The notes beneath the pieces were generated by a model. The model had not been told where the DNA came from. It searched no databases and was given only the letters and a program-made list of their open reading frames with translations. Shown piece after piece: positions 1 through 64,000 of a stretch of 64,000 nucleotides of DNA (position 1 is its first letter; each line of letters starts with the position of its first letter). Made by a program: the position numbers and the translations under genes. Origin of the DNA: Aureococcus anophagefferens (Eukaryota > Sar > Pelagophyceae > Pelagomonadales > Pelagomonadaceae); assembly GCF_000186865.1 (NCBI RefSeq), contig NW_008705565.1, forward strand, positions 1,961,811-2,025,810, given 5' to 3'.

Positions 1-2543
1 TCGCGACCATGTTCGAGCAGGGCCACATCTACCGCGGCCTCAAGCCCGTCTGGTACTCGCCGTCGTCGCGGACCGCGCTCGCGGAGGCCGAGCTCGAGTA
101 CCCGGACGGCCACACGTCGCCGTCCGTCTACGCGGCCCTGGACGTGCTCGAGCCGTCGGCGGGCCTCGCGGCCGTCGCGGGCGGCGCGGACGCGAAGCTC
201 GCCGTGTGGACGACGACGCCCTGGACGCTGCCCGCGAACCTCGCGGTCGCGGTGAACGGCGACCTCGACTACGCCGTCGTCGACTCGCCGAAGGGCGCCC
301 TGGTCGTCGCCGTGGACCTCGTGGACGCGCTGGCGGCCAAGTTCGCCTGCGAGTTGACGGTGCGAGGGTCGCTCAAGGGCGCGGCGCTCGCGGGGACGAC
401 GTACGCGCGGCCCGTGGCGAACGGCGCGCTCGGCGCGAGGCCCGCGGCCGTAGTCGTCGGCGGCGACTACATCACGTCCGAGGGGGGCACGGGCCTCGTG
501 CACACGGCGCCGGGCCACGGCATGGACGACTACCAGACGGGCCTGAAGCACGACCTGCCGCCGTTCTCGCCCGTCGACGCCGCGGGCAAGTTCACGGCCG
601 ACGCGGGCGACGGCCTCGAGGGGCTGCCCGTGCTCGGCGCCGGCGGCGAGGAGATCGCGGCGCGCCTCGAGGCCGCGGGCAACCTGCTCCTGGCCGAGCC
701 CTACGAGCACCGCTACCCCTACGACTGGCGCACGAAGAAGCCCGTGCTCATGCGCGCGACGGACCAGTGGTTCGCGTCCGTGAGCTCGTTCCGCCAGGAC
801 GCGCTCGACGCCATCGACGCCGTGAAGTGGACGCCGCCCGTGGGCCGCAACCGCATCGCGGCCATGACGGAGCAGCGCGGCGACTGGTGCATCTCGCGGC
901 AGCGGAGCTGGGGCGTGCCGCTGCCCGTCTTCTACGCCAAGGCCACGGGCGAGCCCCTCGTGACGCCGGAGACGCTCGAGCACGTCGAGGCGCTCGTGGC
1001 CGAGAAGGGCTCCGACGCCTGGTTCGAGCTCGACGTCGCGGACCTGCTGCCGCCGGGCGAGCTCCGCGACGCGGCGGACGACTACGTCAAGGGCACGGAC
1101 ACGATGGACGTCTGGTTCGACAGCGGCACGTCCTGGGCCGGCGTCGTCGAGCAGCGCGCCGAGCTCGGCAAGGGCGGCGGCGCGCCCGCGGACCTCTACC
1201 TCGAGGGCAGCGACCAGCACCGGGGCTGGTTCCAGAGCTCCTTACTCACGTCCGTCGCGTGCCGCGGCGCGGCCGGCGGCGGCAACAAAGGCGCGCCCTA
1301 CAAGGCCGTGCTCACGCACGGCTTCGTCCTCGACGAGAAGGGCTTCAAGATGTCCAAGAGCCTGGGCAACGTCGTCGACCCGCGGGTCGTCATCGAGGGC
1401 GGCAAGAACGCCAAGGTCGACCCGCCGTACGGCGCGGACGTGCTCCGGCTCTGGGTCGCGTCCGTCGACTACACGGCGGACGTGCGCCTGGGCAAGAACG
1501 CGCTGAAGCAGGTCTTCGAGCAGTACCGCAAGCTGCGGAACACACTCCGCTACATGGCGGGCAACGTCAACGGCGCGCCGACGCGGGGCACGGACGCGTT
1601 CGCGGCCTACGACGCGCGCGACGCCCGCACCTACGCGTCCCTGCCGGACCTCGACAAGTGGCTCCTGGGCCGTTTAGGCGCCCTCGAGCGCGAGTGCTTC
1701 GACGCCTACGAGAACTACCAGTTCTCGCGCGCCGTCGGCGCGATCTCGGCCTTCGCCGTCAACGAGCTCAGCGCGCTCTACCTCGACGTCGCCAAGGACC
1801 GCATGTACGTGTCGCCGGCGAAGGCGGGCCGCCGCGTGACGTGCATGGCGACGCTCGTGGCCTGCCTCGACGTGCTCCCGCGGCTTTTAGCGCCCTTGCT
1901 GCCGCACCTCGCCGAGGAGCTCTTCCAGGCTTTACCCTACGCGGCCGGCGACGCCTACAGCGCGGAGCGCGGCTCCGTCTTCGACCTCCGCGGCGACCCC
2001 TGGGACGGAACCAACCTCGCGCCCTACGCGGCGCACGAGGAGGCCACGTTCGCCGCCGTGCGCGCCTTCCGCGACGACGCGAACCGCGCGCTCGAGGCCG
2101 CGCGGCGCGACAAGGTGTTGGGCGCGTCGCTCGACGCGACGGTCTACGCGGCGCCGCCGGCCGACCCGGCGCTCAAGGCCGCCTTCGAGGCCGCGCTCGG
2201 GCCCCTCGCGGCCGCGGGCAAGATCGCGCCCCACGCGGCCGATGCGCCGGACTGCGTCGACGACCTCCGCTTCCTCCTCCTCGTCTCCGACGTCGTCTTC
2301 GTCGACGCGCCCGCGGACGTGCTCGCGGCCTGCGACGCGGCCCACGTCGTCGCCGCCGAGGACAGCGAGACCAAGGCCACGGTCGGCGCCGCGCCGGCGA
2401 CGGCGCTCCGCTGCCTCCGCTGCTGGTACCACGAGGACTCCGTCGGCGACTCGCCGGACCACCCGACGCTCTGCGCGCGCTGCGACGACGCCGTCAAGTG
2501 CTGCGAGCCCGCGCTCCAGGTCCAGCTGCCGGACTTCAAGTAG
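1..2543 (+). CDS. IARS2: Isoleucyl-tRNA synthetase, bacterial/organellar type, 5' end outside window
   Basis: Class Ia synthetase charging tRNA-Ile, probably in plastid or mitochondrion. The frame is open to base 1 (codons before the Met at 9), and the protein begins at a point well inside the family alignment, so the HIGH motif and roughly 150-200 residues lie upstream. Counting from the Met at 9: CP1 editing domain with GTGLVHTAPGHG near residue 160, DWCISRQRSWG near 292, DVWFDSG near 370, and the KMSKSLGN loop near 447. The C-terminus has CLRC...CARC near 800-830, the zinc knuckle typical of bacterial-type IleRS, which is why I place it in an organelle rather than the cytosol. No introns and no frameshift seen. 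It ends in TAG, 146 bp before the stop of the convergent methyltransferase gene. Confidence 0.93.
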   Translation, partial: ATMFEQGHIYRGLKPVWYSPSSRTALAEAELEYPDGHTSPSVYAALDVLEPSAGLAAVAGGADAKLAVWTTTPWTLPANLAVAVNGDLDYAVVDSPKGALVVAVDLVDALAAKFACELTVRGSLKGAALAGTTYARPVANGALGARPAAVVVGGDYITSEGGTGLVHTAPGHGMDDYQTGLKHDLPPFSPVDAAGKFTADAGDGLEGLPVLGAGGEEIAARLEAAGNLLLAEPYEHRYPYDWRTKKPVLMRATDQWFASVSSFRQDALDAIDAVKWTPPVGRNRIAAMTEQRGDWCISRQRSWGVPLPVFYAKATGEPLVTPETLEHVEALVAEKGSDAWFELDVADLLPPGELRDAADDYVKGTDTMDVWFDSGTSWAGVVEQRAELGKGGGAPADLYLEGSDQHRGWFQSSLLTSVACRGAAGGGNKGAPYKAVLTHGFVLDEKGFKMSKSLGNVVDPRVVIEGGKNAKVDPPYGADVLRLWVASVDYTADVRLGKNALKQVFEQYRKLRNTLRYMAGNVNGAPTRGTDAFAAYDARDARTYASLPDLDKWLLGRLGALERECFDAYENYQFSRAVGAISAFAVNELSALYLDVAKDRMYVSPAKAGRRVTCMATLVACLDVLPRLLAPLLPHLAEELFQALPYAAGDAYSAERGSVFDLRGDPWDGTNLAPYAAHEEATFAAVRAFRDDANRALEAARRDKVLGASLDATVYAAPPADPALKAAFEAALGPLAAAGKIAPHAADAPDCVDDLRFLLLVSDVVFVDAPADVLAACDAAHVVAAEDSETKATVGAAPATALRCLRCWYHEDSVGDSPDHPTLCARCDDAVKCCEPALQVQLPDFK

Positions 2544-2689
2544 GCGCGTGTAAACCTCCCCGTCCGACTCGGAGCTGGTGGTTATCGTCGCGCGCGGGGC
2601 GGAGGGGCGGAAGAGGCGCGCGGCGGCGCCGGCGCGAGGACGTCGCGGCGGCGGCGCGTTGCGCCTTGTTGCGGCGGGCGTGCGCGAGC

Positions 2690-3613
2690 TCAGTAGAGCG
2701 GCCCCGGTTTGCGCGCCGAGAAGAGGCCCCAGGCGAAGACGGCCTCGTCGCCCTGGATCTTGACGCGGTCCGTGAGGGACGCGATCCACTTGTCGAGGTA
2801 GGGGCGGGGCACGCCGTCCTTGACCATGTCGTCGCCCTGCTTGAGGCAGACGTCGAGCATCGCGGCGAAGTAGGGCAGGAGGTGGCCGCTGCCGTCGAAG
2901 AAGCCGACGTGCGCGAAGCCCGCGTCCTTCATCTGCTGGAGGTAGCCGCTCGGGCGCGCCATCTCCGTCGTCGCGTTGCGGTCCGTGAAGTCCTTGAGCG
3001 CCTTCTCGTTCGCGCCGTCCGCGCCCATGATGTCCGTGAAGACGAGCGCGCCGCCCGGCTCGAGCATCTTGAAGATGTCGCTGAGGAGCGCGGGCTTGGA
3101 CGCCGCGTGGCAGAAGACCTCGCAGGAGACGATGTGCGTGATCTTGGGCAGCTTCTTGGGCGGGAACGTCGCGGCGTCGTTGAAGTTGCCCTCGACGACG
3201 GAGATGAGCTCCTTGACGCCGAGGCGCGCGGCCTCCTCGAGGTTCATGTTGTTCTGCTCCGGCGAGATGTTGAAGGACACGACCTTGCAGCCGAAGGTCG
3301 TCGCGATCTCGTGGCTCAGGCCCCCGTGGCCGCTGCCGAGGTCGAGGACGACGCTGTCCTTCGTCACCGGCCGCGTCTGGTCGAGGAGGCGCAGGAGCGC
3401 CGCGTTCGTGTTCTTCGACGACTCGAAGACGCCGTCGGACGCCGTGCGGAACATGCCGTAGTGGATGTCGTAGCCGCCGCCGCCCATCACGTACTTGTAG
3501 AACGTGCGCGCGTGCACCTCGTCGTACTGCTCCACGACCTTGGACGCCACCTCCTCCTCGGAGAACTGCTTGTTCTTGAAGTCGCCCGTCGTCTTCTGGA
3601 CGGCCGCGGACAT
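2690..3613 (-). CDS. SAM-dependent methyltransferase, sarcosine/dimethylglycine N-methyltransferase-like
   Basis: Predicted 307-residue class I methyltransferase. The SAM-binding motif I is VLDLGSGHGGLS at about residue 100, followed by CKVVSFNISPEQN (motif II), which resembles the sarcosine and dimethylglycine methyltransferases that make the osmolyte glycine betaine. Start: the Met at 3613 (MSAAVQKTTGD) is preferred to an in-frame Met at 3715 because the extra 34 residues look like 5' UTR translation. A short N-terminus without a clear targeting peptide suggests the cytosol. An algal role in salt tolerance is plausible but is inference; related methyltransferases act on other amines or sulfur compounds, so the substrate is not fixed by the sequence. 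Convergent with IleRS, divergent from the NAD-binding gene at 4095. Confidence 0.75.
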   Translation of the reverse strand: MSAAVQKTTGDFKNKQFSEEEVASKVVEQYDEVHARTFYKYVMGGGGYDIHYGMFRTASDGVFESSKNTNAALLRLLDQTRPVTKDSVVLDLGSGHGGLSHEIATTFGCKVVSFNISPEQNNMNLEEAARLGVKELISVVEGNFNDAATFPPKKLPKITHIVSCEVFCHAASKPALLSDIFKMLEPGGALVFTDIMGADGANEKALKDFTDRNATTEMARPSGYLQQMKDAGFAHVGFFDGSGHLLPYFAAMLDVCLKQGDDMVKDGVPRPYLDKWIASLTDRVKIQGDEAVFAWGLFSARKPGPLY

Positions 3614-4094
3614 GGTCTGCTGGTTTTGGGTGGTACTGGGCGACGCTTTTAGAGTGGAACGACAGTCCGCGAGTGCGAGTGTCGACGCTGCCACAAACAG
3701 AGGTTGCGTCACCATTCACGATCCTGCCCAGCCCGCCCGGCTCGCTGCAGCGCTGCCCAAAAAAGTTCACCAATCAAACCCTTAAAAGGGTTGCCCCTGC
3801 AGCCCTGCTCGAGCCCTGCGTCGCGCTCGTCGCGGACGCGTTCGCGGGCTACGCGCGTGGGTGGCTTCCAAAAACGGCAGTCTGTCACGGTCGGGCGCGC
3901 GGCGGGCGCGTCCACCGGCGACGCGGCCTTCTGACTTCAAGCGCCGCGGACTTCGCCAAGATGAAGCCGACGCCGCCCTCACCGGAGACGCAGCGCGAAA
4001 CCTCCGACTCGCGCGGACCGCCGGGGCGTCAACGTCGTTCGTTGCATAAGGCTTGCACAGAAGATGCCGCGGGATCTTTATAGACCTTGAGGCG
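3614..4094. promoter_or_regulatory. Divergent intergenic region between two genes
   Basis: About 480 bp between divergent starts; it must hold both promoters. It is less GC-rich than the flanking genes. A short perfect hairpin (AACCCTT, 2-nt loop, AAGGGTT) lies at about 3777-3792. No conserved core promoter element can be named with confidence. Confidence 0.4.
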
Positions 4095-5322
4095 ATGGCT
4101 CGACGACTCTCATCGGCGACGCTCGTGCACGCAGCGCTGCTGCTTGCCGCCGCCAATGGCTTGCAGGCCGCGCGCCGCGGCGTGGCCCGCAGCGCGACCC
4201 GCGCCGACGCCCGCGCCGCGGTCAGCATGTCGGCGCTGAAGCCCGGCGGCAACGTGCTCGCCGTGGGCAACGGCCCCGTGTTCCTGCTGGCGGCGAAGAC
4301 CGCCGCCGCCGCGGGCTACCCGACGACGATCGTGAGCGCGCGGACGGAGCTCTTCAACCAGCTGCTCTGGGCCGAGGACGAGGACCGGGACGCGAACCTC
4401 CGGATCCTGGGCGTCACGGAGGACGAGGACGTGACGGCGTTCAACGAGGCCGTGGCGTCGGCGGACGCGCTCATCGTCGCCTTCGACGCGGAGCAGACGC
4501 TGACGGACACGCTGCTCGACGTGGTCCTCCCGGCGGAGGGCGGCGCGAGCCGCGTCGCCTGCCTCAGCAAGCACCTCTCCGGCAAGGGCATGGGCCCCTT
4601 CGTGACGGCGTCCAAGGTCGCGGCGAACAAGGAGGTGTGGTGCGCGCCGCCGGAGCGCGTGGAGATGTACCGGAGCTTCGAGGCGAAGCTCAAGGCCAAG
4701 GTCGCGGCCAAGGGCGGCGACGTCACCATCGTCCGCGGCGGCACGCTCAAGGGCGGCGGGCCCGGAGACCCGGAGTCGGTGCAGGCCGTCGCGCCGACGC
4801 TCGCGCCGCGCTTCTACGCCGAGATCGTCGCGGACCTCGTCAACTGGCAGCTCCTCTTCGACTGCGAGACACGGGGCGTCGAGCTCACGCCCGGCGACAG
4901 CGCGACGGGCTGTGTGGAATTCAAATCTTCAACCCGACTTCAATGTGAACGTAATCGAACGGTTCGGACCAGACTCTTCAGCTCTGCTTCGAGAACTCGA
5001 CGAGAGCAATCAATTCGTCCAAAAATCAGCCGAATCGACTTCGATTTGACCGAGCTAGAGATTTCTGAAGTTTGGCCCCGACGTCCCAGCTCACTGGTTG
5101 ATTTCCACACAGGCGGCCGGCCCGGGGCTCCAGGCGGTCTTCACGGCGACGGCGTCGGACGCGCGGCCGGGCGACAGCGGCCGCGTCCAGGTCGCCCAGG
5201 CCCTCGTCCGCTCCCTGGCCCTCGACGGCGCCGCGGGCAAGGAGTTCGGCGTCACGACGAAGGCCGCGCGGGACCACCCGAGCGACGGCGAGTGGGAGGC
5301 CGAGTTCGCGAAGGTGCTCTAG
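4095..5322 (+). CDS. Plastid-type NAD(P)-binding protein (atypical SDR-like), split by an introner
   Basis: Exons 4095-4901 and 5113-5322; the joined frame gives about 338 residues. The N-terminus has a hydrophobic signal segment (HAALLLAAANGLQA) followed by an Arg/Ala-rich stretch, as in bipartite plastid-targeting leaders of secondary algae. Then comes a Rossmann-like start, GGNVLAVGNGPVFLLAAKTA, with a later acidic region. The closest general match is the NAD(P)-binding atypical SDR type seen in Tic62-like plastid proteins; the reaction is not recognisable. With the intron removed from 4902 to 5112, ...ELTPGDS joins AAGPGLQAVF, which continues to the stop. An alternative donor GT at 4914 also keeps the frame, so the exact 5' splice site needs cDNA. 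Confidence 0.7.
4910..5112 (+). mobile_element. Introner element, family 2, copy 1 (intron 4902-5112)
   Basis: 203-bp element. Ends are inverted repeats: left CTGTGTGGAATTCAA, right (reverse complement) CTGTGTGGAAATCAA. Flanking 8-mers are GCGACGGG (4902-4909) and GCGGCCGG (5113-5120), six of eight matching, so an aged target-site duplication. If the left 8-mer supplies a GC donor and the element supplies CAG, the intron is 211 nt and the frame is kept. The interior shares long blocks with the element at 62213-62410 (for example CAACCCGACTTCAATGTG, GTGGCCCCGACGTC-like 3' part) but not with family 1. Confidence 0.8.
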
Positions 5323-5466
5323 GGGGCCGGCGGCGTAACGAACCCCGAAGGTAGCAGCGCCGCGGCGCGTCGTCGCGGAGGCGTCCGGCGCGCCCGAAAG
5401 TGCAAGCACTCATCATTGAAGGCTCGTTGAAGTCTTATTGAAGCAGAAGCGCCGAGAATCGAAGCT

Positions 5467-7163
5467 ATGGCCGCAGTAAACCCCATCAACAGCGACTCCT
5501 ACAGCTTCTCGCCGGTCGCCACGGCGCCGGCAGGAATTGCCGCACCCACTCCAGCAAGCAAGGTGCGCACCTACGCCCTCGTCGGCCTCTGCTTCGGCGC
5601 CTTTTTTTGCCTCGGGAGCCTCGTCGTCGCCTCCGTCGACGCGGTCGAGGAGCGCGACGGCACACTCGTCCTCGACGTGGCAGGCGGCTGGGAGGCGCCG
5701 GCGCCGCACGCGCGCTGCGCCTGGATCGAGGCCGAGGCGCGCGCGCGCGACGCGGGCAAGACGAAGGGCGAGCTCGCGGCGCAGTACGCCGTCGTCGCCG
5801 AGGACGCGAACGCCTTCTACCGCGGCACGGCGCACCTCTTCTGGTACGACTTCGTCGTCGGCGGCTGGGGCGAGTACAACCTCGAGGAGATCGGCCTCGC
5901 GGAGCCGACGCTCGCCGACGGGTCGCCCATCGGCCGCACGGCGACGTGGACCTGGGTCACGGGCGACCAGCACCTGTCGAACTTCGGGGCCTGGAAGAAC
6001 CGCAAGGGCGACGTCGTCCTGGGCGTCAACGACTTCGACGAGGCGGCGATCTACGACTTCCGCATCGACGTGTGGCGCGCGCGCGGCGTCCCTCGTTGAC
6101 TCCGCGCGCGAAACCGCCGCCGTCCCGGCGTCGCAGGCGCGCGGCCGTGTCCATCTACAACCACGGCATGTCGAACGGCCTCGGCCGCGCGCAGTCCGAG
6201 GCGGCGGTGCTCACGTTCACGGACACGTACGTCGAGACCGTCCGCTCCTACGTCGGCAACGAGGACGCGCTCCTCTTCGAGGTCACGGCGGACACGTCGT
6301 CGGGCCTGCTGCGCGACTTCCTCGAGGCCGTCGAGGCGAAGGATTCGGCGGGCAAGCAGCTCCACAAGTTCACGGACGTCGTCGACGGCGAGCGGGCCTT
6401 CGTCAAGTCCAAGAAGACGAAGCTCGAGGCCGTCGACGGCGACCTCGCCGCGCGCGTCGCCGCGGCGTTCGGCCGCGACGGCTACGGCGCGTCGCTGCCC
6501 AAGGTCGGCTGGCGCGCGCGCGAGTGGGACGACGCCTTCTACGAGGTGCTCGACGTCGCGCGGCGCGTCGGCAGCGGCGTCGGGTCCTTCGGCGTGGGCC
6601 GCTACTACGTGCTCCTCCGGGGGTCGCCGCGCGAGGTCGACGACGACGACCTCGAGGAGGGCGGCGCGGTCATCCTCGACGTCAAGTACGAGCCGGCGCC
6701 CGCCGTCGCGGCCGTCGTCGGCGAGCACCCGGGCGACGAGGCCTGGTACGCGTCCCTGTTCCCGAACGAGGCCGCGCGCGCCGTCGCGGGCCAGCGCGCG
6801 CTCACGTCCTACGCGGACCCCTACGCGGGCGTCGCCATCTTCGACGGCGGCGCCTACGTCGTCCGCGAGCGGTCGCCGTGGAAGGCGTCCTTCGACCTCG
6901 ACGAGTTCGACACGTACGCCGAGTACGCGCGCTACGTCCAGGCCATCGCGGCGACGACGGCGACGTCCCACGTCCGCGGCACCGTGGCCAAGGCGCCCGC
7001 GACGTTCAAGGACGTCGTCGCCGCGGCGTTCCGCGAGTCCTACGCCCGGGAGACCTGGGGCGTCTCCGTCGCCAAGGTCGCCGCGGCCTACCGCGAGCAG
7101 GTCATCCTCGACTACGACTGCTTCGCCGCCTACGCCGCGAACGAGAGCGCCTGGCCCGCGTAA
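5467..7163 (+). CDS. DUF2252 protein (kinase-like fold), membrane-anchored
   Basis: About 544 residues from two exons. The intron is about 6075-6136 with a GC donor (62 nt), giving ...DFRIDVWRAAVSIYNHGMSNG; a GT donor at 6072 (65 nt) also keeps frame. An N-terminal hydrophobic stretch at about residues 38-60 (LVGLCFGAFFCLGSLVVAS) suggests a signal anchor or single membrane span. The core holds TGDQHLSNFG and GVNDFDEA, the His/Asn/Asp-containing motifs of DUF2252, a family distantly related to protein-kinase-like aminoglycoside phosphotransferases. Known bacterial members lack a settled function. The substrate is unknown; the membrane anchor points to a secretory or organelle location. Confidence 0.8.
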
Positions 7164-8866
7164 AAAGCAAGACGACAAGCGCTTGAAGTCAAGGTGAACC
7201 CGTGTTGGCGCAGCCACTGGCGTAAAGATCTCTAGCTGCTCCAGCGCACTGGGAAGCCGATCCGATGGGCAGCGCCCGACTTTGGCCGCGTTCGGCGGCT
7301 CGGTCCGCCGGGCGCCCCGGCGGCCTTCGAGCCCGCGCCGCGCCGGCGGGCGATCTTCGACGCGCCGCTCTCGATCTACAGAGGCGAGCACGATTTCGGG
7401 GCGAACGGGGCCTCTGGATCCGGGCCATTTCGACGCGTCGAGGGGCGATATGTCGGTCCTAGGGCATCGATTAATCAGCGGCGCGCGGGGAATCGCGAAG
7501 GAATGGTGTCACGACGGGATTCCCCGCGTGCCGCTGATTGATCATGTCCATCATCACGCGCGCGCGCGTGGCAGCCCCAGCGGTGCGCGTCGAGCGTTCC
7601 GAGTGGTCGTGGCGGTCAGCGCCGGGCCCAGAGGACGATCCACGCGACTGGGGCACTCGAAGGGTGTCTGAGAGGGTCTCGAAGCGGTCGCGGGTGTCCC
7701 CAATGCGCGTTTCTCGGGTCGTTGACCAGGTTTGAGCCGCGGCGCGCGTCGTGCTTGGCAGCCCGTCCACAGCCGAGTTTCGGCATGGATGGCTGCTTTT
7801 CAGCTTTGGTCCTCCAGAGGACATGTTGGACGGACCCCTGATGCGCTGGGGTCCAGCGGGAGGGTCGCCAGGGGGTGTTTTGGCGCCCACCATAATCACT
7901 GTTCATGACTACTCAAAGAGTCCAATCGATCAATGGTCTATCAGTTGACTCATGAACTGTTTAAGCACAGTTGATTCGACTGAGCGGAGGGGGAGGTCAA
8001 GCGGGGCCAGGGCGTGGTCTGAACGGCCTGCCGTCGGCCCGGGGGGGGCGGCGTCTCCATCGGCTCTCCCCCACCGACGAGTGCGCCCGTAGATGGCACA
8101 TGCGTCGGTGTTTTAAGTCGAGGCCCGCGCGCCTCGCGCGGGACTGGACAGCGCGCGCCAGCTCTTCGGCGAAGGCGTAGGTACGGCAGATGATGTCGCC
8201 GGGGAAGGTCTGCTTGGGCTCGGCGTAGCCCACGCCGCAGAGGCTGGCGCCGTGGGTCTCGGACGTGCACGCGGTTGCCCTGAAAGCCCGCCGCGCGGCG
8301 GCGAGCGATTCGGGCGCCGCGGAGAGTCTCGAGCCAGCGCGCCTCCATGGAGCGCAGCACGGTCGTGCGCCCCCCTCGAACGCGGAAGTCGGCGGCCTCG
8401 CGGGTCCGAACCCAGAGATGCCCGGGGGCGCCGAACCAGCGTGCTCGCGCACGACCTGAAGTCGCCGCCGCCAACCGACACTGGATGGGGCGGAAGCCCG
8501 AATGCGCCGCCGTCAAGCCGTGCACGGACAACGTCGCGCCGGACTCCCAGACGAGCAGCGGGCCCGCCATGGTCGGGCCGGGGGGGGCAGCGACGACGGC
8601 GGCGCGTCATGCTTCACGAGCGGCTGGCTTCCAAGGCTGCTCCCTGGTGTACTAGGCTAGGAGAGGTTAACAGCTAGAGGGCCTACCCGGGGGGTTTGCG
8701 GCACCAGGCATTGCTGCACTGGGACTCCAAGCCTAGCCGCGACCGCCACGGGCGGCCGGGCCGGCATCTAGCTCCGTGTACTATTTTTTACGCCAGTGAG
8801 CAGCCCGAAGTGCAGCCCGATGCTATAATTTTATTTGCGACGGCTGCGCAGGGCCAGGCAGCCGGT
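7164..8866. other. Gene-poor interval, about 1.7 kb
   Basis: No coding sequence I can defend on either strand. It contains the hairpin at 7470-7542 and, near 8821-8837, an AT-rich TATAATTTTAT-like stretch just upstream of the sulfotransferase start. A minus-strand open frame at about 7997-8452 contains a protein-like segment (SLCGVGYAEPKQTFPGD) but is flanked by frames that do not continue it; it may be a decayed gene. Confidence 0.5.
7470..7542. repeat. Inverted repeat, 25-bp arms, 23-nt spacer
   Basis: Left arm 7470-7494 and right arm 7518-7542 are reverse complements with two mismatches in 25. Both arms contain the core CAGCGGCGCGCGGGGAATC or its close variant. It could fold as a strong RNA hairpin or be a relic of a small inverted-repeat element. 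No flanking duplication was obvious. Confidence 0.75.
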
Positions 8867-9955
8867 ATGACGATTGGGTCGTTGCGCTGGCTGTGCTGGC
8901 TCCCGTTCGTCGGCGCCGAGACCGCGCTCGCCGGTCCGTTGGCGGCGTACGAATGGAGCAGGAACGAGCTCGGCGACGGGAACGCGTCGCTCGTGTCGCA
9001 CGCATCGCTCTGCCGCGCGGGCAAGTGCTGGCCGGCGACGTGGATCCTCGGCGGCCAGAAGTGCGGCTCGACGTCCGTCTGGATCTGGCTCACGAACAAG
9101 TCGACCTACGGCATCTGCGGCGCCGTCATCCCTCCGGAAGCGGAAGACAGAAGGACGTACCACGGGAAGGAAACGCACTTCTGGACGGGGGGGGGTGCGA
9201 AGAGGGGATACCCCAACACGGCGTCGCTGGCGCCGGCCGACGCGGCGCGCCAGTTCACGGCGCTCTACCCCGCGTCGAAGCTCCGGAACGAGTGCCCGAA
9301 CGGCTTCGTCGAGGGCACGCCCGCCAACCTCCGCTCCGCGGAGGCCCCGCGGCTGCTGCGCGCGGCGCTTCCCTTGCCGTTCCGGCCCGAGCTGCGCTTC
9401 GTCGCCGTGCTGCGCGAGCCCGTCGCGCGCGACCTCAGCGCGTACAACCACCAGAACCGGGTCGCCACTTCGTGGTGCGCCGCGTGCCCTCCGGGCGGGA
9501 GGAACGGGACCTACGAGGCCTACGCCAACTGCCGCCTCGAGACGAAGCGGAAGTGCGAGCAGGGCCTCGACATCGGCTTCTACGAGGCGCAGCTCCGGGC
9601 CTGGGCGGCGGCCTTCTCGCGGCGGCAGATCGCGGTCTTCGAGTTCGGCTGGCTGCTGGCCAACACGGCGGACGCGGAGCGGCGCATCGGCGGGTTCCTC
9701 CGCTTCCCGACGCTCCGCGGCGCCGCGAATTTCCCGCAGGCGAACAAGTCCGAGCGCGACGACGGCACGCAGCCGCCCCAGAAGACGATCCGCTGCCACG
9801 TCCGCGACCGGCTCGAGGCGGCCTACGCGCCGGAGAACGAGAAGCTCTACGCGTACCTCGCCGCGACGCGCGGCCCGGCCGAGGAGCCGCCGTTCCCGCG
9901 CTTCGAGCGGATGCCGTGCGTCGTACGCGCACATGAGCAAGGCGGCCGGGAGTAA
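8867..9955 (+). CDS. Carbohydrate-type sulfotransferase, secretory
   Basis: About 362 residues. The start at 8867 (MTIGSLRWLCWLPFVG) gives a hydrophobic signal or type II anchor as expected of a Golgi enzyme; an upstream in-frame start at 8696 would place it after 57 unlikely residues. PAPS-binding motifs are visible: 5'-phosphosulfate loop WILGGQKCGSTSVW at about residues 58-71 and the 3'-phosphate region FVAVLREPVARDLSAYNH near 175-190. This is the layout of the heparan/carbohydrate sulfotransferase family, which transfers sulfate from PAPS to glycans. The acceptor, perhaps a cell-surface polysaccharide, cannot be told from sequence. Several Cys residues in the C-terminal half fit a lumenal protein. 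Confidence 0.85.
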   Translation: MTIGSLRWLCWLPFVGAETALAGPLAAYEWSRNELGDGNASLVSHASLCRAGKCWPATWILGGQKCGSTSVWIWLTNKSTYGICGAVIPPEAEDRRTYHGKETHFWTGGGAKRGYPNTASLAPADAARQFTALYPASKLRNECPNGFVEGTPANLRSAEAPRLLRAALPLPFRPELRFVAVLREPVARDLSAYNHQNRVATSWCAACPPGGRNGTYEAYANCRLETKRKCEQGLDIGFYEAQLRAWAAAFSRRQIAVFEFGWLLANTADAERRIGGFLRFPTLRGAANFPQANKSERDDGTQPPQKTIRCHVRDRLEAAYAPENEKLYAYLAATRGPAEEPPFPRFERMPCVVRAHEQGGRE

Positions 9956-10115
9956 CCAGTTCGCGCGGGGATGCATCGCTCGAGGCGCGGGTCTGCGCAC
10001 AAGTGAACTGCGGCACCTTGGGCCTGGCCAAAGTCCTTGCCGAGCGGCTGCGGGCGCAGGCGGCAACAGGGATCCTTGAAGCCTCCTTGAGGTTGCGGTA
10101 GCCGTGAGCAAAGGC

Positions 10116-12074
10116 ATGAGAGCGGTCATCGTCGTGGCGATGCTGCGGTCGGCGGCGGCGCTCCGTCCCGGCGCGTCGGCCGCGGCCCGCGCGGCGAAGC
10201 GCCGGCGCTTGGCGAGCACGCTGACGCCGGCGGCGCCCGTGTCCGCCGCGCCGGCGCCGCCGCCGCCCGGCGGCGACGTCCACGGCTACCTCGCCAAGGC
10301 CGCGGCCTACGCCCTCGGGCGCGAGTTCGGGGCGGAGTTCGGCACGGAGCGGTACGCGGCCCTCAACGTCGCGACGAAGAAGGAGTTCGGCGACTTCCAG
10401 TGCAACGCCGCGCTCGCGCTGAGCAAGAAGCTCGGCGCGCCCCGTCCGCCGCGCGACGTCGCCGCGGACATCGTCCGGGCGCTGGAGGCCGACGCCGGCG
10501 TCGCGAGCGTCGTATCGTTCCCGCTGGAGATCGCCGGCCCGGGCTTCGTGAACCTGCGGCTGAGCGACGACTACCTCGCGCGGACGGCGGCGGCGATGGC
10601 GGCGGACGCCGACGGCCGCTGCGGCGTGCCCCGCGCCGCGGCGCCGCGGACCGTCGTCGTCGACTACAGCTCGCCGAACATCGCCAAGGAGATGCACGTG
10701 GGCCACCTGCGGTCCACGGTCATCGGCGACGCCCTGGCGAACTGCCTCGAGTTCGCGGGCCACGACGTCCGCCGCGTGAACCACGTCGGCGACTGGGGGA
10801 CCCAGTTCGGCATGCTCCTGGCGCACCTCGACGACGTGGCGCCCGTGGGCGGCGAAAACGACGCCCCGGAGCTCGGCGACCTCGTCGCGTTCTACAAGGA
10901 GGCCAAGGCGCGCTTCGACGCGGACGAAAGCTTCAAGCTCCGCGCGCGCGACAACGTCGTCGCGCTCCAGGGCGGCGACGCGCGGTCCCTGGCGGCCTGG
11001 AGGCGGCTCTGCGCCGCGTCGCGCGTCGAGTTCGACGCCATCTACGACCGCCTCGGCGTCGCGGGCCTCGAGGAGGTCGGCGAGTCGTTCTACAACGACC
11101 GGCTCGAGGCGACGGTCGCCGCGCTCGGCGACCTCGCGGAGCCGTCCGAGGGCGCCACCGTCGTCTGGCCCCCGGGCGACCCGGAGACGCGGGGGAACCC
11201 CATGATCGTGCGCAAGTCCGACGGCGGCTTCCTCTACGCGACGACGGACCTCGCGGCCGCGGCGTACCGCTGCGGCGATTTGAAGGCGGACCGCGTGCTC
11301 TACGTCACGGACGCGGGCCAGGGCCCCCACTTCGCCGCCGTCTTCGAGGCGGCGAAGCGGGCGGCGCTCGTCGCGGGCGACGCCCTGCTCGAGCACGTGC
11401 CCTTCGGCCTCGTGCGCGGCGAGGACGGCAAGAAGTTCGCGACGCGCTCCGGCGAGACCGTCCGCCTCAAGGACCTGCTCGACGAGGCCGAGCGGCGCGC
11501 GCTGGCGGACCTGCGGGCGCGCCGCGACGACCGCAACGCGGAGGACTCGAGCGACGCGAGCCTCGACTTCGACGACGCGGAGCTCGCGGCGCTGGCCAGG
11601 GCCGTCGGCATCGGCGCGGTCAAGTACGCGGACCTCTCGCTGAACCGCGAGTCGAACTACAAGTTCTCCTACGGCAAGATGCTCGCCCTCACGGGCAACA
11701 CGGCGCCCTACATGCTCTACTCCTACGCGCGCATCAACGGCATCCGCCGCAGGGCCGCGGAGCGCGGCGACGCGGCCGCCGGCGACGCGGCCGTCGTCTT
11801 CGACGACGACGCGGAGCGCGCGCTCGCGCGCCACCTCGCGCTCCTCGCGCCGACCCTCGTCAACCTCGAGCGCGACCTCCGGCCCAACGCCCTCTGCGAC
11901 TACCTCTTCGAGCTCGCGCAGATCTTCAACCGCTTCTACGAGTCCTGCCCCGTCACCCAGGCGCCGACGCCCGAGCTCGCGGCGTCGCGCGCGAAGCTCT
12001 GCGCCGCGACGGCGGGCGCCCTCAAGCTCGGCCTCTCGACGATCCTCGGCATCCCCGTCGTCGACCGCATGTGA
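10116..12074 (+). CDS. Arginyl-tRNA synthetase, with N-terminal leader
   Basis: About 652 residues, one exon. The ATG at 10116 (MRAVIVVAMLRSAAALRP) is chosen because the upstream in-frame codon at 10104 is GTG. A leader of about 55 residues (hydrophobic, then Arg/Ala/Pro-rich) suggests import to plastid or mitochondrion. Domains in order: ArgRS N-terminal additional domain (EFGDFQCNAAL at about 95), the HIGH-box equivalent KEMHVGHLRSTVIGD near 192, NHVGDWGTQFG near 226, the KMSK-equivalent region KKFATRSGETVRLKDLLDEA near 440, and an anticodon-binding DALR domain with SYARINGIRRR onward to the end. Length fits the family. Confidence 0.93.
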   Translation: MRAVIVVAMLRSAAALRPGASAAARAAKRRRLASTLTPAAPVSAAPAPPPPGGDVHGYLAKAAAYALGREFGAEFGTERYAALNVATKKEFGDFQCNAALALSKKLGAPRPPRDVAADIVRALEADAGVASVVSFPLEIAGPGFVNLRLSDDYLARTAAAMAADADGRCGVPRAAAPRTVVVDYSSPNIAKEMHVGHLRSTVIGDALANCLEFAGHDVRRVNHVGDWGTQFGMLLAHLDDVAPVGGENDAPELGDLVAFYKEAKARFDADESFKLRARDNVVALQGGDARSLAAWRRLCAASRVEFDAIYDRLGVAGLEEVGESFYNDRLEATVAALGDLAEPSEGATVVWPPGDPETRGNPMIVRKSDGGFLYATTDLAAAAYRCGDLKADRVLYVTDAGQGPHFAAVFEAAKRAALVAGDALLEHVPFGLVRGEDGKKFATRSGETVRLKDLLDEAERRALADLRARRDDRNAEDSSDASLDFDDAELAALARAVGIGAVKYADLSLNRESNYKFSYGKMLALTGNTAPYMLYSYARINGIRRRAAERGDAAAGDAAVVFDDDAERALARHLALLAPTLVNLERDLRPNALCDYLFELAQIFNRFYESCPVTQAPTPELAASRAKLCAATAGALKLGLSTILGIPVVDRM

Positions 12075-12150
12075 GGTAATGGTTGAAGGCAACAAGCACC
12101 TATGATGCTGTGACGCGATGGGCCAAGCCGTGAGACGACCGCGCTGCTGA

Positions 12151-13182
12151 ATGGCGCAGCTCGTGCTCGCCGACGGCGCGCTGCCCGTGCTGCGCGCCGC
12201 GAGCCTGGAGGCCGACGTCGTCGCGCTGCGGCGCATCTGCCACGAGATCGGCTTCCTCTACCTGGAGCTCGACGCCGAGGACTGGGACTGCTGCTGCGCG
12301 GCGGCGGCGGCGTCGCGCCGGTTCTTCGCGCGCGACGCGGCGACCAAGGCCGAGATCGGCTACGAGCGGTCGCCGGCGTTCCGCGGCTACATGCGGCTCG
12401 GCGTGGAGAACACGGCGGGCGTCGTCGACCGGAGGGAGCAGGTCGAGTTCGGCCGCGAGGACGGCGTCGCCGTCGAGGGCCCGGCGCGGCGCCTCCTGGG
12501 CCCGAACCAGTGGCCCGACGACGCGTTCGAGGGCGCCGCGGCGCGCTGGCTCGAGGTCATGGCGCGCGCGAGCGCGGCGCTCACGGCGGCGCTCTCGCTC
12601 GCGCTCGGCCTCGACCGCGGCGCGCTCCATCAACACGTGCTGGGCCCCAAGCCCCACTGGCAGGCCAAGGTCGCGCGCTACCCGGCGGGCGCCGGCCAGG
12701 GCGTCGGCGCGCACACGGACAGCGGCTGGCTCACGCTCCTCTGGCAGGACGGGCCGGGCCTCGAGGCGATGATCGGCGGGCGCTGGACGCCCGTGCCGCC
12801 GCGCGACGGCTGCGTCGTCGTCAACCTGGGGGAGATGCTCCAGCTCGCGTCGGGCGGCTACTTCCTCGCGACGCCGCACCGCGTCGCGAGCCCGCCGCGC
12901 GACCGGCTGTCGCTGCCCTATTTCTGCAACCCGTCGCTCGACGCCGTCGTCGCCGCGGCGACCGACGCGGCCGAGCTGGACTGGGCGCGGCCGCGGCCCG
13001 ACGACGTCGCCGCGACGGACTCGCACGGCGCGGGCCGCAACAAGCTCCACGACGCCTACGGCATCAACGCGTTCAAGTCCCTCGCGCGGAGCCACCCCGC
13101 GGTCTTCGCGCGGCACCACCCGGACCTCGTCGTGCTGCCGGACGGCACCGTCGTGGAGAAGCGCTGGGGGACGCTCGCGTGA
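12151..13182 (+). CDS. 2-oxoglutarate/Fe(II) dioxygenase, isopenicillin-N-synthase family
   Basis: 343 residues, single exon, 76 bp after the ArgRS stop. N-terminal DIOX_N-like part (RRICHEIGFLYLE), then the double-stranded beta-helix core with the iron ligands in GVGAHTDSGWLTLLW (His-x-Asp, about residues 187-192) and the distal His in TPHRVASPPRDRLSLPYF, where the Arg and Ser of RxS bind 2-oxoglutarate. All three iron ligands and the co-substrate Arg are present, so an active enzyme is expected. Plant and algal relatives oxidise small molecules such as flavonoids and hormones; the substrate here is unknown. No targeting peptide seen. Confidence 0.88.
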   Translation: MAQLVLADGALPVLRAASLEADVVALRRICHEIGFLYLELDAEDWDCCCAAAAASRRFFARDAATKAEIGYERSPAFRGYMRLGVENTAGVVDRREQVEFGREDGVAVEGPARRLLGPNQWPDDAFEGAAARWLEVMARASAALTAALSLALGLDRGALHQHVLGPKPHWQAKVARYPAGAGQGVGAHTDSGWLTLLWQDGPGLEAMIGGRWTPVPPRDGCVVVNLGEMLQLASGGYFLATPHRVASPPRDRLSLPYFCNPSLDAVVAAATDAAELDWARPRPDDVAATDSHGAGRNKLHDAYGINAFKSLARSHPAVFARHHPDLVVLPDGTVVEKRWGTLA

Positions 13183-13189
13183 TAGGTAC

Positions 13190-14050
13190 TTAGGACCGGG
13201 CCGACGGCCGCGGGAAGAGGCGGAAGACGGCGCGGAACGCGCGCGCGACGCCGGCGACCGCGCGCCGGAGCGCGGCGAAGGCGCCGTGGACGCCCGTCGC
13301 GCGGAGCGCCGCGTAGGCCGCCGGCGGGTCCGACGCGACGAGCGCCAGGCACGCGTCGACGATCGCCTCGTCCGACGCGAACGGCTCGCCGAGCGCCTCC
13401 GCGGCGGCCGGCGGCGCGAGGAGCGGCGGCGGCCGCGGGGCCGCGGCGGGCGCGAGCATGGGGTGCGCGCCGAAGAGGAACGACAGCGACAGCGCGAAGA
13501 CGACCGCGAGCACGCGGCGGTCGCCCGCGGGCTTCGGCGGCGGCGGCGCCGCGCGCGGGCTCACGGGCCGCCGCGCGGCGGCCGGCGCGGGCGCGCGCAC
13601 CGCCAGGAGCACGGGCGCGCGCGGCGGCGTCGGCGGCGCGACCGTCGTCGTCGGCACCGGAGGGGGCGACGGCGCCGGAGGGCGCGGCGCCGCCGCCTCG
13701 CGCATCTCGCACGACGACAGCTCGTGCTCGGCGACGTCCGCGAAGGAGCCTTGAAACCCGCACCCGTGATCGCATTTGTAGACCGCGACGGACCCCTGCG
13801 GCGTCGAGTTGACGAGGTAGCACGCGTCGCCGTCGCCGTTCTCCCAGACCTTGACCGTCGTCGATTGCTGCGCAGCCTTTTTAACGGCGGCCGCCGCAGC
13901 CTTGACCGCCGCCAACGGCTTCGACACCTCGGTCGCGTCGACGTTCGCGTTCGTCGAGATGGAGCCGAGGGGCTTGCGACGACGCGCGGGGGTCGGTGTT
14001 GCCGGTGATGGTGTGGCAGGCGGGACAAAGTCGTCGGCAAACGACTCCAT
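13190..14050 (-). CDS. Hypothetical protein with one zinc-finger-like motif and one membrane span
   Basis: About 286 residues from the Met at 14050 (MESFADDFVPP). Upstream in-frame sequence to 14269 is Ser/Pro/Arg-rich and less likely coding. Visible parts: Pro/Thr-rich N-terminus with an NxxN-like linker, a Cys/His motif YKCDHGCGFQGSFADV with following His and Cys (about residues 112-134, CxxxC...H...C), a long Pro/Ala-rich linker, one hydrophobic segment VLAVVFALSLSFLFG (about residues 198-212), and an Ala-rich helical C-terminus. No family recognised. Its stop lies 7 bp from the stop of the convergent dioxygenase gene. Confidence 0.55.
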   Translation of the reverse strand: MESFADDFVPPATPSPATPTPARRRKPLGSISTNANVDATEVSKPLAAVKAAAAAVKKAAQQSTTVKVWENGDGDACYLVNSTPQGSVAVYKCDHGCGFQGSFADVAEHELSSCEMREAAAPRPPAPSPPPVPTTTVAPPTPPRAPVLLAVRAPAPAAARRPVSPRAAPPPPKPAGDRRVLAVVFALSLSFLFGAHPMLAPAAAPRPPPLLAPPAAAEALGEPFASDEAIVDACLALVASDPPAAYAALRATGVHGAFAALRRAVAGVARAFRAVFRLFPRPSARS

Positions 14051-14070
14051 CACGTTCGCGCACTGATTCG

Positions 14071-14163
14071 ACCTGTGCCGCGAGCTGCAGGGCGAGCTCG
14101 ACGCGGTCAAGGGCGGCGCGGACCGCAACGACCTGTGCTGCGAGCTGCAGGGCGAGCGCGACG
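14071..14163. repeat. Direct repeat, 33 bp, period 60 bp
   Basis: ACCTGTGCCGCGAGCTGCAG at 14071 recurs at 14131 with one change in the first 20 bases, and the match extends to about 33 bp. It lies just upstream of the hypothetical gene's start, and in one frame would encode repeated LC-ELQGE segments. Either a local tandem duplication in a 5' UTR/promoter or a fragment of a repeat-protein gene. Confidence 0.7.
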
Positions 14164-14516
14164 GCGGCGGGGCGGCGCGGTCGACTGGTCGTTGCGGCGG
14201 TCCGGACGTCGCGAGCAACGTCGAGGGGGTCCAGGGGGCCCGGGGGTGCCTCTGGGGGCCACGATACATACTCCTAGGGATGATTCATGAGCTGCGATCT
14301 CTTACAGTCGCAGGAGAACAATGCGGGTGTCGCGCCTGGGTAACACGGATCTCCGTCGGGAAGATCACGTTCGCACACGCGCGAAACCCCCCGGGAGATC
14401 GGGATGTTGAACCCGAAGCCCGAAACTTAGTTTGCGATGTTCGTGTTCCCTAATCGTCGGGCAGCCCCTATTGTCGCGCCCGCGCACCTGCACGCGCGCC
14501 GAGCGCCCACGCGGCC

Positions 14517-15127
14517 ATGAAGCGCTCGCGCGACGGCGACGAGCAGACGCCGACGGCGAAGGACGACGACGACGAGGCGAACCGGAGCCTCCTCGACTTC
14601 CTCTACGCCGGCGACGCGACGCAGACGCCGCCGCCGGCCAAGGGCGCCGAGGCGCGCCGCCCGGACAAGCGGACGCCCGTGCCCGAGGCCATCGCCTTCG
14701 CCGCGGCGGCGTCGCTCGAGAACTGCTGGAACGAGCTCGCTCCCGAGGACGCGCGCGGCGCGGCGCCCCGCCCGTCCGTTCCCCGCCGCCCGGACGCCGC
14801 GCGGCGCGCAGGGAGGCGCTGCGGCGGCTCCCCATGGACAGCGCCGCGCGGGAGTGGCTCGACAGCTACACGGCGGCGCTCCTGCCCGGCCTGCTCCGGG
14901 CGCGCGCGAAGGACATCGCGCGGCGCCCGCGCCCCGAAACGACCGGCCGCGCGGCGCCGACACCGCGCGCGCAGGTGCCGACGCCGGAGAAGAAGAGCAG
15001 CACGCCGGCGACGGCGGCGCCGTCGCCGCCCGAGGAGGAGGAGCGGCCGCTGCGGCCCACGGAGCGCGCCGCCGCCGCGCGCGCCGAGCGCGAGCGCAAG
15101 GACGCGGCCAAGAAGCACCGGTGGTGA
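14517..15127 (+). CDS. Hypothetical protein, two exons or one frameshift
   Basis: Starts MKRSRDGDEQTP and is acidic and then Pro/Ala-rich; the plausible protein moves from one frame to another around 14750-14811. A 59-nt GC-AG intron (14753-14811) joins ...NELAPEDA to EALRRLPMDSAAREWLDSY, which reads naturally; a 38-nt GT-AG choice at 14774 is possible but short. The C-terminus is Arg/Lys/Glu-rich (RTERAAAARAERERKDAAKK-like) and suggests a nuclear or RNA-associated protein, with no named domain. About 184 residues. The function is unknown. Confidence 0.5.
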
Positions 15128-15426
15128 TCGCGCGAAGCCCCCTCCCCACTGTAAGCACCTGTTGTTGTGAGACCGCGCGCGCCAGCCCGCCTCCCGTGCG
15201 TGCCAGCATGGACCCAGGCTTTCGCCGCTCCGCGCCGAGGAGCACCGCAACATCGGCCTTGGGTTTATGTTTCCCTGGAGATTGCCTCAGCTCAGCTGGC
15301 TTGGGCTTGCGGCGGCCGTCGTCCCGGGCTCTCGTCGGTCGCGCCGCGGCGTCGCGCGCCCCGAACCCGCGCCCTTGCGCGCCGAAAAAGCTCGCCGCCC
15401 TTGCGCGCCGCCGGGGCCCGGCGACC

Positions 15427-18400
15427 ATGTCGAACCTCTCCTGCGAGCCGACGTGCTCCGGCCTCGAGAAGTTCGTGCTGTACCAGACCATGAGCCACCT
15501 CTACATCGTGGGCTGCGACAAGCGGCAGGCGTCCTACCGCGTCCTCAAGATCCTGCGGGCGGCGGCGGGCGGCGACTGCAAGCTCGGCGACGTCGCGACG
15601 GAGGACTCGTGCGCGTACTCCAAGGTCGAGCTCAAGGAGATGCTCGAGATGATCCACGAGGGCAACCGCACGCACGGCGGCCTGAGCCGCGTGGCGACGG
15701 GCTACGGCCTCCTGGGCTTCGCGCGGTTCCTGGACTGCTACTACGTCATCCTGGTGACGCAGCGCCGCAAGGTCGGCCAGATCGGCGGCAACGCGGTCTA
15801 CGGGATCAAGGCGACGGAGATGATCGCCATCAAGCCCGAGAGCGCGCGCAGCGGCGACCAGTCGCTGATCAAGTCGCTCGTGAGCGACGTGAACCGGCGC
15901 CTCAACCCGACGCAGCGCGAGATCGCGGAGCAGCGCTACGTCGGGCTCTTCCAGTTCATCGACCTCACGAAGGACTTCTTTTTCTCCTACACCTACGACC
16001 TCACGCGCACGCTCCAGCACAACATGACGTCGGCGCTCCCGGCGGCGGGCGCCGGCGAGGGCGGCCCGCGGAACGCGCCGCGCAAGGCCATGTACGCGTG
16101 GAACGACCACCTCACGCGCGAGTTGGGCGACGCCTTGGACGCGCGGTCCGCGGCGCGCTGGACGCTCGCGCTGACGCACGGCGCCTTCGTGCAGCGCAAG
16201 TGCACTTTGTTCGGCCGCGTCGTCAACGTGACCCTCGTCGCGCGGCGGTCGCGCCACTTCGCGGGCACGCGGTACCTGAAGCGGGGCGTGTCCGACGGCG
16301 GCAAGGTCGCGAACGACGTCGAGCTCGAGCAGATCGCCCACGAGGAGGGCGTGCGCGAGGGCGTCTTCTCCAGCTTCGTCCAGGTGCGCGGGTCCATCCC
16401 GACGTTCTGGACCCAGGAGACGTCCGTGACCATGCCCAAGCCGCCCATCGTGCTCAACCGCGTCGACCCGACGTACGCGGCGTCGCGCGCGCATTTCGGG
16501 GACCTCATCGGGCGCTACGGCGCGCCCGTCATGGTGCTGGACCTGACGAAGCAGTCGGAGAAGCGCGAGCGCGAGATGATCGTGAGCCACGAGTTCCGCC
16601 GGGCCATCGAGCACGTCAACGCGCACGTGCCCGCGCCGCGGCGCGTCCGCTACTGCGCGCTCGACTTCTCCCAGGTGTCCAAGCACCGCCAGATGAACAT
16701 TTTGAAGGCGCTGGAGGACGTGGCGCGGTGGACGCTCTACGAGACGCGCTTCTTCTGCAGCCGGCCGCGCGCGGAGGTGTCGCCCGGGGGCGACGTGAGC
16801 CGCCTCGACGTCGGCGTCGGCGACCACGCGGGCCGCGACGACCCGGACCGGGCGCGGGCGCCGCCGCTGGAGCAGCGCGGCGTCATGCGCACGAACTGCA
16901 TCGACTGCCTCGACCGCACGAACGTGGCCCAGTTCACCGTGGGCGTCCACGCGCTCGGCCGGGCGGGAAACGGGCGCGAACGTCCCAACCTCAAAGGCTC
17001 CTCTCTCGGCCGTTTTCCGCTCGTTTCGGCTGATTTTTGGACGAGCGATCATCTATGGGAGCGATGTCGAAGCGTGGATGCTTTCTCTGGAACGATCGCG
17101 CGCGGAACACTCACGTTGAAGCGACGTCGAATCACCCGTGTCCCGCCCAGGCGCTCGGGCGCATGCTCGCGACGATGGGCGTCTTCAAGAGCGCGACGCT
17201 GGAGAGCGGCTCCCAGGTCGTGCTCGTGCTCATGGAGCTCTACTCCACCGTCGGCGACCTCATCTCGCTCCAGTACGGCGGCTCGGAGGCCCACAAGAAG
17301 ATGGGCGGGACCGGGCCGTCGGCGTCCGCGGGCGGCGGCGACGACGCGGCGCGCGCGGATTTCGGGGCCGTCGCGCCCAAGCACCAGGAGCTGCTCACGT
17401 CCATCCGGCGCTACTACAGCAACGCCTTCACGGACCGGCTCAAGCAGGACGCCATCAACGTCTTTTTGGGGAATTTCGTGCCTTCCGACGCGGAGCCGCC
17501 GCTCTGGGAGCTCGAATCCGACTACTACCTCCACAACTTCCACGTCCAGACGGGCACGGTGCTGTCCATGCGCGCGCGGCGCGAGTCCTGGCTCTCCGAC
17601 TCCGACTCGGACGCCGACGGCGCGTCGCCGCGGCGCGGCGCGCGGCCGCGCGCGCTCGTCGCGCGGCGCCGCCGCGTCGTGCGGCGCTGCGCGCGGCAGC
17701 AGGAGACGCTGAGCGCCTGGTGGCGCGACGCCCTGCGGTCCTTCGAGGCCCAGCGCGTCGCCGTGCCCGAGCGCGACCTGAGCCTCCCGCCCGAGGGCTG
17801 GCGCCGGTCGTCGGCGAGCCGCTTCGAGCGCGTGCACCAGCCCTACAAGTTGACGCAGTTCGACAAGATCCTCTGCCACGACTTCTTCGTGCCCATCCCC
17901 CTGGCCCACGACGCCGCCGAGCGGCGGCCCCGGCCGCGGCGCGCGGGGCCCCGGGGCCTCGAGGGCGCGCGCGGCGGCGGCGACGGGTTGCTCGCGATCA
18001 GCGCGGGCGGCGGCGAGGACGCGCCGGGCCGCGACTCGCCCGTGCCCGAGACCCAGCCCGCGGACGCCGACATGACGCTCCTCGTCGACGACGACGGCGA
18101 CGGCGGCGACGACGACGACGACGAGCTGGGCGCGCCGCGGCGCGCGTTCGACGCGACGCCCGCGCGCGACCGCGACGCCGCGCCGCCCGCGCCGACGCCG
18201 CGCGCGGGCCCGAGCCCGCCGCCGCCGGACGCCGGCGGCGACGACGCGCGCGCGGCGCTGCGGCGCCTCGTGCGCCAGCTCTTCCCGCGGCGCGCGGGCG
18301 CCGCGCGCGGCGCGCCGCGGCGCCGCGGCGGCGACGCGTCCGACGACGACGACTTCTCCGGGCCGCCCGACGCGCGGCGGAGGCGCGCGCGCGAGCTCGC

Positions 18401-19496
18401 GGCGCGCGCGGAGCTCGCCGCGGCGGCGGCGCGGCGCAGCGAGGCGACCTTCGTCGGCGCGCTGGCGCTGCGGGCCGTCGAGGCGCGGGGCGAGCGCGAG
18501 TACGGCGAGTACGCGCGCGCGGCGGGCGACCCGGGCCGCCTCGCCGACGCCGCGGCCCTCGGCGACGACGCCGACGCGCGCGCGCGGCGCGCGCGGGCCG
18601 CCGAGTCGCGGGCCCAGTTCGCGAGCGCGCTCAAGGAGCGCGACCTGGACGCGACGGACGTCGCCGCGGTCAGGGACGTCGCGCAGTCCGCGGGCGTCGC
18701 GCGCGTGCTGCCCCGGGGCAACTACGTGGGCCTGCGGCAGGCGACGTCGGCCCGCGACGTCGTCGCCGCCGTCCACGACGAGCTCGAGGCCTTCACGGGC
18801 GCCGCGCGCGCGGCCGCGAAGACCGCCGCGCGCGCGGCGGCCGCCGCGGCCGCCGCGGCGGCCGCGGCGGCCGCGCCGCCCGAGGCGCCGCCGTCGCCGG
18901 GCGGCGCGCCGCCGCCGCCGCCGCCGCCGGAGGCCCTCGACGCGACGCAGGACGCGCCGCCCGACGACGCGGAGCTCGAGGGCTGCCTCGCGCGGCTCCG
19001 GCGCCGCGGCGCGACGTCGAGCGCCGACGGCGCGGCGCTCGACGCCGACGGCGTGCTCAACCAGATCACTTCCCGCCTCGGCGCGCTCCGCGAGGCCCGC
19101 GCGGACTACGCGGATTTACTGGACGCGCGCGCGCTCGCGGCCGCGCGGAGCCGCTACTCGAGCGACGACGACATCGCGCTCTACTGCACCTACGTGCGCG
19201 CGGAGCACTGGCTCGAGGACCGGTCCATGCGCCACATCCTCCGCGAGGGCGTCGAGGACCTCGACGGCGCGCCGCGGCCGCGCCGCGACGCGCGGCGGCC
19301 GGCCGCGCCGCCGCGCGGCGCGGGGCCCGCGACGGACCTCGACGCCGACTTCCTCCAGTGCAGCGCCGACCTCTACGCGCGCCAGGACAACAAGTACATG
19401 CTCTTCAACGCGTCCGGCGCCTCCGCCGCGGCGCTCGTCGCCAAGGGCGAAGCCGCGGACGCGCCGCCTCCGGCGCCTCGGGGGGGATCGCCCTAG
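15427..19496 (+). CDS. FIG4: SAC-domain phosphoinositide phosphatase, FIG4/SAC3-like, split by an introner
   Basis: Exons 15427-16950 and 17151-19496, about 1289 residues. SAC domain from about residue 15 (KFVLYQTMSHLYIVGCDKRQ) to about 560, with the catalytic CX5RT motif in RTNCIDCLDRTN (about residues 490-501), just before the introner. The exon junction restores NVAQFTVGVH-ALGRMLATMG. After it, SQVVLVLMELYSTVGDLISLQ and DYYLHNFHVQ are typical of FIG4, which dephosphorylates the 5 position of PI(3,5)P2 on endosomal and vacuolar membranes together with PIKfyve and VAC14. The last 600 residues are an extended low-complexity tail with Asp, Arg and poly-Ala tracts, longer than in animals or yeast. 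All catalytic residues are present. Confidence 0.87.
16959..17150 (+). mobile_element. Introner element, family 1, copy A (intron 16951-17150)
   Basis: 192-bp element between identical 8-bp repeats GCGCTCGG (16951-16958 and 17151-17158). Left end CCGGGCGGGAAACGGG, right end ...CCCGTGTCCCGCCCAG. The left repeat gives a GC donor; intron length 200 nt, frame restored in the FIG4-like gene. This is the most divergent family-1 copy by eye, so probably the oldest here, yet its 8-bp repeats are still perfect. Confidence 0.93.
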
Positions 19497-19517
19497 GCCG
19501 AGGGGGACACCGCGAAC

Positions 19518-21599
19518 TTACGCTCCTAGGCGGCGGCCTCGGAGACGACCTGGCCGTCGGCGAAGACGGTCGTGCTTCTCGACCTGGCCGTTGGGGAACT
19601 CGAAGGTCTCGAGGCCCGTCGCCGGATCGCAGGTGTGCGTCGTCTCCGCGGCCGCGTAGTAGTAGACGATCGCGCCCGCGGCCGTCGTCGTCTTCACGTC
19701 GCCGTTCGTGAAGGTGACGACGGCGTCGCCCGTGGTCGGATCGGCGAGCTTGCGCGTGCCGTTGCGGTACTGGACCTCGCGGCGGCCGTCGCGCCACGAC
19801 CGCTCGAGCTTGCCGTCGCGGCCCGTCGGCCGCCACTCCGACGGCGCGTCGTCCTCGGCGGCGTCGTCCGCGTCCTCGGCGGCGTCCTCGGCGTCCTCGG
19901 CGGCGCCGCCGGCGCTCGACGCGGCGCCGCCGTCGTCGGACGAGCCCGCGTCGGCCGTCGCGGCGCGCGCCGCGGCGCCGAGGAACGCGCGGTCGTCGTC
20001 GCCGACGCCGAGGACGCCGCCGCCGGAGGCCGCGCCGCCGTAGCGGCCCGCGTCGTAGGACGACTCGAGGCGCGTCGCGGCGTCGAGGACCGTCCGCGTC
20101 GGGCCGTCGAGCCCCGCGTCCGACGCGCGGTCGACGGAGTCGCGGTCGAGGCCGAAGACGTCGACGTCTCGCTCCGACGCGCGGTCGACGGCGTCGCGGT
20201 CGAGGCCGAAGACGTCGACGTTCCGCTCCGACGCGCGGTCGACGGCGTCGCGGTCGAGGCCGAAGACGTCGACGTTCGGCTCCGACGCGCGGCCGACGGA
20301 GTCGCGGTCGAGGCCGAAGACGTCGACGTCCGCGCCGCGCTCGGAGGCGTCGCGCGCGTCGTCCCCGGGGCCGAGGGCGTCCGCCTCGCCGTCGAGGGCC
20401 GCCGCCTCCGCCGGCGCGCGCGCGGTCGCCTCGGCGGCGCGCTCGGCGGCGCGGCGCGCGGCGCGCGCGGACCGCTCGCGCTCCGCGGCCGCGTTCTGCT
20501 CGCGGAGGAGCTCGAGCTGCGTCGCGAGCTCGAGGAGCCGCTGGTCCGAGCGCGCGTTGCGGTCCGCGAGGCGCCGCTCCGTCTGCCGCTCCCGCGCCGC
20601 GCGCGCGTCGTGCTCGGCGCGGAGCCGCGCGGCGTCGGCCTTGAGGCGCTCGAGGTCGGCCTTGCGGCGCCGGTCGCCCGCGACGCGCTCGTTGCGCCGC
20701 TCGCGGCGCGACCGGTGGAGCGCGAGCGACTCGCGCTTCGCGCGGTCGCGCTCGGCGGCGACCCAGGCCTCGACGCGCGCGCGCCGGTCGCGCCGCGCCG
20801 CGGACCGCTCGTCCGCGCGATCCCGCGACGCCGCCGTCGCCGCCTCCGCGCGCGCGCGGAGCTCCTTGGCCGCGGCCCGCTCGCGCCGGAGCGCCTCGCG
20901 CGCGTCGCGGAGCTCGTCCTCGAGCGCGGCGACGGCGTCCGCCTCGTCCTCGTCGAACGCGTCTTCGTCGGGCTCGGGCTCGGGCTCGGGCGCGGCCGCG
21001 GCCGCGGCCGCGGCCGCGGGCGCGCGCGCCGGCGGCGGCGAGAAGAGGTACTTGACGAGGTCCGACTGCGGCGGCGGGCTCGCCGGGTCCGGCGGCGCCT
21101 CGGGCTTGGCCCGCGGCTTGCCCGACTTGCGGAGCCGCGCGAGGCGCTCGATCTGCGCCGTCGACCGCCGGAGCGGCGCGTCGTCGCGCGCGGGACCGTC
21201 GTCGCGCGCGGGCGCGAACTCGGCGCTCGACGCCACGGACGGCGCGCGCGGCGGGAGGTGCTCCGCGCTCGACGCCGGGTCGAAGGTCGGGAACGACCGC
21301 CGCGGCGGCGCGGCGCCGAGGTCGGCGCTCGACGCCACCGACGGCGCGCGCGGCGGCAACTCCGCGCCAAAGTCCGGGAAGATGTCGTGCGGCGCGCCGT
21401 TCCGCGGCGACAGCTCGTACTCGTCGAGCTCGCCGCCGCCGCCGCCGACGGGCCGGTAGTCGTCGAGGTAGACCGGCGCGTCGTAGGCCTCCGTGTCCGA
21501 CGGCGGCGGCGTGCAGTCCGGCGGCGGCGGCGACGCGCTCCGCTCGCTGCCGCTCCACGCCTCGCCGCCGCTCCACTCGCGCGGCAGGAGGTCGATCAT
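19518..21599 (-). CDS. CENPJ: Centriole protein CPAP/SAS-4 (TCP10 C-terminal domain)
   Basis: About 693 residues from the Met at 21599 (MIDLLPREW). Order: Pro/Ser-rich N-terminus with two PRAPSVASSAE-like repeats, a long Arg/Ala/Glu coiled coil (about residues 215-400), four 18-residue repeats (VDVFGLDRDAVDRASERN type), an acidic linker, and a C-terminal beta-rich G-box of TCP10/CPAP type: LERSWRDGRREVQYRNGT, then TFTNGDVKTT, then ETFEFPNGQVEKH. CPAP/SAS-4 builds centriole walls and binds STIL through the G-box, so the organism probably forms basal bodies at some stage. The last repeat runs out of frame near 19570: another frame reads VFADGQVVSEAAA then stop at 19526-19528, so a one-base indel or sequencing error is likely. 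Confidence 0.8.
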   Translation of the reverse strand: MIDLLPREWSGGEAWSGSERSASPPPPDCTPPPSDTEAYDAPVYLDDYRPVGGGGGELDEYELSPRNGAPHDIFPDFGAELPPRAPSVASSADLGAAPPRRSFPTFDPASSAEHLPPRAPSVASSAEFAPARDDGPARDDAPLRRSTAQIERLARLRKSGKPRAKPEAPPDPASPPPQSDLVKYLFSPPPARAPAAAAAAAAAPEPEPEPDEDAFDEDEADAVAALEDELRDAREALRRERAAAKELRARAEAATAASRDRADERSAARRDRRARVEAWVAAERDRAKRESLALHRSRRERRNERVAGDRRRKADLERLKADAARLRAEHDARAARERQTERRLADRNARSDQRLLELATQLELLREQNAAAERERSARAARRAAERAAEATARAPAEAAALDGEADALGPGDDARDASERGADVDVFGLDRDSVGRASEPNVDVFGLDRDAVDRASERNVDVFGLDRDAVDRASERDVDVFGLDRDSVDRASDAGLDGPTRTVLDAATRLESSYDAGRYGGAASGGGVLGVGDDDRAFLGAAARAATADAGSSDDGGAASSAGGAAEDAEDAAEDADDAAEDDAPSEWRPTGRDGKLERSWRDGRREVQYRNGTRKLADPTTGDAVVTFTNGDVKTTTAAGAIVYYYAAAETTHTCDPATGLETFEFPNGQVEKHDRLRRRPGRLRGRRLGA
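20119..20334 (-). repeat. Four tandem 54-bp repeats inside the CPAP-like gene
   Basis: Units start at 20119, 20173, 20227 and 20281, each encoding 18 residues (consensus VDVFGLDRDAVDRASERN). The DNA copies are nearly identical, pointing to recent in-frame expansion. Confidence 0.9.
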
Positions 21600-21769
21600 C
21601 GTGCTTTCGGTAGGTAGGCTAGAAGTTTCAAATGGCTTCTCCCATCGCGCCGCACGGGCACGGCTCGATCGGCAGATCGGCGAGAGCTTGAACACGGCAT
21701 CATTGTCATAGCGTAGAAGCTGATGGGGACCATAGCAGCCCCCTCCATGGCCATGCCAGCCATGCGTGT

Positions 21770-21851
21770 GGCGGCGCGGACTAGCGCATAACCGGCGCGC
21801 GCGCCGTGCTAGCGCATAGCCGGCGCGCGCGGGCGGCGCGGACTAGCGCAT
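21770..21851. repeat. Short direct repeats around a start codon
   Basis: GGCGGCGCGGACTAGCGCAT occurs at about 21770 and again at about 21832, where it runs into the ATG at 21850. A third partial copy, GCTAGCGCAT, lies at about 21809. A 62-bp local duplication of the 5' leader is the simplest reading. Confidence 0.65.
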
Positions 21852-22828
21852 GGCGCTGCTGCTCTGCACGACGCCGGCGCGCGTGCGGCGAGGCGCCTCC
21901 TTGACGAGCCCGCTCCTGGGCGAGTTGCCCGCCGGCGCCGTCGTCGAGGTCCAGGGCGGCGCGGACCGGCTGCTCGTGCGCTGGAACCGGCGCAGCGGCT
22001 ACGTCAGCGCCAAGTGCTTCGCCGACCCGGACGCCGACTTCGCGGCCGAGGGCGGAAATGCGCTCCGCGAGTTCGGAAGCGACGCGTTCCTCGCCTGGCG
22101 CGCGGCCTACGCGCGCGCCGCCGCGGCCGCCGCCGTCGCGCCGCCGCGGCCCGTCGCCGCGCGGCGGACCGCGGCGCCGCCGCCCGCGGCCGCGTCGTCG
22201 CGGCCGCCGCGAAGCCCCGCCGCGGGCCCCTGGGTCCGCGGCGCGCGGTGCGCGACGGCGCCGTGCCCCCGTCGTCCTGCGCGCACGCCGTCGGCGCGCT
22301 CGTCCGCGCGATGCGGCGGGCGCCGCGCCGGGGCGGGCGGACGAAGCTCGAGCCGGGGGACGCCCGCCTCGCGCCCCACCACGCGCTCTTCGCGGCGCTG
22401 CGGGAGACGTGCCGCGGCGCGGCCGCCGCGGACCTCGGCGTCGGGCGGCTCCGCTACGAAGGCGGCTACGCGACGCGGCTCCTGCCGGACGGCGGGGACT
22501 ACGCGTACTGGGCGCCCCACGTCGACAAGCTGAACAACGAGCGCGCCGACGTGTCCCGCGCGGCGTCCCGCGACCGACGCTTCGAGACGTCGCCACGGGC
22601 GCGTTCCCTAGGTCCTGCGTGCTCTACCTCAACGGCGGCTTCGACGGCGGCCGCTTCGCGTTCGTCGACGCGGACGCGGACCGGGTCGTGGAGCCCCGGG
22701 CGGGCCGGCTGCTCTGCTTCACGTCGGGCGCCGAGAACCTCCACGGCGTCGAGCGCGTCGTCGCCGGCGCACGCTTCTCCTTCGCGCTCTTCTTCTCCCT
22801 CGAGCGCGATCCAGGGAGGCCGCCGTAA
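21850..22828 (+). CDS. Prolyl-4-hydroxylase-like 2OG-Fe(II) oxygenase with N-terminal SH3-like domain
   Basis: Three exons: 21850-22152, 22215-22552, 22612-22828 (285 residues; the total is an exact multiple of three). Introns are 62 and 59 nt, GT-AG, inferred from frame changes. The N-terminal part (RRGASLTSPLLGELPAGAVV ... RSGYVSAKCF) resembles bacterial-type SH3 domains. The catalytic part has HVDK (His-x-Asp iron ligands), VLYLNGGFDGGRFAFVD, and the distal His in ENLHGVERV, with a following basic residue for 2-oxoglutarate. This fits the P4H fold that hydroxylates proline in proteins; the target is unknown. No signal peptide seen. It ends 251 bp before the U2AF35-like start. Confidence 0.78.
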
Positions 22829-23079
22829 GCACGCTCCGGACGGTGGATGCCCCTCCGATCCGCGCTGCTGCCCGGGGGCATCCCTGCGTGTGCGAGCGCA
22901 GGCGGGCCGGGGGTCGGTGCCGAGGGCCTCTGCTTCCAATCCTTGGCCAGGCTTGGCTTGTCGAGCGCCTCGCCGACGTCCAGCACAACATCTCGGCTCG
23001 CGGGCGACGCCGAGGACGACCGCGACCGCCTCGAGGTGACGCTGGGCAGCTCGTGCTCGGCGGCGCGCCCGTGACCAAC

Positions 23080-24327
23080 ATGGGGGACCGCTACGGCGGC
23101 GGCGGCGGCGGCCACTACGGCGGCGGCGGTTCCCGCGGCGGCTACGACGACCGGCGCGGCGGCGGCGGCGGCGGCGACCGCTACGGCGGCGGCGGCGGTT
23201 CCCGCGGCGGCTACGACGACCGCGGCTCCCGCGGCGGCGGCGGCGATCGGTACGGCGGCGGCGGCGGCGGCCACTACGGCGGCGGCGGCGGCGGCGGCTA
23301 CGGCGGCGGCGGCGGCGGGCGCGACGGCGGCTCGCGCGGCGGCTACGGCGGCGGCGGCTCCCGCGGCGGCGGCGGCGGCGGCGGCGGCGGCGTGAGCTAC
23401 GCCTACGACAACTCGCGCGACGCGGGCCGGAACTGGCGCGACCGGGAGCTCGGCGGCGCGCGCGGCGGCGCGACGCACCTCGCGCGCATCCACGGCACGG
23501 AGGAGGACAAGGTCAACTGCCCGTTCTACTTCAAGATCGGCGCGTGCCGCCACGGCGACCGCTGCTCGCGCCAGCACCACAAGCCGCCGTTCTCGCAGAC
23601 GATGATCGTCCAGCACATGTACCAGAACCCCGCGAGTCAGATCGCCGCGGCGGGCGGCGACCCGAGCCAGCTCGACCCGAAGAAGGTCCAGGAGGAGTTC
23701 GACGACTTCTACGAGGAGGTCTACGACGAGCTCGCCAAGTACGGCGAGATCGAGGAGCTCAACGTCTGCGAGAATTTGGGCGACCACATGGTCGGCAACG
23801 TCTACGCCAAGTTCGCCGACGAGGAGCACACGGACGCGTCGCTCAAGGCCCTCTTCGGCCGCTTCTACGCGGGCCGGCCCCTCGTCTGCGAGTTCTCGCC
23901 CGTGACGGACTTCCGCGAGGCGCGCTGCCGCCAGTACGACGAGGCCGTGTGCACGCGCGGCGGCTACTGCAACTTCATGCACATCCGCACGCCCTCGCGG
24001 AGCCTCCGCCGCGACCTCGAGAAGCGCTACAAGAAGAAGTGGCGCAAGGAGCGCGAGAAGCGCGAGCGGCAGGAGCGCGGCGAGGACGTCACGTCCTCCG
24101 ACGAGGAGAACGACGACAAGGACGACAAGGGCAAGGACAAGCCGTCCCGGTCCCGGTCGCGCTCCCGGTCGCGCTCCCGCGACCGCAAGCGCCGCCGCGA
24201 CGGCGACGGCGCCGACGACGACGGCCGCGACCGCCGCCGCCGCAAGGACAGCGCCGACGACGACGCCAAGCCCAAGGACGAGCCCGCCGCCGAGTCCGCG
24301 CCGCCCGCGCCGGAGCCCGAGGCCTAG
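23080..24327 (+). CDS. U2AF1: U2AF small subunit (U2AF35) with Gly-rich N-terminal extension
   Basis: About 415 residues from the ATG at 23080. U2AF35 binds the 3' splice-site AG and partners U2AF65 in early spliceosome assembly. The conserved part starts with HLARIHGTEEDKVNCPFYF (about residue 130), followed by the first CCCH zinc finger (CPFYFKIGACRHGDRC), the UHM-type RRM (FDDFYEEVYDELAKYGEIEE), the second CCCH finger (CRQYDEAVCTRGGYCNFMH) and an RS domain (SRSRSRSRSRD). In other eukaryotes the protein starts almost directly at the first finger; here about 125 residues of GGGG, SRGGYDDR and RYGGGG repeats precede it. The repeats are coded by long GGC runs. All zinc ligands are present. Confidence 0.92.
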   Translation: MGDRYGGGGGGHYGGGGSRGGYDDRRGGGGGGDRYGGGGGSRGGYDDRGSRGGGGDRYGGGGGGHYGGGGGGGYGGGGGGRDGGSRGGYGGGGSRGGGGGGGGGVSYAYDNSRDAGRNWRDRELGGARGGATHLARIHGTEEDKVNCPFYFKIGACRHGDRCSRQHHKPPFSQTMIVQHMYQNPASQIAAAGGDPSQLDPKKVQEEFDDFYEEVYDELAKYGEIEELNVCENLGDHMVGNVYAKFADEEHTDASLKALFGRFYAGRPLVCEFSPVTDFREARCRQYDEAVCTRGGYCNFMHIRTPSRSLRRDLEKRYKKKWRKEREKRERQERGEDVTSSDEENDDKDDKGKDKPSRSRSRSRSRSRDRKRRRDGDGADDDGRDRRRRKDSADDDAKPKDEPAAESAPPAPEPEA

Positions 24328-24424
24328 CGCGCGCCCCACGCGCGCGCCCCAAGCGCGCCCTCCCCACCGCGCGCGACACCCCGGGCCTGCCGCCGCCCGG
24401 GTAACCGTCACAAAACAGACATGT

Positions 24425-25096
24425 TTACGGGGCCTCCGAGTCGCCGCCGTCCGAGTCGTCGTCCCCGGCGACCTCCGCGACGCGCGCGCGCGCCGTCGTC
24501 TCGCGGAGCTCCGGGCCGCCGGGCCGCCTCGCTGCGCAGGCGCCGCAGTAGTCGCTGGCGCCGTCGGTGAACACCGCGGCGTCGTCGACGAGCACCGCCT
24601 CGCAGCCCTCGCCGTCGCAGTAGACGCCGTCCTCCTCGTCGTCCTCGTCGTCGTCGTCCTCGTCGTCGTCGTCGTCGTTGAGGCTCAGCGGCGCGAGGTC
24701 GTGGGCCGCGCGCGCCTCGTCGAGGTCCGCGAAGGCCTCCGGGTCCGCCGTCCGGAGCGCTCGCAGGAACCCGTTCGTCGAGAGCGCGCCGCGCAGCGCT
24801 TCGACCGCGTCGCCGGCAAAGGCGGCCTCCGCGACGTCCAGGACGCGCGCCTCGACGGCGCCGAGCGCCGCCGCGGCCGCGGCGCCGAGCGTCGTCGTCG
24901 TTCGGACGGCGAGGCCGTCGAGCTGCGGGCCGCCGACCTCGAGGAGCGCCGCGACGACCTGCGCGTCCGTGAGCTCGCCCGTGAGCTCCACGGAGTGCGC
25001 GCCGTCGAAGGCCGGCGCCTCGGGCGCGTCGACGCGCGGCGCTTTGCTAGGAGCTGGTATTGCGGTTGCATCGGCGTCGTCGCAGGAGCGCTTCAT
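24425..25096 (-). CDS. Hypothetical acidic protein with Cys pairs
   Basis: 223 residues starting MKRSCDDADATAIPAP. An Ala-rich helical middle (about residues 40-125) is followed by a run of Asp/Glu (about 140-155) and a Cys cluster, VYCDGEGCEA ... DYCGACAA (about residues 158-190), which could hold one zinc as a PHD- or B-box-like fragment. No family recognised. Divergent from the gene at 25206 with about 110 bp between starts, so the two may share a promoter. Confidence 0.55.
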   Translation of the reverse strand: MKRSCDDADATAIPAPSKAPRVDAPEAPAFDGAHSVELTGELTDAQVVAALLEVGGPQLDGLAVRTTTTLGAAAAAALGAVEARVLDVAEAAFAGDAVEALRGALSTNGFLRALRTADPEAFADLDEARAAHDLAPLSLNDDDDDEDDDDEDDEEDGVYCDGEGCEAVLVDDAAVFTDGASDYCGACAARRPGGPELRETTARARVAEVAGDDDSDGGDSEAP

Positions 25097-25205
25097 CGCA
25101 GCAGTCAGGCGCCGTCGCCAGATTTGTCCACTTTAAGAGTGGGGCAACACCGGTTGAAGCGATGGAGCAGCCCTTGTTGATGAATTAACAAATCACCGTT
25201 TGAAG

Positions 25206-25826
25206 ATGCCTGCCTCCCCCTTGCGCGCGAACCAGGCGAACCGGCTCCCGGCGGCGGCCGCGCCGAGCCCGCTGAAGACCCCGCCGCGGCACGACGCCCT
25301 CCAGGCGGCCGCCGAGGCCGCGGACTTCCATTCGTCCGTCAAGGCCGCCGAGGCGCGCGCCGCGGACCGGGCCCACGAACTCCGCTGCTTCCAGTTCTCC
25401 GCCGCGGATACGCCGGAGCGCCACGACGCCATCGCCGCGGCCCTCGAGGCCGCGGACCTGCACTCGGCGCACAAGAAGCTCGGTGAGGACAAAACATCGC
25501 CGCGGGGCGTCCGCTACGGTCTGTCGTCCGACGAGGACTCGGAGGAGACCGCGTCGCCGGCGAAGCTCAACTTCGAAGAGCCCGAGACGGCGGCGCCGGC
25601 GCCCGAGGAGGCCGCGCCCGAGGAGACCCCGGGGGGCAAGAATCCCTTCGACGACGACGACGACGACTCCGTCTCCGACGGATTCTGGCCCGCGGCGCCG
25701 CCCCGGGCGGCGCCCGAGACCGCCGTCGAGACAACGACGGTGCGCGAGGACTCGGACGCGCGCGACGACGGCGACCGCGCGCGCGTCCGCGCGTGGTTCG
25801 GCTGCCTCGAGCTCTGCGGCTTCTAG
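25206..25826 (+). CDS. Hypothetical protein with two internal repeats
   Basis: 206 residues from the ATG at 25206 (MPASPLRANQANRL); the codon two triplets earlier is TTG. Two related segments, PPRHDALQAAAEAADFHSS (about residue 26) and PERHDAIAAALEAADLHSA (about residue 71), look like paired amphipathic helices. The second half is acidic with an NPFDDDDDD motif. No family recognised. Confidence 0.55.
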   Translation: MPASPLRANQANRLPAAAAPSPLKTPPRHDALQAAAEAADFHSSVKAAEARAADRAHELRCFQFSAADTPERHDAIAAALEAADLHSAHKKLGEDKTSPRGVRYGLSSDEDSEETASPAKLNFEEPETAAPAPEEAAPEETPGGKNPFDDDDDDSVSDGFWPAAPPRAAPETAVETTTVREDSDARDDGDRARVRAWFGCLELCGF

Positions 25827-25883
25827 AGCCCCCCCCTGTGTACGTACCGACTCCCGCCTGTTCTTACGCGACCTGGGGGTTGA

Positions 25884-27403
25884 TCACCAGGCCGGGGGCC
25901 GCTGCGGAAAGGCGTAGGCGAGGCCCGGGAGCCCCTCGTCGTAGGCGGCCGGCTCCGGGCAGGGCGGCGCGGGCGCGGCGAGGAGGTCCCGGAGGTCGTC
26001 CTCCGGGAGCGTGAAGTCCGCCGCCGTGGGCCGGAACGCGTCGAGCTTCGCGAGGTAGCGCGGGTCGACCTGCTTGCGCACGGCGCGCGTCCGCGGCGGC
26101 AGCGCCGCGTCGACAGCCACGAGGCCCGCGGCGTCGTGCGCGTCCTTCGCCTTGGCGGCGGCGACGGCGGCGGCGCCCGCGGACTTGGCGGCGGCGCGTC
26201 CGCGAGGGGCCGCTCGAGCGCGCCGCGCGCGGACACCGCGGCGACGCCGCGGCCGTCGCCGCCGCGGCCCGGCGGCGCGCCGAGCGCGAGCGCGCCCCCC
26301 GCGAGGGCCCCCTCGCGGCTCCCGTGGAGCGCGCCGTCGCCGTCGAGCGCGTAGGCGCGTATCTGGCCCGCCTCGTCGACGGCGACGACGCTCGAGCCGT
26401 CGCGCGCGGCCGCGAGCGCGACGACCGGCGACCGCGTGTCCTCGGCGACGGCCGCGAGCCGCGGCCGGTCGCCGTCGACGGCCCAGACGCTCAGCGTGCC
26501 CTCGTCGCCGCCGACGGCGAGGAGCGTCGCCGCGGGCGAACTCACGGGCGCGAAGCACCGCGGCGTCGCGCCGCCGCCGCAGTCGATCTCGCGCGCGACG
26601 GTGAGCGCGAGCGACCCGTCCGCGCCGGCCCCGAAGGCCCAGACCCGCGCGTAGTGGTCGCCGCCGCCGGAGACGACGACGCGCGCGTCCAGCGGGTCGC
26701 GGACGAGGTGCACGCCCGCGATGGGCGCGCCGCCGTGCGCGCGCGGCGCTTCCGCGACGGCCGCGCCCGTGAGCGCGTCCGCGCCGCCCGCGCCGACGCG
26801 CAGCGGGTCCCGCGCGTCGCAGCCCGGGCCCAGGGCATCGGCGCGCAGCGCGACGACGCGGAGCGTGCCGCCCTTGTCGCCCGTGGCGACGGCCGCCGCG
26901 GACGCCTCGGACAGCGCGGTGATCGCGTAGAGGTGGCGGCAGACGACGCGGAGCGGCGCGCCCCGCGCGTAGGCGCCCGGCGCGCCCAGCGGGACGCCGC
27001 CGGGCACGTCGCCGAGGGCCGCGACGCAGAGCTCGCGCCGCGCGCCGGACACGACGACGACCTCGCGCCGCGGCGAGCCCGCGACGGCGCGCACGGACGC
27101 CCAGGGCCGCGCGCGCAGGCTCCGCCGCGGCGGCGCGCCCCCGGCGGGCAGCGCAAACAGCGCTTCGTAGCGGCGGAGAGCGCCGCGGCGGCCGAGCTCG
27201 CCGAGGTCGCCGCGGTCCGACGCGGCGACGCCGACGTCCCAGGTCCACACAACGCCGTTCGCGTCGCCGACGACGAGCCGATCCGCCGTCTCGTCGAGCG
27301 ACGCGCTCGAGAGCGGCAGGGCCGGCGCCACCTCGTCGCAGGCGACATGGCTAAAGCGCTCGCCCGTCTCGGCCACGAGGTCGGCGTAGGAATCGGAGAG
27401 CAT
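25884..27403 (-). CDS. WD40-repeat protein
   Basis: About 488 residues if a 53-nt GT-AG intron at 26184-26236 is removed; without it the frame ends in an Arg/Pro-rich run that does not look coding. Beta-propeller blades are recognisable as RLVVGDANGVVWTWDV, AVATGDKGGTLRVVAL, ARVVVSGGGDHYARVWAF, LLAVGGDEGTLSVWAV and SVVAVDEAGQIRAYAL, so at least five or six of seven blades are visible. The C-terminus after the intron is helical then Pro-rich (LPGLAYAFPQRPPAW). A scaffold role is likely; no specific orthologue recognised. Confidence 0.7.
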
Positions 27404-28224
27404 GACGCGGTGCGATGCGGTGCTTGCTTGCGATTACGCCGTCGACGTCGTCGACGGTGGCGCGTTTGGGTGAGCGGATTGCGTTGAGCGTGCCGTCGAT
27501 GAGCAGCGGCGCGTCGTTGGTGCGCTTTTGCTACTCGCAAACTTGGTGTCTGACCTACAGGGCGGTTCGCGGTGAGCATCGCGCGCGTCGGGGGCGGGCG
27601 GCGGGGAGGGGGCGGCGGCGCGACGGCGAGGCGACGGCGACAGAGTGACAGAGTGACGGCGACGGCCGGGCCGAGGCCGAGAACGGCGCTCCGCTTGGCG
27701 CGGAGGACGCCGGCCCGCAGCGACGGCGCAGCGGTTCACCGCATGACGTCCGCGGCCACGAGTCGGGGCCGTAGAGCGCCGCGCGGCGGTCCCGTCCGCG
27801 AGCTGCCGAGCACGCAGGCCGTCGTCGGGCGAGACCGCGTCGGAGAGCACTCTCCGCGCGGCCGCGTCGCGATTTTCGGCACACGCGGTCCGCAGAGCCA
27901 ATCCGTCGTGTGTCACGTCACCGCCGCCGCACACCGCCTTGTCGCGCGCGTCGCGGGGTGAGAGGGCTCCGCGTTGGATGCGGTGCGCTCACGCAGCAAT
28001 TCAAAGCTCCATCGTCTCGCGCCCAAATCGGACAAAAGTTTCGCCTTCGGCCCGAAGATCTGGCTTGCGCGCAGTCGACGCCTCGGTCGCAGAGCCGCTC
28101 GACGCGTGCGAGCGCGACGACCTCGCCGTAGAGGTCCTGCACAGACGACATACCCTCAGGCAATGTGCGCGGCGGTCGGATGAGTCGTCCGGCGTATTGA
28201 TTCACATTCTAGATTCACATGTGC
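27404..28224. other. Intergenic interval, about 820 bp
   Basis: Lies upstream of the WD40 gene (minus) and downstream of the DEAH helicase gene (minus). No coding sequence, tRNA cloverleaf or clear repeat was recognised. Confidence 0.5.
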
Positions 28225-31200
28225 TTAGGGGGCGCCCGGCGCGAGGGACACGACGCCCCGGTCGTGGGAGACGCCCGGGATGGCGAGGAGCCAGGCGCCG
28301 AGGTCCGGGCAGGGCTCGCCCGTGTGCTCGGCGAGGGCCGACGGCGACAGCGGGAAGCCGACGGCGCGCGCGAAGGACGCGTCGAGCATCGGGAACGCGA
28401 GCGCGCGGCCCGGCGCGCGCGCGAGGATCTGGGCGATGGCGCCGCGCGCGAGGTGCGCCGGCACGGCGCCCGCCGACGGCGGGCCGAGGCGCTCGAGCCG
28501 CGCGGCGAGCGCGTCGTCGGCCGCGGCCGCGGGGAGCCAGGGCCGGAAGACGGCGGCGAGGCCCGCGAGGAGCGCGGCGCCGCTCGCCGCGTCGGGCCGC
28601 GCGCGGCCCCGGAGCGCGGCGCCCGCGGCGTCGCGGAACGCGTCCGCGGCGCGCGCGAGGTCGGGCCGCGCGGCCTTCGCGAGCTTCGCCTCGAGCGCGT
28701 CCGGTGGCAGCGACCGCGGGTCGCGGGCGCAGCGGAGCGCGAGGCCGAGCCACTCGTCGCCCGGCGGGAGCACGGTGACGCTCTCGGCGCGCGCGCCGCC
28801 GCCGGCCGTGTCGACCATGGCGCCCGCGACGGCGTAGACCGTCGCGTCGCGGTCGTCGGCCGCGTGGTGCACCGCGACGGCCGCGAGCGAATGGAAGGGC
28901 GTGAGCACCTGGGCCGACGGCGGCGCCGACGCGCCCGCCGACGCCGGCGCGAAGACCAACTTCCACGCGGGCTTGGGCACGTCCAGTTTCACGGCGACCG
29001 CGCGGCGGCTCGGCGGCTCCGGCGGCAGGCCCGGGTACCGCGGCGGCCCGCCCGGCCGGTCCGCCCACACGCGAAGCTGGTTGTCGCGGTAGCCCATGGC
29101 CATGGCGCTCAGCAGCCGCGCGCCGACCGGCAGGTCGTTGAGGAGCGGCGGCCGGGGCTCGCCGCTCTCCCACGCCTGCCGCCCCTTCTCGCCGTCGGGC
29201 GCGAAGCGCAGCGCGGGCTTGCCCCGGAGGATCTGGGGCGCCCAGCGGATCCTGGCCCCGCAGCGGGTCGGCGCCGAAGAAGGTCGTCTCGAGCGCGAAC
29301 TCGAGTTTCGCGTCGTCGCGCGCGTCCGCGCCGCCGAACGACGCCGTCGCGGCGACGCCCTCGTGGCGCGCGCCGTAGCAGCAGTGCACCGCCGCCGGCA
29401 ACGCCTCCAGCAGGCTCCGCAGGTCCTTGAGCCGCGCCTTGGACGCGGACGTCTCGAGCAGGACGAGGTACGAGTAGCCCTCGCGCGCGCACTCGTCGTC
29501 GTAGCGGCGCGCGGCCGCGTCGACGACGCGGCGGTCGAAGACGGCGTCGAGGAGCTCGGCGGCGCCGGGCACGTCGAGCACGTCCCGCGCGACCCACGCG
29601 GCGACGGCGCCCGACGCGGCCGCGGACGCGGCCTGGCGGCGGCCGCGGCCGCGGCCGCCGCCGCGCGGGTCCGGCGCGAGCTCGCCGTCGAAGGCGGCGG
29701 CGTGCGCCGGGAAGACGCACCAGGCGCCGCTCAGGGAGAAGTGGGCCGCGAGGTCGTGGAGCGCCGCGACGACGGCGCGGCGCGGCGCCTGCGACGGCCG
29801 CGCGGACGTGAACGTCGTCCGCACGCCCGCGTCGTAGCGGAAGAGGCACTCCGGCGGGAAGAGGCCCAGGACGTGGCGCGCGCGCAGGTCCCGCGCGCCG
29901 TCGCCCGGCGCCGCGCGCGGCCTTGGCCTTGATGATCTGCTCGCGCATGGTCCAGGCCAGCAAAGCGCGGAGCGCGTTGAGCTGGACGGGGTCGCCGAGC
30001 TCGTCGGCCGTCGGCGGCCGGCCCGCGGCGTCCGCGGCCGCGCCGTCGCCGCGCGCCGCGAGCGCGTCGCGGACGCGGCTCCTCAAATTCGCCGCGGCCT
30101 GGGCGCACTGGCGCGCGCGGCCGTGGGCGACGCAGTGGCGCCGGCAGAAGGCGTGCTTGTCCGGCGCGGCCGCGTACGCGCGCTCGAGGCGCATGAGCGC
30201 CGCCGGCTCGCAGTAGTCGCCGCCGTCGAACGCGGCCCGCGCCAACAGCCCGTCGCGGACGAGTGAATTGTACTCGCCCGGGTCGCCGTGGACCAGCGGG
30301 TTCGCGGACCGCAGGGGGCTCTTGGGCAGCGACAGCGCGGCCGCCGCGCCCGTCGCCAACGGGCCGACGCCCAACGCCACCCCCAAAGCGACGAGGCGCC
30401 CCAGGCGCAGGTCGACGCCGAGCGCGGCGACGAAGGCGCCCGTGGGCGTCAGCGCCCCCTCGGCGCTCGCCGCCGCGTTCGCCGACCGCTCCGGCGCCCC
30501 TAAAAGGCCCGCGTCGCGGAGCGCGGCGAGCGCGCGCTCGACGTGCCGCGTCTTCGGCGGCTCGAGCGTCGACGCCAGGAGCGGCCCCACGGGCGCGTCG
30601 ATCATGGCCCGCAGGTTCAGCACCACGGCGTCCAAGGGCTGGCGGTGGATCTCGGAGACCTCGTGGTCCCGCAGCGCGTCGTCGAAGCGTCTTTTCCCGT
30701 AGAGGCGCCAGCAGCGGCCGGGCCGCACGCGGCCCGTGCGCCCCGCGCGCTGCGTCGCCGACGCGCGGCTCACCCAGGCCGGCGCGAGCACGGCGCGGTG
30801 GGACGCCGCGTCGTAGCGCAGGGCCTTGTGCGCGCCCAAGTCGAGCACGTCGTCGCAATCGGGCAACGTCACGGAGCTCTCCGCGGAGTTCGTCGCCAGG
30901 ACGACCTTGAAGCGGCCGTCCGTCGCCGGCGCGAAGGCCCGGGCCTGGTCCTCGTGGGGCAGCTCGCTGTGCACGGGCACGCACTCGAAGCGCCGGAGCT
31001 CGGCCGCGGTCCCCGCGACGTCGCCGACGTACGCGCCGCCGCGCGCCTCCAGACGGTCCGTGAGGTCGCCGATGTCCGCCATGCCCGGCACGAAGACGAG
31101 CGCGCAGGACTTGGACGCGTCGCGCGCTAGAGCGCAGCAGACGGCGACGACCAATTCGTGCTGGAACTTGCCGAGTTCCGCGTGCGGCGCGTCCTCGAGC

Positions 31201-32129
31201 GCGTCGTCCGCGGACGACCCCGCGGCGCCCTCGGCCTCGAGCTTCTCCCGCGCGGCCTTCTTCCGCTGTTCTTGCACTTCGTTGCGCTTGCGCTCCCAGG
31301 GCTGGAGCTGTTCCGCGCCCTCGATTTGGGGGTTCGCGAGGCGCATGGCCTGCAAAGCGGCGGCCTCCGTGCGGCCGCCGAAGCGGTGGCCGACGACGCG
31401 CGACACGGCGCCCGTCGCGATGTCGTCGGCGAAGACGACGTCCACGGGGAAGCGCTTCGCGCCGACGAAGATCGGCGGCGGGCACTTGAAATAGTCGCAG
31501 TAGAGGCCGCCCGCTAAGGTCGCGGACATGAGCACCAGCCGCAGCTCGGGCCGGAGTTCCAGCAGCCGCCGGCAGAGCAGGCAGAGCACGTCCGCGTCTA
31601 CCGTGCGCTCGTGGACCTCGTCGATGACGACGTGCGTGTGGTCCTGGAGCCGTTCCGGGTGGTGCGCGACGAGGCGCACGAGGTAGCCGCAGGTGACGAA
31701 GATGACCCGCGCCTTGCCCGCGGCCTCGTCGCGGACGCCGTGGCCGAGGCGGAGCGCGATCTCGTCCGGGTCCGAGTGCGTGTCGCGGACGCGCGCGCAC
31801 AGCGCGCGCGCGGCGATGCGCCGCGGCTGCGACACGAACATCTTCGCCTCGGGCATGGCCTCGAGGAGGATGAGGGGCACGCGGCTCGACTTGCCGCAGC
31901 CCGTCTCGCCGTGGATGACCGTGACGGGGTGGGCGCGCACGTGCGCGACGATGCGGTCCGCGTGGGCGTCGATGGGGAGGACGCAGGGGGGCGCTTTCGC
32001 GGGCGACCCGGGCGGCGCGGGCGGCGCGGGCGCGCCCGCTGGCGCGCCGACGCCCGCGCCGCCGCCGGGGTCATGGTCGGGGGGCGGCGGGGGGCCCGGC
32101 GCGCCGGCTTCAGTCGGGGGTGCAGCCAT
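28225..32129 (-). CDS. DEAH/DEVH-box RNA helicase with two single-base frameshifts
   Basis: About 1300 residues. Motif I GETGCGKSSRVP (about residue 75), motif II DEVHER, motif III SATLAGG, motif VI QRAGRTGRVRPGRC, then winged-helix and HA2-like regions and an OB-like C-terminal domain. This is the DHX-type SF2 family that unwinds or remodels RNA. The frame moves by one base twice: at the CCC run 29904-29906 (removing one base joins ...KAKAARGAG to DGARDLRARHVLG) and at the CCCC run 29256-29259 (joining ...GADPLR to ARIRWAPQILRGKP). Both are one extra G in a G run on the coding strand, so assembly or sequencing errors are as likely as a pseudogene. The start at 32129 is followed by a Pro-rich leader. 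Confidence 0.82.
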
Positions 32130-32316
32130 ACGCTACCCAGTCTGTTTGCCACACAATTTTTGTTGAAGTCAGCCAGCTTCGCTGCGGACAGGTTTACTCT
32201 GCAGACCCCGTCATCGATGTTGATTCTCGGCAGCCTCGGCGGTCCGCTACTCTAGAGTTGGCTGCCTGCGCCGTTCGCGCGCAGGCGTCGGCAGCCTCGG
32301 TACCGGTCCGCTGCTC

Positions 32317-32384
32317 GAGCTGTAGCCTGCGCGCCGTTCGCGCGGCCGGGAGCTGTAGCCTGCGCGCCGTTCGCGCGCGGCCGG
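32317..32384. repeat. Tandem repeat of about 33 bp upstream of the giant gene
   Basis: GAGCTGTAGCCTGCGCGCCG begins at 32317 and again at 32350, each running on through TTCGCGCG and GGCCGG. Related shorter pieces (TCGGCAGCCTCGG) lie at about 32228 and 32288. This fills most of the 276-bp gap between the divergent helicase and adhesin-like genes. Confidence 0.8.
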
Positions 32385-32405
32385 CGCACAGCAACCAGCG
32401 GCGCC

Positions 32406-35400
32406 ATGTGGCGGCGCTGGTGGGCGCTGGTCGCGGCACTCAGAACGCCACACGCAACAGCCGTCTACACGGTCGCGCTGTACCGCCAGCCCGCCGACGC
32501 CACCGCGGGCCTCGCCTTCGGGTCGCAGCCGACGGCCGTCGTCTACGACGACTCCGGCGCCGTCGCGGCGACGCTCGACGGCTCCTGCGTCGTCGACGTC
32601 TCCTCGTCGCCGAGCGGCCAGGAGGACCTGTTCCGCAACGGGTCGTCGCTCGAGCGGTTCCGGCGCATCCCCATCGTCGACGGCTACTGCGCCTTCGACC
32701 TCGTGTCCATCGACACCGTCGGCACCTACACCATCGGCGTGACCGCCGAGGACGACGACAACTTCGGCTTCGCGTTCGTCGTCTCCGACGCCTTCGACGT
32801 CGTCGTCGGGTCGCCGCACGAGATCGTCGTCGCGGGCTACCCGTCGGGCGGCACGGGCGGCGAGCCCTTCGGGCTGCAGCCCGTGATCAACGTGCTCGAC
32901 GTCGGCGGGAACCTCGTCTCCGACTGGTCCACGGGCTCCGTCACCGCGAAGATTTTGGACGACGGCGAGCTGGGCCGCTACTCGCCGAACCCCGGCGCGG
33001 AGCTGCTGCCGGCGTCGAAGACGACGGCGAACTTCGCCTTCGGCGAGGCGCAGTTCGACGGTTTGTACATCAACGAGGCCGGCGGGCCCTACTACCTGCT
33101 CTTCACGGCGGCGGACTTCGGGGACGTGGCGCTCGCGGGCGGCCAGCGCGCGGAGATCCCGGGCATGACGATCTACATCGGCGCGGCCCAGACCGTCGAG
33201 CTGCTGGAGCCGTTCTCGGAGTTCGCCGAGGGCGGCGCGCCCTTCGCGGCGCAGCCGAGATTGCGCATCGCCGACGCGGGCTCGAACACCGTGCTCACGG
33301 ACTCGACGTCGCTCATCGTCGCGACGCTGACGTCGAACCCGACGTCCTCGACGTTCATCTCCGCGGACGCGGCCGTCGCCGTCGTGGATATGGGCGTCGT
33401 GACGTTCTCGAACCTCGGCATCAACGCCGTCGGCGAGCGCTACGTCGTGTCCTTCACGCTCTGGCTCTACTCGTCGTCGACGGGCACGCACGCCGACAGC
33501 GGCATCAGCGTCGAGGGCGGCTACGTCGACGTCGCCGCGGGGCCGCCGGCGTACCTGGGCATCATCACGCCCGCGGGCGACGTCGTCGCCGGCGGCGCGG
33601 CCTTCGGCACGCAGCCGGCGCTGGCGCTCTACGACAAGGGCGCGAACGCCGTCGAGAGCGACGGCGCGGACGCGTACGTCGTCGAGGCCAGGGCAGCACA
33701 AGAGAGCGAAATTCCCAACTTCAAAGGCTCCGATCTCGGCCGTTCGCCGCTCGTTTCGGCTGATTCTTGGACGAGCGATCATCTCTCGGAGCGCGCTCGA
33801 AGCGTTGATGCTTTCTCCGGAACGCGCGCGCGCGGAACACTCACGTTGAAGCGACGTTGAATCTCTCTTGTGCTGCCCAGGTCGAGGCGGACATCGTGAC
33901 GTCGCTCGGCGAGGCGTGGATCGGCGTCGTCTCCACGGCGTCCGGCGACCCGCCGAAGGTCGCGAGCGTCGCCGTCGTCCTCGCGGGCGCCACGGCCCCG
34001 ACGCCCGCGGGCGCCGTCGGCAGCGCCCACGGCCTCGATACCCTGACCTCCGGCGACGCGGTGGAAATCGCGGTGACGTTCGACGGCGACTGCCGCGTCG
34101 AGCGCGAGGCCGACGGCTACGCGCTGCCCGTGCTGCGACTGAACGCGAACAACGGCACGCGGGGCGCCTACGCGAAGCTGACGACGACCTACGACTACTA
34201 CCGCACGCACGTCTTCACGTACGCGTTCCGCGAGGGCCGGGGCAGCACAAGAGAGCGAAATTCCCAACTTCAAAGGCTCCGATCTCGGCCGTTTTCCACT
34301 CGTTTCGGCTGATTTTTGGACGAGCGATCATCTCTCGGAACGGTCTCGAAGCGTGGATGCTTTTTCCGGAACGCGCGCGTGCGAAACACTCACGTTGAAG
34401 CGACGTTGAATCACCCTTGTGCTGCCCAGGCGAGGGCGACGACGCGGCGCTGCTGGACGCGTTCGGCGCCGGGGCGTTGGACGTGCGGGGCAACCCCTGT
34501 CTGGACGGCTACGGCCGCGAGGCCAACGCGACGCTGCCCGTCGGCGCCAACGCTCCGGGGTCCCTGGCGAACTCGACGCCCTACGCCGTGTCGACGGCGC
34601 GGCCGACGATCGTCGCGTGCAACCTGACCTTTCCCTCGACGCCGGGCATCTACGCGCCGGGCACGACGCTCGTCTTCAACGTCACCTTCGACGCCGACGT
34701 CGAGGTCGTGCTCGGGACCGGCGTCGGCGCCGCGGTCTATTTGCCGCTGCTCATCGAGCCGTCGCAGCCGACGCCCATCCCGACGTTCGCGCCGACGCCC
34801 AAGCCGAGCTCCTACCCGTTCAACGCGACGCCGGGGCCGACGCCGGAGCCCGTCGACTACGGCACGACGTCCTACGCGACCTACGCGTCGGGATCGGGCG
34901 GCCCGACGCTCGTCTTCGACAGGGCAGCACAAGAGAGCGAAATTCCCAACTTCAAAGGCTCATATCTCGGCCGTTTTCCGCTCGTTTTGGCTGATTTTTG
35001 GACGAGCGATCATCTCTCGGAACGGTCTCGAAGCGTAGATGCTTTTATCGGAACGCGCGCGCGCGGAATACTCACGTTGAAGCGACGTTGAATCACTCTT
35101 GTGCTGCCCAGGTCTTCGAGTACTACGTCCTCGCGGACCAGGACTCGCGCGGCCGACCCGTGGCCGTGCCGAACCGCACGGTGTTGTTGACGCCCGGCGG
35201 CGCCGCCGTCTACCGGCGCGCGGCGACGCCGACGACGACGGCGATCGCGAGCATCAACGCGAGCGCCGTCGAGAAGGCGGGCGTGATTCTGGACAACGCG
35301 CGGCCAAAAATCAACGCGAGCTACGGCGTGCGCCCCATCTCGCCGAACGGCACCTACTACGCCGGCGACGAGATCTTCCTCGAGATCGCCTTCGACATGG

Positions 35401-38400
35401 CCGTCGCGATCCCGGAGGTCTACCCGCCCGTGCTCGGCCTCGACTCCGGCATCGGCGCGGAGACGTTCGCGAGTTACTACTCCGGCACGGGCACGAAGGT
35501 GCTCACGTTCCGCTACACGGTCGTCGAGGACGACGACAACGCCCGCTTCGACGTCTGGGGCGACTCCAGTTTAGGCGTGTCGTCGTCGAACGGCTACGTG
35601 CGGCGCCTGAGCGACGACCCGCTCGTCGACGCGGATTTAGATTTGTCCGACGTGCGCCGGCACAAGAGCCTGGCGAACCTGAGCAAGATCAAGATCGACG
35701 GGCGCTACCCGGAGATCATCGCCTACGGCGTCGCGAACCGGACGACGTCGGCGGGCAAGCCCGTCCACAAGGGCAACACGACGCGCGTCGACGACGTCGT
35801 CACGGTCTCCGTGACCTACAACAAGCCCGTCCAGGTCTTCGGCGCGCCGACGCTGACCATCGACGCCGGCCGGGACCGCGAGGCCGTCTACAGCGGCGGC
35901 AACGCGTCGCGGACGATTTTTTTCGAGTACGTCGTCCGCGTCGCGGACGTGAGTTCGCGCCTGGGCATCCCCGCGTCGCAGAGCGAGATCAACGACGGCT
36001 ACACGGACGGCGCCTTCGGCGGGCGGGGGCGCATCCTCCTGTCGTCGGCGGCGCCGTCCGTCGCCGCGGACCCGCGGCTCTACCTCGCCGCGGCCGCGGA
36101 CAAGTCGCTCGGGAGCCCGCTGTCGTCTCCGGCGGCGTCGAACGTCGCGCTCCACAACTCGACGGGCTACACGGTCGTCGACGGGTCCCGGAGCCGCCCC
36201 ACGGCCGTCAAGTCCGTGACCTACGATTCGTCCGACGGCGTGGGCGGCGCCGCGGGCGCGTACGGCGCGGGCGACCGCGTGACGATTCTGGTCGAGTGGA
36301 CCGACGAGGTGCTGACGTCGTCGCCGCCGACGCTGCGCCTCAACAACGGCGCCGAGGCCATCTGGATCGGCGGCCTCGAGACGGAGACCTGGACCTACAT
36401 GTACCTCATCGCGGAGGCGGACGCGGAGGTGAAGAATCTGGCCGTCGCGCGCGTCGACGACTTCTTCGACCCGGGCATCGCCGGCTACCCGCGGACGGCC
36501 CTCTGGTGCAACTACAGCGCGGGCTGCGACATCACGGATAGGTTGGGCGTCGCCGCGAACCTGTCCATGGGCAACTTCTCCGGGAACCTGCAGCTGCCGG
36601 CGGGCATCGAGATCGACGTGACGCCGCCGCAGATTATAGACGTCGGCGTCTACACGCAGTCGTCGACCTACGCGCCTTTGGGCGACGGGCCCTACGGCGA
36701 CGAGGGCGCCTGGTACACGGTCGGCGAGATCATCGACCTCTGGATCGACTTCGACCGCGACGTGTCGCCCGCGTCCGACGACAAGCCCCTGCTCGAGCTC
36801 GACCTCGGCGGGAAAGCCAACTTCCCCTTCGCCGTCTACGACCGCATGGTGGGCAGCAAGCGCATGGCCTACAAGTACACGGTGCGCGCGGGCGACCACA
36901 CGCAGAACCTCACGCTCGTCGGCGTCAACGACGTCCAGGGCATGGCCGAGGTCTACCTCAAGGCGTCCGCGTTGACGACGCGGGCGAACCTGAGCCTGCC
37001 CCAGTACCTGCAGGGCGCCATGCTCGGCGCGAACACGTCGGCGACGGACGCGTCGGCGACGGAGTTGATCGTGGTCAAGACGGACCGCACGCCCGCGGTG
37101 TGGAACGTGTCCTTCGACGAAAGCCTGGCGACGGCGACGCTGGGCCCGGGCGACGACGTGACGATTTACGTCGACTTCACCTACCCCGTCGTCGTCGAGG
37201 GGGCGCCCGTGCTCTGCCTGAACGCGAACCGCGACGACGCGGACGCGCGCTACGTGTCCGGCTCCGGCACGACGCGCCTCGTCTTCGCCTACGACGTCCA
37301 GGCCGGCGACGTCGCGCTCCAGCTGGACTACACGGACAGGTACGCCCTGCGGCGGGGCCGCGTGCGCGACGCGGACATCTCCGACGACAAGCTCGCGTCC
37401 ATCGGGAAGATCGCCGCGGCGGCCGCGACGCCGGAGCTCGTCGCGGAGCTCACGCTGCCCGCGCCCGGCGAGCCGCGGTCCCTGTCGGGCGCGTCGCGGC
37501 CCGTGCTCGCCGTCGACGGCACGGCGCCGCGCATCGTCAAAGTCTCGCCGAACCCGAACTTGGCGTCCGGCACCGTCTTCGGCGCCGGCGACGAGGTCCG
37601 CGTGGACCTCACGTTCAGCCGCCCCGTGGTCGTCCAGGGCACGCCCAAACTGCTCATGGAGACGGGCCCCGTGGACCGCTACGCCTACTACGTCAACGGG
37701 TCGAACTCGACGACGCTGGAATTCCTCTACGTCGTCCAGGCGGGCGACAGCAACGACCGGCTGGACTACTTCGCGGACCAGAACCGCGCGCGCCGGGCCA
37801 CGGACACGCTCGTCCTGCCGGCGAACTGCACGATCAAGCTCGTCGCGGAGCGGCCCGTGCTCGACGCGGACGTGCTGCTGTCGCCGCCGCGGTCCGTGCT
37901 CATGTCCGCGTCGGGAACTGTGTACGCGGACGAGCCGGCCACGAAAACGTCGGCCGACGGCGGCGCCTATTTCGATGATCTGGCGACGTCCATCGTGGGC
38001 ATGGGCTACGTGATACGGTATTCGTCGAGCCACGTCTCCATGCCCGGGTTCGCGTTCCGCGCGAAGGGCGAGTTCAACGTGCTCTCGTCGGCCGCCGCGA
38101 AGCTCCAGGTCGGCGACGGCGGGTCCTTCGACGTCATGGAGGCGGCCTTCGGGAGCCAGGACGTCCAGTTCAGCCACGAGCAGGCCGGCGGGGATTTGTT
38201 GGGGTGGGCCGTGGCCACGGACTACGCGAGCGGCCGCATGGTCACCTCCGCCCCCGGCAAGGCCTACCCGCTGCCCGAGGTCCAACTGCTGACCGTCGGC
38301 GGGTCGGCGAGCGCGACGAGCGAGGAGGTCCAGGCCTACGGCGTGGGGGTGTTGGTGCAGGCCGCGGTGCAGTCGTTCACGACGTACGCCTCGCCGGGCG

Positions 38401-41400
38401 AGGAGGTCGGCGGCACGTTCAACCTGCAGTACAGCGACGAGGACGGCAATCTCGTCGCCGCGTCGGCGGACGTGCCGGCGGGGATTGAGCCGATGGCGGC
38501 CGCGGAGCTGCTCATGGACGCGTACCCGGACCTCGGCCTCGTGACCGCGAGCCGCGAGCCCTACGACTGGTGCGCGTGCACGGGCGCCTACACGTGGTCC
38601 ATCACCTTTGATGGCTTGCTGGGCACGCCCTACGTGGGGCTCCTCGTCGTCGACGGGTCGTCGCTGACGGGCGCGGGCGCGACGGCGACGAAGGTGAGCC
38701 GCGACGCGGAGTCGAGCTACACGAACGGCACGTGGCGCCTCGCGCTGCCCGCGGCGGAGGGGTCGAGCGTCGTCGTCAACGAGACGCGCGCGCTCCTCGC
38801 CGGCGCGTCGAGCGTCGACGTCAAGACGGCCATCGAGGAGGACCTGGGGCTGGACGTCGCCAACGTCGACGTCGCGGATCTGAACGACTACGGCGCGCGG
38901 CGCTGGGCCGTGACCTTCGCGGACCGCGTCGTCGCCGCGCCGGCGAACGCGACGTCGACGTCGATCCGCACGCTCAACGACGTGCCTCTGCTGATCGCGG
39001 AGTCCGTCGACCTCGCGGGCGGGCCGGGAGCGGCCGCGTGGGCGTCGCCGATCCGCGACGGCGAGTCGCCCGTCTGGGGCACCTTCGCCGTGAGCTTCAA
39101 CGGCGCGGGGCCGTCGGCGCCCATCGACCACGACGCGTCGGCGGCCCAGGTCGAGGAGAAGCTCGAGGGTTTGGAAAGCCTGGAGGACGTCGACGTGTCG
39201 AAGCACTACGATCTTTTGGGCGACGGCACGCACACGTACCGCGTGACCTTCTCCAAGGTCAAAGAGAAGAGCGACGTCGACACGGGCACGGGCGCCGCCG
39301 AGGGCTTCTCCTGGGTCGGCGCGCCCGTCTACGACCTGCCGGGCCTCGCCGTCGACGACGACGCGCTCTACGGCACGGCCGCGCGCGCGGTCGTGCACCG
39401 CGCGGGCGACTACGACGCCCTCGGCCAGGCGCCGCCGCCCTGGGCCGGCGCCGTGCGGGGCGCCCGGGGCAACGGCGCCGGCGCGGCCTACGTCTACCAG
39501 CGCGCGTTCCTCAACAACCAGGACTCGACGTACCAGTGGTCCCAGGAGTTCGCGCTGCGGCCCGACCCCGTCGACTACCACGGCGAGAACATGGCCTTCG
39601 GCCACGCGCTGAGCTTGGGCACGGGCGGGGACGTCGTCGCCGTGGGCGCGCCCTACGCGGAGGACCACGGCGTCACGGAGCAGCAGAACGTCACGTGCGG
39701 CGGCGCGTCGCGCGGAACGTTCCGCCTCGGGCTCTTCGGGTTCTGGACGGAGCCCATCGCCTACAACGCGTCGGCGTCGGAGCTCCAGAGCGCGCTGCGG
39801 GGCGCCTACGGCGGCACGGCGCGGCTCCACCCGACGCCCTACGTCGACGTCGAGCCGCTCGGCGTCGCGTCGATCTGCGGCAACGCGACGCGGGCCCCGC
39901 GCAACGGCACGAACAGCTCCCTGGCCTACGCGGCCAACGAAACGACGGTCGTCGTGACCTTCATCACGCCGCCGAGCGGCAAGGGCCTCGCGGCGACCGT
40001 CGCGGACCTGCCGCTGCTCTCGTTCAAGCCCGGCGACGACTTCGACGGGACGGTCGACGTCGCGGAGGTGCGCAAGGGCACGGCCATGCCCATGGGGGAC
40101 GACGCCATGGGCCAGGCGACGGGCGCGGCCTTCGTCTTCGCGCGGCGCCTCGTCGACGCGACGGCGTACCCCGCGTCCGGCGCGTGGGACCAGGCGGCGA
40201 AGCTCGGCGCGGCCGGCGGCCAGGCCGGGGACCGCTTCGGCTGGAGCGTCGCCGTGCACAACGCCTACGCCGGCGCCGACACGCTCGTGGTCGTCGGCGC
40301 GCCCGGCGGCGGCGACGACCGCGCGGGCCGCGTCTACGTCTTCTCCGACGCGGCCTACTCGGGCGCGTCGTCGACCTTCGAGGGGCCCCTCGACCCCCTC
40401 GACACGTCGGTCTACGGCACGGCGGCGGGCGACGACTTCGGCTATAGTCTGGCTTTATCGGCGACGTCGGGCGTCATCACGCTGCTCGTCGGCGCGCCCG
40501 GCGACGACGGCGGCGCGGGCGCGGTCTACGTCTTCAAGTCCACGGGCAGCGTCTGGGACACGAGCCACGGCTCCGGGTTCACGCTCACGCAGAAGATCGA
40601 GGCGACGGCCATGCTCCTGGCGCCCGCGCCGGGCGACCGCTTCGGCGCGTCGCTCGCGCTCGACGGCGACGACGCGCTCGTGGGAGCGCCCGGCGCGAGC
40701 GACTACGCGCGGCGCGGCTCCGCGGCCTACGAGTCGGCGGCGCCCGTCGCCGAGGCGGGCGCCGTCGCCGTGCTGAAGCGGGCGACGGTGCTCGACGCCT
40801 TCGACTTCGAGGAGCGGCTCGTCGCGACGAACGTGCTCCGCGGCGATCGCTTCGGCCAGGGCAGCAAAAGAGAGCAAAATTCCCAACTTCAAAGGCTCCG
40901 ATCTCGGCCGTTTTCCACTCGTTTCGGCTGATTTTTGGACGAGCGATCGTCTCTCGGAACGGTCTCGAAGCGTGGATGCTTTTTTTGGAACGCGCGCGCG
41001 CGAAACACTCACGTTGAAGCGACGTTGAATCACCCTTGTGCTGCCCAGGCTTCGGCATGTGCCTCGCGCTCGAGAACGGCACGGCCATCGCGACGTCTCT
41101 CGGCGGCCTGCGCGACCTGAGCTCGCGCATGGTCGCCCAGGACGCGGGCCTGCTGCCGCGGCACGCGCTCTGGCAGGTGCGGACCGTCGCGTCGAGGTGC
41201 GCCGCGAACGACACGCGGACGGGCTCCGTCTCGACGTGCGCGAGCCCCGTCGGCGGCGAGTTCCGCGTGGGCTGGCGGTCGACGAACGCGTCCGTCGCCG
41301 ACGAGCAGTGCGCGACCGTCGAGCCCTACGCGTCGATGACGTCGCGGAGCCTGTGCGAGGTCTACGCGGGGCTCCGCTACAACCTCTCCGCGCCGCGGAC

Positions 41401-44400
41401 GCGGTACACGCGGTGGCTGAACCACGCCGCGGAGGCGACGGAGCTCGCGGCGGCGCTCATGGAGGACCTGGGCACGGGCGACGTCACGGTCGTGCGGTCC
41501 TTCGCGTCCGGGTCGTTGGAGGTCCAGTGGAACATCACTTTAAAAGACGCGGACGCCTACGACGTCCTGCCGCCGCTCTCCGTCGACGGGTCGCGCCTCG
41601 TCAACGACGGCGTCTCCGCCGTCGCCGAGGAGCTGCGGCCCATGCCGAAGCGGCTCCGGGGCGTCGGCCACCTCTTTACGAGAGAGTCGTCGACGTTCGT
41701 CGAGCAGGCGCTGCTCCGGCCCTACACGGCGCAGCGCCAGGACGCCTTCGGCTTCGGCTGCGCCCTCGACGGCGACATGGGCGCCGTCGGCGCGCCGAAC
41801 ACGGACAGCGTCGAGAGCGGCGTCAACTCCGGCGCCGCGTACGCGTACGAGCTCACGTTCGCGTCGACGGGCTTCGCGAACGCCACCTACGCCGTGCCCG
41901 AGGGCGACGCCGTGGCGCTGCGCGTGGGCCGGCGCGACGGCGAGGGCTTCGCGCGGACCATCGCGCCGGGGCGGAACTTGATCCTGTTCGTCTGGACGTT
42001 CAGTCGGAACGCGGACGTCACGCAGCAGGAGTGGCTCAGGGACCTCTACGGCCTCCACGACGACCGGATGCTGGCGCCGGGGTCCACGCCCGCGGAGTTC
42101 TTGGGCGCCGGCGCGGCCCACGGCCGCGCGTCCTGGTACGGCGGGCCGTCGAACTCGTCCCAGTGGGTCGACGGCGCGAAGGACGATCTGGCCGCGTCCG
42201 ACTACGTGCCCATCGGCCAGGGCCGGGGCATCATCAAATTAAAAGACGGCGACTACTTCGTGCCCATGAGCTTTAAGCTCTACAACGAGATCACGCTCCA
42301 GACGACGGACGACCAGCTCTACGAGAAGCCCGACGAGGACGTGGTCGTGGGCGTCTGGCTCCCGGGCATGTTCCCGTCGCCGCTGGGCGCGCTGCGCACG
42401 GTCGTGACGATCCTCGACGACGGCGACGGCGTCGACGACTCCGACGCGTCGACCTACGAGCACCTGGGCGAGGGGGAGACGTTTGGAACCGCGGGCTTCG
42501 GGTCGGCCCGGCCGCCCTCGGACGTGCCCGAGGTCGGCAGGGGCGCGGGCTTCGCCGTCGCGGCCTACAACGACACGCAGGGCGGGTCTTTGGTCACGGA
42601 GGACCCCAAGGTCCAGGAGGCCGTGGCCGTCTTGGGCGCGCCGAAGCACAACGGCTCGCGGGGGCTGGCGCTGGTCTACCGCCGCGTCGGCGGCGCGTGG
42701 GCCCTCGAGCAGACGCTGACGCCCTACGACACGCGCAACGACACGGCGGGCCTGCTGCCGGCGGCGTCGCCCGACGAGTTCGGCTGCGCCGTCGCGGGCG
42801 CCGTCGTCCACGGCCGGCCGCTCGCGGCGACGGTCCTCGTGTCCGCGCCGGGCGCGCCCGCGGTCTACGCGTTCCAGCGAGTGAACGTGACGCGCGCCGT
42901 GCCCGAGTACCTGCTGGACGCGCGCTACGACGTCAACGGCACGTTGCTCAACTACACGCGGGTCAACGCGACGGCCGCGACGTACGCGTGGACGCTCGAG
43001 GCGACGCTCACGGCGGCCGCGGCGACGCGGCGGAGCCACAACTTCGGGGGCCGCGGCGCCTTGGCCGTCGACGGCGACGTCGCCGTCGTCGGCGCGTCGG
43101 GCCTCGAGTGCGTCTACGTCTTCCGGCGGACCTGGGACGGGGCGGCGTTCGCGTGGAACGGTGCGCCGGAGCTCGTGCGGTCGCTCGACTACGACTACGA
43201 CGTGCTCCTCGGCGGCACGTGGACGCGGGTCCACGAGCAGGGCTTCGGCACGGCCGTCGCCCTCTCCGGGAACACCCTGGTCGTCGGCGCGCCCTTCGCG
43301 GACTACGGCAACAAGGGCTCGCCGGACGACGTCGAGACCTACGACACGGACGGCCTGGACAACCGGCGCCTCGGCCGGGGCAAGGCCTACGCGTTCTACT
43401 CCGTGCCGCCCCAGGCCATCGTGACCGTGCGCGCCGACAGCGTCCTCTTCAACGGCACGTGGCGCCTCGAGGTCGACGACTTCCGCAACGCGAGCTGCAA
43501 GACGGCGGAGCTGGCCTACGGCGCGACGGCCGTCGAGCTCCGCGACGCGCTCGACGACGCCTGCAGCCCCGGGGGCGCCGTCGCCGGCGGGCTGGGCATC
43601 GAGGTGTCGCGGAGCGAGCTCGCGCCGACGGCCTCGGGCGGCGAGCGGCGGTCCTGGACGGTGACGTTCTTGGGCGAACCGGACGCCGCGCCTCCCATCA
43701 AGGCGGCGTGGCGCGGCTACGGCTGCGGCGTGTGCGATTTGTTCAACGACGGGTGGGCCCAGGCGCCGGACCGCCAGGTCATCGTCGACTTCTCCACGGA
43801 CGACGGCGTCGTCTACGACCGGGGGGGCATGGACCAGGCCGCGGCGCTGCAGCCGGACGACCGAAGCTCGGGCTCGTGGTTCGGCTACGCCGTCGCCGCG
43901 CACGGCGACGCGGTCGTCGTCGGCGCGCCCCACGCCGCGGGGGCCGCGATGACGACCTGGGACTTCGAGACGGGCGACCTGAGCGGCTGGCGGGCGACGG
44001 GCGACGCCTTCGACGACCAGCCGACGTTCGGCGACGGGCCGAGCTACCGCGAGAACATGGAGTACCCCGTCGGCAACGACGGCACGGGCTCGGGCGGCGG
44101 GCCGCCCCAGGCCGCGCGCCTCCGGGGGCGCTACTTCGTCGGGACGCTCGACGACCGCCAGGGCGCGCGCGCGTCCCAGGGCAGCTACCTCGTCGCCGAC
44201 GACTACGCGGGCGCCGCGGGCACGCGCGGCTCCGACGACGCCACGGGCACGCTGACGTCGGAGCCCGTGCTCGTGCCCGTCGCGTCCGGCGTCGTCTCGG
44301 ACGGCGCGCCGCTCGCCGTGAGCTTCCTCGTCGGCGGCGGCTGCGACCCGCTCACGGAGTACGTCGAGCTGCTCATCGACGGCGCGGCGGTGGCGCGCGC

Positions 44401-45898
44401 GACGGGCGCGTGCGACGAGCGCATGCACAACCGGAGCTTCGACCTGAGCGCCTACGAGGGGCGGTCGGCGACGCTGCGCGTCGTCGACGCGTCGAAGAGC
44501 CGCTGGGGCCACGTCAACGTCGACCACTTCCGCTTCTCGTGGCCCGCGCGCGGCTTCGGCGTCGGCGCGCTCGCGGGCCCCGCGGCGACGACCGCGGCGG
44601 ACGAGGCGGCCGTCGCCGCGGAGGTCGCGGGCATGAACTCCCTCTACGCCGTCGGCGGCGGCCGCGCGGGCGAGACCGCGCGCGCGGGCGCGGCCTACGC
44701 GTTCCGCCGGAAGAGCGGCAGCGACCCCCTCGCGGCCTGCCGCGGCGACAAGGAGGACTGCGCCTGGGAGTACATGGACAAGCTGCTCCCGTCGGACCGG
44801 CGCGCGGGCGACGGCTTCGGCTACGCCGTCGCCGTCGACGACGACGCGGGCGTCGCCCTCGTCGGCGCGCCGAACGCGGACGCGACGACGCGGTGGAAGC
44901 TGCCGCCGCCGCTGCGGCCCGTGGGCCGCGCGCCCGCGCGCTACGAGCCGACGGACTGGGTCTGGTACCAGTCCGAGTACGCGACGGCCTTCGAGTCCGA
45001 CTACCTGGACCGCGCGTCGCCCGTGCGGCTGCCCATGGACCGCGACGACCGCGAGCACAACTCGCGGAAGCTCCGGAATCTGGGCGACGGCCGGACGCGG
45101 AACCCGAGCGGCGCGGGCGCCGTCTGGGCCCAGCGGGCCCGGGACGTCTTTGTGGATGAGGTCGAGCGGCCGCACCCGCACCCGTCCGTCGACGAGGCGC
45201 GCGACGCGGGCGCGCTCTACGTCTTCGACCGCGAGGACGAGGACGTCGACGTCTACGGCGTCACGCACCAGTGCCCGCGCTGGGGCGGCCTCGAGGTCGC
45301 GAAGCTCGCGGGCACCGTGTCCCCCTTCGCGCGGCAGCACCTCGGCGCGGCCGCGGCCGTGGCGGGCCGCGCGCTCGTCGCCGGCGCGCCCGAGGACGAC
45401 GCCTTCGGCGAGGGCGCGGGCGCCGCGGTCGTGCTCGACCGCGACGCCGCGCGCGTGTCCTTCGCCCAGGCCGAGTTCTCCGTCGTGGAAGGGTTCGAGT
45501 ACGCGACGGTCATGGTCTCGCGCGACGCGCTCTACGCCGAGCGGCCCGTCACCGTGGCCTACTCGACGGAGGACCTCACGGCCAAGGGCGTCGACGACGG
45601 CGGCTATTTAAAGTGCAGCGGCGGCGCGCCGAACTCCGCCGCGAGTTCGGGCTGCGGCGACTACCGGCAGACGTCGGGCGTCGTGACGATCCCGAAGGGA
45701 GCGACGACGGCCGTGTTCTACGTCTTCATCGTCGACGACCCGTGCTACGAGCCGACGGAGTACGTCCAGCTGAGCCTCTCCGCGCCGGGCGCGCCGACGC
45801 TCCAGGGCGAGGGGTTCCTCGCGAAGCTGAGGATCGACGACGACGACTGGCGCACGGCGTCCTCGACGGTGTACTGCCCGGACTCGGGGTTTCTCTAG
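32406..45898 (+). CDS. Giant secreted adhesin-like protein with four introners
   Basis: Exons 32406-33680, 33881-34229, 34430-34911, 35112-40848, 41049-45898; they total 12,693 nt, an exact multiple of three, giving about 4230 residues. A Trp/Arg-Leu N-terminus (MWRRWWALVAALRTPHATAV) looks like a signal peptide. About residues 25-600 hold repeats with a GxxFGxQPxxxxxDxGxN pattern; 700-1650 hold Ig-like beta-sandwich repeats ending in motifs such as TLEFLYVVQAGDSNDRLDY; 2200-4060 hold FG-GAP-type propeller repeats (GDRFGWSVAV, GDDFGYSLAL, GDRFGASLALDGDDALVGAP, QDAFGFGCALDGDMGAVGAP); 4085-4215 is a Calx-beta domain (FSVVEGFEYATVMVSRD ... YVQLSLSAPG). No membrane anchor at the C-terminus. Many NxS/T sites. 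Probably an extracellular matrix or adhesion protein; ligand unknown. Confidence 0.85.
33689..33880 (+). mobile_element. Introner element, family 1, copy B (intron 33681-33880)
   Basis: 192-bp element between identical 8-bp repeats GTCGAGGC (33681-33688, 33881-33888). Left end CAGGGCAGCACAAGAG; right end CTCTTGTGCTGCCCAG. GT donor from the repeat, CAG acceptor from the element; 200-nt intron. Splicing restores ADAYV-VEADIVT. Confidence 0.96.
34238..34429 (+). mobile_element. Introner element, family 1, copy C (intron 34230-34429)
   Basis: 192-bp element between identical 8-bp repeats GCGAGGGC (34230-34237, 34430-34437). Left end CGGGGCAGCACAAGAG; right end CCCTTGTGCTGCCCAG. GC donor; 200-nt intron; frame restored. 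Only 349 bp of exon separate it from copy B. Confidence 0.95.
34920..35111 (+). mobile_element. Introner element, family 1, copy D (intron 34912-35111)
   Basis: 192-bp element between identical 8-bp repeats GTCTTCGA (34912-34919, 35112-35119). GT donor, 200-nt intron. Splicing rebuilds GGPTL-VFEYYVLADQDS, a match to the repeated LxFxYxVxxxD motif of the protein, which is independent support for the junction. Confidence 0.96.
40857..41048 (+). mobile_element. Introner element, family 1, copy E (intron 40849-41048)
   Basis: 192-bp element between identical 8-bp repeats GCTTCGGC (40849-40856, 41049-41056). Left end CAGGGCAGCAAAAGAG. GC donor; 200-nt intron. By eye it differs from copy C at fewer than ten positions. 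Splicing rebuilds GDRFG-FGMCLALENG, inside an FG-GAP repeat. Confidence 0.95.
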
Positions 45899-46208
45899 TT
45901 AACCGCGGTTGTAGACCGGCGCTTGTGCGGGCCTCAGGCTTGCCTGGCCTGGCGTGCCGCGCTCCTCGCCCGGGCCTGGCCGAGACCCACGGGGAAACCG
46001 GACTCTGGCTGGGAAGAGCGCCTCTAGGGCGCGTCTCAGGCCTCGTGTCGACGACTCGGAAGTCGACTCGGAAGTCGACTCGGAGGGCGGCGATGGCCGC
46101 CTGGCGGTGCGGGCCGACGGTGCGGCGGCTCGTGCACTTGCGGAGATCGCGTCCCGGCCTCGGGATGGCTTCGGTCGCGTGAAGGAGCCTCCCCGGCCTC
46201 TGGACCGA
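45899..46208. other. Intergenic interval with a 12-bp tandem repeat
   Basis: About 310 bp between the adhesin-like stop and the E2F start. Contains three near-perfect copies of GACTCGGAAGTC at about 46058-46085. The frame upstream of the E2F Met is open to 45954, so an N-terminal extension cannot be excluded. Confidence 0.5.
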
Positions 46209-47072
46209 ATGGCCTCCGAGGGGGGCGCGCCGACGCCGACGCAGGAGTCGACGCGCTACGACAGCTCCCTGGGCCTCCTCACGAAGCGCTTCGTGGCCCT
46301 GATCAAGGACGCGCCCGGCGGGATCTTGGACCTGAACCAGGCGGCGACGCAGCTGGAGGTGCAGAAGCGGCGCATCTACGACATCACGAACGTGCTCGAG
46401 GGCATCGGCCTCATCGAGAAGCGCACGAAGAACAACATCGCGTGGAAGGGCTCCGGCGTCGCGCCGACGGACGCCGACGCCGCGACTTTAGCCGAGGTCC
46501 GCGCGGACGGCGCGCGGCTCGCGCGCGAGGAGGCGGCGCTGGACCGCTGCGTCGAGCACCTGCAGCGCGCGCGGTCCGACTTCCAGCGGCTCCACGCCGA
46601 CGAGCTCAAGGTGACGCACGCGGACCTGCGGACGATCCCGGGCCTGGCGCGCGAGACGGTCGTCGCGCTCCGCGCGCCGCCGGGCACGGTGCTCGAGGTG
46701 CCGGACCTGGACGACGGCATGGAGGGCAGCGGGTCCCGGCGCTACCAGCTCCAGCTCCGGTCGCCCGCGGCGCCCATCGAGGTGTTCCTCGTCGACGACG
46801 CGCCGTCGGCCGCGGCCGCGGCCGCGCCGCGGCACGGGGACGCGGAGGACGACGAGGTCGCCGCGGCGAACTCGGGCGCGGGCGCGCGCCGGCCGCCGGC
46901 GAAGCGCCACCGGTCGCAGACGCCGCCGAGCTTCGGCACGCCCCGCGTGCTCTCGAAGCACACGCCGACCGCGGACCAGCTCGACAAGGACTTCGTCTTC
47001 GACATCGGCAACGTCGGCAACGAGACCTGGAGCGCCGCGCCCGCGCTGCCGAAGATCCCCCAGCCCGAGTGA
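46209..47072 (+). CDS. E2F: E2F family transcription factor
   Basis: 287 residues from the Met at 46209 (MASEGGAPTPTQ). Winged-helix DNA-binding domain at about residues 20-85, with the diagnostic EVQKRRIYDITNVLEGIGLI, then a leucine-rich dimerisation helix (EEAALDRCVEHLQRARSDFQ) and a marked-box beta region (LRAPPGTVLEVPD ... RYQLQLRSP). A C-terminal segment (FVFDIGNVGNETWS) is acidic and aromatic and could act as the transactivation or Rb-binding region. It acts with a DP partner on G1/S promoters. No introns. Faces the helicase-TFIIS gene with 126 bp between stops. Confidence 0.92.
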   Translation: MASEGGAPTPTQESTRYDSSLGLLTKRFVALIKDAPGGILDLNQAATQLEVQKRRIYDITNVLEGIGLIEKRTKNNIAWKGSGVAPTDADAATLAEVRADGARLAREEAALDRCVEHLQRARSDFQRLHADELKVTHADLRTIPGLARETVVALRAPPGTVLEVPDLDDGMEGSGSRRYQLQLRSPAAPIEVFLVDDAPSAAAAAAPRHGDAEDDEVAAANSGAGARRPPAKRHRSQTPPSFGTPRVLSKHTPTADQLDKDFVFDIGNVGNETWSAAPALPKIPQPE

Positions 47073-47198
47073 GCCGACCGAAGCCGCCCGGACGCCCTGT
47101 TGTGCACCACCTGTCCCTGTGCCCACGCCGCTCCCTAAGCGAAGCTGCTGCTGTACTACACGTGCCGGCTCTCGGCCACCAAGGAGGAGCAACGAGGG

Positions 47199-50013
47199 TT
47201 AGTCCCCCTCGCGCCAGGAGTGGCGGCAGGCGAGGCACGTGAGGAAGTAGAGATCCCGCACCTCGGACGTGCCGTAGCTCGTCGACGGGAGGGAGACGAC
47301 GGACGCGGTGCACCGCGTCGAGTCGCACGCCGGGCAGGCGAAGCCGGCGACGTCCTCGGCCGCGGGCGCCGCCTCCTCGCGGGGCCGCTTCCGCCGGCTC
47401 TTCGCCGCGTCCGTCGCGCGGTCGCCCGGCGCCATGGCGAGCAGCGCCTCCGGCGCGAGCGCGCCCGTCGCGACGCGCCGCCGGAGCGCGTCGTTGCGCC
47501 GGAGGTCCGCGATGAGCCCCCGCGCGTCCCCGCGGAGCTTCGCCGCGTCGCCGCCGCAGCGGGCGCGGAGCCCGGCGCCGACGGCGCCGGCGACGGCCGC
47601 CGGGAGGCCCGCGTGCTCCAGGAGCCCGTCGACGGCCGCGGGCGCGGCGCGCCGCGCGGCCTCGGCCCGCGCGGCGATTCTCCGCTTCATCGCCGCGACG
47701 ACGCGCGCCGCGAGGCCCGCGGCCTCGCCGTCCCGTTTCCGCAGCGCGTTGGCCGCCCGGCCGACGCCGGACGCGAGCACGGCGGCCGCGTCGTCGACGT
47801 CGAGGCGCTCGAGGCGCCGGAGCGCCGCGACGGCGCCGCCGCCCGCGAGGTCCGCCGCGATGGCCGCGAGCACGGGCGCGAGGTCGCCGCAGGCCGCGGC
47901 GGCGCGACCCACGGACGCGCGGAGCGTCTCTCCCGGGCGCGCGGGCCGCGCCGCCGCGGAAAAAACGTGGAGCGCGCGCGGGCCCCGGTCGACGTCCAGC
48001 ACGAGGGTGCCGGTCTGCGCGAAGCCGGCGACGGCGACCGTGACGCCCGCGGGCGCCGCGCGGGGCGGCCGGTCGCGGCGGCCCGCGTCGTCGTCGTCCG
48101 CCGCCGCGGGCAGCCTTCGCGCGAGCTCCGCGACGAACGCGACGGGCAGCTCGACGCACTCGAGGCCCTCGGCGCTCGCGAGCGCGTCGCGGCACGCCAG
48201 GGCCGCCCGCTGCGCCGCGTCGGCGCCCCGCGCGGCGACGGCGTCCGCCGCGCCCGCGGCGTCGAGGTCGCCCGCGGCCGCGGAGGCGTCGTCGAGCGCC
48301 GCGAGGACGCGGTAGCACGCGCCGCCGAGGTCCGCGCGCCGCGCCTCGCGGCGGCCGTCGTCCAAACCCCAGGACGGCGCGCTCGCCGCGGTCCAAAATT
48401 TCCGGAAGGCCGCGACGGCGTCCTCGGCGCCGTTCGCGAAGTCGACGACGCGCGGCCGGTCCGGCTTGCCCGGCGCGGCGCGGTTCGCCCGCGAGTAGAT
48501 CTGCACGAGGCGCGCGGCGGACGCGACGACGCGATCCACGTAGAGGCAGCAGAGCCGCGGCTCGTCGAAGCCCGCCTCCAGCTTGCCGCAGACGACGATG
48601 ACGTCCGCGGCGGCGAGGGAGGACTGGTTGAGCCGCGCCTCGTCGACGGCGCCGCCGCGGCCGTCGTCCACCGCGCCGCTGAGCGCGCCGTAGACGACGC
48701 CGCGGACGCGGGTCCTGAGAGCCCGCGTCCAGGCGACGACCGCGCGCCGGCTCCGCGCGACGACCATGGCCTTGCCCCCCGCGTAGCGCCGCTCCCGAAA
48801 GTCCGCGGCGACGAACGCGGCCTTGGCGCCGACGACGGCCGCGTGCTCCTCGACGGTGCCGACGTCGCGCCGCGCGCCCCTCGAGGCCTCGCGCTGGTGC
48901 GCGTCGAGGATCCGTATCTCGATGCGAGGCGCGGCGAACTGGCGGAGCACGTCCAGGCAGAGGCCGCGCGCGACGGCGTCCTTCAGCGGCAAGCAGTGGA
49001 GCGGCCGCAGCAGCTTCGACGACTCGTCCATGGACCCGAGCGCGCGGAGCGTCCGCGGCGCCGGCGTCGCCGTCAGGCCGACGACGGCGCGCAGCGAGCC
49101 GCCGAAGGCGCCTAGGAGCGCCGCCCACGCGCCGTCGGCGTCGTTCGAGTAGGACCGGTGCGCCTCGTCGACGACGACGGCCGTCGCGCCGCCCGTTGCG
49201 ACGGCGCCGCCGAGGCGCAGGAACTTCTGGAGCGTCGAGAAGACGACGCCGCGCCGCGACGCGAGCGCGCCGCGCAGGTCGTCGACGGACTCGACGCGGT
49301 GCACCGCGTGGCGCGCGCCGCAGACCTGGGCAGCACAAGGGTGATTCAACGTCGCTCCACATGGCGTTTCGCGCGCGCGCGTTCCGGGAAAAGCATCCAC
49401 GCTTCGAGACCGTCCCGAGAGATGATCGCTCGTCTAAAAGTCAGCCAAAACGAGTGGAAAATGGCCGAGATATGAGCCTTTGAAGTTGGGAATTTCGCTC
49501 TCTTGTGCTGCCCCGCCGCAGACCTCGGCGCAGACGCCGAAGAGCTGCTCGTCGAGCTGCGTGCGGTCGTTGACGACGAAGACGCGCAGGCCGCCGTCGA
49601 CGAGCGCCGCCGCGAGGCCCGCGACGGTCAGCGACTTGCCGCTGCCCGCCGCGTGCTGCACGAGGCACCGCGCCGGCGCGGCCGCCGTCGCGGCCCGCGC
49701 CGCCAGCGCGACGCGCTCGACGGCGGCGACCTGGTGCGCGCGCGGCGCGAGGCCCGCGGCGCGGAAGTCGCCCGCCATCGCGGCGCGGATCGCGGCGCGG
49801 CGGGCTTCGAGGTCCGTGGGTGTCGGANNNNNNNNNNNNNNNNNNNNNNNNNNNNNNNNNNNNNNNNNNNNNNNNNNGAGGAGGAGGAGGAGGAGGCGGC
49901 GGCGCGCTCGTCGTCGCAGCACCAGGCGTCGCCGCGGTCGTCGCAGCGCTCGTCGTCGCAGCATCAGGCGTCGCCGCGGTCCTGCACGGTGCCTCCGCAT
50001 TGCTGCAGAGCAT
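47199..50013 (-). CDS. HsdR-like SF2 helicase fused to TFIIS central domain and zinc ribbon
   Basis: Coding pieces on the minus strand: an N-terminal part interrupted by a 50-N gap (49828-49877), 49524-49827, introner intron 49326-49523, then 47199-49325. Helicase motifs after the gap: APRAHQVAAVERV, motif I LVQHAAGSGKSLTVA, VVNDRTQLDEQLFG, motif II VVVDEAHRSYS, motif III GLTATPA and LEAGFDEPRL/QIYSRANRA, the style of type I restriction subunit HsdR. The last 200 residues match TFIIS: domain II-like DLRRNDALRRRVATGALAPE and a C-terminal ribbon FACPACDS ... FLTCLACRHSW (CX2CX29CX2C). The TFIIS catalytic DE pair is not clear: SE stands where it should be. No nuclease domain seen. Start at 50013 or 50000 depends on the true gap length. 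Confidence 0.75.
49326..49515 (-). mobile_element. Introner element, family 1, copy F, minus strand (intron 49326-49523)
   Basis: 190-bp element read on the minus strand, between identical 8-bp repeats GTCTGCGG (minus strand; plus positions 49516-49523 and 49318-49325). Left end CGGGGCAGCACAAGAG, right end CCCTTGTGCTGCCCAG. GT donor, 198-nt intron, frame unchanged. Its orientation follows the host gene, not the chromosome. Splicing rebuilds FGVCAE-VCGARHAVH. Confidence 0.95.
49828..49877. other. Assembly gap, 50 N
   Basis: Fifty N, a round number, so probably a placeholder of unknown true size. The right side is a GAG-rich microsatellite followed by two copies of a GCTCGTCGTCGCAGCA-type repeat at about 49908-49985; low complexity probably caused the break. 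It lies within the helicase gene's 5' part. Confidence 0.9.
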
Positions 50014-50080
50014 CGTGGCGCTCGCGTTACGGCCGCTTAGTCAGCCATCATCCGTGCTTCGTCGGCATCATGACATCATC

Positions 50081-51109
50081 ATGCCTTCGCCAAACAAAAC
50101 ACCGGCAAAAGCGCTGCGCGCTCGACCCGCCAGCCGACGCGCCGCAACGCCCGCCATGGCGACGCCCGACATGCAGAAATCGATGCGCATGCAGTACCAG
50201 ATCCGCGAGAACGCGAAGCAGCAGAACGACACGATGATGTCCTTCGCGAGCTGGCAGAAGGACATCGGCGAGAAGGACCGGCAGCAGCGCGAGAAGTCGG
50301 CGGCGCCGCTGCCGCCCGTGCGCGGCGGCGCGCGCGTCGGCGTGCGCAACTCGGCCGCCGGCGCCGCCGAGGGCGCGTCGGCGCACGTCGCGGCGGCGTC
50401 CGCGGGCGGCGCCGCGTCGGCGCCGCGGAAGCCGGCAGCCGCGGCGCGCGCGCGGCCGCGGAAGCCCGCGAAGCGCGCGGCGCCGGGCGAGAGCGCCGCG
50501 AAGCACACCTACGACAAGGGCTACAAGAAGTGGGAGGACTTCGACATCGACAAGGCGCTCGAGGAGGCCGAGGGCGACGACGACGACGACGGCGAAGGGG
50601 CGGACGCCGCGGCGGACGACGACGCGTCCGAGGAGGAGTCGGAGGAGGAGGCGGAGGAGCTCGCCGCGCCCGCGCAGCCCCTGGAGGCGCCGCGCGACGC
50701 GGAGCTCGCCCAGCGCGAGCTCGGGAACAAGAAGTTCGCCGCGGGCGACTACGACGGCGCGATCCGCTGCTACACTCTGTGCCTCGGGCTCAAGAAGCAC
50801 AACCACGTCGCCTTCTCGAACCGCGCCATGGCCTACCTCAAGCAGAAGGAGTACCACAACGCCGAGGCCGACTGCTCCGTCGCGCTGTCCATCGACGCGT
50901 CGCACGTGAAGTCGCTCCAGCGCCGCGCGACGGCGCGCCACGCGCTCGGCAAGCACCGCGCGGCCTTCGTCGACGCGTCGGCGGCCCTCGACCTCGCGCC
51001 GGGCACGAAGGCGCTCGCGACCCAGAAGGCCGCGATCCTCGCGGCGCTCCGGGAGGCCGCGAAGAACGCACCCTTCTCCGCGTCCGTGCCCGTGACCCAC
51101 AGCGACTAG
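50081..51109 (+). CDS. RPAP3: RPAP3-like TPR co-chaperone
   Basis: 342 residues from the ATG at 50081 (MPSPNKTPAKAL). The N-terminal motif MQYQIRENAKQQNDTMMSFA followed by WQKDIGEKD matches the RPAP3 N-terminus; YKKWEDFDIDKALEE follows, then an acidic tract and one TPR domain (LGNKKFAAGDYDGAIRCYTL to ALDLAPGTKAL, about residues 218-320). RPAP3 is the HSP90-binding subunit of the R2TP complex with PIH1D1 and RUVBL1/2. It lacks the second TPR array and the C-terminal RPAP3_C domain of the animal protein, so it is a short form. It starts 67 bp from the divergent helicase gene. Confidence 0.8.
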   Translation: MPSPNKTPAKALRARPASRRAATPAMATPDMQKSMRMQYQIRENAKQQNDTMMSFASWQKDIGEKDRQQREKSAAPLPPVRGGARVGVRNSAAGAAEGASAHVAAASAGGAASAPRKPAAAARARPRKPAKRAAPGESAAKHTYDKGYKKWEDFDIDKALEEAEGDDDDDGEGADAAADDDASEEESEEEAEELAAPAQPLEAPRDAELAQRELGNKKFAAGDYDGAIRCYTLCLGLKKHNHVAFSNRAMAYLKQKEYHNAEADCSVALSIDASHVKSLQRRATARHALGKHRAAFVDASAALDLAPGTKALATQKAAILAALREAAKNAPFSASVPVTHSD

Positions 51110-51126
51110 GGGTCGATTTTTATAAC

Positions 51127-51462
51127 CTACTTGGACTTGGCGGCCTTGGCTTTCTCCTTCTCCAGCAGCATCGCGGACGTGAGCATGGGGTTCGCGTTGA
51201 AGGCGAGGTGCAGGCCCTCGACGACGAACGCCGCGGCGACGACGGTGAACCCGTTCTTGGGCTGGCCGTGGAGCGACATGCCGACGCTCGCGAAGGTCGT
51301 GGCGGCGATCCAGACGCCGAGCGCGCCGGCCTTGCCGTTGATCGTGTTCCAGCGATTGACGAAGAGAATCGGGAACATCATGAGCAAGAGCCCGCCGATG
51401 CAGCGCACCGCGGCGACGAGCTCCGTCGTCGGCTCCACGGGGAAGAAATGCGGGAACCACAT
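51127..51462 (-). CDS. Small membrane protein, unknown
   Basis: 111 residues from the Met at 51462 (MWFPHFFPVEPTT); the next in-frame start upstream is GTG, so an upstream exon is possible. Three hydrophobic segments: VRCIGGLLLMMFPILFV, LGVWIAATTFASVGM and FTVVAAAFVVEGLHLAF, followed by a Lys/Ala-rich tail (LEKEKAKAAKSK). No family recognised; plausibly an organelle or ER membrane protein. Convergent with the RPAP3-like gene, 17 bp between stops. Confidence 0.55.
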   Translation of the reverse strand: MWFPHFFPVEPTTELVAAVRCIGGLLLMMFPILFVNRWNTINGKAGALGVWIAATTFASVGMSLHGQPKNGFTVVAAAFVVEGLHLAFNANPMLTSAMLLEKEKAKAAKSK

Positions 51463-51770
51463 CTGGCGCGGGGCCACCAAGCTCGCCGTGCCCGTCACCT
51501 ACGGACGACGGCGGGGGTTGGCGAGGCGACCGGCGTTGGCGAGGCGAGCGAGGCGCCTCACGGCGAGGGCGCGCGAACGAGTGGTGGACGCCGCTGCACG
51601 CGAAGCAGAAAAAGGCACCAGCATCGGAGAGGTCGCCGTGCGGCATGGTCGAGTTAGGGCGAGGCGGAGCGCGGCGCGAAGGCTGTGGATGGTGCAATGT
51701 TGAGGTGATCATGCACATCAACTTGCAGTGTAATAATAGCTCGGATTGCCTTCTCGATCCTCTTATGGGT

Positions 51771-51969
51771 GTCGAGTAGTGGACACGCTTCCTGGTGCAG
51801 CGCCCGACGACGCCATGAGCCCCGCCGCGGGCCGGATTTCGCCCGGGAGCGGCGACGACGACGCCGTTGTCGAGTAGTGGACATCACGATCCGAGAAGTG
51901 CACATCGCCATCCAACGCCATGAGCCGCGCCGCGGGCCGGATTTCGCCCGGGAGCGGCGACGACGACGG
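51771..51969. repeat. Duplicated 5' end of the gene at 51920
   Basis: GTCGAGTAGTGGACA occurs at 51771 and 51869, and a 55-bp block starting ACGCCATGAGC occurs at 51810 and 51915 with very few changes. Both blocks carry an ATG (51815 and 51920). The upstream copy encodes a 20-residue open frame (51815-51877) that stops at TAG; the downstream copy is the start of a longer protein with the same first residues. Confidence 0.85.
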
Positions 51970-52456
51970 CGTCGACGGCTCGCTGGCCTGCGGCTTCGTG
52001 GAGTGCTTCGCGGACCTCGGCTGCACCATATGCGCGTCCGACGACGCGAACTTCGCGCGCGCGCGCATCAAGCTCCGGGAGGGGTCGCCCTGGTACGCTC
52101 TAGCCTCCGAGCAGCTGCCCCTCGACGCGACCAAGTCCGCGCGGTGGCGCTTCGCGGGGCTCCTCGCCGGGTGCGAGACCGCGGAGCTGACGGCGCCGCA
52201 GAGCGACGGCTCGACGCTGCTGGCCTACGCCGTCGACGTGGGCGACGCCGTCGCCGTCGAATGCCTCCTCGACCGCCTGCCGCGGCGCGATCGCGAGGAG
52301 ACGGCGCTCCGCGCGAACCGCGCCGGCGCGTCCGCGGCGTCCATCGCCCGGGAGTGTCAGCCCGCCATCTTCGCCCACTTCACGGTCCTGGGCCTCGGCG
52401 GCGCCTGGCGCGCGCCGACGCCCAACACGCCGAGGCGCCGGAAGTTCTTTCCCTAA
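51920..52456 (+). CDS. Ankyrin-like small protein
   Basis: 178 residues (MSRAAGRISPGSGDDDG). One region, DGSTLLAYAVDVGDAVAVECLLDRL (first part at about residues 92-110), reads like an ankyrin repeat, and ARWRFAGLLAGCE before it could be a degenerate one. The rest is unassigned. Its 5' end is duplicated just upstream. Convergent with the ankyrin protein on the minus strand; stops are 8 bp apart. Confidence 0.6.
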   Translation: MSRAAGRISPGSGDDDGVDGSLACGFVECFADLGCTICASDDANFARARIKLREGSPWYALASEQLPLDATKSARWRFAGLLAGCETAELTAPQSDGSTLLAYAVDVGDAVAVECLLDRLPRRDREETALRANRAGASAASIARECQPAIFAHFTVLGLGGAWRAPTPNTPRRRKFFP

Positions 52457-52464
52457 GTGACGCC

Positions 52465-53199
52465 TTAGACGGCCTTCTCCGGCGGGCCGAGCTGGCCCTT
52501 GAAGCGCACCTCGCGGAGCTCCGCGAGGATCTTCTCGCACGCCTCGCACCCGTTGCCCTCCCAGGCGTTGAGCTGCGCGTGCGCCTCCGCGTCCTGGCTG
52601 ATGTCGTCGAGCGCCCACCAGCTCGCGCCCTTGTCGATGAGGAGCCGGAGCGTCTCGGCGTCGCCGTACTGGGCGGCGTACATGGTGGCCGTCATGCCGA
52701 GCGTGTAGGAGGCCTGGTCGACGCGCGCGCCCCTGTCGATGAGCAGCGCGGCCGCGGCGGTCCGCTGGTAGAGCACGGCGTAGTGCAGCGCCGGCGAGCC
52801 CTTGTGGTCGCACTCGTTCGCGTCGGCGCCCTTGGCGAAGGCGAGCTCCATGACCTCGAGCTGGCCGCGCTTCGCCGCGAGCATGAGCAGCGACTTGCCG
52901 TAGACGTCGTCCGTCCGCAGGCCGATCGTCGCGCCCTCGTCGAACCATCGCCGCACCCGCGCGACGTCGCCCTTCTCCGCGGCCGCGGCGACGTCCCGCG
53001 GGAGGCGCGGCTTCGACGCCTCGTACTCCGCGATCCTCTCCGCCTCCTCGCGCTCCTTCTCCCACTTGAGGCGCTTCCGCACGCGCTCCTTCTCCTCCAG
53101 CTCCGCCTGCTTGATGGCGATGGCCTCCTTGGCGTCGTCGACCTTATCGGTGACGACCTTCTTGGCGCCGTCGACCTTGCCCTTGATCCACGAAGCCAT
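52465..53199 (-). CDS. Ankyrin-repeat protein
   Basis: 244 residues from the Met at 53199 (MASWIKGKVDGAKK). A charged helical N-terminus (KQAELEEKERVRKRLKWEKE, about residues 31-50) precedes four ankyrin repeats: KGDVARVRRWFDEGA, YGKSLLMLAAKRGQLEVMEL, KGSPALHYAVLYQRTAAAAL and LGMTATMYAAQYGDAETLRL. A short C-terminal region with two Cys follows. Protein-protein interaction role; no specific orthologue recognised. Confidence 0.8.
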   Translation of the reverse strand: MASWIKGKVDGAKKVVTDKVDDAKEAIAIKQAELEEKERVRKRLKWEKEREEAERIAEYEASKPRLPRDVAAAAEKGDVARVRRWFDEGATIGLRTDDVYGKSLLMLAAKRGQLEVMELAFAKGADANECDHKGSPALHYAVLYQRTAAAALLIDRGARVDQASYTLGMTATMYAAQYGDAETLRLLIDKGASWWALDDISQDAEAHAQLNAWEGNGCEACEKILAELREVRFKGQLGPPEKAV

Positions 53200-53439
53200 G
53201 GGTCTGGCCACGACGCGGAGGCTCAAATCAGCCCCGAGAGCCTCCCATAGAAGCTCGTTTTGCCACAGGCCGCACTGGCTCGCTTTGCTCGCTCGCTTGG
53301 GCAGCCGCCAAAGCAGCCGCGCAGCGCCCGCAGCGTCGTTTCGAACACACCGCTCGTCGCGTTCGCGTCGTCGCCACCGCCCCTCGCCGTTCGCGCCCCG
53401 CCGTCGACGCCACCGACCGCGCCGCGCGCCGTCGAAGGC

Positions 53440-54495
53440 ATGGCGGCCATCCTCGACGACCTCGACGACCTCGGCGAGCTCGACGAGAACCTCGGGCGCC
53501 AGCGCCGCGGCCACGGCCAGGCCGCGGGCACGTCCAAGGTCAGCGCCGTCACGGGCAAGGTCTCCGCCGCCAAGGGCGCGGCGGCGGGTGCGTCGGGCCC
53601 GCTGGACGGCGGCGCGCGGTCCGCGGCGCCCGACGGCGGCGTGAGCAAGGCCGCGGACAAGGTCAAGGCCATGGGCATCAACAACCACCAGATGCGCGGC
53701 GTCAAGGACTGGGTCACGGCGCGCGACGACGAGCAGTGGAGCCTGCTGCCCGAGGGCATGGTCGCCGTCAACGTGTCCCACAGCAATTTGAGCCAGAAGA
53801 TGCTCGAGCTCCGCTTCGACCTCCACCAGACCGTCGGCGAGGTCAAGGCGCGGCTCCACCTCCACCACGGCACGCCCGCCGACATGCAGCGCCTCACGCT
53901 CCGCGACGGCGGCGTCGACCTCTGCGCCATGGACGACGACTCGAAGATGCTCGGCTTCTACAGCGTGACGTCCGGCATGGAGATCTTCGTCCGCGACGTC
54001 GACCCCCACTCCATCTCGCGCAACGGCGCGCTCGAGAACACGGATTTGGTCGACAAGTACCGCATGGACGACGAGACCTACGAGGCCCGCAAGGGCACGG
54101 TGCGCGAGTGGATCAAGGAGCAGAAGGCCGCGGACCCGAACTGGAAGCCGCCCAAGCCCAACGGCGCGACGAACTTCGCCAACGCCAAGACCGCGGCGCT
54201 GCCCGCGGACGTCCCCACGGACGCCGACGCCGCCCACGTCGTGTTGGGCGGCCGCTGCGAGGTGAGCCCGGGCGCGCGCCGCGGCGTCGTCAAGTTCGTC
54301 GGCGCCGTCGACGGCATGCCGCCGGGCGTCTGGGTCGGCGTCCACCTCGACGACCCCATGGGCAAGAACGACGGCACCATCAAGGGCAAACCCATCTTCG
54401 AGAGCGCGCCGAACCACGGCACCTTCGCGCGGCCCAAGAACGTCGCCTGCGGCGACTACCCCAACGAGCTCGACGACTCCGACGACGAGCTCTGA
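53440..54495 (+). CDS. TBCB: Tubulin-folding cofactor B
   Basis: 351 residues from the Met at 53440 (MAAILDDLDDLGELDENL). An N-terminal extension rich in Gly/Ala, a ubiquitin-like domain (about residues 105-185: VAVNVSHSNLSQKMLELRF), a charged linker with KYRMDDETYEARKGTVREW, and a C-terminal CAP-Gly domain (about 265-340) containing GVWVGVHLDDPMGKNDGTIK. The GKNDG motif that binds EEY/F tails is intact. TBCB works with TBCE in alpha-tubulin folding. The acidic C-terminus (DDSDDEL) is usual in this family. Confidence 0.92.
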   Translation: MAAILDDLDDLGELDENLGRQRRGHGQAAGTSKVSAVTGKVSAAKGAAAGASGPLDGGARSAAPDGGVSKAADKVKAMGINNHQMRGVKDWVTARDDEQWSLLPEGMVAVNVSHSNLSQKMLELRFDLHQTVGEVKARLHLHHGTPADMQRLTLRDGGVDLCAMDDDSKMLGFYSVTSGMEIFVRDVDPHSISRNGALENTDLVDKYRMDDETYEARKGTVREWIKEQKAADPNWKPPKPNGATNFANAKTAALPADVPTDADAAHVVLGGRCEVSPGARRGVVKFVGAVDGMPPGVWVGVHLDDPMGKNDGTIKGKPIFESAPNHGTFARPKNVACGDYPNELDDSDDEL

Positions 54496-54613
54496 GGGAG
54501 GAGTAACGCGCGTTCGACATGGTGTTTTTTTTTAGGGGGGATGCGTAGCCGGTCGCGCGGCTCCCAATCGGGGAGGCGCGCGGATCCGGGTACGGTCGCG
54601 GCGTTTGGGCCCC

Positions 54614-55507
54614 TCAGGAGGCAAAATCGGCGTTGCCGAGGCCCTTGGGCTTGTAGAGGGCGCGCTTCCGCGCCTCGAAGTGGCCCTGGGCCCAGCAGCC
54701 CCGGAACTGGTCGACCTGGTCCTTGTAGAACCGCGCGACGGAGTCCTTGATCGTCACCGTCGGCTTCCCCGTGTTCATCGCGAGGAGCTGGACCTCGCAG
54801 GCGCGCTCGAGGTAGTAGATCTCGTCGAAGGCCTCGGCGACGGAGTCGCCGCAGGTGATGGGGCCGTGGCTCTGGTGCATGAGCACGCGCTTGGAGCCCA
54901 TGACCTCGGCCAACCGGTCGCCCTCGGCCTTGCCGAGCACGAGGCCCTCGTAGACCGTGTCGTAGGCGACCTCGTCGAGGAAGCGGCACGAGTTCTGGTG
55001 GATCATCTTGATCTCCATGTCCTCGAGGCAGCAGAGGGCCGACGCCTTGGGCTGGTGCGTGTGGAGCACGCAGACGGCGTGCGGGTGCTTGAGGTGGATG
55101 CGGCTGTGGATGTAGAACGCCGTCGGGTCCGGCAGGCCGTCGCCCTCGACGACGTCGCCGTTCGCGTCCAATAAGAGCAGATTCGACGCCGTGACCTCGC
55201 TCCAGTTGAGGCCGTAGGGGATGCAGAGGAACCGGTCGCGCGTGCCGGGGACCATGACCGTCAAATGGTTGTCGATGCCCTCGTTGAGGCCGAGCTCGTC
55301 CATGATGCGGTAGCACGCGGCCATGTCGATGCGCGCCTCGCGCAGCTTCGCCGCGTCGCAGCCGAGGTGGCCCCGCGTCTTCGACGTGAGCAGGCCGTAG
55401 GGGCCGACGACGGACACGGTCTTCGGCGCCTCCTCGGTCTGCGGCGACACCTTGCCGTCGACCTTCGCCTTCTTCGCCGGGGCGCCGTAGGCGACGTTCG
55501 CCGCCAT
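54614..55507 (-). CDS. Class II aldolase/adducin-domain protein
   Basis: 297 residues from the Met at 55507 (MAANVAYGAPAKKAK). The domain spans about residues 60-270. Zinc-site candidates are HTHQPKASAL (about residue 158) and the later HQSHGPITCGDSV; INHLTV-type glycine/asparagine loop is here GIDNHLTVMVPG. Members include fuculose-phosphate and ribulose-phosphate aldolases/epimerases and the actin-capping adducins. The His ligands favour an enzyme or a non-catalytic adducin head; the substrate is not predictable. The same family occurs widely in algae and bacteria. Convergent with TBCB. Confidence 0.8.
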   Translation of the reverse strand: MAANVAYGAPAKKAKVDGKVSPQTEEAPKTVSVVGPYGLLTSKTRGHLGCDAAKLREARIDMAACYRIMDELGLNEGIDNHLTVMVPGTRDRFLCIPYGLNWSEVTASNLLLLDANGDVVEGDGLPDPTAFYIHSRIHLKHPHAVCVLHTHQPKASALCCLEDMEIKMIHQNSCRFLDEVAYDTVYEGLVLGKAEGDRLAEVMGSKRVLMHQSHGPITCGDSVAEAFDEIYYLERACEVQLLAMNTGKPTVTIKDSVARFYKDQVDQFRGCWAQGHFEARKRALYKPKGLGNADFAS

Positions 55508-55758
55508 GCCTGGTGTGTTGCGGACGCCTCGAGTGCCGCGCGGCGGATCGAGGACAGGCGTCGAGCTCGAGCAGCGCGTCGTCGCTCGGACGAGGACGTC
55601 CCGCATGTGATCGAGCCGTGCACCGATGCTTAATCGTCGGCGCCACCCGCGACAGCATGGGCGCCCCGAGGACTTCCCCGAAGGTCGACTTGAAGGTCGT
55701 AAGAGTAGCGTATGACGAGCGCCAAACGACAAACAAGCAAGTTACACGAAAAGAAGCA

Positions 55759-57114
55759 CTAGACGGCCGACGCGACGTCGGAGAGGAAGCGGAACGGGTT
55801 CTGCCGCTTGAGGCCGCCGCCGTTGTCGCCGCGGAGGCGGTGGGACCGGCGGACGGTGCCCGGGACGCCCGGCGCGCGGTAGTGGACGGCCGACGTGTCG
55901 GCGACGACGAGGGTGCGCGCCGCGCCCGCCACGGGGAGCAGCGGCGCGGCGGCGGCGTCGCAGAAGTCGACGTAGGCGCGGCCCGCGGCCGCGGCCGCGG
56001 GCGACCCCCGGAGGCGGAAGGACGGCTCGCGCCGCGCCTCGTCGCCGCCCGTCGCGTAGGCGTGGAGCCAGGCGAGGCGGTCCACGGTGTGGCGCTGGGA
56101 GCCGACGGCCACCGTCAACGGCCCGTGCGCGGGCGTCAGCGGCGCGTCGAAGAGCCAGACTTTCACGACGCTCGCGAAGCTGTCGATGTGCGCGGCGGAC
56201 TGGGGGTCGCCGGCCGTCGCGGAGACGTTGCGCGCGACCCAGGCGTAGGGCGGCGCCGGCACGGCGGCCCCGGGCTCGCCCGCGACGACCGCGAGCAAAT
56301 CGCGGAGGCCCGCGTCGCCGCCGATCGCGTCGAAGTCCCTCAGGATGACGCCGTCGCGGCGCCACTCGTCGAGCACGGCGCCGCTGCCCGGGGGCGCGTA
56401 GTGGGCGAGGCGCGCGTCCCGGAGCCGCTCCGCGAGGAGCGCGCGGAACGCGTGGAGCCCGGCGCCGTCCAGCGCGTGCGGCACGTAGCGGCTCGGGCTC
56501 AGGACGTCGCGGAGGTCGCAGGCCGTCGACGCGTCCACGAGGAGGTCCAGGAAGCCGCGGCCGGGGAAGGCGCCGCCCGTCGCCGCCGCGAGGAGCGCGT
56601 AGTCGCCGCCGTCGAGCGCGGAAGCCGCGAGCGCGCGGAGCTCCGCCGCCGCCGCCGCCTTGTCGCCGCAGTCCTCGGCGCCGCCCTCGCGCCGCCGCGC
56701 CTGGAGGATGTCGAAGTTCCCGCCGCCGTCGAGGATCGCCGGGCCGAGGGCGCACTGGCCGAAGGTCGCGCCGGCCGCGACGCCGAGGAGCCCGGCGTCG
56801 GCGCCGACGCGGCACGCGCCGCGGCCGCCGTCGCCGGGGAGCCGCACGGCGAGCTCGGGGATGGGCGGGATGACGTCCGCGCTCACGTAGCGCCACCAGA
56901 CGTCGCAGCGCGGCGACGCGACCAAGCACTCCTCCGCGCAGGTGGCGTCGCCGCAGGCCGTCCGCCGGCAGTAGGGCGCCTCGCCGGCGGGCTCGTGCTC
57001 GTCGACGAAGAGCGTGCGCTCCGTCGACGACCAGGACACGCACGGCTCGCCGCCGACGACGGGCAGCAGCAGCAGGACCGCGCCGCGGGGCAGCCGCGGG
57101 AATGCGAGCCGCAT
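55759..57114 (-). CDS. PhyH-like 2-oxoglutarate oxygenase, secretory
   Basis: 451 residues. The N-terminus (MRLAFPRLPRGAVLLLLPVV) is a signal peptide, followed by a Cys-rich segment (PYCRRTACGDATCAEECLVA) and an Ala-rich middle. The catalytic region lies at about residues 300-430: QSAAHIDSFASVVKVWLF contains His-x-Asp, and LVVADTSAVHYRAPGVPG contains the distal His, followed by RRSHRLRG as a possible 2-oxoglutarate anchor. This is the layout of phytanoyl-CoA-dioxygenase-like enzymes. A lumenal or extracellular substrate is implied by the leader. Its start codon overlaps the 5' end of the retroelement frame on the other strand. Confidence 0.75.
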   Translation of the reverse strand: MRLAFPRLPRGAVLLLLPVVGGEPCVSWSSTERTLFVDEHEPAGEAPYCRRTACGDATCAEECLVASPRCDVWWRYVSADVIPPIPELAVRLPGDGGRGACRVGADAGLLGVAAGATFGQCALGPAILDGGGNFDILQARRREGGAEDCGDKAAAAAELRALAASALDGGDYALLAAATGGAFPGRGFLDLLVDASTACDLRDVLSPSRYVPHALDGAGLHAFRALLAERLRDARLAHYAPPGSGAVLDEWRRDGVILRDFDAIGGDAGLRDLLAVVAGEPGAAVPAPPYAWVARNVSATAGDPQSAAHIDSFASVVKVWLFDAPLTPAHGPLTVAVGSQRHTVDRLAWLHAYATGGDEARREPSFRLRGSPAAAAAGRAYVDFCDAAAAPLLPVAGAARTLVVADTSAVHYRAPGVPGTVRRSHRLRGDNGGGLKRQNPFRFLSDVASAV

Positions 57115-59997
57115 ATCGTCACCGGCGAGCTCAGCCGGGCGGACACGTCCGACCGCGCGTCCTGGGTCAGCTCCGGGACAAGCACCTGCCGAGGCACGGC
57201 GCGCTCCCCGAGCTCACGCACCTCGACGACGCCGTCGACTTCGACCTGGACCTGCGCGAGACGTACCGCATGCTCCCGCGGCGGTCCGGCACGGGCCCGG
57301 ACATGCTCCCGAACGAGCACCTGACGCTCGTCACGCGCGGCTACCCGGGCAACATCAAGGCGACGGCGACCATGGCGCTCGTCAACCGCTTCGAGTCCGA
57401 CCGCGTGAACGCCAAGCTGCCGGCCTGGCTCTACTGGATCGACGCCGCCGTGCGCCTCCTGGCGCTCGTCAAGAAGCTGGGAGTGGGCACCGCGGCGCCG
57501 GACGCGCGGCCCCTCGGCCTCGGCGGCGTGCGGCGCCGCGCGTCCACGACCCTGGTGGTCAAGATCGTCGCCGCGGAGATGGCGGAGAAGCTCTACCCGG
57601 TCCAGATCTCGGTGGGCGTCCCGAGCGGCGCCCACGCCTTGGTCTTCGGAGTGCGGGCCATGACGGAGAAGAAGCCGGACTTCGTCTACGTCAAGATCGA
57701 CAAGCGAAACGCATACAACCAGGTGCACCGCGCGTCGATCATGGACGCGCTCAACAGCGACCCGGGACTGGCGGCCTACGCCCGCTTCCGGCACGCGTAC
57801 TACTCGCGCGACGCGCCCATCGTCATCGACGGGCGCATCGCGGACTTCGCGTCCTGCGAGGGCGTCCAGCAGGGCGACCCGGCGTCCTGCGCGGACTACG
57901 CGTTCGCGACGCACGCCTGCGCCGTCACCCTCGACGCGGAGCTCCAGGCGGCCGGCGGCTTCGCCCGGTTCCAGGTCGACGACGGCATCGCCGCCGGTCC
58001 GGCGGACGTCGTCTTCCCGGCGCTCCGCCGGTACGCCGCGGCCGTCGAGCCCCACGGCGAGACCATCCGCTTCGACAAGTGCTCGGCGTGGTCGCCGTCC
58101 TTGGGCGCGGCCCTCGCCGTGCACCCGGCCTACATCGCGGACTGCGAGTCCGTCGCGGGCCTGACCCGGGCCCAGGACCGGGCCCAGCAGTTCGCCGTCG
58201 TCCACGACGGCGGCATCCTCGTCTCCGGCGTGCCCATGGGCGAGCCCGAGTACGTCGAGTCAAACCTCACCTCCAAGTTGGAGGACACGATGAGCTACGT
58301 CAACAAAGTCACCACACAGCTCCGGTCCTCCTCCTCGCAGGCGCTCTGGCTCCTCTTGCTCTGGTGCATGAGCACGCGCGTCGACTACTGGGCGCAGACC
58401 CTGTACGTGTCGGCGTCCCGGATCTTCCTCGCGGACTTCGACACGGCCGTCACGAGCGCGGCGAGCGACGCCTTCGGCGAGGCCGGGCCTTTGATCTTGG
58501 CCGACGATCTTGCGCGGAAGCGGCTCCGCATGCCGATCCGCCACGGTGGCGGCGGGCTGCGCCTCCGCGTCGGCGTCGCCGCCGCCGCGTTCTTCGGCGC
58601 GGGCTGCGCCGTGCTGCCGACCATGGTCGACCGCCTCGTCGGCGGGTTGACGGTGGCCGGCTTTATGACCCAGCTCGAGCCGGAGTTGGGTCAAGGGTCC
58701 TTCGACGAGGGGGCCTCGGGCCAGTTCGCGGGCCTCGAGGCCGCCGCGGGCTCCGGGTGCTCCACCGCCGTCGAGATGCTCGCGGCCTGGGACTCCATGG
58801 TCGCCGCCGTGGCCGAGGAGGAGGACCACGAGGGCCTCCTCGCGAAGCCCTTCGCCGACGCGGGCGTCGGCGACGGCGGCGTGCGCGTCCCCAAGATGCA
58901 GCACCGCCTGACGGCGGAGCTCGACAAGGTGGCGTTCGCGGCCTACAAGGCCGAGCTCGCGGACCTCGCGATCGACGGTTTCCCCTACTGCGCCGCCGAG
59001 GCGGCGCGGGACCAGGCCGCGAGGGCCTGGCTCACGACGCTCCCGGTGGGCTGCGCGGCCTTCACGAACGGCGAGTTCGCCGAGGTCGCCGCGACCTACT
59101 TCGGCGTCAAGAGCCCGTGCATGATCCCCCACGTCGCGAGGCGCATCCAGAACACGTCGAGCGTCGTCGACGCCTTCGGCCACGTCTTCTTCACCGACGT
59201 CAGGATCCTGAACCGCAAGAGCGTGCGGACGGCCTGGCACGACAGCGTCGCGACCGTCATCGAGGGCTCGCTCCGCGAGGCGCGCGTGTCCTACGACCGG
59301 GAGGTCCTCGGCGTCTTCGCGGACCTGGTGCCCGCCGACGCGGCCACGTCCTTCTTCGAGCAGCACGCGGGCAAGGGGGCCCGGGATAAGGCCGGCATCG
59401 TCCCGGACTTCAAGCTCGTGCCGGGCGGCCGCGCCGCGCAGCTCGCCGACGTCAAGACCATCGGCTTCGCCAAGTCGCGCTACGGCCGGTCGCCCGCCCG
59501 CAGAGGCGGCACCTTGCCGTGCGACGAGCGCGCGGGCATCATCAACCGCGAGTACCGCCTGCACGCCGAGAAGCTCGACAAGAAGTTCTACCCGGACGAG
59601 GCTTCGCCGGGTCCCTTCGAGCGCCGCCTCGGATCCTTCGGCTCCGTCGTCGGCTTCGTGGCGGGCTACTTCGGCGAGCTGAGCAAGGGCGCCCACGAGG
59701 TCCTGGCCATGGCCGCCGAGGAGATCGCGGAGCGGACCTGGGTCGAGGCCGGCGCCACGAGCCTCGACCACGCGAAGTCGATCCAGAAGCAGCGGCTCTA
59801 CCGCGAGTGGGGCGTCGCCTCCGTGCGCGCGGTCGCGCGGATCAAGATCGAAGGCCTCGGCCTCATCGGCGCCCCGTCGTCGATCCCGCGGCCCGACTAC
59901 GGCCGGGACGCGGCCGCGAAGCAGGGCCCGCGACGCGGCCTACGCCCGCGCGGCCCGCGGCACCGGCGGGACCTTCGGCGTCGCCTACGAGCAGTAG
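57102..59997 (+). mobile_element. Retroelement: reverse transcriptase with probable PD-(D/E)XK nuclease, 5' truncated
   Basis: One continuous coding frame of about 960 residues. RT motifs: finger region TGPDMLPNEHL, motif A VKIDKRNAYNQVHRASIMD, motif B CEGVQQGDPASC, motif C FQVDDGIAAG and motif D RFDKCSAWSP; the three catalytic Asp are kept. Then RMPIRHGGGGLRLRVG, usual downstream of RT in non-LTR-like elements. Near the C-terminus, IVPDFKLVPGG ... LADVKTIGF fits a PD-(D/E)XK nuclease core (PD ... DVK). No LTR, integrase, RNase H or CCHC knuckle was seen. The frame appears to slip by one base in the CCC run at 59927-59929; the other frame then gives DAAYARAARGTGG and stops at 59995. The left limit is set by the neighbouring gene's start. 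Confidence 0.72.
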
Positions 59998-60362
59998 CCG
60001 CCCTACGTCGTCGTGCCCTCTTCGTCGCCGTGCTCGCGTACGCCTCCGCCCTAGTCGTGTCCTCCCGTGACGCTTCCCTACGCCCCCCTTCGCTGTTCTC
60101 TCCCCCTTCGGTCCTTCCCTGCGCCGCGGCTAAGCATATCGCCACGAGAACAAAATTCGGGGCGATGTTGCCGTGTTCAAGAATCAAAAAGCGCGCCGGG
60201 CAAAAAGTGCGCCGCGATAGAGCTCCGATCGTGCTTGCAGCCGAGGAGCGCGTCCGGCAGCGCGAAGCGGTGGGGCCGCGGCGCGCCGGGCCCGGAGACC
60301 GCGAGGCCGCCGCGCGCGACGACGAGCTCCGTGCCGCGACGCGGCGCCGGAGCGCAGGCCGG
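59998..60362. other. Retroelement 3' flank and CDPK promoter region
   Basis: About 365 bp. Pyrimidine-rich (CCTTCGCTGTTCTCTCCCCC near 60090), then GC-poorer sequence near 60130-60200. No poly-A tail or target duplication for the retroelement could be identified. No gene seen. Confidence 0.4.
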
Positions 60363-61224
60363 ATGAGCTCCTTCTTCGAGCCGGCGACGCCCGTCGACGG
60401 CGCCCGGGAGGTGCGCACGCCCGGGACGCCCGTCGAGTCGCCGCCGGAGCCCGCGGAAAACAGCGCCATGGACAGCATCTACGAGTTCATGTCCGGCCTC
60501 CTGGGCCTCGGCGGCGCCGGCGGCGACGGCGGCCGCGCGCCCGCGGCGCGGGGCGAGCCCCTCGAGCGGTCGACGACGCGCATGCGCGACGCGCTCCTCG
60601 CGCGGAACAAGAGCGTCAAGAGCGGCCCGCGGCGCCAGCGCCGCGACACGGAGCTGTTGAAAATACCTCTCAAGTCCGTCTACGACGTCCGCGAGAAGAT
60701 CGGCAACGGGTCCTACGGTACGGTCTGCCGCTGCTGGCACGTCGGCTCCGGCGCCGAGTGCGCCGTCAAGACCGTGCGGCGGAGCCACGCGGGCGACGGC
60801 GGCGCGGGCGGCACGACCATGTACGCGGATTTGAAGGAGGCGGCGCAGGCGAAGCGGTCGCTCACGCCGCGGCCGCCGGGCCGCGATTTGGGCGCGGCGA
60901 GCGACGGCGACGGCACGCCGAGCGGCACGCAACTCAACGGCAAGCCCCGCGACGGCGCCGGAGGCAAGGGCACGGCGGGGCCCCGGTCGGCCGCGGAGAT
61001 CGACGCGGCGCTGCAGAAGGAGATCGAGATCCTGACGAACATGCACCACCCCCACATCATCGAGCTCTTCGACGTCTTCGACGACGCGCCGAACGACGCC
61101 GTGCACATCGTCATGCCCCTCTGCCGCGGCGGCGAGCTGTTCGGCCGCATCGGCGGCGGCTTCTCCGAGGTCGACGCGGCCGTCTACTCGCAGCAGATGC
61201 TGTCCGCGCTCGAGTACCTCCACT

Positions 61225-61255
<31 letters not shown>

Positions 61256-62883
61256 GGAGAACTTCATGTTCCTCACGGAGGACGAGGACTCGGACCTCGT
61301 CCTGATCGACTTCGGCGTGTCGACGTTCTTCCGCCGGGGCAAGCCCCTCGACGCGGCGCTGGGCACGGTCTACTACGCGGCGGCAAAAGAGAGCGAAATT
61401 CCCAACTTCAAAGGCTCGTATCTCGGCCGTTTTCCACTCGTTTCGGCTGATCTTTGGACGAGCGATCATCTCTTGGAACGGTCTCGAAGCGCGGATGCTT
61501 TTTCCGGAACGCGCGCGCGCGGAACACTCACGTTGAAGCGACGTTGAATCACCCTTTTGCCGCCCAGGTCTACTACACGGCGCCCGAGGTCTTCGACGGC
61601 GAGTACGACGAGAAGTGCGACGTCTGGTCCATCGGCATCATCATCTACATGCTCTTGGCGGGCCACGCGCCCTTCGAGGACGCGAAGCACCGCGAGTACA
61701 AGATCGTCTCCGCGATCCGGAACAAGCCGCCGCCCTTCAAGGACCGCGAGTGGGCCGGCGCGAGCCCCGAGGCCATCGCCTTCCTGAAGCGCCTCCTCGT
61801 CAAGGACCCCGCGCGGCGGCCGGGCGTCACGGAGGCCCTGGGCGACGCGTGGTTCAAGGTCGAGAACGTGTCCGCGCTCGTCGCCTACGGCGAGGACATC
61901 GTGCTCCGCCTCGGCCGCTTCCAGCAGATGAACGCCATGAAGAAGGTCGCGCACCAGATGATCGCGACGGAGCTCACGGAGGCGGAGATCGGCCACCTGC
62001 AGCAGCAGTTCCGGCTCCTCGACACGGACGGCGACGGCGTCATCACCGTCGGCGAGCTCATGACGGCCATCGCGGAGATCGAGGCGACGGACAGCGCCGG
62101 CAGCTCCAAGGCGCTCCTGCGGGGCCTCGAGGCGTCGCTCTCCGACTCGGCGCACGAGGACGACGCCGTGCTCGACATCGACGAGTTCATCGCCGCGACG
62201 TTCCGCCGCCACCAGGGCAGGAAACAAAAATATGCAACCCGACTTCAATGTGCGCGTATGCGAATGTTTCGACGCGAGCACATCCGTTGTGCTTCGAGAA
62301 CTCGCCGAGAGCCATCGATCCGTCCCAAAATCAGCCGACTAGACTTCGATGTGACCGAGCTCGAGAGTTCTGAAGTGTGGCCCCGACGTCACCGGTTGAT
62401 GTCCACGCAGGCCACCACACGCTGCTCAAGGAGGACTCGCTCAAGGCGGCCTACGAGAAGTTCGACGTCAAGGGCACGGGCACGATCACCGTCGAGGACC
62501 TGGAGCTGGCCTTCGGGTCGAAGAAGCACGCCCAGGAGGTCTTCGACCTCGTGGACGCGAACGGCGACGGCGAGATCAGCTTCGACGAGTTCCGCGAGAT
62601 GATGGGCCTGAGCCCCAACGAGGTGAGCGACGCGCCCCACGGCGGCGGCCACGGGCCCGCGGGGCCCGCCGTCGGCACGACGAGCCGGCCCCGGGCCCAG
62701 AGCGCCCACGCGCGCATCAAGGAGCACGCCGCGCACGAGCGGCGCAAGTCCATCGAGGCGGGCAAGGCGACGCCGCCGCGGCCGTCCCTCGCGTCGATCA
62801 AGTCCGCCGGCTCGAACTCGCCCGCCTGGAACTCGTCCACGGGCCTCGACGTCGAGGACCCGCGCGGCGAGCGCCTCGGCTAA
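60363..62883 (+). CDS. CDPK: Calcium-dependent protein kinase, split by two introners of different families
   Basis: Exons 60363-61367, 61568-62204, 62411-62883; 2115 nt, about 704 residues. Kinase domain at about residues 105-430: GNGSYGTVCRC glycine loop, AVKTV lysine, HRDLKPENFM catalytic loop, DFGVS magnesium loop, then a long insert between the lysine and alpha-C (Gly/Pro-rich). Introner G falls exactly between GT and YYTAPEVF of the activation segment. EF hands: DTDGDGVITVGEL (about 550), a degenerate DSAHEDDAVLDIDEF, DVKGTGTITVEDL and DANGDGEISFDEF. Introner I lies between the second and third EF hands. A Ser/Pro-rich C-terminal tail is unusual. Signals from Ca2+ as in plants and alveolates. 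Confidence 0.92.
61376..61567 (+). mobile_element. Introner element, family 1, copy G (intron 61368-61567)
   Basis: 192-bp element between identical 8-bp repeats GTCTACTA (61368-61375, 61568-61575). Left end CGCGGCGGCAAAAGAG; right end CCCTTTTGCCGCCCAG, so both ends have changed together (GCAGCAC to GCGGCAA) and the inverted repeat is kept. GT donor, 200-nt intron. Splicing rebuilds the kinase sequence LGT-VYYTAPEVF. Confidence 0.96.
62213..62410 (+). mobile_element. Introner element, family 2, copy 2 (intron 62205-62410)
   Basis: 198-bp element. Left end CAGGGCAGGAAACAA; right end (reverse complement) CTGCGTGGACATCAA. Flanking 8-mers GCCGCCAC (62205-62212) and GCCACCAC (62411-62418) match at seven of eight. 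GC donor; 206-nt intron; frame restored to AATF-R-HHTLLKEDSL between EF hands. Shares CAACCCGACTTCAATGTG and other blocks with the copy at 4910. Confidence 0.9.
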
Positions 62884-62912
62884 AAAAAGGCTCGGCGAAG
62901 CGGCGTAGGAGG

Positions 62913-64000
62913 TTACCCGAGCTTCGCGGCGTCCGCGCGCTTCGCGCGCTTCCGCTTCGGGGGCTCGGGCGCGGCGTAGTCGGCGCGGCCGCCGCGGACG
63001 GCCGCGGAGACGTCGCGCTGGAGCTGCTCGAAGAACTTGGACGACTTGCCGTAGTCGCCGCCGCGCGCGTCGACGGCGGCCGCGGGCGCGCCGTCGCCCG
63101 CGAGCGCCTTGCGGAGCTTCTCCTTCTCGTAGGGGTTGCCCATGCCCGGGTCGACGCGGGCGACGACGCGCGCGTCGCTCCGCAGCTTCTTGCGCTTCGC
63201 GTTGCGCGCCTTCTTCTTCGCGCTCCGCTTCGCCTTCTTCTCCTCGCGCGTCGCCTCCGCGGGCGCCATGAGCAAACCGTCGCGGCCGCGCTTCTTCGCG
63301 TGGACCTCCTCGGGCGCGGCGCCGTCGGCGGCGGCCACGGCGCCCGGCGTCGCCTCCTCGAAGCTCACGGCGGCGGCGTGCGTCTTCTTCGCCGCGCCGA
63401 GGACGTCGAGCGCGGGCACCTCCGGCGCGGGCGCGAAATGCGAGAGGCCGTCGAGCTTCCGCGACAGCTTGGCCCACAGCGCGTCGAGCGCGTCGTCGCG
63501 CGGCGGCGCCGTGGGCGCGGCGTCGCCGCCCGCGGCGGCCTCGCGCCGGGCGACGTAGTCGCGCTCGTACTCCTCGCCGAGGCCGACCGCGGCCTTTTTG
63601 CCGAGCTCGCCGTCGTCGTCGTCGGCCGCGGCGCGCGCGCGGTCCTTGGCGCCGCGCTCCGCGTAGGCCGACTCGAGGACCTCGCGCGCGACGATGTCGT
63701 CCCAGCGCTCCTCCTTGACGCGCTCCCTGATGGCCGCCTCGACGGCCGCGCTGAAGTCCGCGTCGAGCGGCGGCGCGCCGCCGCCCTTGCGGCCGTCCCA
63801 CGACGCGTCGACGCCGAGCAGCGAGTTCCGCGGCCGCTCGCCGGCGCCGACCTCGCCCCGCAGCTCCCAGGCCTTCTCGTCCGCCGGCTGCAGGTTCTCG
63901 CGCTCGAGCTCCTCGATGTGCGACAGCTCCTTCTCCGCGCGCGCGTCGTGCCGGCTCGGCGCCGCCGCCTCGTCCTCCTCCTCCTCGGCGCCGCTGTAGT
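62913..64000 (-). CDS. MPHOSPH10: U3 snoRNP protein MPP10, 5' end outside window
   Basis: C-terminal 362 residues; the frame is open to the window edge. Matches the MPP10 C-terminal half in order: HIEELERENLQPADEKAWEL, GERPRNSLLGVDASWD, the helix DFSAAVEAAIRERVKEERWD (RWDDIV), EEYERDYVARR, LWAKLSRKLDGLSHFAPAP, the basic stretch EEKKAKRSAKKKARNAKRKK, and the end motif SSKFFEQLQRDV. MPP10 is a small-subunit processome factor needed for 18S pre-rRNA cleavage with IMP3 and IMP4, in the nucleolus. Convergent with the CDPK gene, only 29 bp between stops. Confidence 0.9.
   Translation of the reverse strand, partial: YSGAEEEEDEAAAPSRHDARAEKELSHIEELERENLQPADEKAWELRGEVGAGERPRNSLLGVDASWDGRKGGGAPPLDADFSAAVEAAIRERVKEERWDDIVAREVLESAYAERGAKDRARAAADDDDGELGKKAAVGLGEEYERDYVARREAAAGGDAAPTAPPRDDALDALWAKLSRKLDGLSHFAPAPEVPALDVLGAAKKTHAAAVSFEEATPGAVAAADGAAPEEVHAKKRGRDGLLMAPAEATREEKKAKRSAKKKARNAKRKKLRSDARVVARVDPGMGNPYEKEKLRKALAGDGAPAAAVDARGGDYGKSSKFFEQLQRDVSAAVRGGRADYAAPEPPKRKRAKRADAAKLG

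Follow-up and report, generated by a model that had tools for sequence, protein, structure and literature searches.

A 64,000-nucleotide stretch of the Aureococcus anophagefferens genome (contig positions 1961811-2025810; hereafter the window) carries intron-like insertions that resemble transposable elements, and the locus raises the question of what these insertions are and what sets the direction in which they would be spliced. Introner elements of A. anophagefferens were published by Huff, Zilberman and Roy in Nature in 2016 (doi 10.1038/nature20110); reportedly, the element brings one splice site and the duplicated target sequence brings the other. The window copies resemble those introners in host (the same species or a very near strain), in length (~200-210 bp), and in having target duplications and inverted repeats. 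According to PMC10228655, the 2016 paper reported introner insertion in both orientations; PMC7789003 and PMC9481584 describe A. anophagefferens introners as always having direct repeats and inverted repeats of constant length, and give ~210 bp as their characteristic length, respectively. A sequence-only reading of the window had named introners with target-site duplications as known from Aureococcus, and the precedent does lie in the same species. Given this published precedent, the introner finding itself is not new.

Nine copies were counted, the same number as in the earlier reading. Seven belong to family 1 (A to G, elements of 190-192 bp) and two to family 2 (elements of 203 and 198 bp). 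The copies and their parts are as follows.

4902-5112, + strand: family 2 introner, predicted GC-AG intron; ends CTGTGTGG..CCACACAG, AG on both strands; duplication with 2 mismatches.
16951-17150, + strand: introner A, predicted GC-AG intron; exact duplication gcgctcgg; in a SacI/Fig4-like phosphatase gene.
32256-45898, + strand: host gene of B, C, D and E; a single 4,280-aa frame after predicted splicing; FG-GAP_2 repeats and a Calx-beta domain recognised in its unspliced pieces.
33681-33880, + strand: introner B, predicted GT-AG intron; left duplication gtcgaggc at 33681-33688, 192-bp element at 33689-33880, right duplication at 33881-33888; gapless homologue P0121; occupied in P0122.
33689-33706, + strand: 5' terminal inverted repeat of B; A at position 2 (CAG), where T is the mark of a mirror-image subfamily.
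33863-33880, + strand: 3' terminal inverted repeat of B, CTCTCTTGTGCTGCCCAG; pyrimidine-rich run and predicted acceptor AG.
34230-34429, + strand: introner C, predicted GC-AG intron; left duplication gcgagggc, 192-bp element at 34238-34429, right duplication at 34430-34437; gapless homologue P0121.
34912-35111, + strand: introner D, predicted GT-AG intron; left duplication gtcttcga, 192-bp element at 34920-35111, right duplication at 35112-35119; based on the frame.
40849-41048, + strand: introner E, predicted GC-AG intron; left duplication gcttcggc, element at 40857-41048; in the same gene as B, C and D and required for the 4,280-aa frame.
49326-49523, - strand: introner F, predicted GT-AG intron on the minus strand; 190-bp element at 49326-49515, duplication gtctgcgg.
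61368-61567, + strand: introner G, predicted GT-AG intron; duplication gtctacta; within a kinase activation loop.
62205-62410, + strand: family 2 introner, predicted GC-AG intron; duplication GCCGCCAC/GCCACCAC; in the EF-hand part of the kinase gene that hosts G.

The target duplication is an exact 8 bp in seven of the nine copies, with one mismatch in another and two in the last. Predicted donors are GT in four copies (B, D, F, and G) and GC in five (A, C, E, and both family 2 copies), and the predicted acceptor is AG in all nine. For B, C, and D, the 192-bp size and the identical flanking 8-bp repeats described before were confirmed (gtcgaggc, gcgagggc, and gtcttcga), and the near-identical interiors correspond to 92-94% pairwise identity. 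Their inverted ends are also present but imperfect: CAGGGCAGCACAAGAG and CTCTTGTGCTGCCCAG in B and D are mismatched at position 2, and C starts with CGGGG. Copy A shares 84-86% identity with B, C, D, E, and G, and its 5' inverted repeat has decayed. Exact 8-mer matches at a distance of 200 occur at 17 of 63,790 window positions, introner copies counted in. The copy at 62205-62410 combines a family 1-like 5' end (CAGGGCAGGAAAC) with an interior and 3' end of family 2, as though the families could swap ends. Elsewhere in the window there are direct-repeat arrays at 20065-20383 and 23044-23464 (54-bp units; short units).

Treating the left repeat plus the element as an intron had been proposed to restore the frame in B, C, and D, and this held in each case; E must be removed in the same way to give the single open frame of 4,280 aa, all forward frames of the unspliced region being interrupted before they span it. 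Removal of G and of the copy at 62205-62410 yields a calcium-dependent protein kinase in which the best Pkinase stretch covers profile positions 43-263 of 263, versus 42-165 unspliced, with EF hands downstream. Splicing of G restores GTVYYTAPEV in the activation loop and leaves no gap at the junction against a solved CDPK. The boundary at 62205 was picked to agree with P0001, a relative lacking the insert; a start at 62208, 3 nt off, was rejected because P0001 is one residue shorter than that boundary would give, and the kinase query used in the homologue comparisons carried the one extra residue from 62208. With A removed, the gene encodes a SacI/Fig4-like phosphatase whose alignment to Fig4/SAC1 phosphatases is gapless across the junction. 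The D and E junctions are supported by the reading frame, no homologue crossing the D junction having been found in the homologue search, and those of F and the copy at 4902-5112 by a codon model and the frame.

Empty sites had been suggested as a check, and at the protein level, at which all calls of empty or occupied sites were made, they were found in relatives for B and C (P0121), for G (P0002), and for a reverse-oriented family 2 copy elsewhere in the genome (L083), the last in P0124. Frames running into an element were checked by matching them to introner translations against shuffles. P0121, a metagenome protein read as a 604-aa frame on a 2,024-bp contig, is 62% identical and gapless across the B and C junctions, while the B site is occupied in P0122 (97%). 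The end of P0121 reads as a family 1 element at another position (score 65 versus a maximum of 40 in 200 shuffles), which suggests a further introner gain in this gene. P0002 (99%, on a 16.7-kb contig) runs straight across G, and its frame enters an introner at the second family 2 site; as this prediction therefore looks not to be intron-aware, site G would be empty in P0002. The second family 2 insert is missing from both P0001 and P0008, and G is missing from P0001, though these two may be intron-modelled predictions, and the transcript-derived homologue P0004 (64%) shows an insert-free protein only. Homologues P0125 and P0126 cross the L083 junction, and P0124 (99%) lacks that copy and has a family 1 element just downstream, after ...KCAGMY. 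Given that the family 1 elements in P0121 and P0124 lie at sites empty in the window's genome, gains seem to have continued in both lineages.

Where they align, the GenBank protein P0003 of A. anophagefferens and the spliced kinase are 100% identical; local alignment gives 80% because the P0003 model retains and drops pieces. This model retains part of introner G and part of the copy at 62205-62410. The A. anophagefferens model P0128 ends inside the L083 copy. Both run into introners, perhaps because GC-AG introns were not modelled, and some A. anophagefferens proteins thus appear to be mis-predicted.

We then turned to copies across the 49.05-Mb assembly. It holds 1,287 family 1 5' ends with at most one mismatch; exact ends number 486 for family 2 and, for family 1, 424 beginning with CAG and 89 beginning with CTG, these three counts excluding ends that have G nine bases outside. 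Flanks were read for 92 unique copies (64 of family 1 and 28 of family 2), five duplicates having been dropped and two further copies not located. The sample was not random: L001-L030 and L061-L090 were the closest matches to a window copy and L031-L060 were chosen by 3'-end variant, so that old, decayed, and intergenic copies are under-represented, and 9 of the 92 were excluded as not clearly coding. Reading the longest frame of spliced loci proved misleading and was dropped, since all frames of GC-rich DNA contain long open stretches. Instead, both flanks of each copy were scored with a codon model that had been trained on the 4,280-aa gene; on two other genes the model returned the expected frame in 16/16, 4/4, and 64/69 pieces.

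Both flanks were clearly coding in 83 of the 92 copies, and their frames, found separately, agreed after intron removal in all 83 (58 of family 1 and 25 of family 2). The predicted donor taken from the target duplication was GY (GT or GC) in 81 of the 83 (GC 51, GT 30, with GA in the other 2), compared with 21 of 83 on the opposite side. A single insert of the 83 had a length that was a multiple of three and no in-frame stop, and 44 of the 83 were in phase 0. Flanking 8-bp duplications had been proposed as a genome-wide check; in the copies read, with duplicates counted, the duplication was exact for family 1 in 51 of 67 and for family 2 in 27 of 30, and it was exact in 18 of 19 mirror-image copies described below. 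One copy in apparently non-coding DNA, L048, has ttcataga as its best duplication, each repeat having one more G towards the element, off the usual register. L020 and L021 lie ~6 kb apart with identical 30-bp flanks and no matching duplication, and are probably a duplicated segment and not two insertions.

Among the first 100 listed of 165 target copies at 3' ends, 96 begin with GY. GT and GC donors number 51 and 45, 46 and 50, and 44 and 41 in three lists of ends, and in the window as a whole GC outnumbers GT 3.2-fold. As predicted from these sequences, GT is favoured some two- to threefold as a donor and GC is tolerated, the donor being whatever GY the target offered. GA stands at the donor position in L017, L057, and L099, in otherwise good coding contexts; target copies starting with GA make up 4 of the first 100 listed 3' ends, 2 of the first 100 listed CAG ends, and 2 of the 89 CTG ends. 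These copies may be spliced at GA itself or, instead, at an inner GC 12 nt downstream.

In family 1 the 3' inverted repeat closes with the predicted acceptor AG (..CTGCCCAG), and the genome also holds copies with a family 1 interior that have CTGGGC at the 5' end. In all 89 of this CTG type, GY was found on the reverse strand in 85 and on the forward strand in 36; among the first 100 listed of the 424 CAG-type copies it was found on the forward strand in 96 and on the reverse in 28 (Fisher, 1e-23 and 4e-18). Nineteen mirror copies were read with their flanks (L037, L091-L096, and L098-L108, from the first 29 exact CTG copies listed), of which 12 were chosen with the target letters already seen and the coding strand not yet known. 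The duplication was exact in 18, and the predicted donors were GT in 11, GC in 7, and GA in 1. Wherever the coding signal was clear (15 of 15), the copy codes in reverse with a continuous frame; four were unclear, and one of these, L096, scored slightly better forward, its reverse frame not being continuous. L104 has two mirror-type introners in one region, with 59 bp between the elements.

The interiors are as similar between the two types as within them. Across 64 forward copies aligned with 7 mirror copies, similarity was 0.933 among forward copies, 0.951 among mirror copies, and 0.936 between them, and a tree of interiors intermixed the types with weak support. The sole position pair that separates the types without overlap is terminal nucleotide 2 at both ends, the first of the pair doing so because of how the copies were chosen. 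Since the same interior with CTG..CTG ends has donor, acceptor, and coding strand reversed, the CAG end goes with the direction of the intron; at the level of sequence statistics, the predicted splicing direction goes with the terminal nucleotides of the element.

Family 2 shows the two-way case. Its ends, CTGTGTGG and CCACACAG, make both strands finish in CAG, and among the 84 elements represented by the first 100 listed of the 486 ends, 83 had GY on at least one side. The 25 unique, clearly coding copies run 18 along the query orientation and 7 against it, with GY as the coding-side donor in all 25. The two families are alike over ~55 bp when family 2 is reverse-complemented (alignment score 40 versus a maximum of 25 in 500 shuffles).

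The copies carry the marks of introners in their sequence, namely many near-identical copies, a target duplication, splice sites split between element and target, and presence or absence among relatives. They are almost certainly short, non-autonomous, MITE-like DNA transposons that turn into spliceosomal introns on insertion, and reading them as introners with 8-bp target duplications is now supported by homologues at A, B, C, and G. It is extremely unlikely that they are instead ordinary MITE insertions in broken genes (pseudogenes) that go unspliced: the GenBank models that read into an element (P0003 and P0128) would fit this, but neutral insertion predicts GY in ~20% of copies and frame agreement by chance in one third, against the coding signal and exact frame on both sides of 83 of 83 copies and the GY beside the CAG end of 81; the mirror type moreover shows a matching direction, and the kinase and SAC genes retain conserved domains after splicing. 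A transposase with a target preference for GY, accounting for the donor bias with no selection on splicing, is very unlikely. GY is indeed near-universal beside the CAG end, and on the non-acceptor side (28/100 and 36/89) it exceeds the 20% background, so that some target preference may exist; however, the target bias of a cut-and-paste element should look alike from both ends, whereas the strong bias here sits on the CAG side and switches side with the terminal nucleotide while the interior is unchanged. Spread through RNA, in which excised introns are reverse-spliced and then copied back, would explain why the copies sit as exact introns, 83 of 92 in clearly coding sequence in this non-random sample, and yet is the least probable of these accounts. 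The 8-bp duplication, the inverted repeats, and the reverse-oriented copies fit DNA transposition and not reverse splicing, and as the left duplication is part of the intron but differs from copy to copy, it is not the whole intron that is copied.

Two further alternatives concern details of the introners. The 5' splice site could lie within the element, at an inner GC (CAGG^GCAG), in which case the message would gain 12 nt (four codons). The legend of Fig. 2F in PMC9860276 describes an Aureococcus sp. family that keeps the 8 bp of the duplication and 4 bp of the element, family 1 has GC at that offset, and such a site would rescue the GA copies; as a rule it is very improbable, because it would leave the GY in the duplication unselected, yet 81 of 83 copies have it. 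As to the origin of the mirror copies, a route by way of a two-way intermediate, with point mutations at both ends, is possible but rather doubtful. Family 2 shows that two-way elements exist, and 2 of the 89 CTG copies have a forward donor only; on the other side, the non-acceptor ends in splicing sense have similar spectra with no T in either type (A49, G11, and C4 in 64 forward copies, one counted twice; A16 and G3 in 19 mirror copies), counts that are not independent events, as family 1 copies are related. Inversion between the inverted repeats would carry such a spectrum along at once, and the spectrum suggests that the mirror copies arose in this way. A broader reading, plausible though somewhat less likely than not, is that there are two mirror-image subfamilies sharing one interior, in which terminal nucleotide 2 at both ends decides the intron strand and the flip recurs by recombination between the element's own inverted repeats; the inverted repeat would then be a portable, reversible 3' splice site, and the interior would hold no directional splicing information.

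On the introner reading, an element moved by a transposase acting in trans would insert into a target that becomes an 8-bp duplication. Its terminal inverted repeat carries a pyrimidine-rich run whose final CAG is the predicted 3' splice site, and the GT or GC with which the left target copy opens would serve as the predicted 5' splice site. The spliceosome would remove the left target copy together with the element and so restore the frame, and insertions without GY beside the CAG end would be lost by selection. The mirror-image subfamily would stem from inversion of the interior between two inverted repeats and not from separate point changes.

Terminal inverted repeats and near-constant length are as expected of MITEs. 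hAT elements have a consensus that begins with CA(G) at both ends. The window elements share with hAT-type MITEs the 8-bp duplication and, in family 1, a splice-sense 5' end that is mostly CAGGG; they differ in that family 1 has CTGGG at its other end and family 2 has CTGTG at both, in place of CA(G) at both ends. Six-frame Pfam searches of the genome found no hAT dimer, hAT RNase-H, or KDZ domain, the controls for these searches being silent, and no MULE domain, in a search whose control gave a signal. The family 1 end pattern had no match in viral contigs, and a viral route was set aside: the single match to a shared 19-bp core (L097), on a 39%-GC contig with no recognisable element, looks like chance.

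Introners of other lineages offer further comparison. In Gozashti et al. 2022 (PMC9860276), introners have duplications and inverted repeats as here, some likewise carry the 3' site and take the 5' site from the duplication, and the methods allow for insertion in the opposite orientation. The same paper describes Aureococcus sp. family 4 (TARA genome; ~76 bp), with both splice sites in the element and 12 bp added to the mRNA, whereas the window introners are predicted to add nothing; the copies with GA donors (L017, L057, and L099) may use the inner GC 12 nt in, similar to that 12-bp addition. The terminal-nucleotide rule was not found in the introner literature searched, in its accessible parts and with the 2016 A. 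anophagefferens paper outside that search, and the link between the letter at the element tip and the splicing direction, with a mirror-image subfamily, is possibly a new detail.

The mass origin of introns is a long-standing question to which the introners of A. anophagefferens are a known answer. What the present copies provide is a natural reciprocal experiment, in which near-identical insertions with different terminal bases give opposite predicted intron directions beside a two-way family. According to PMC3033335, 39.6% of introns in A. anophagefferens are GC-AG and their origin was termed an enigma; a GY that is taken from the target, as predicted here, bears on that enigma.
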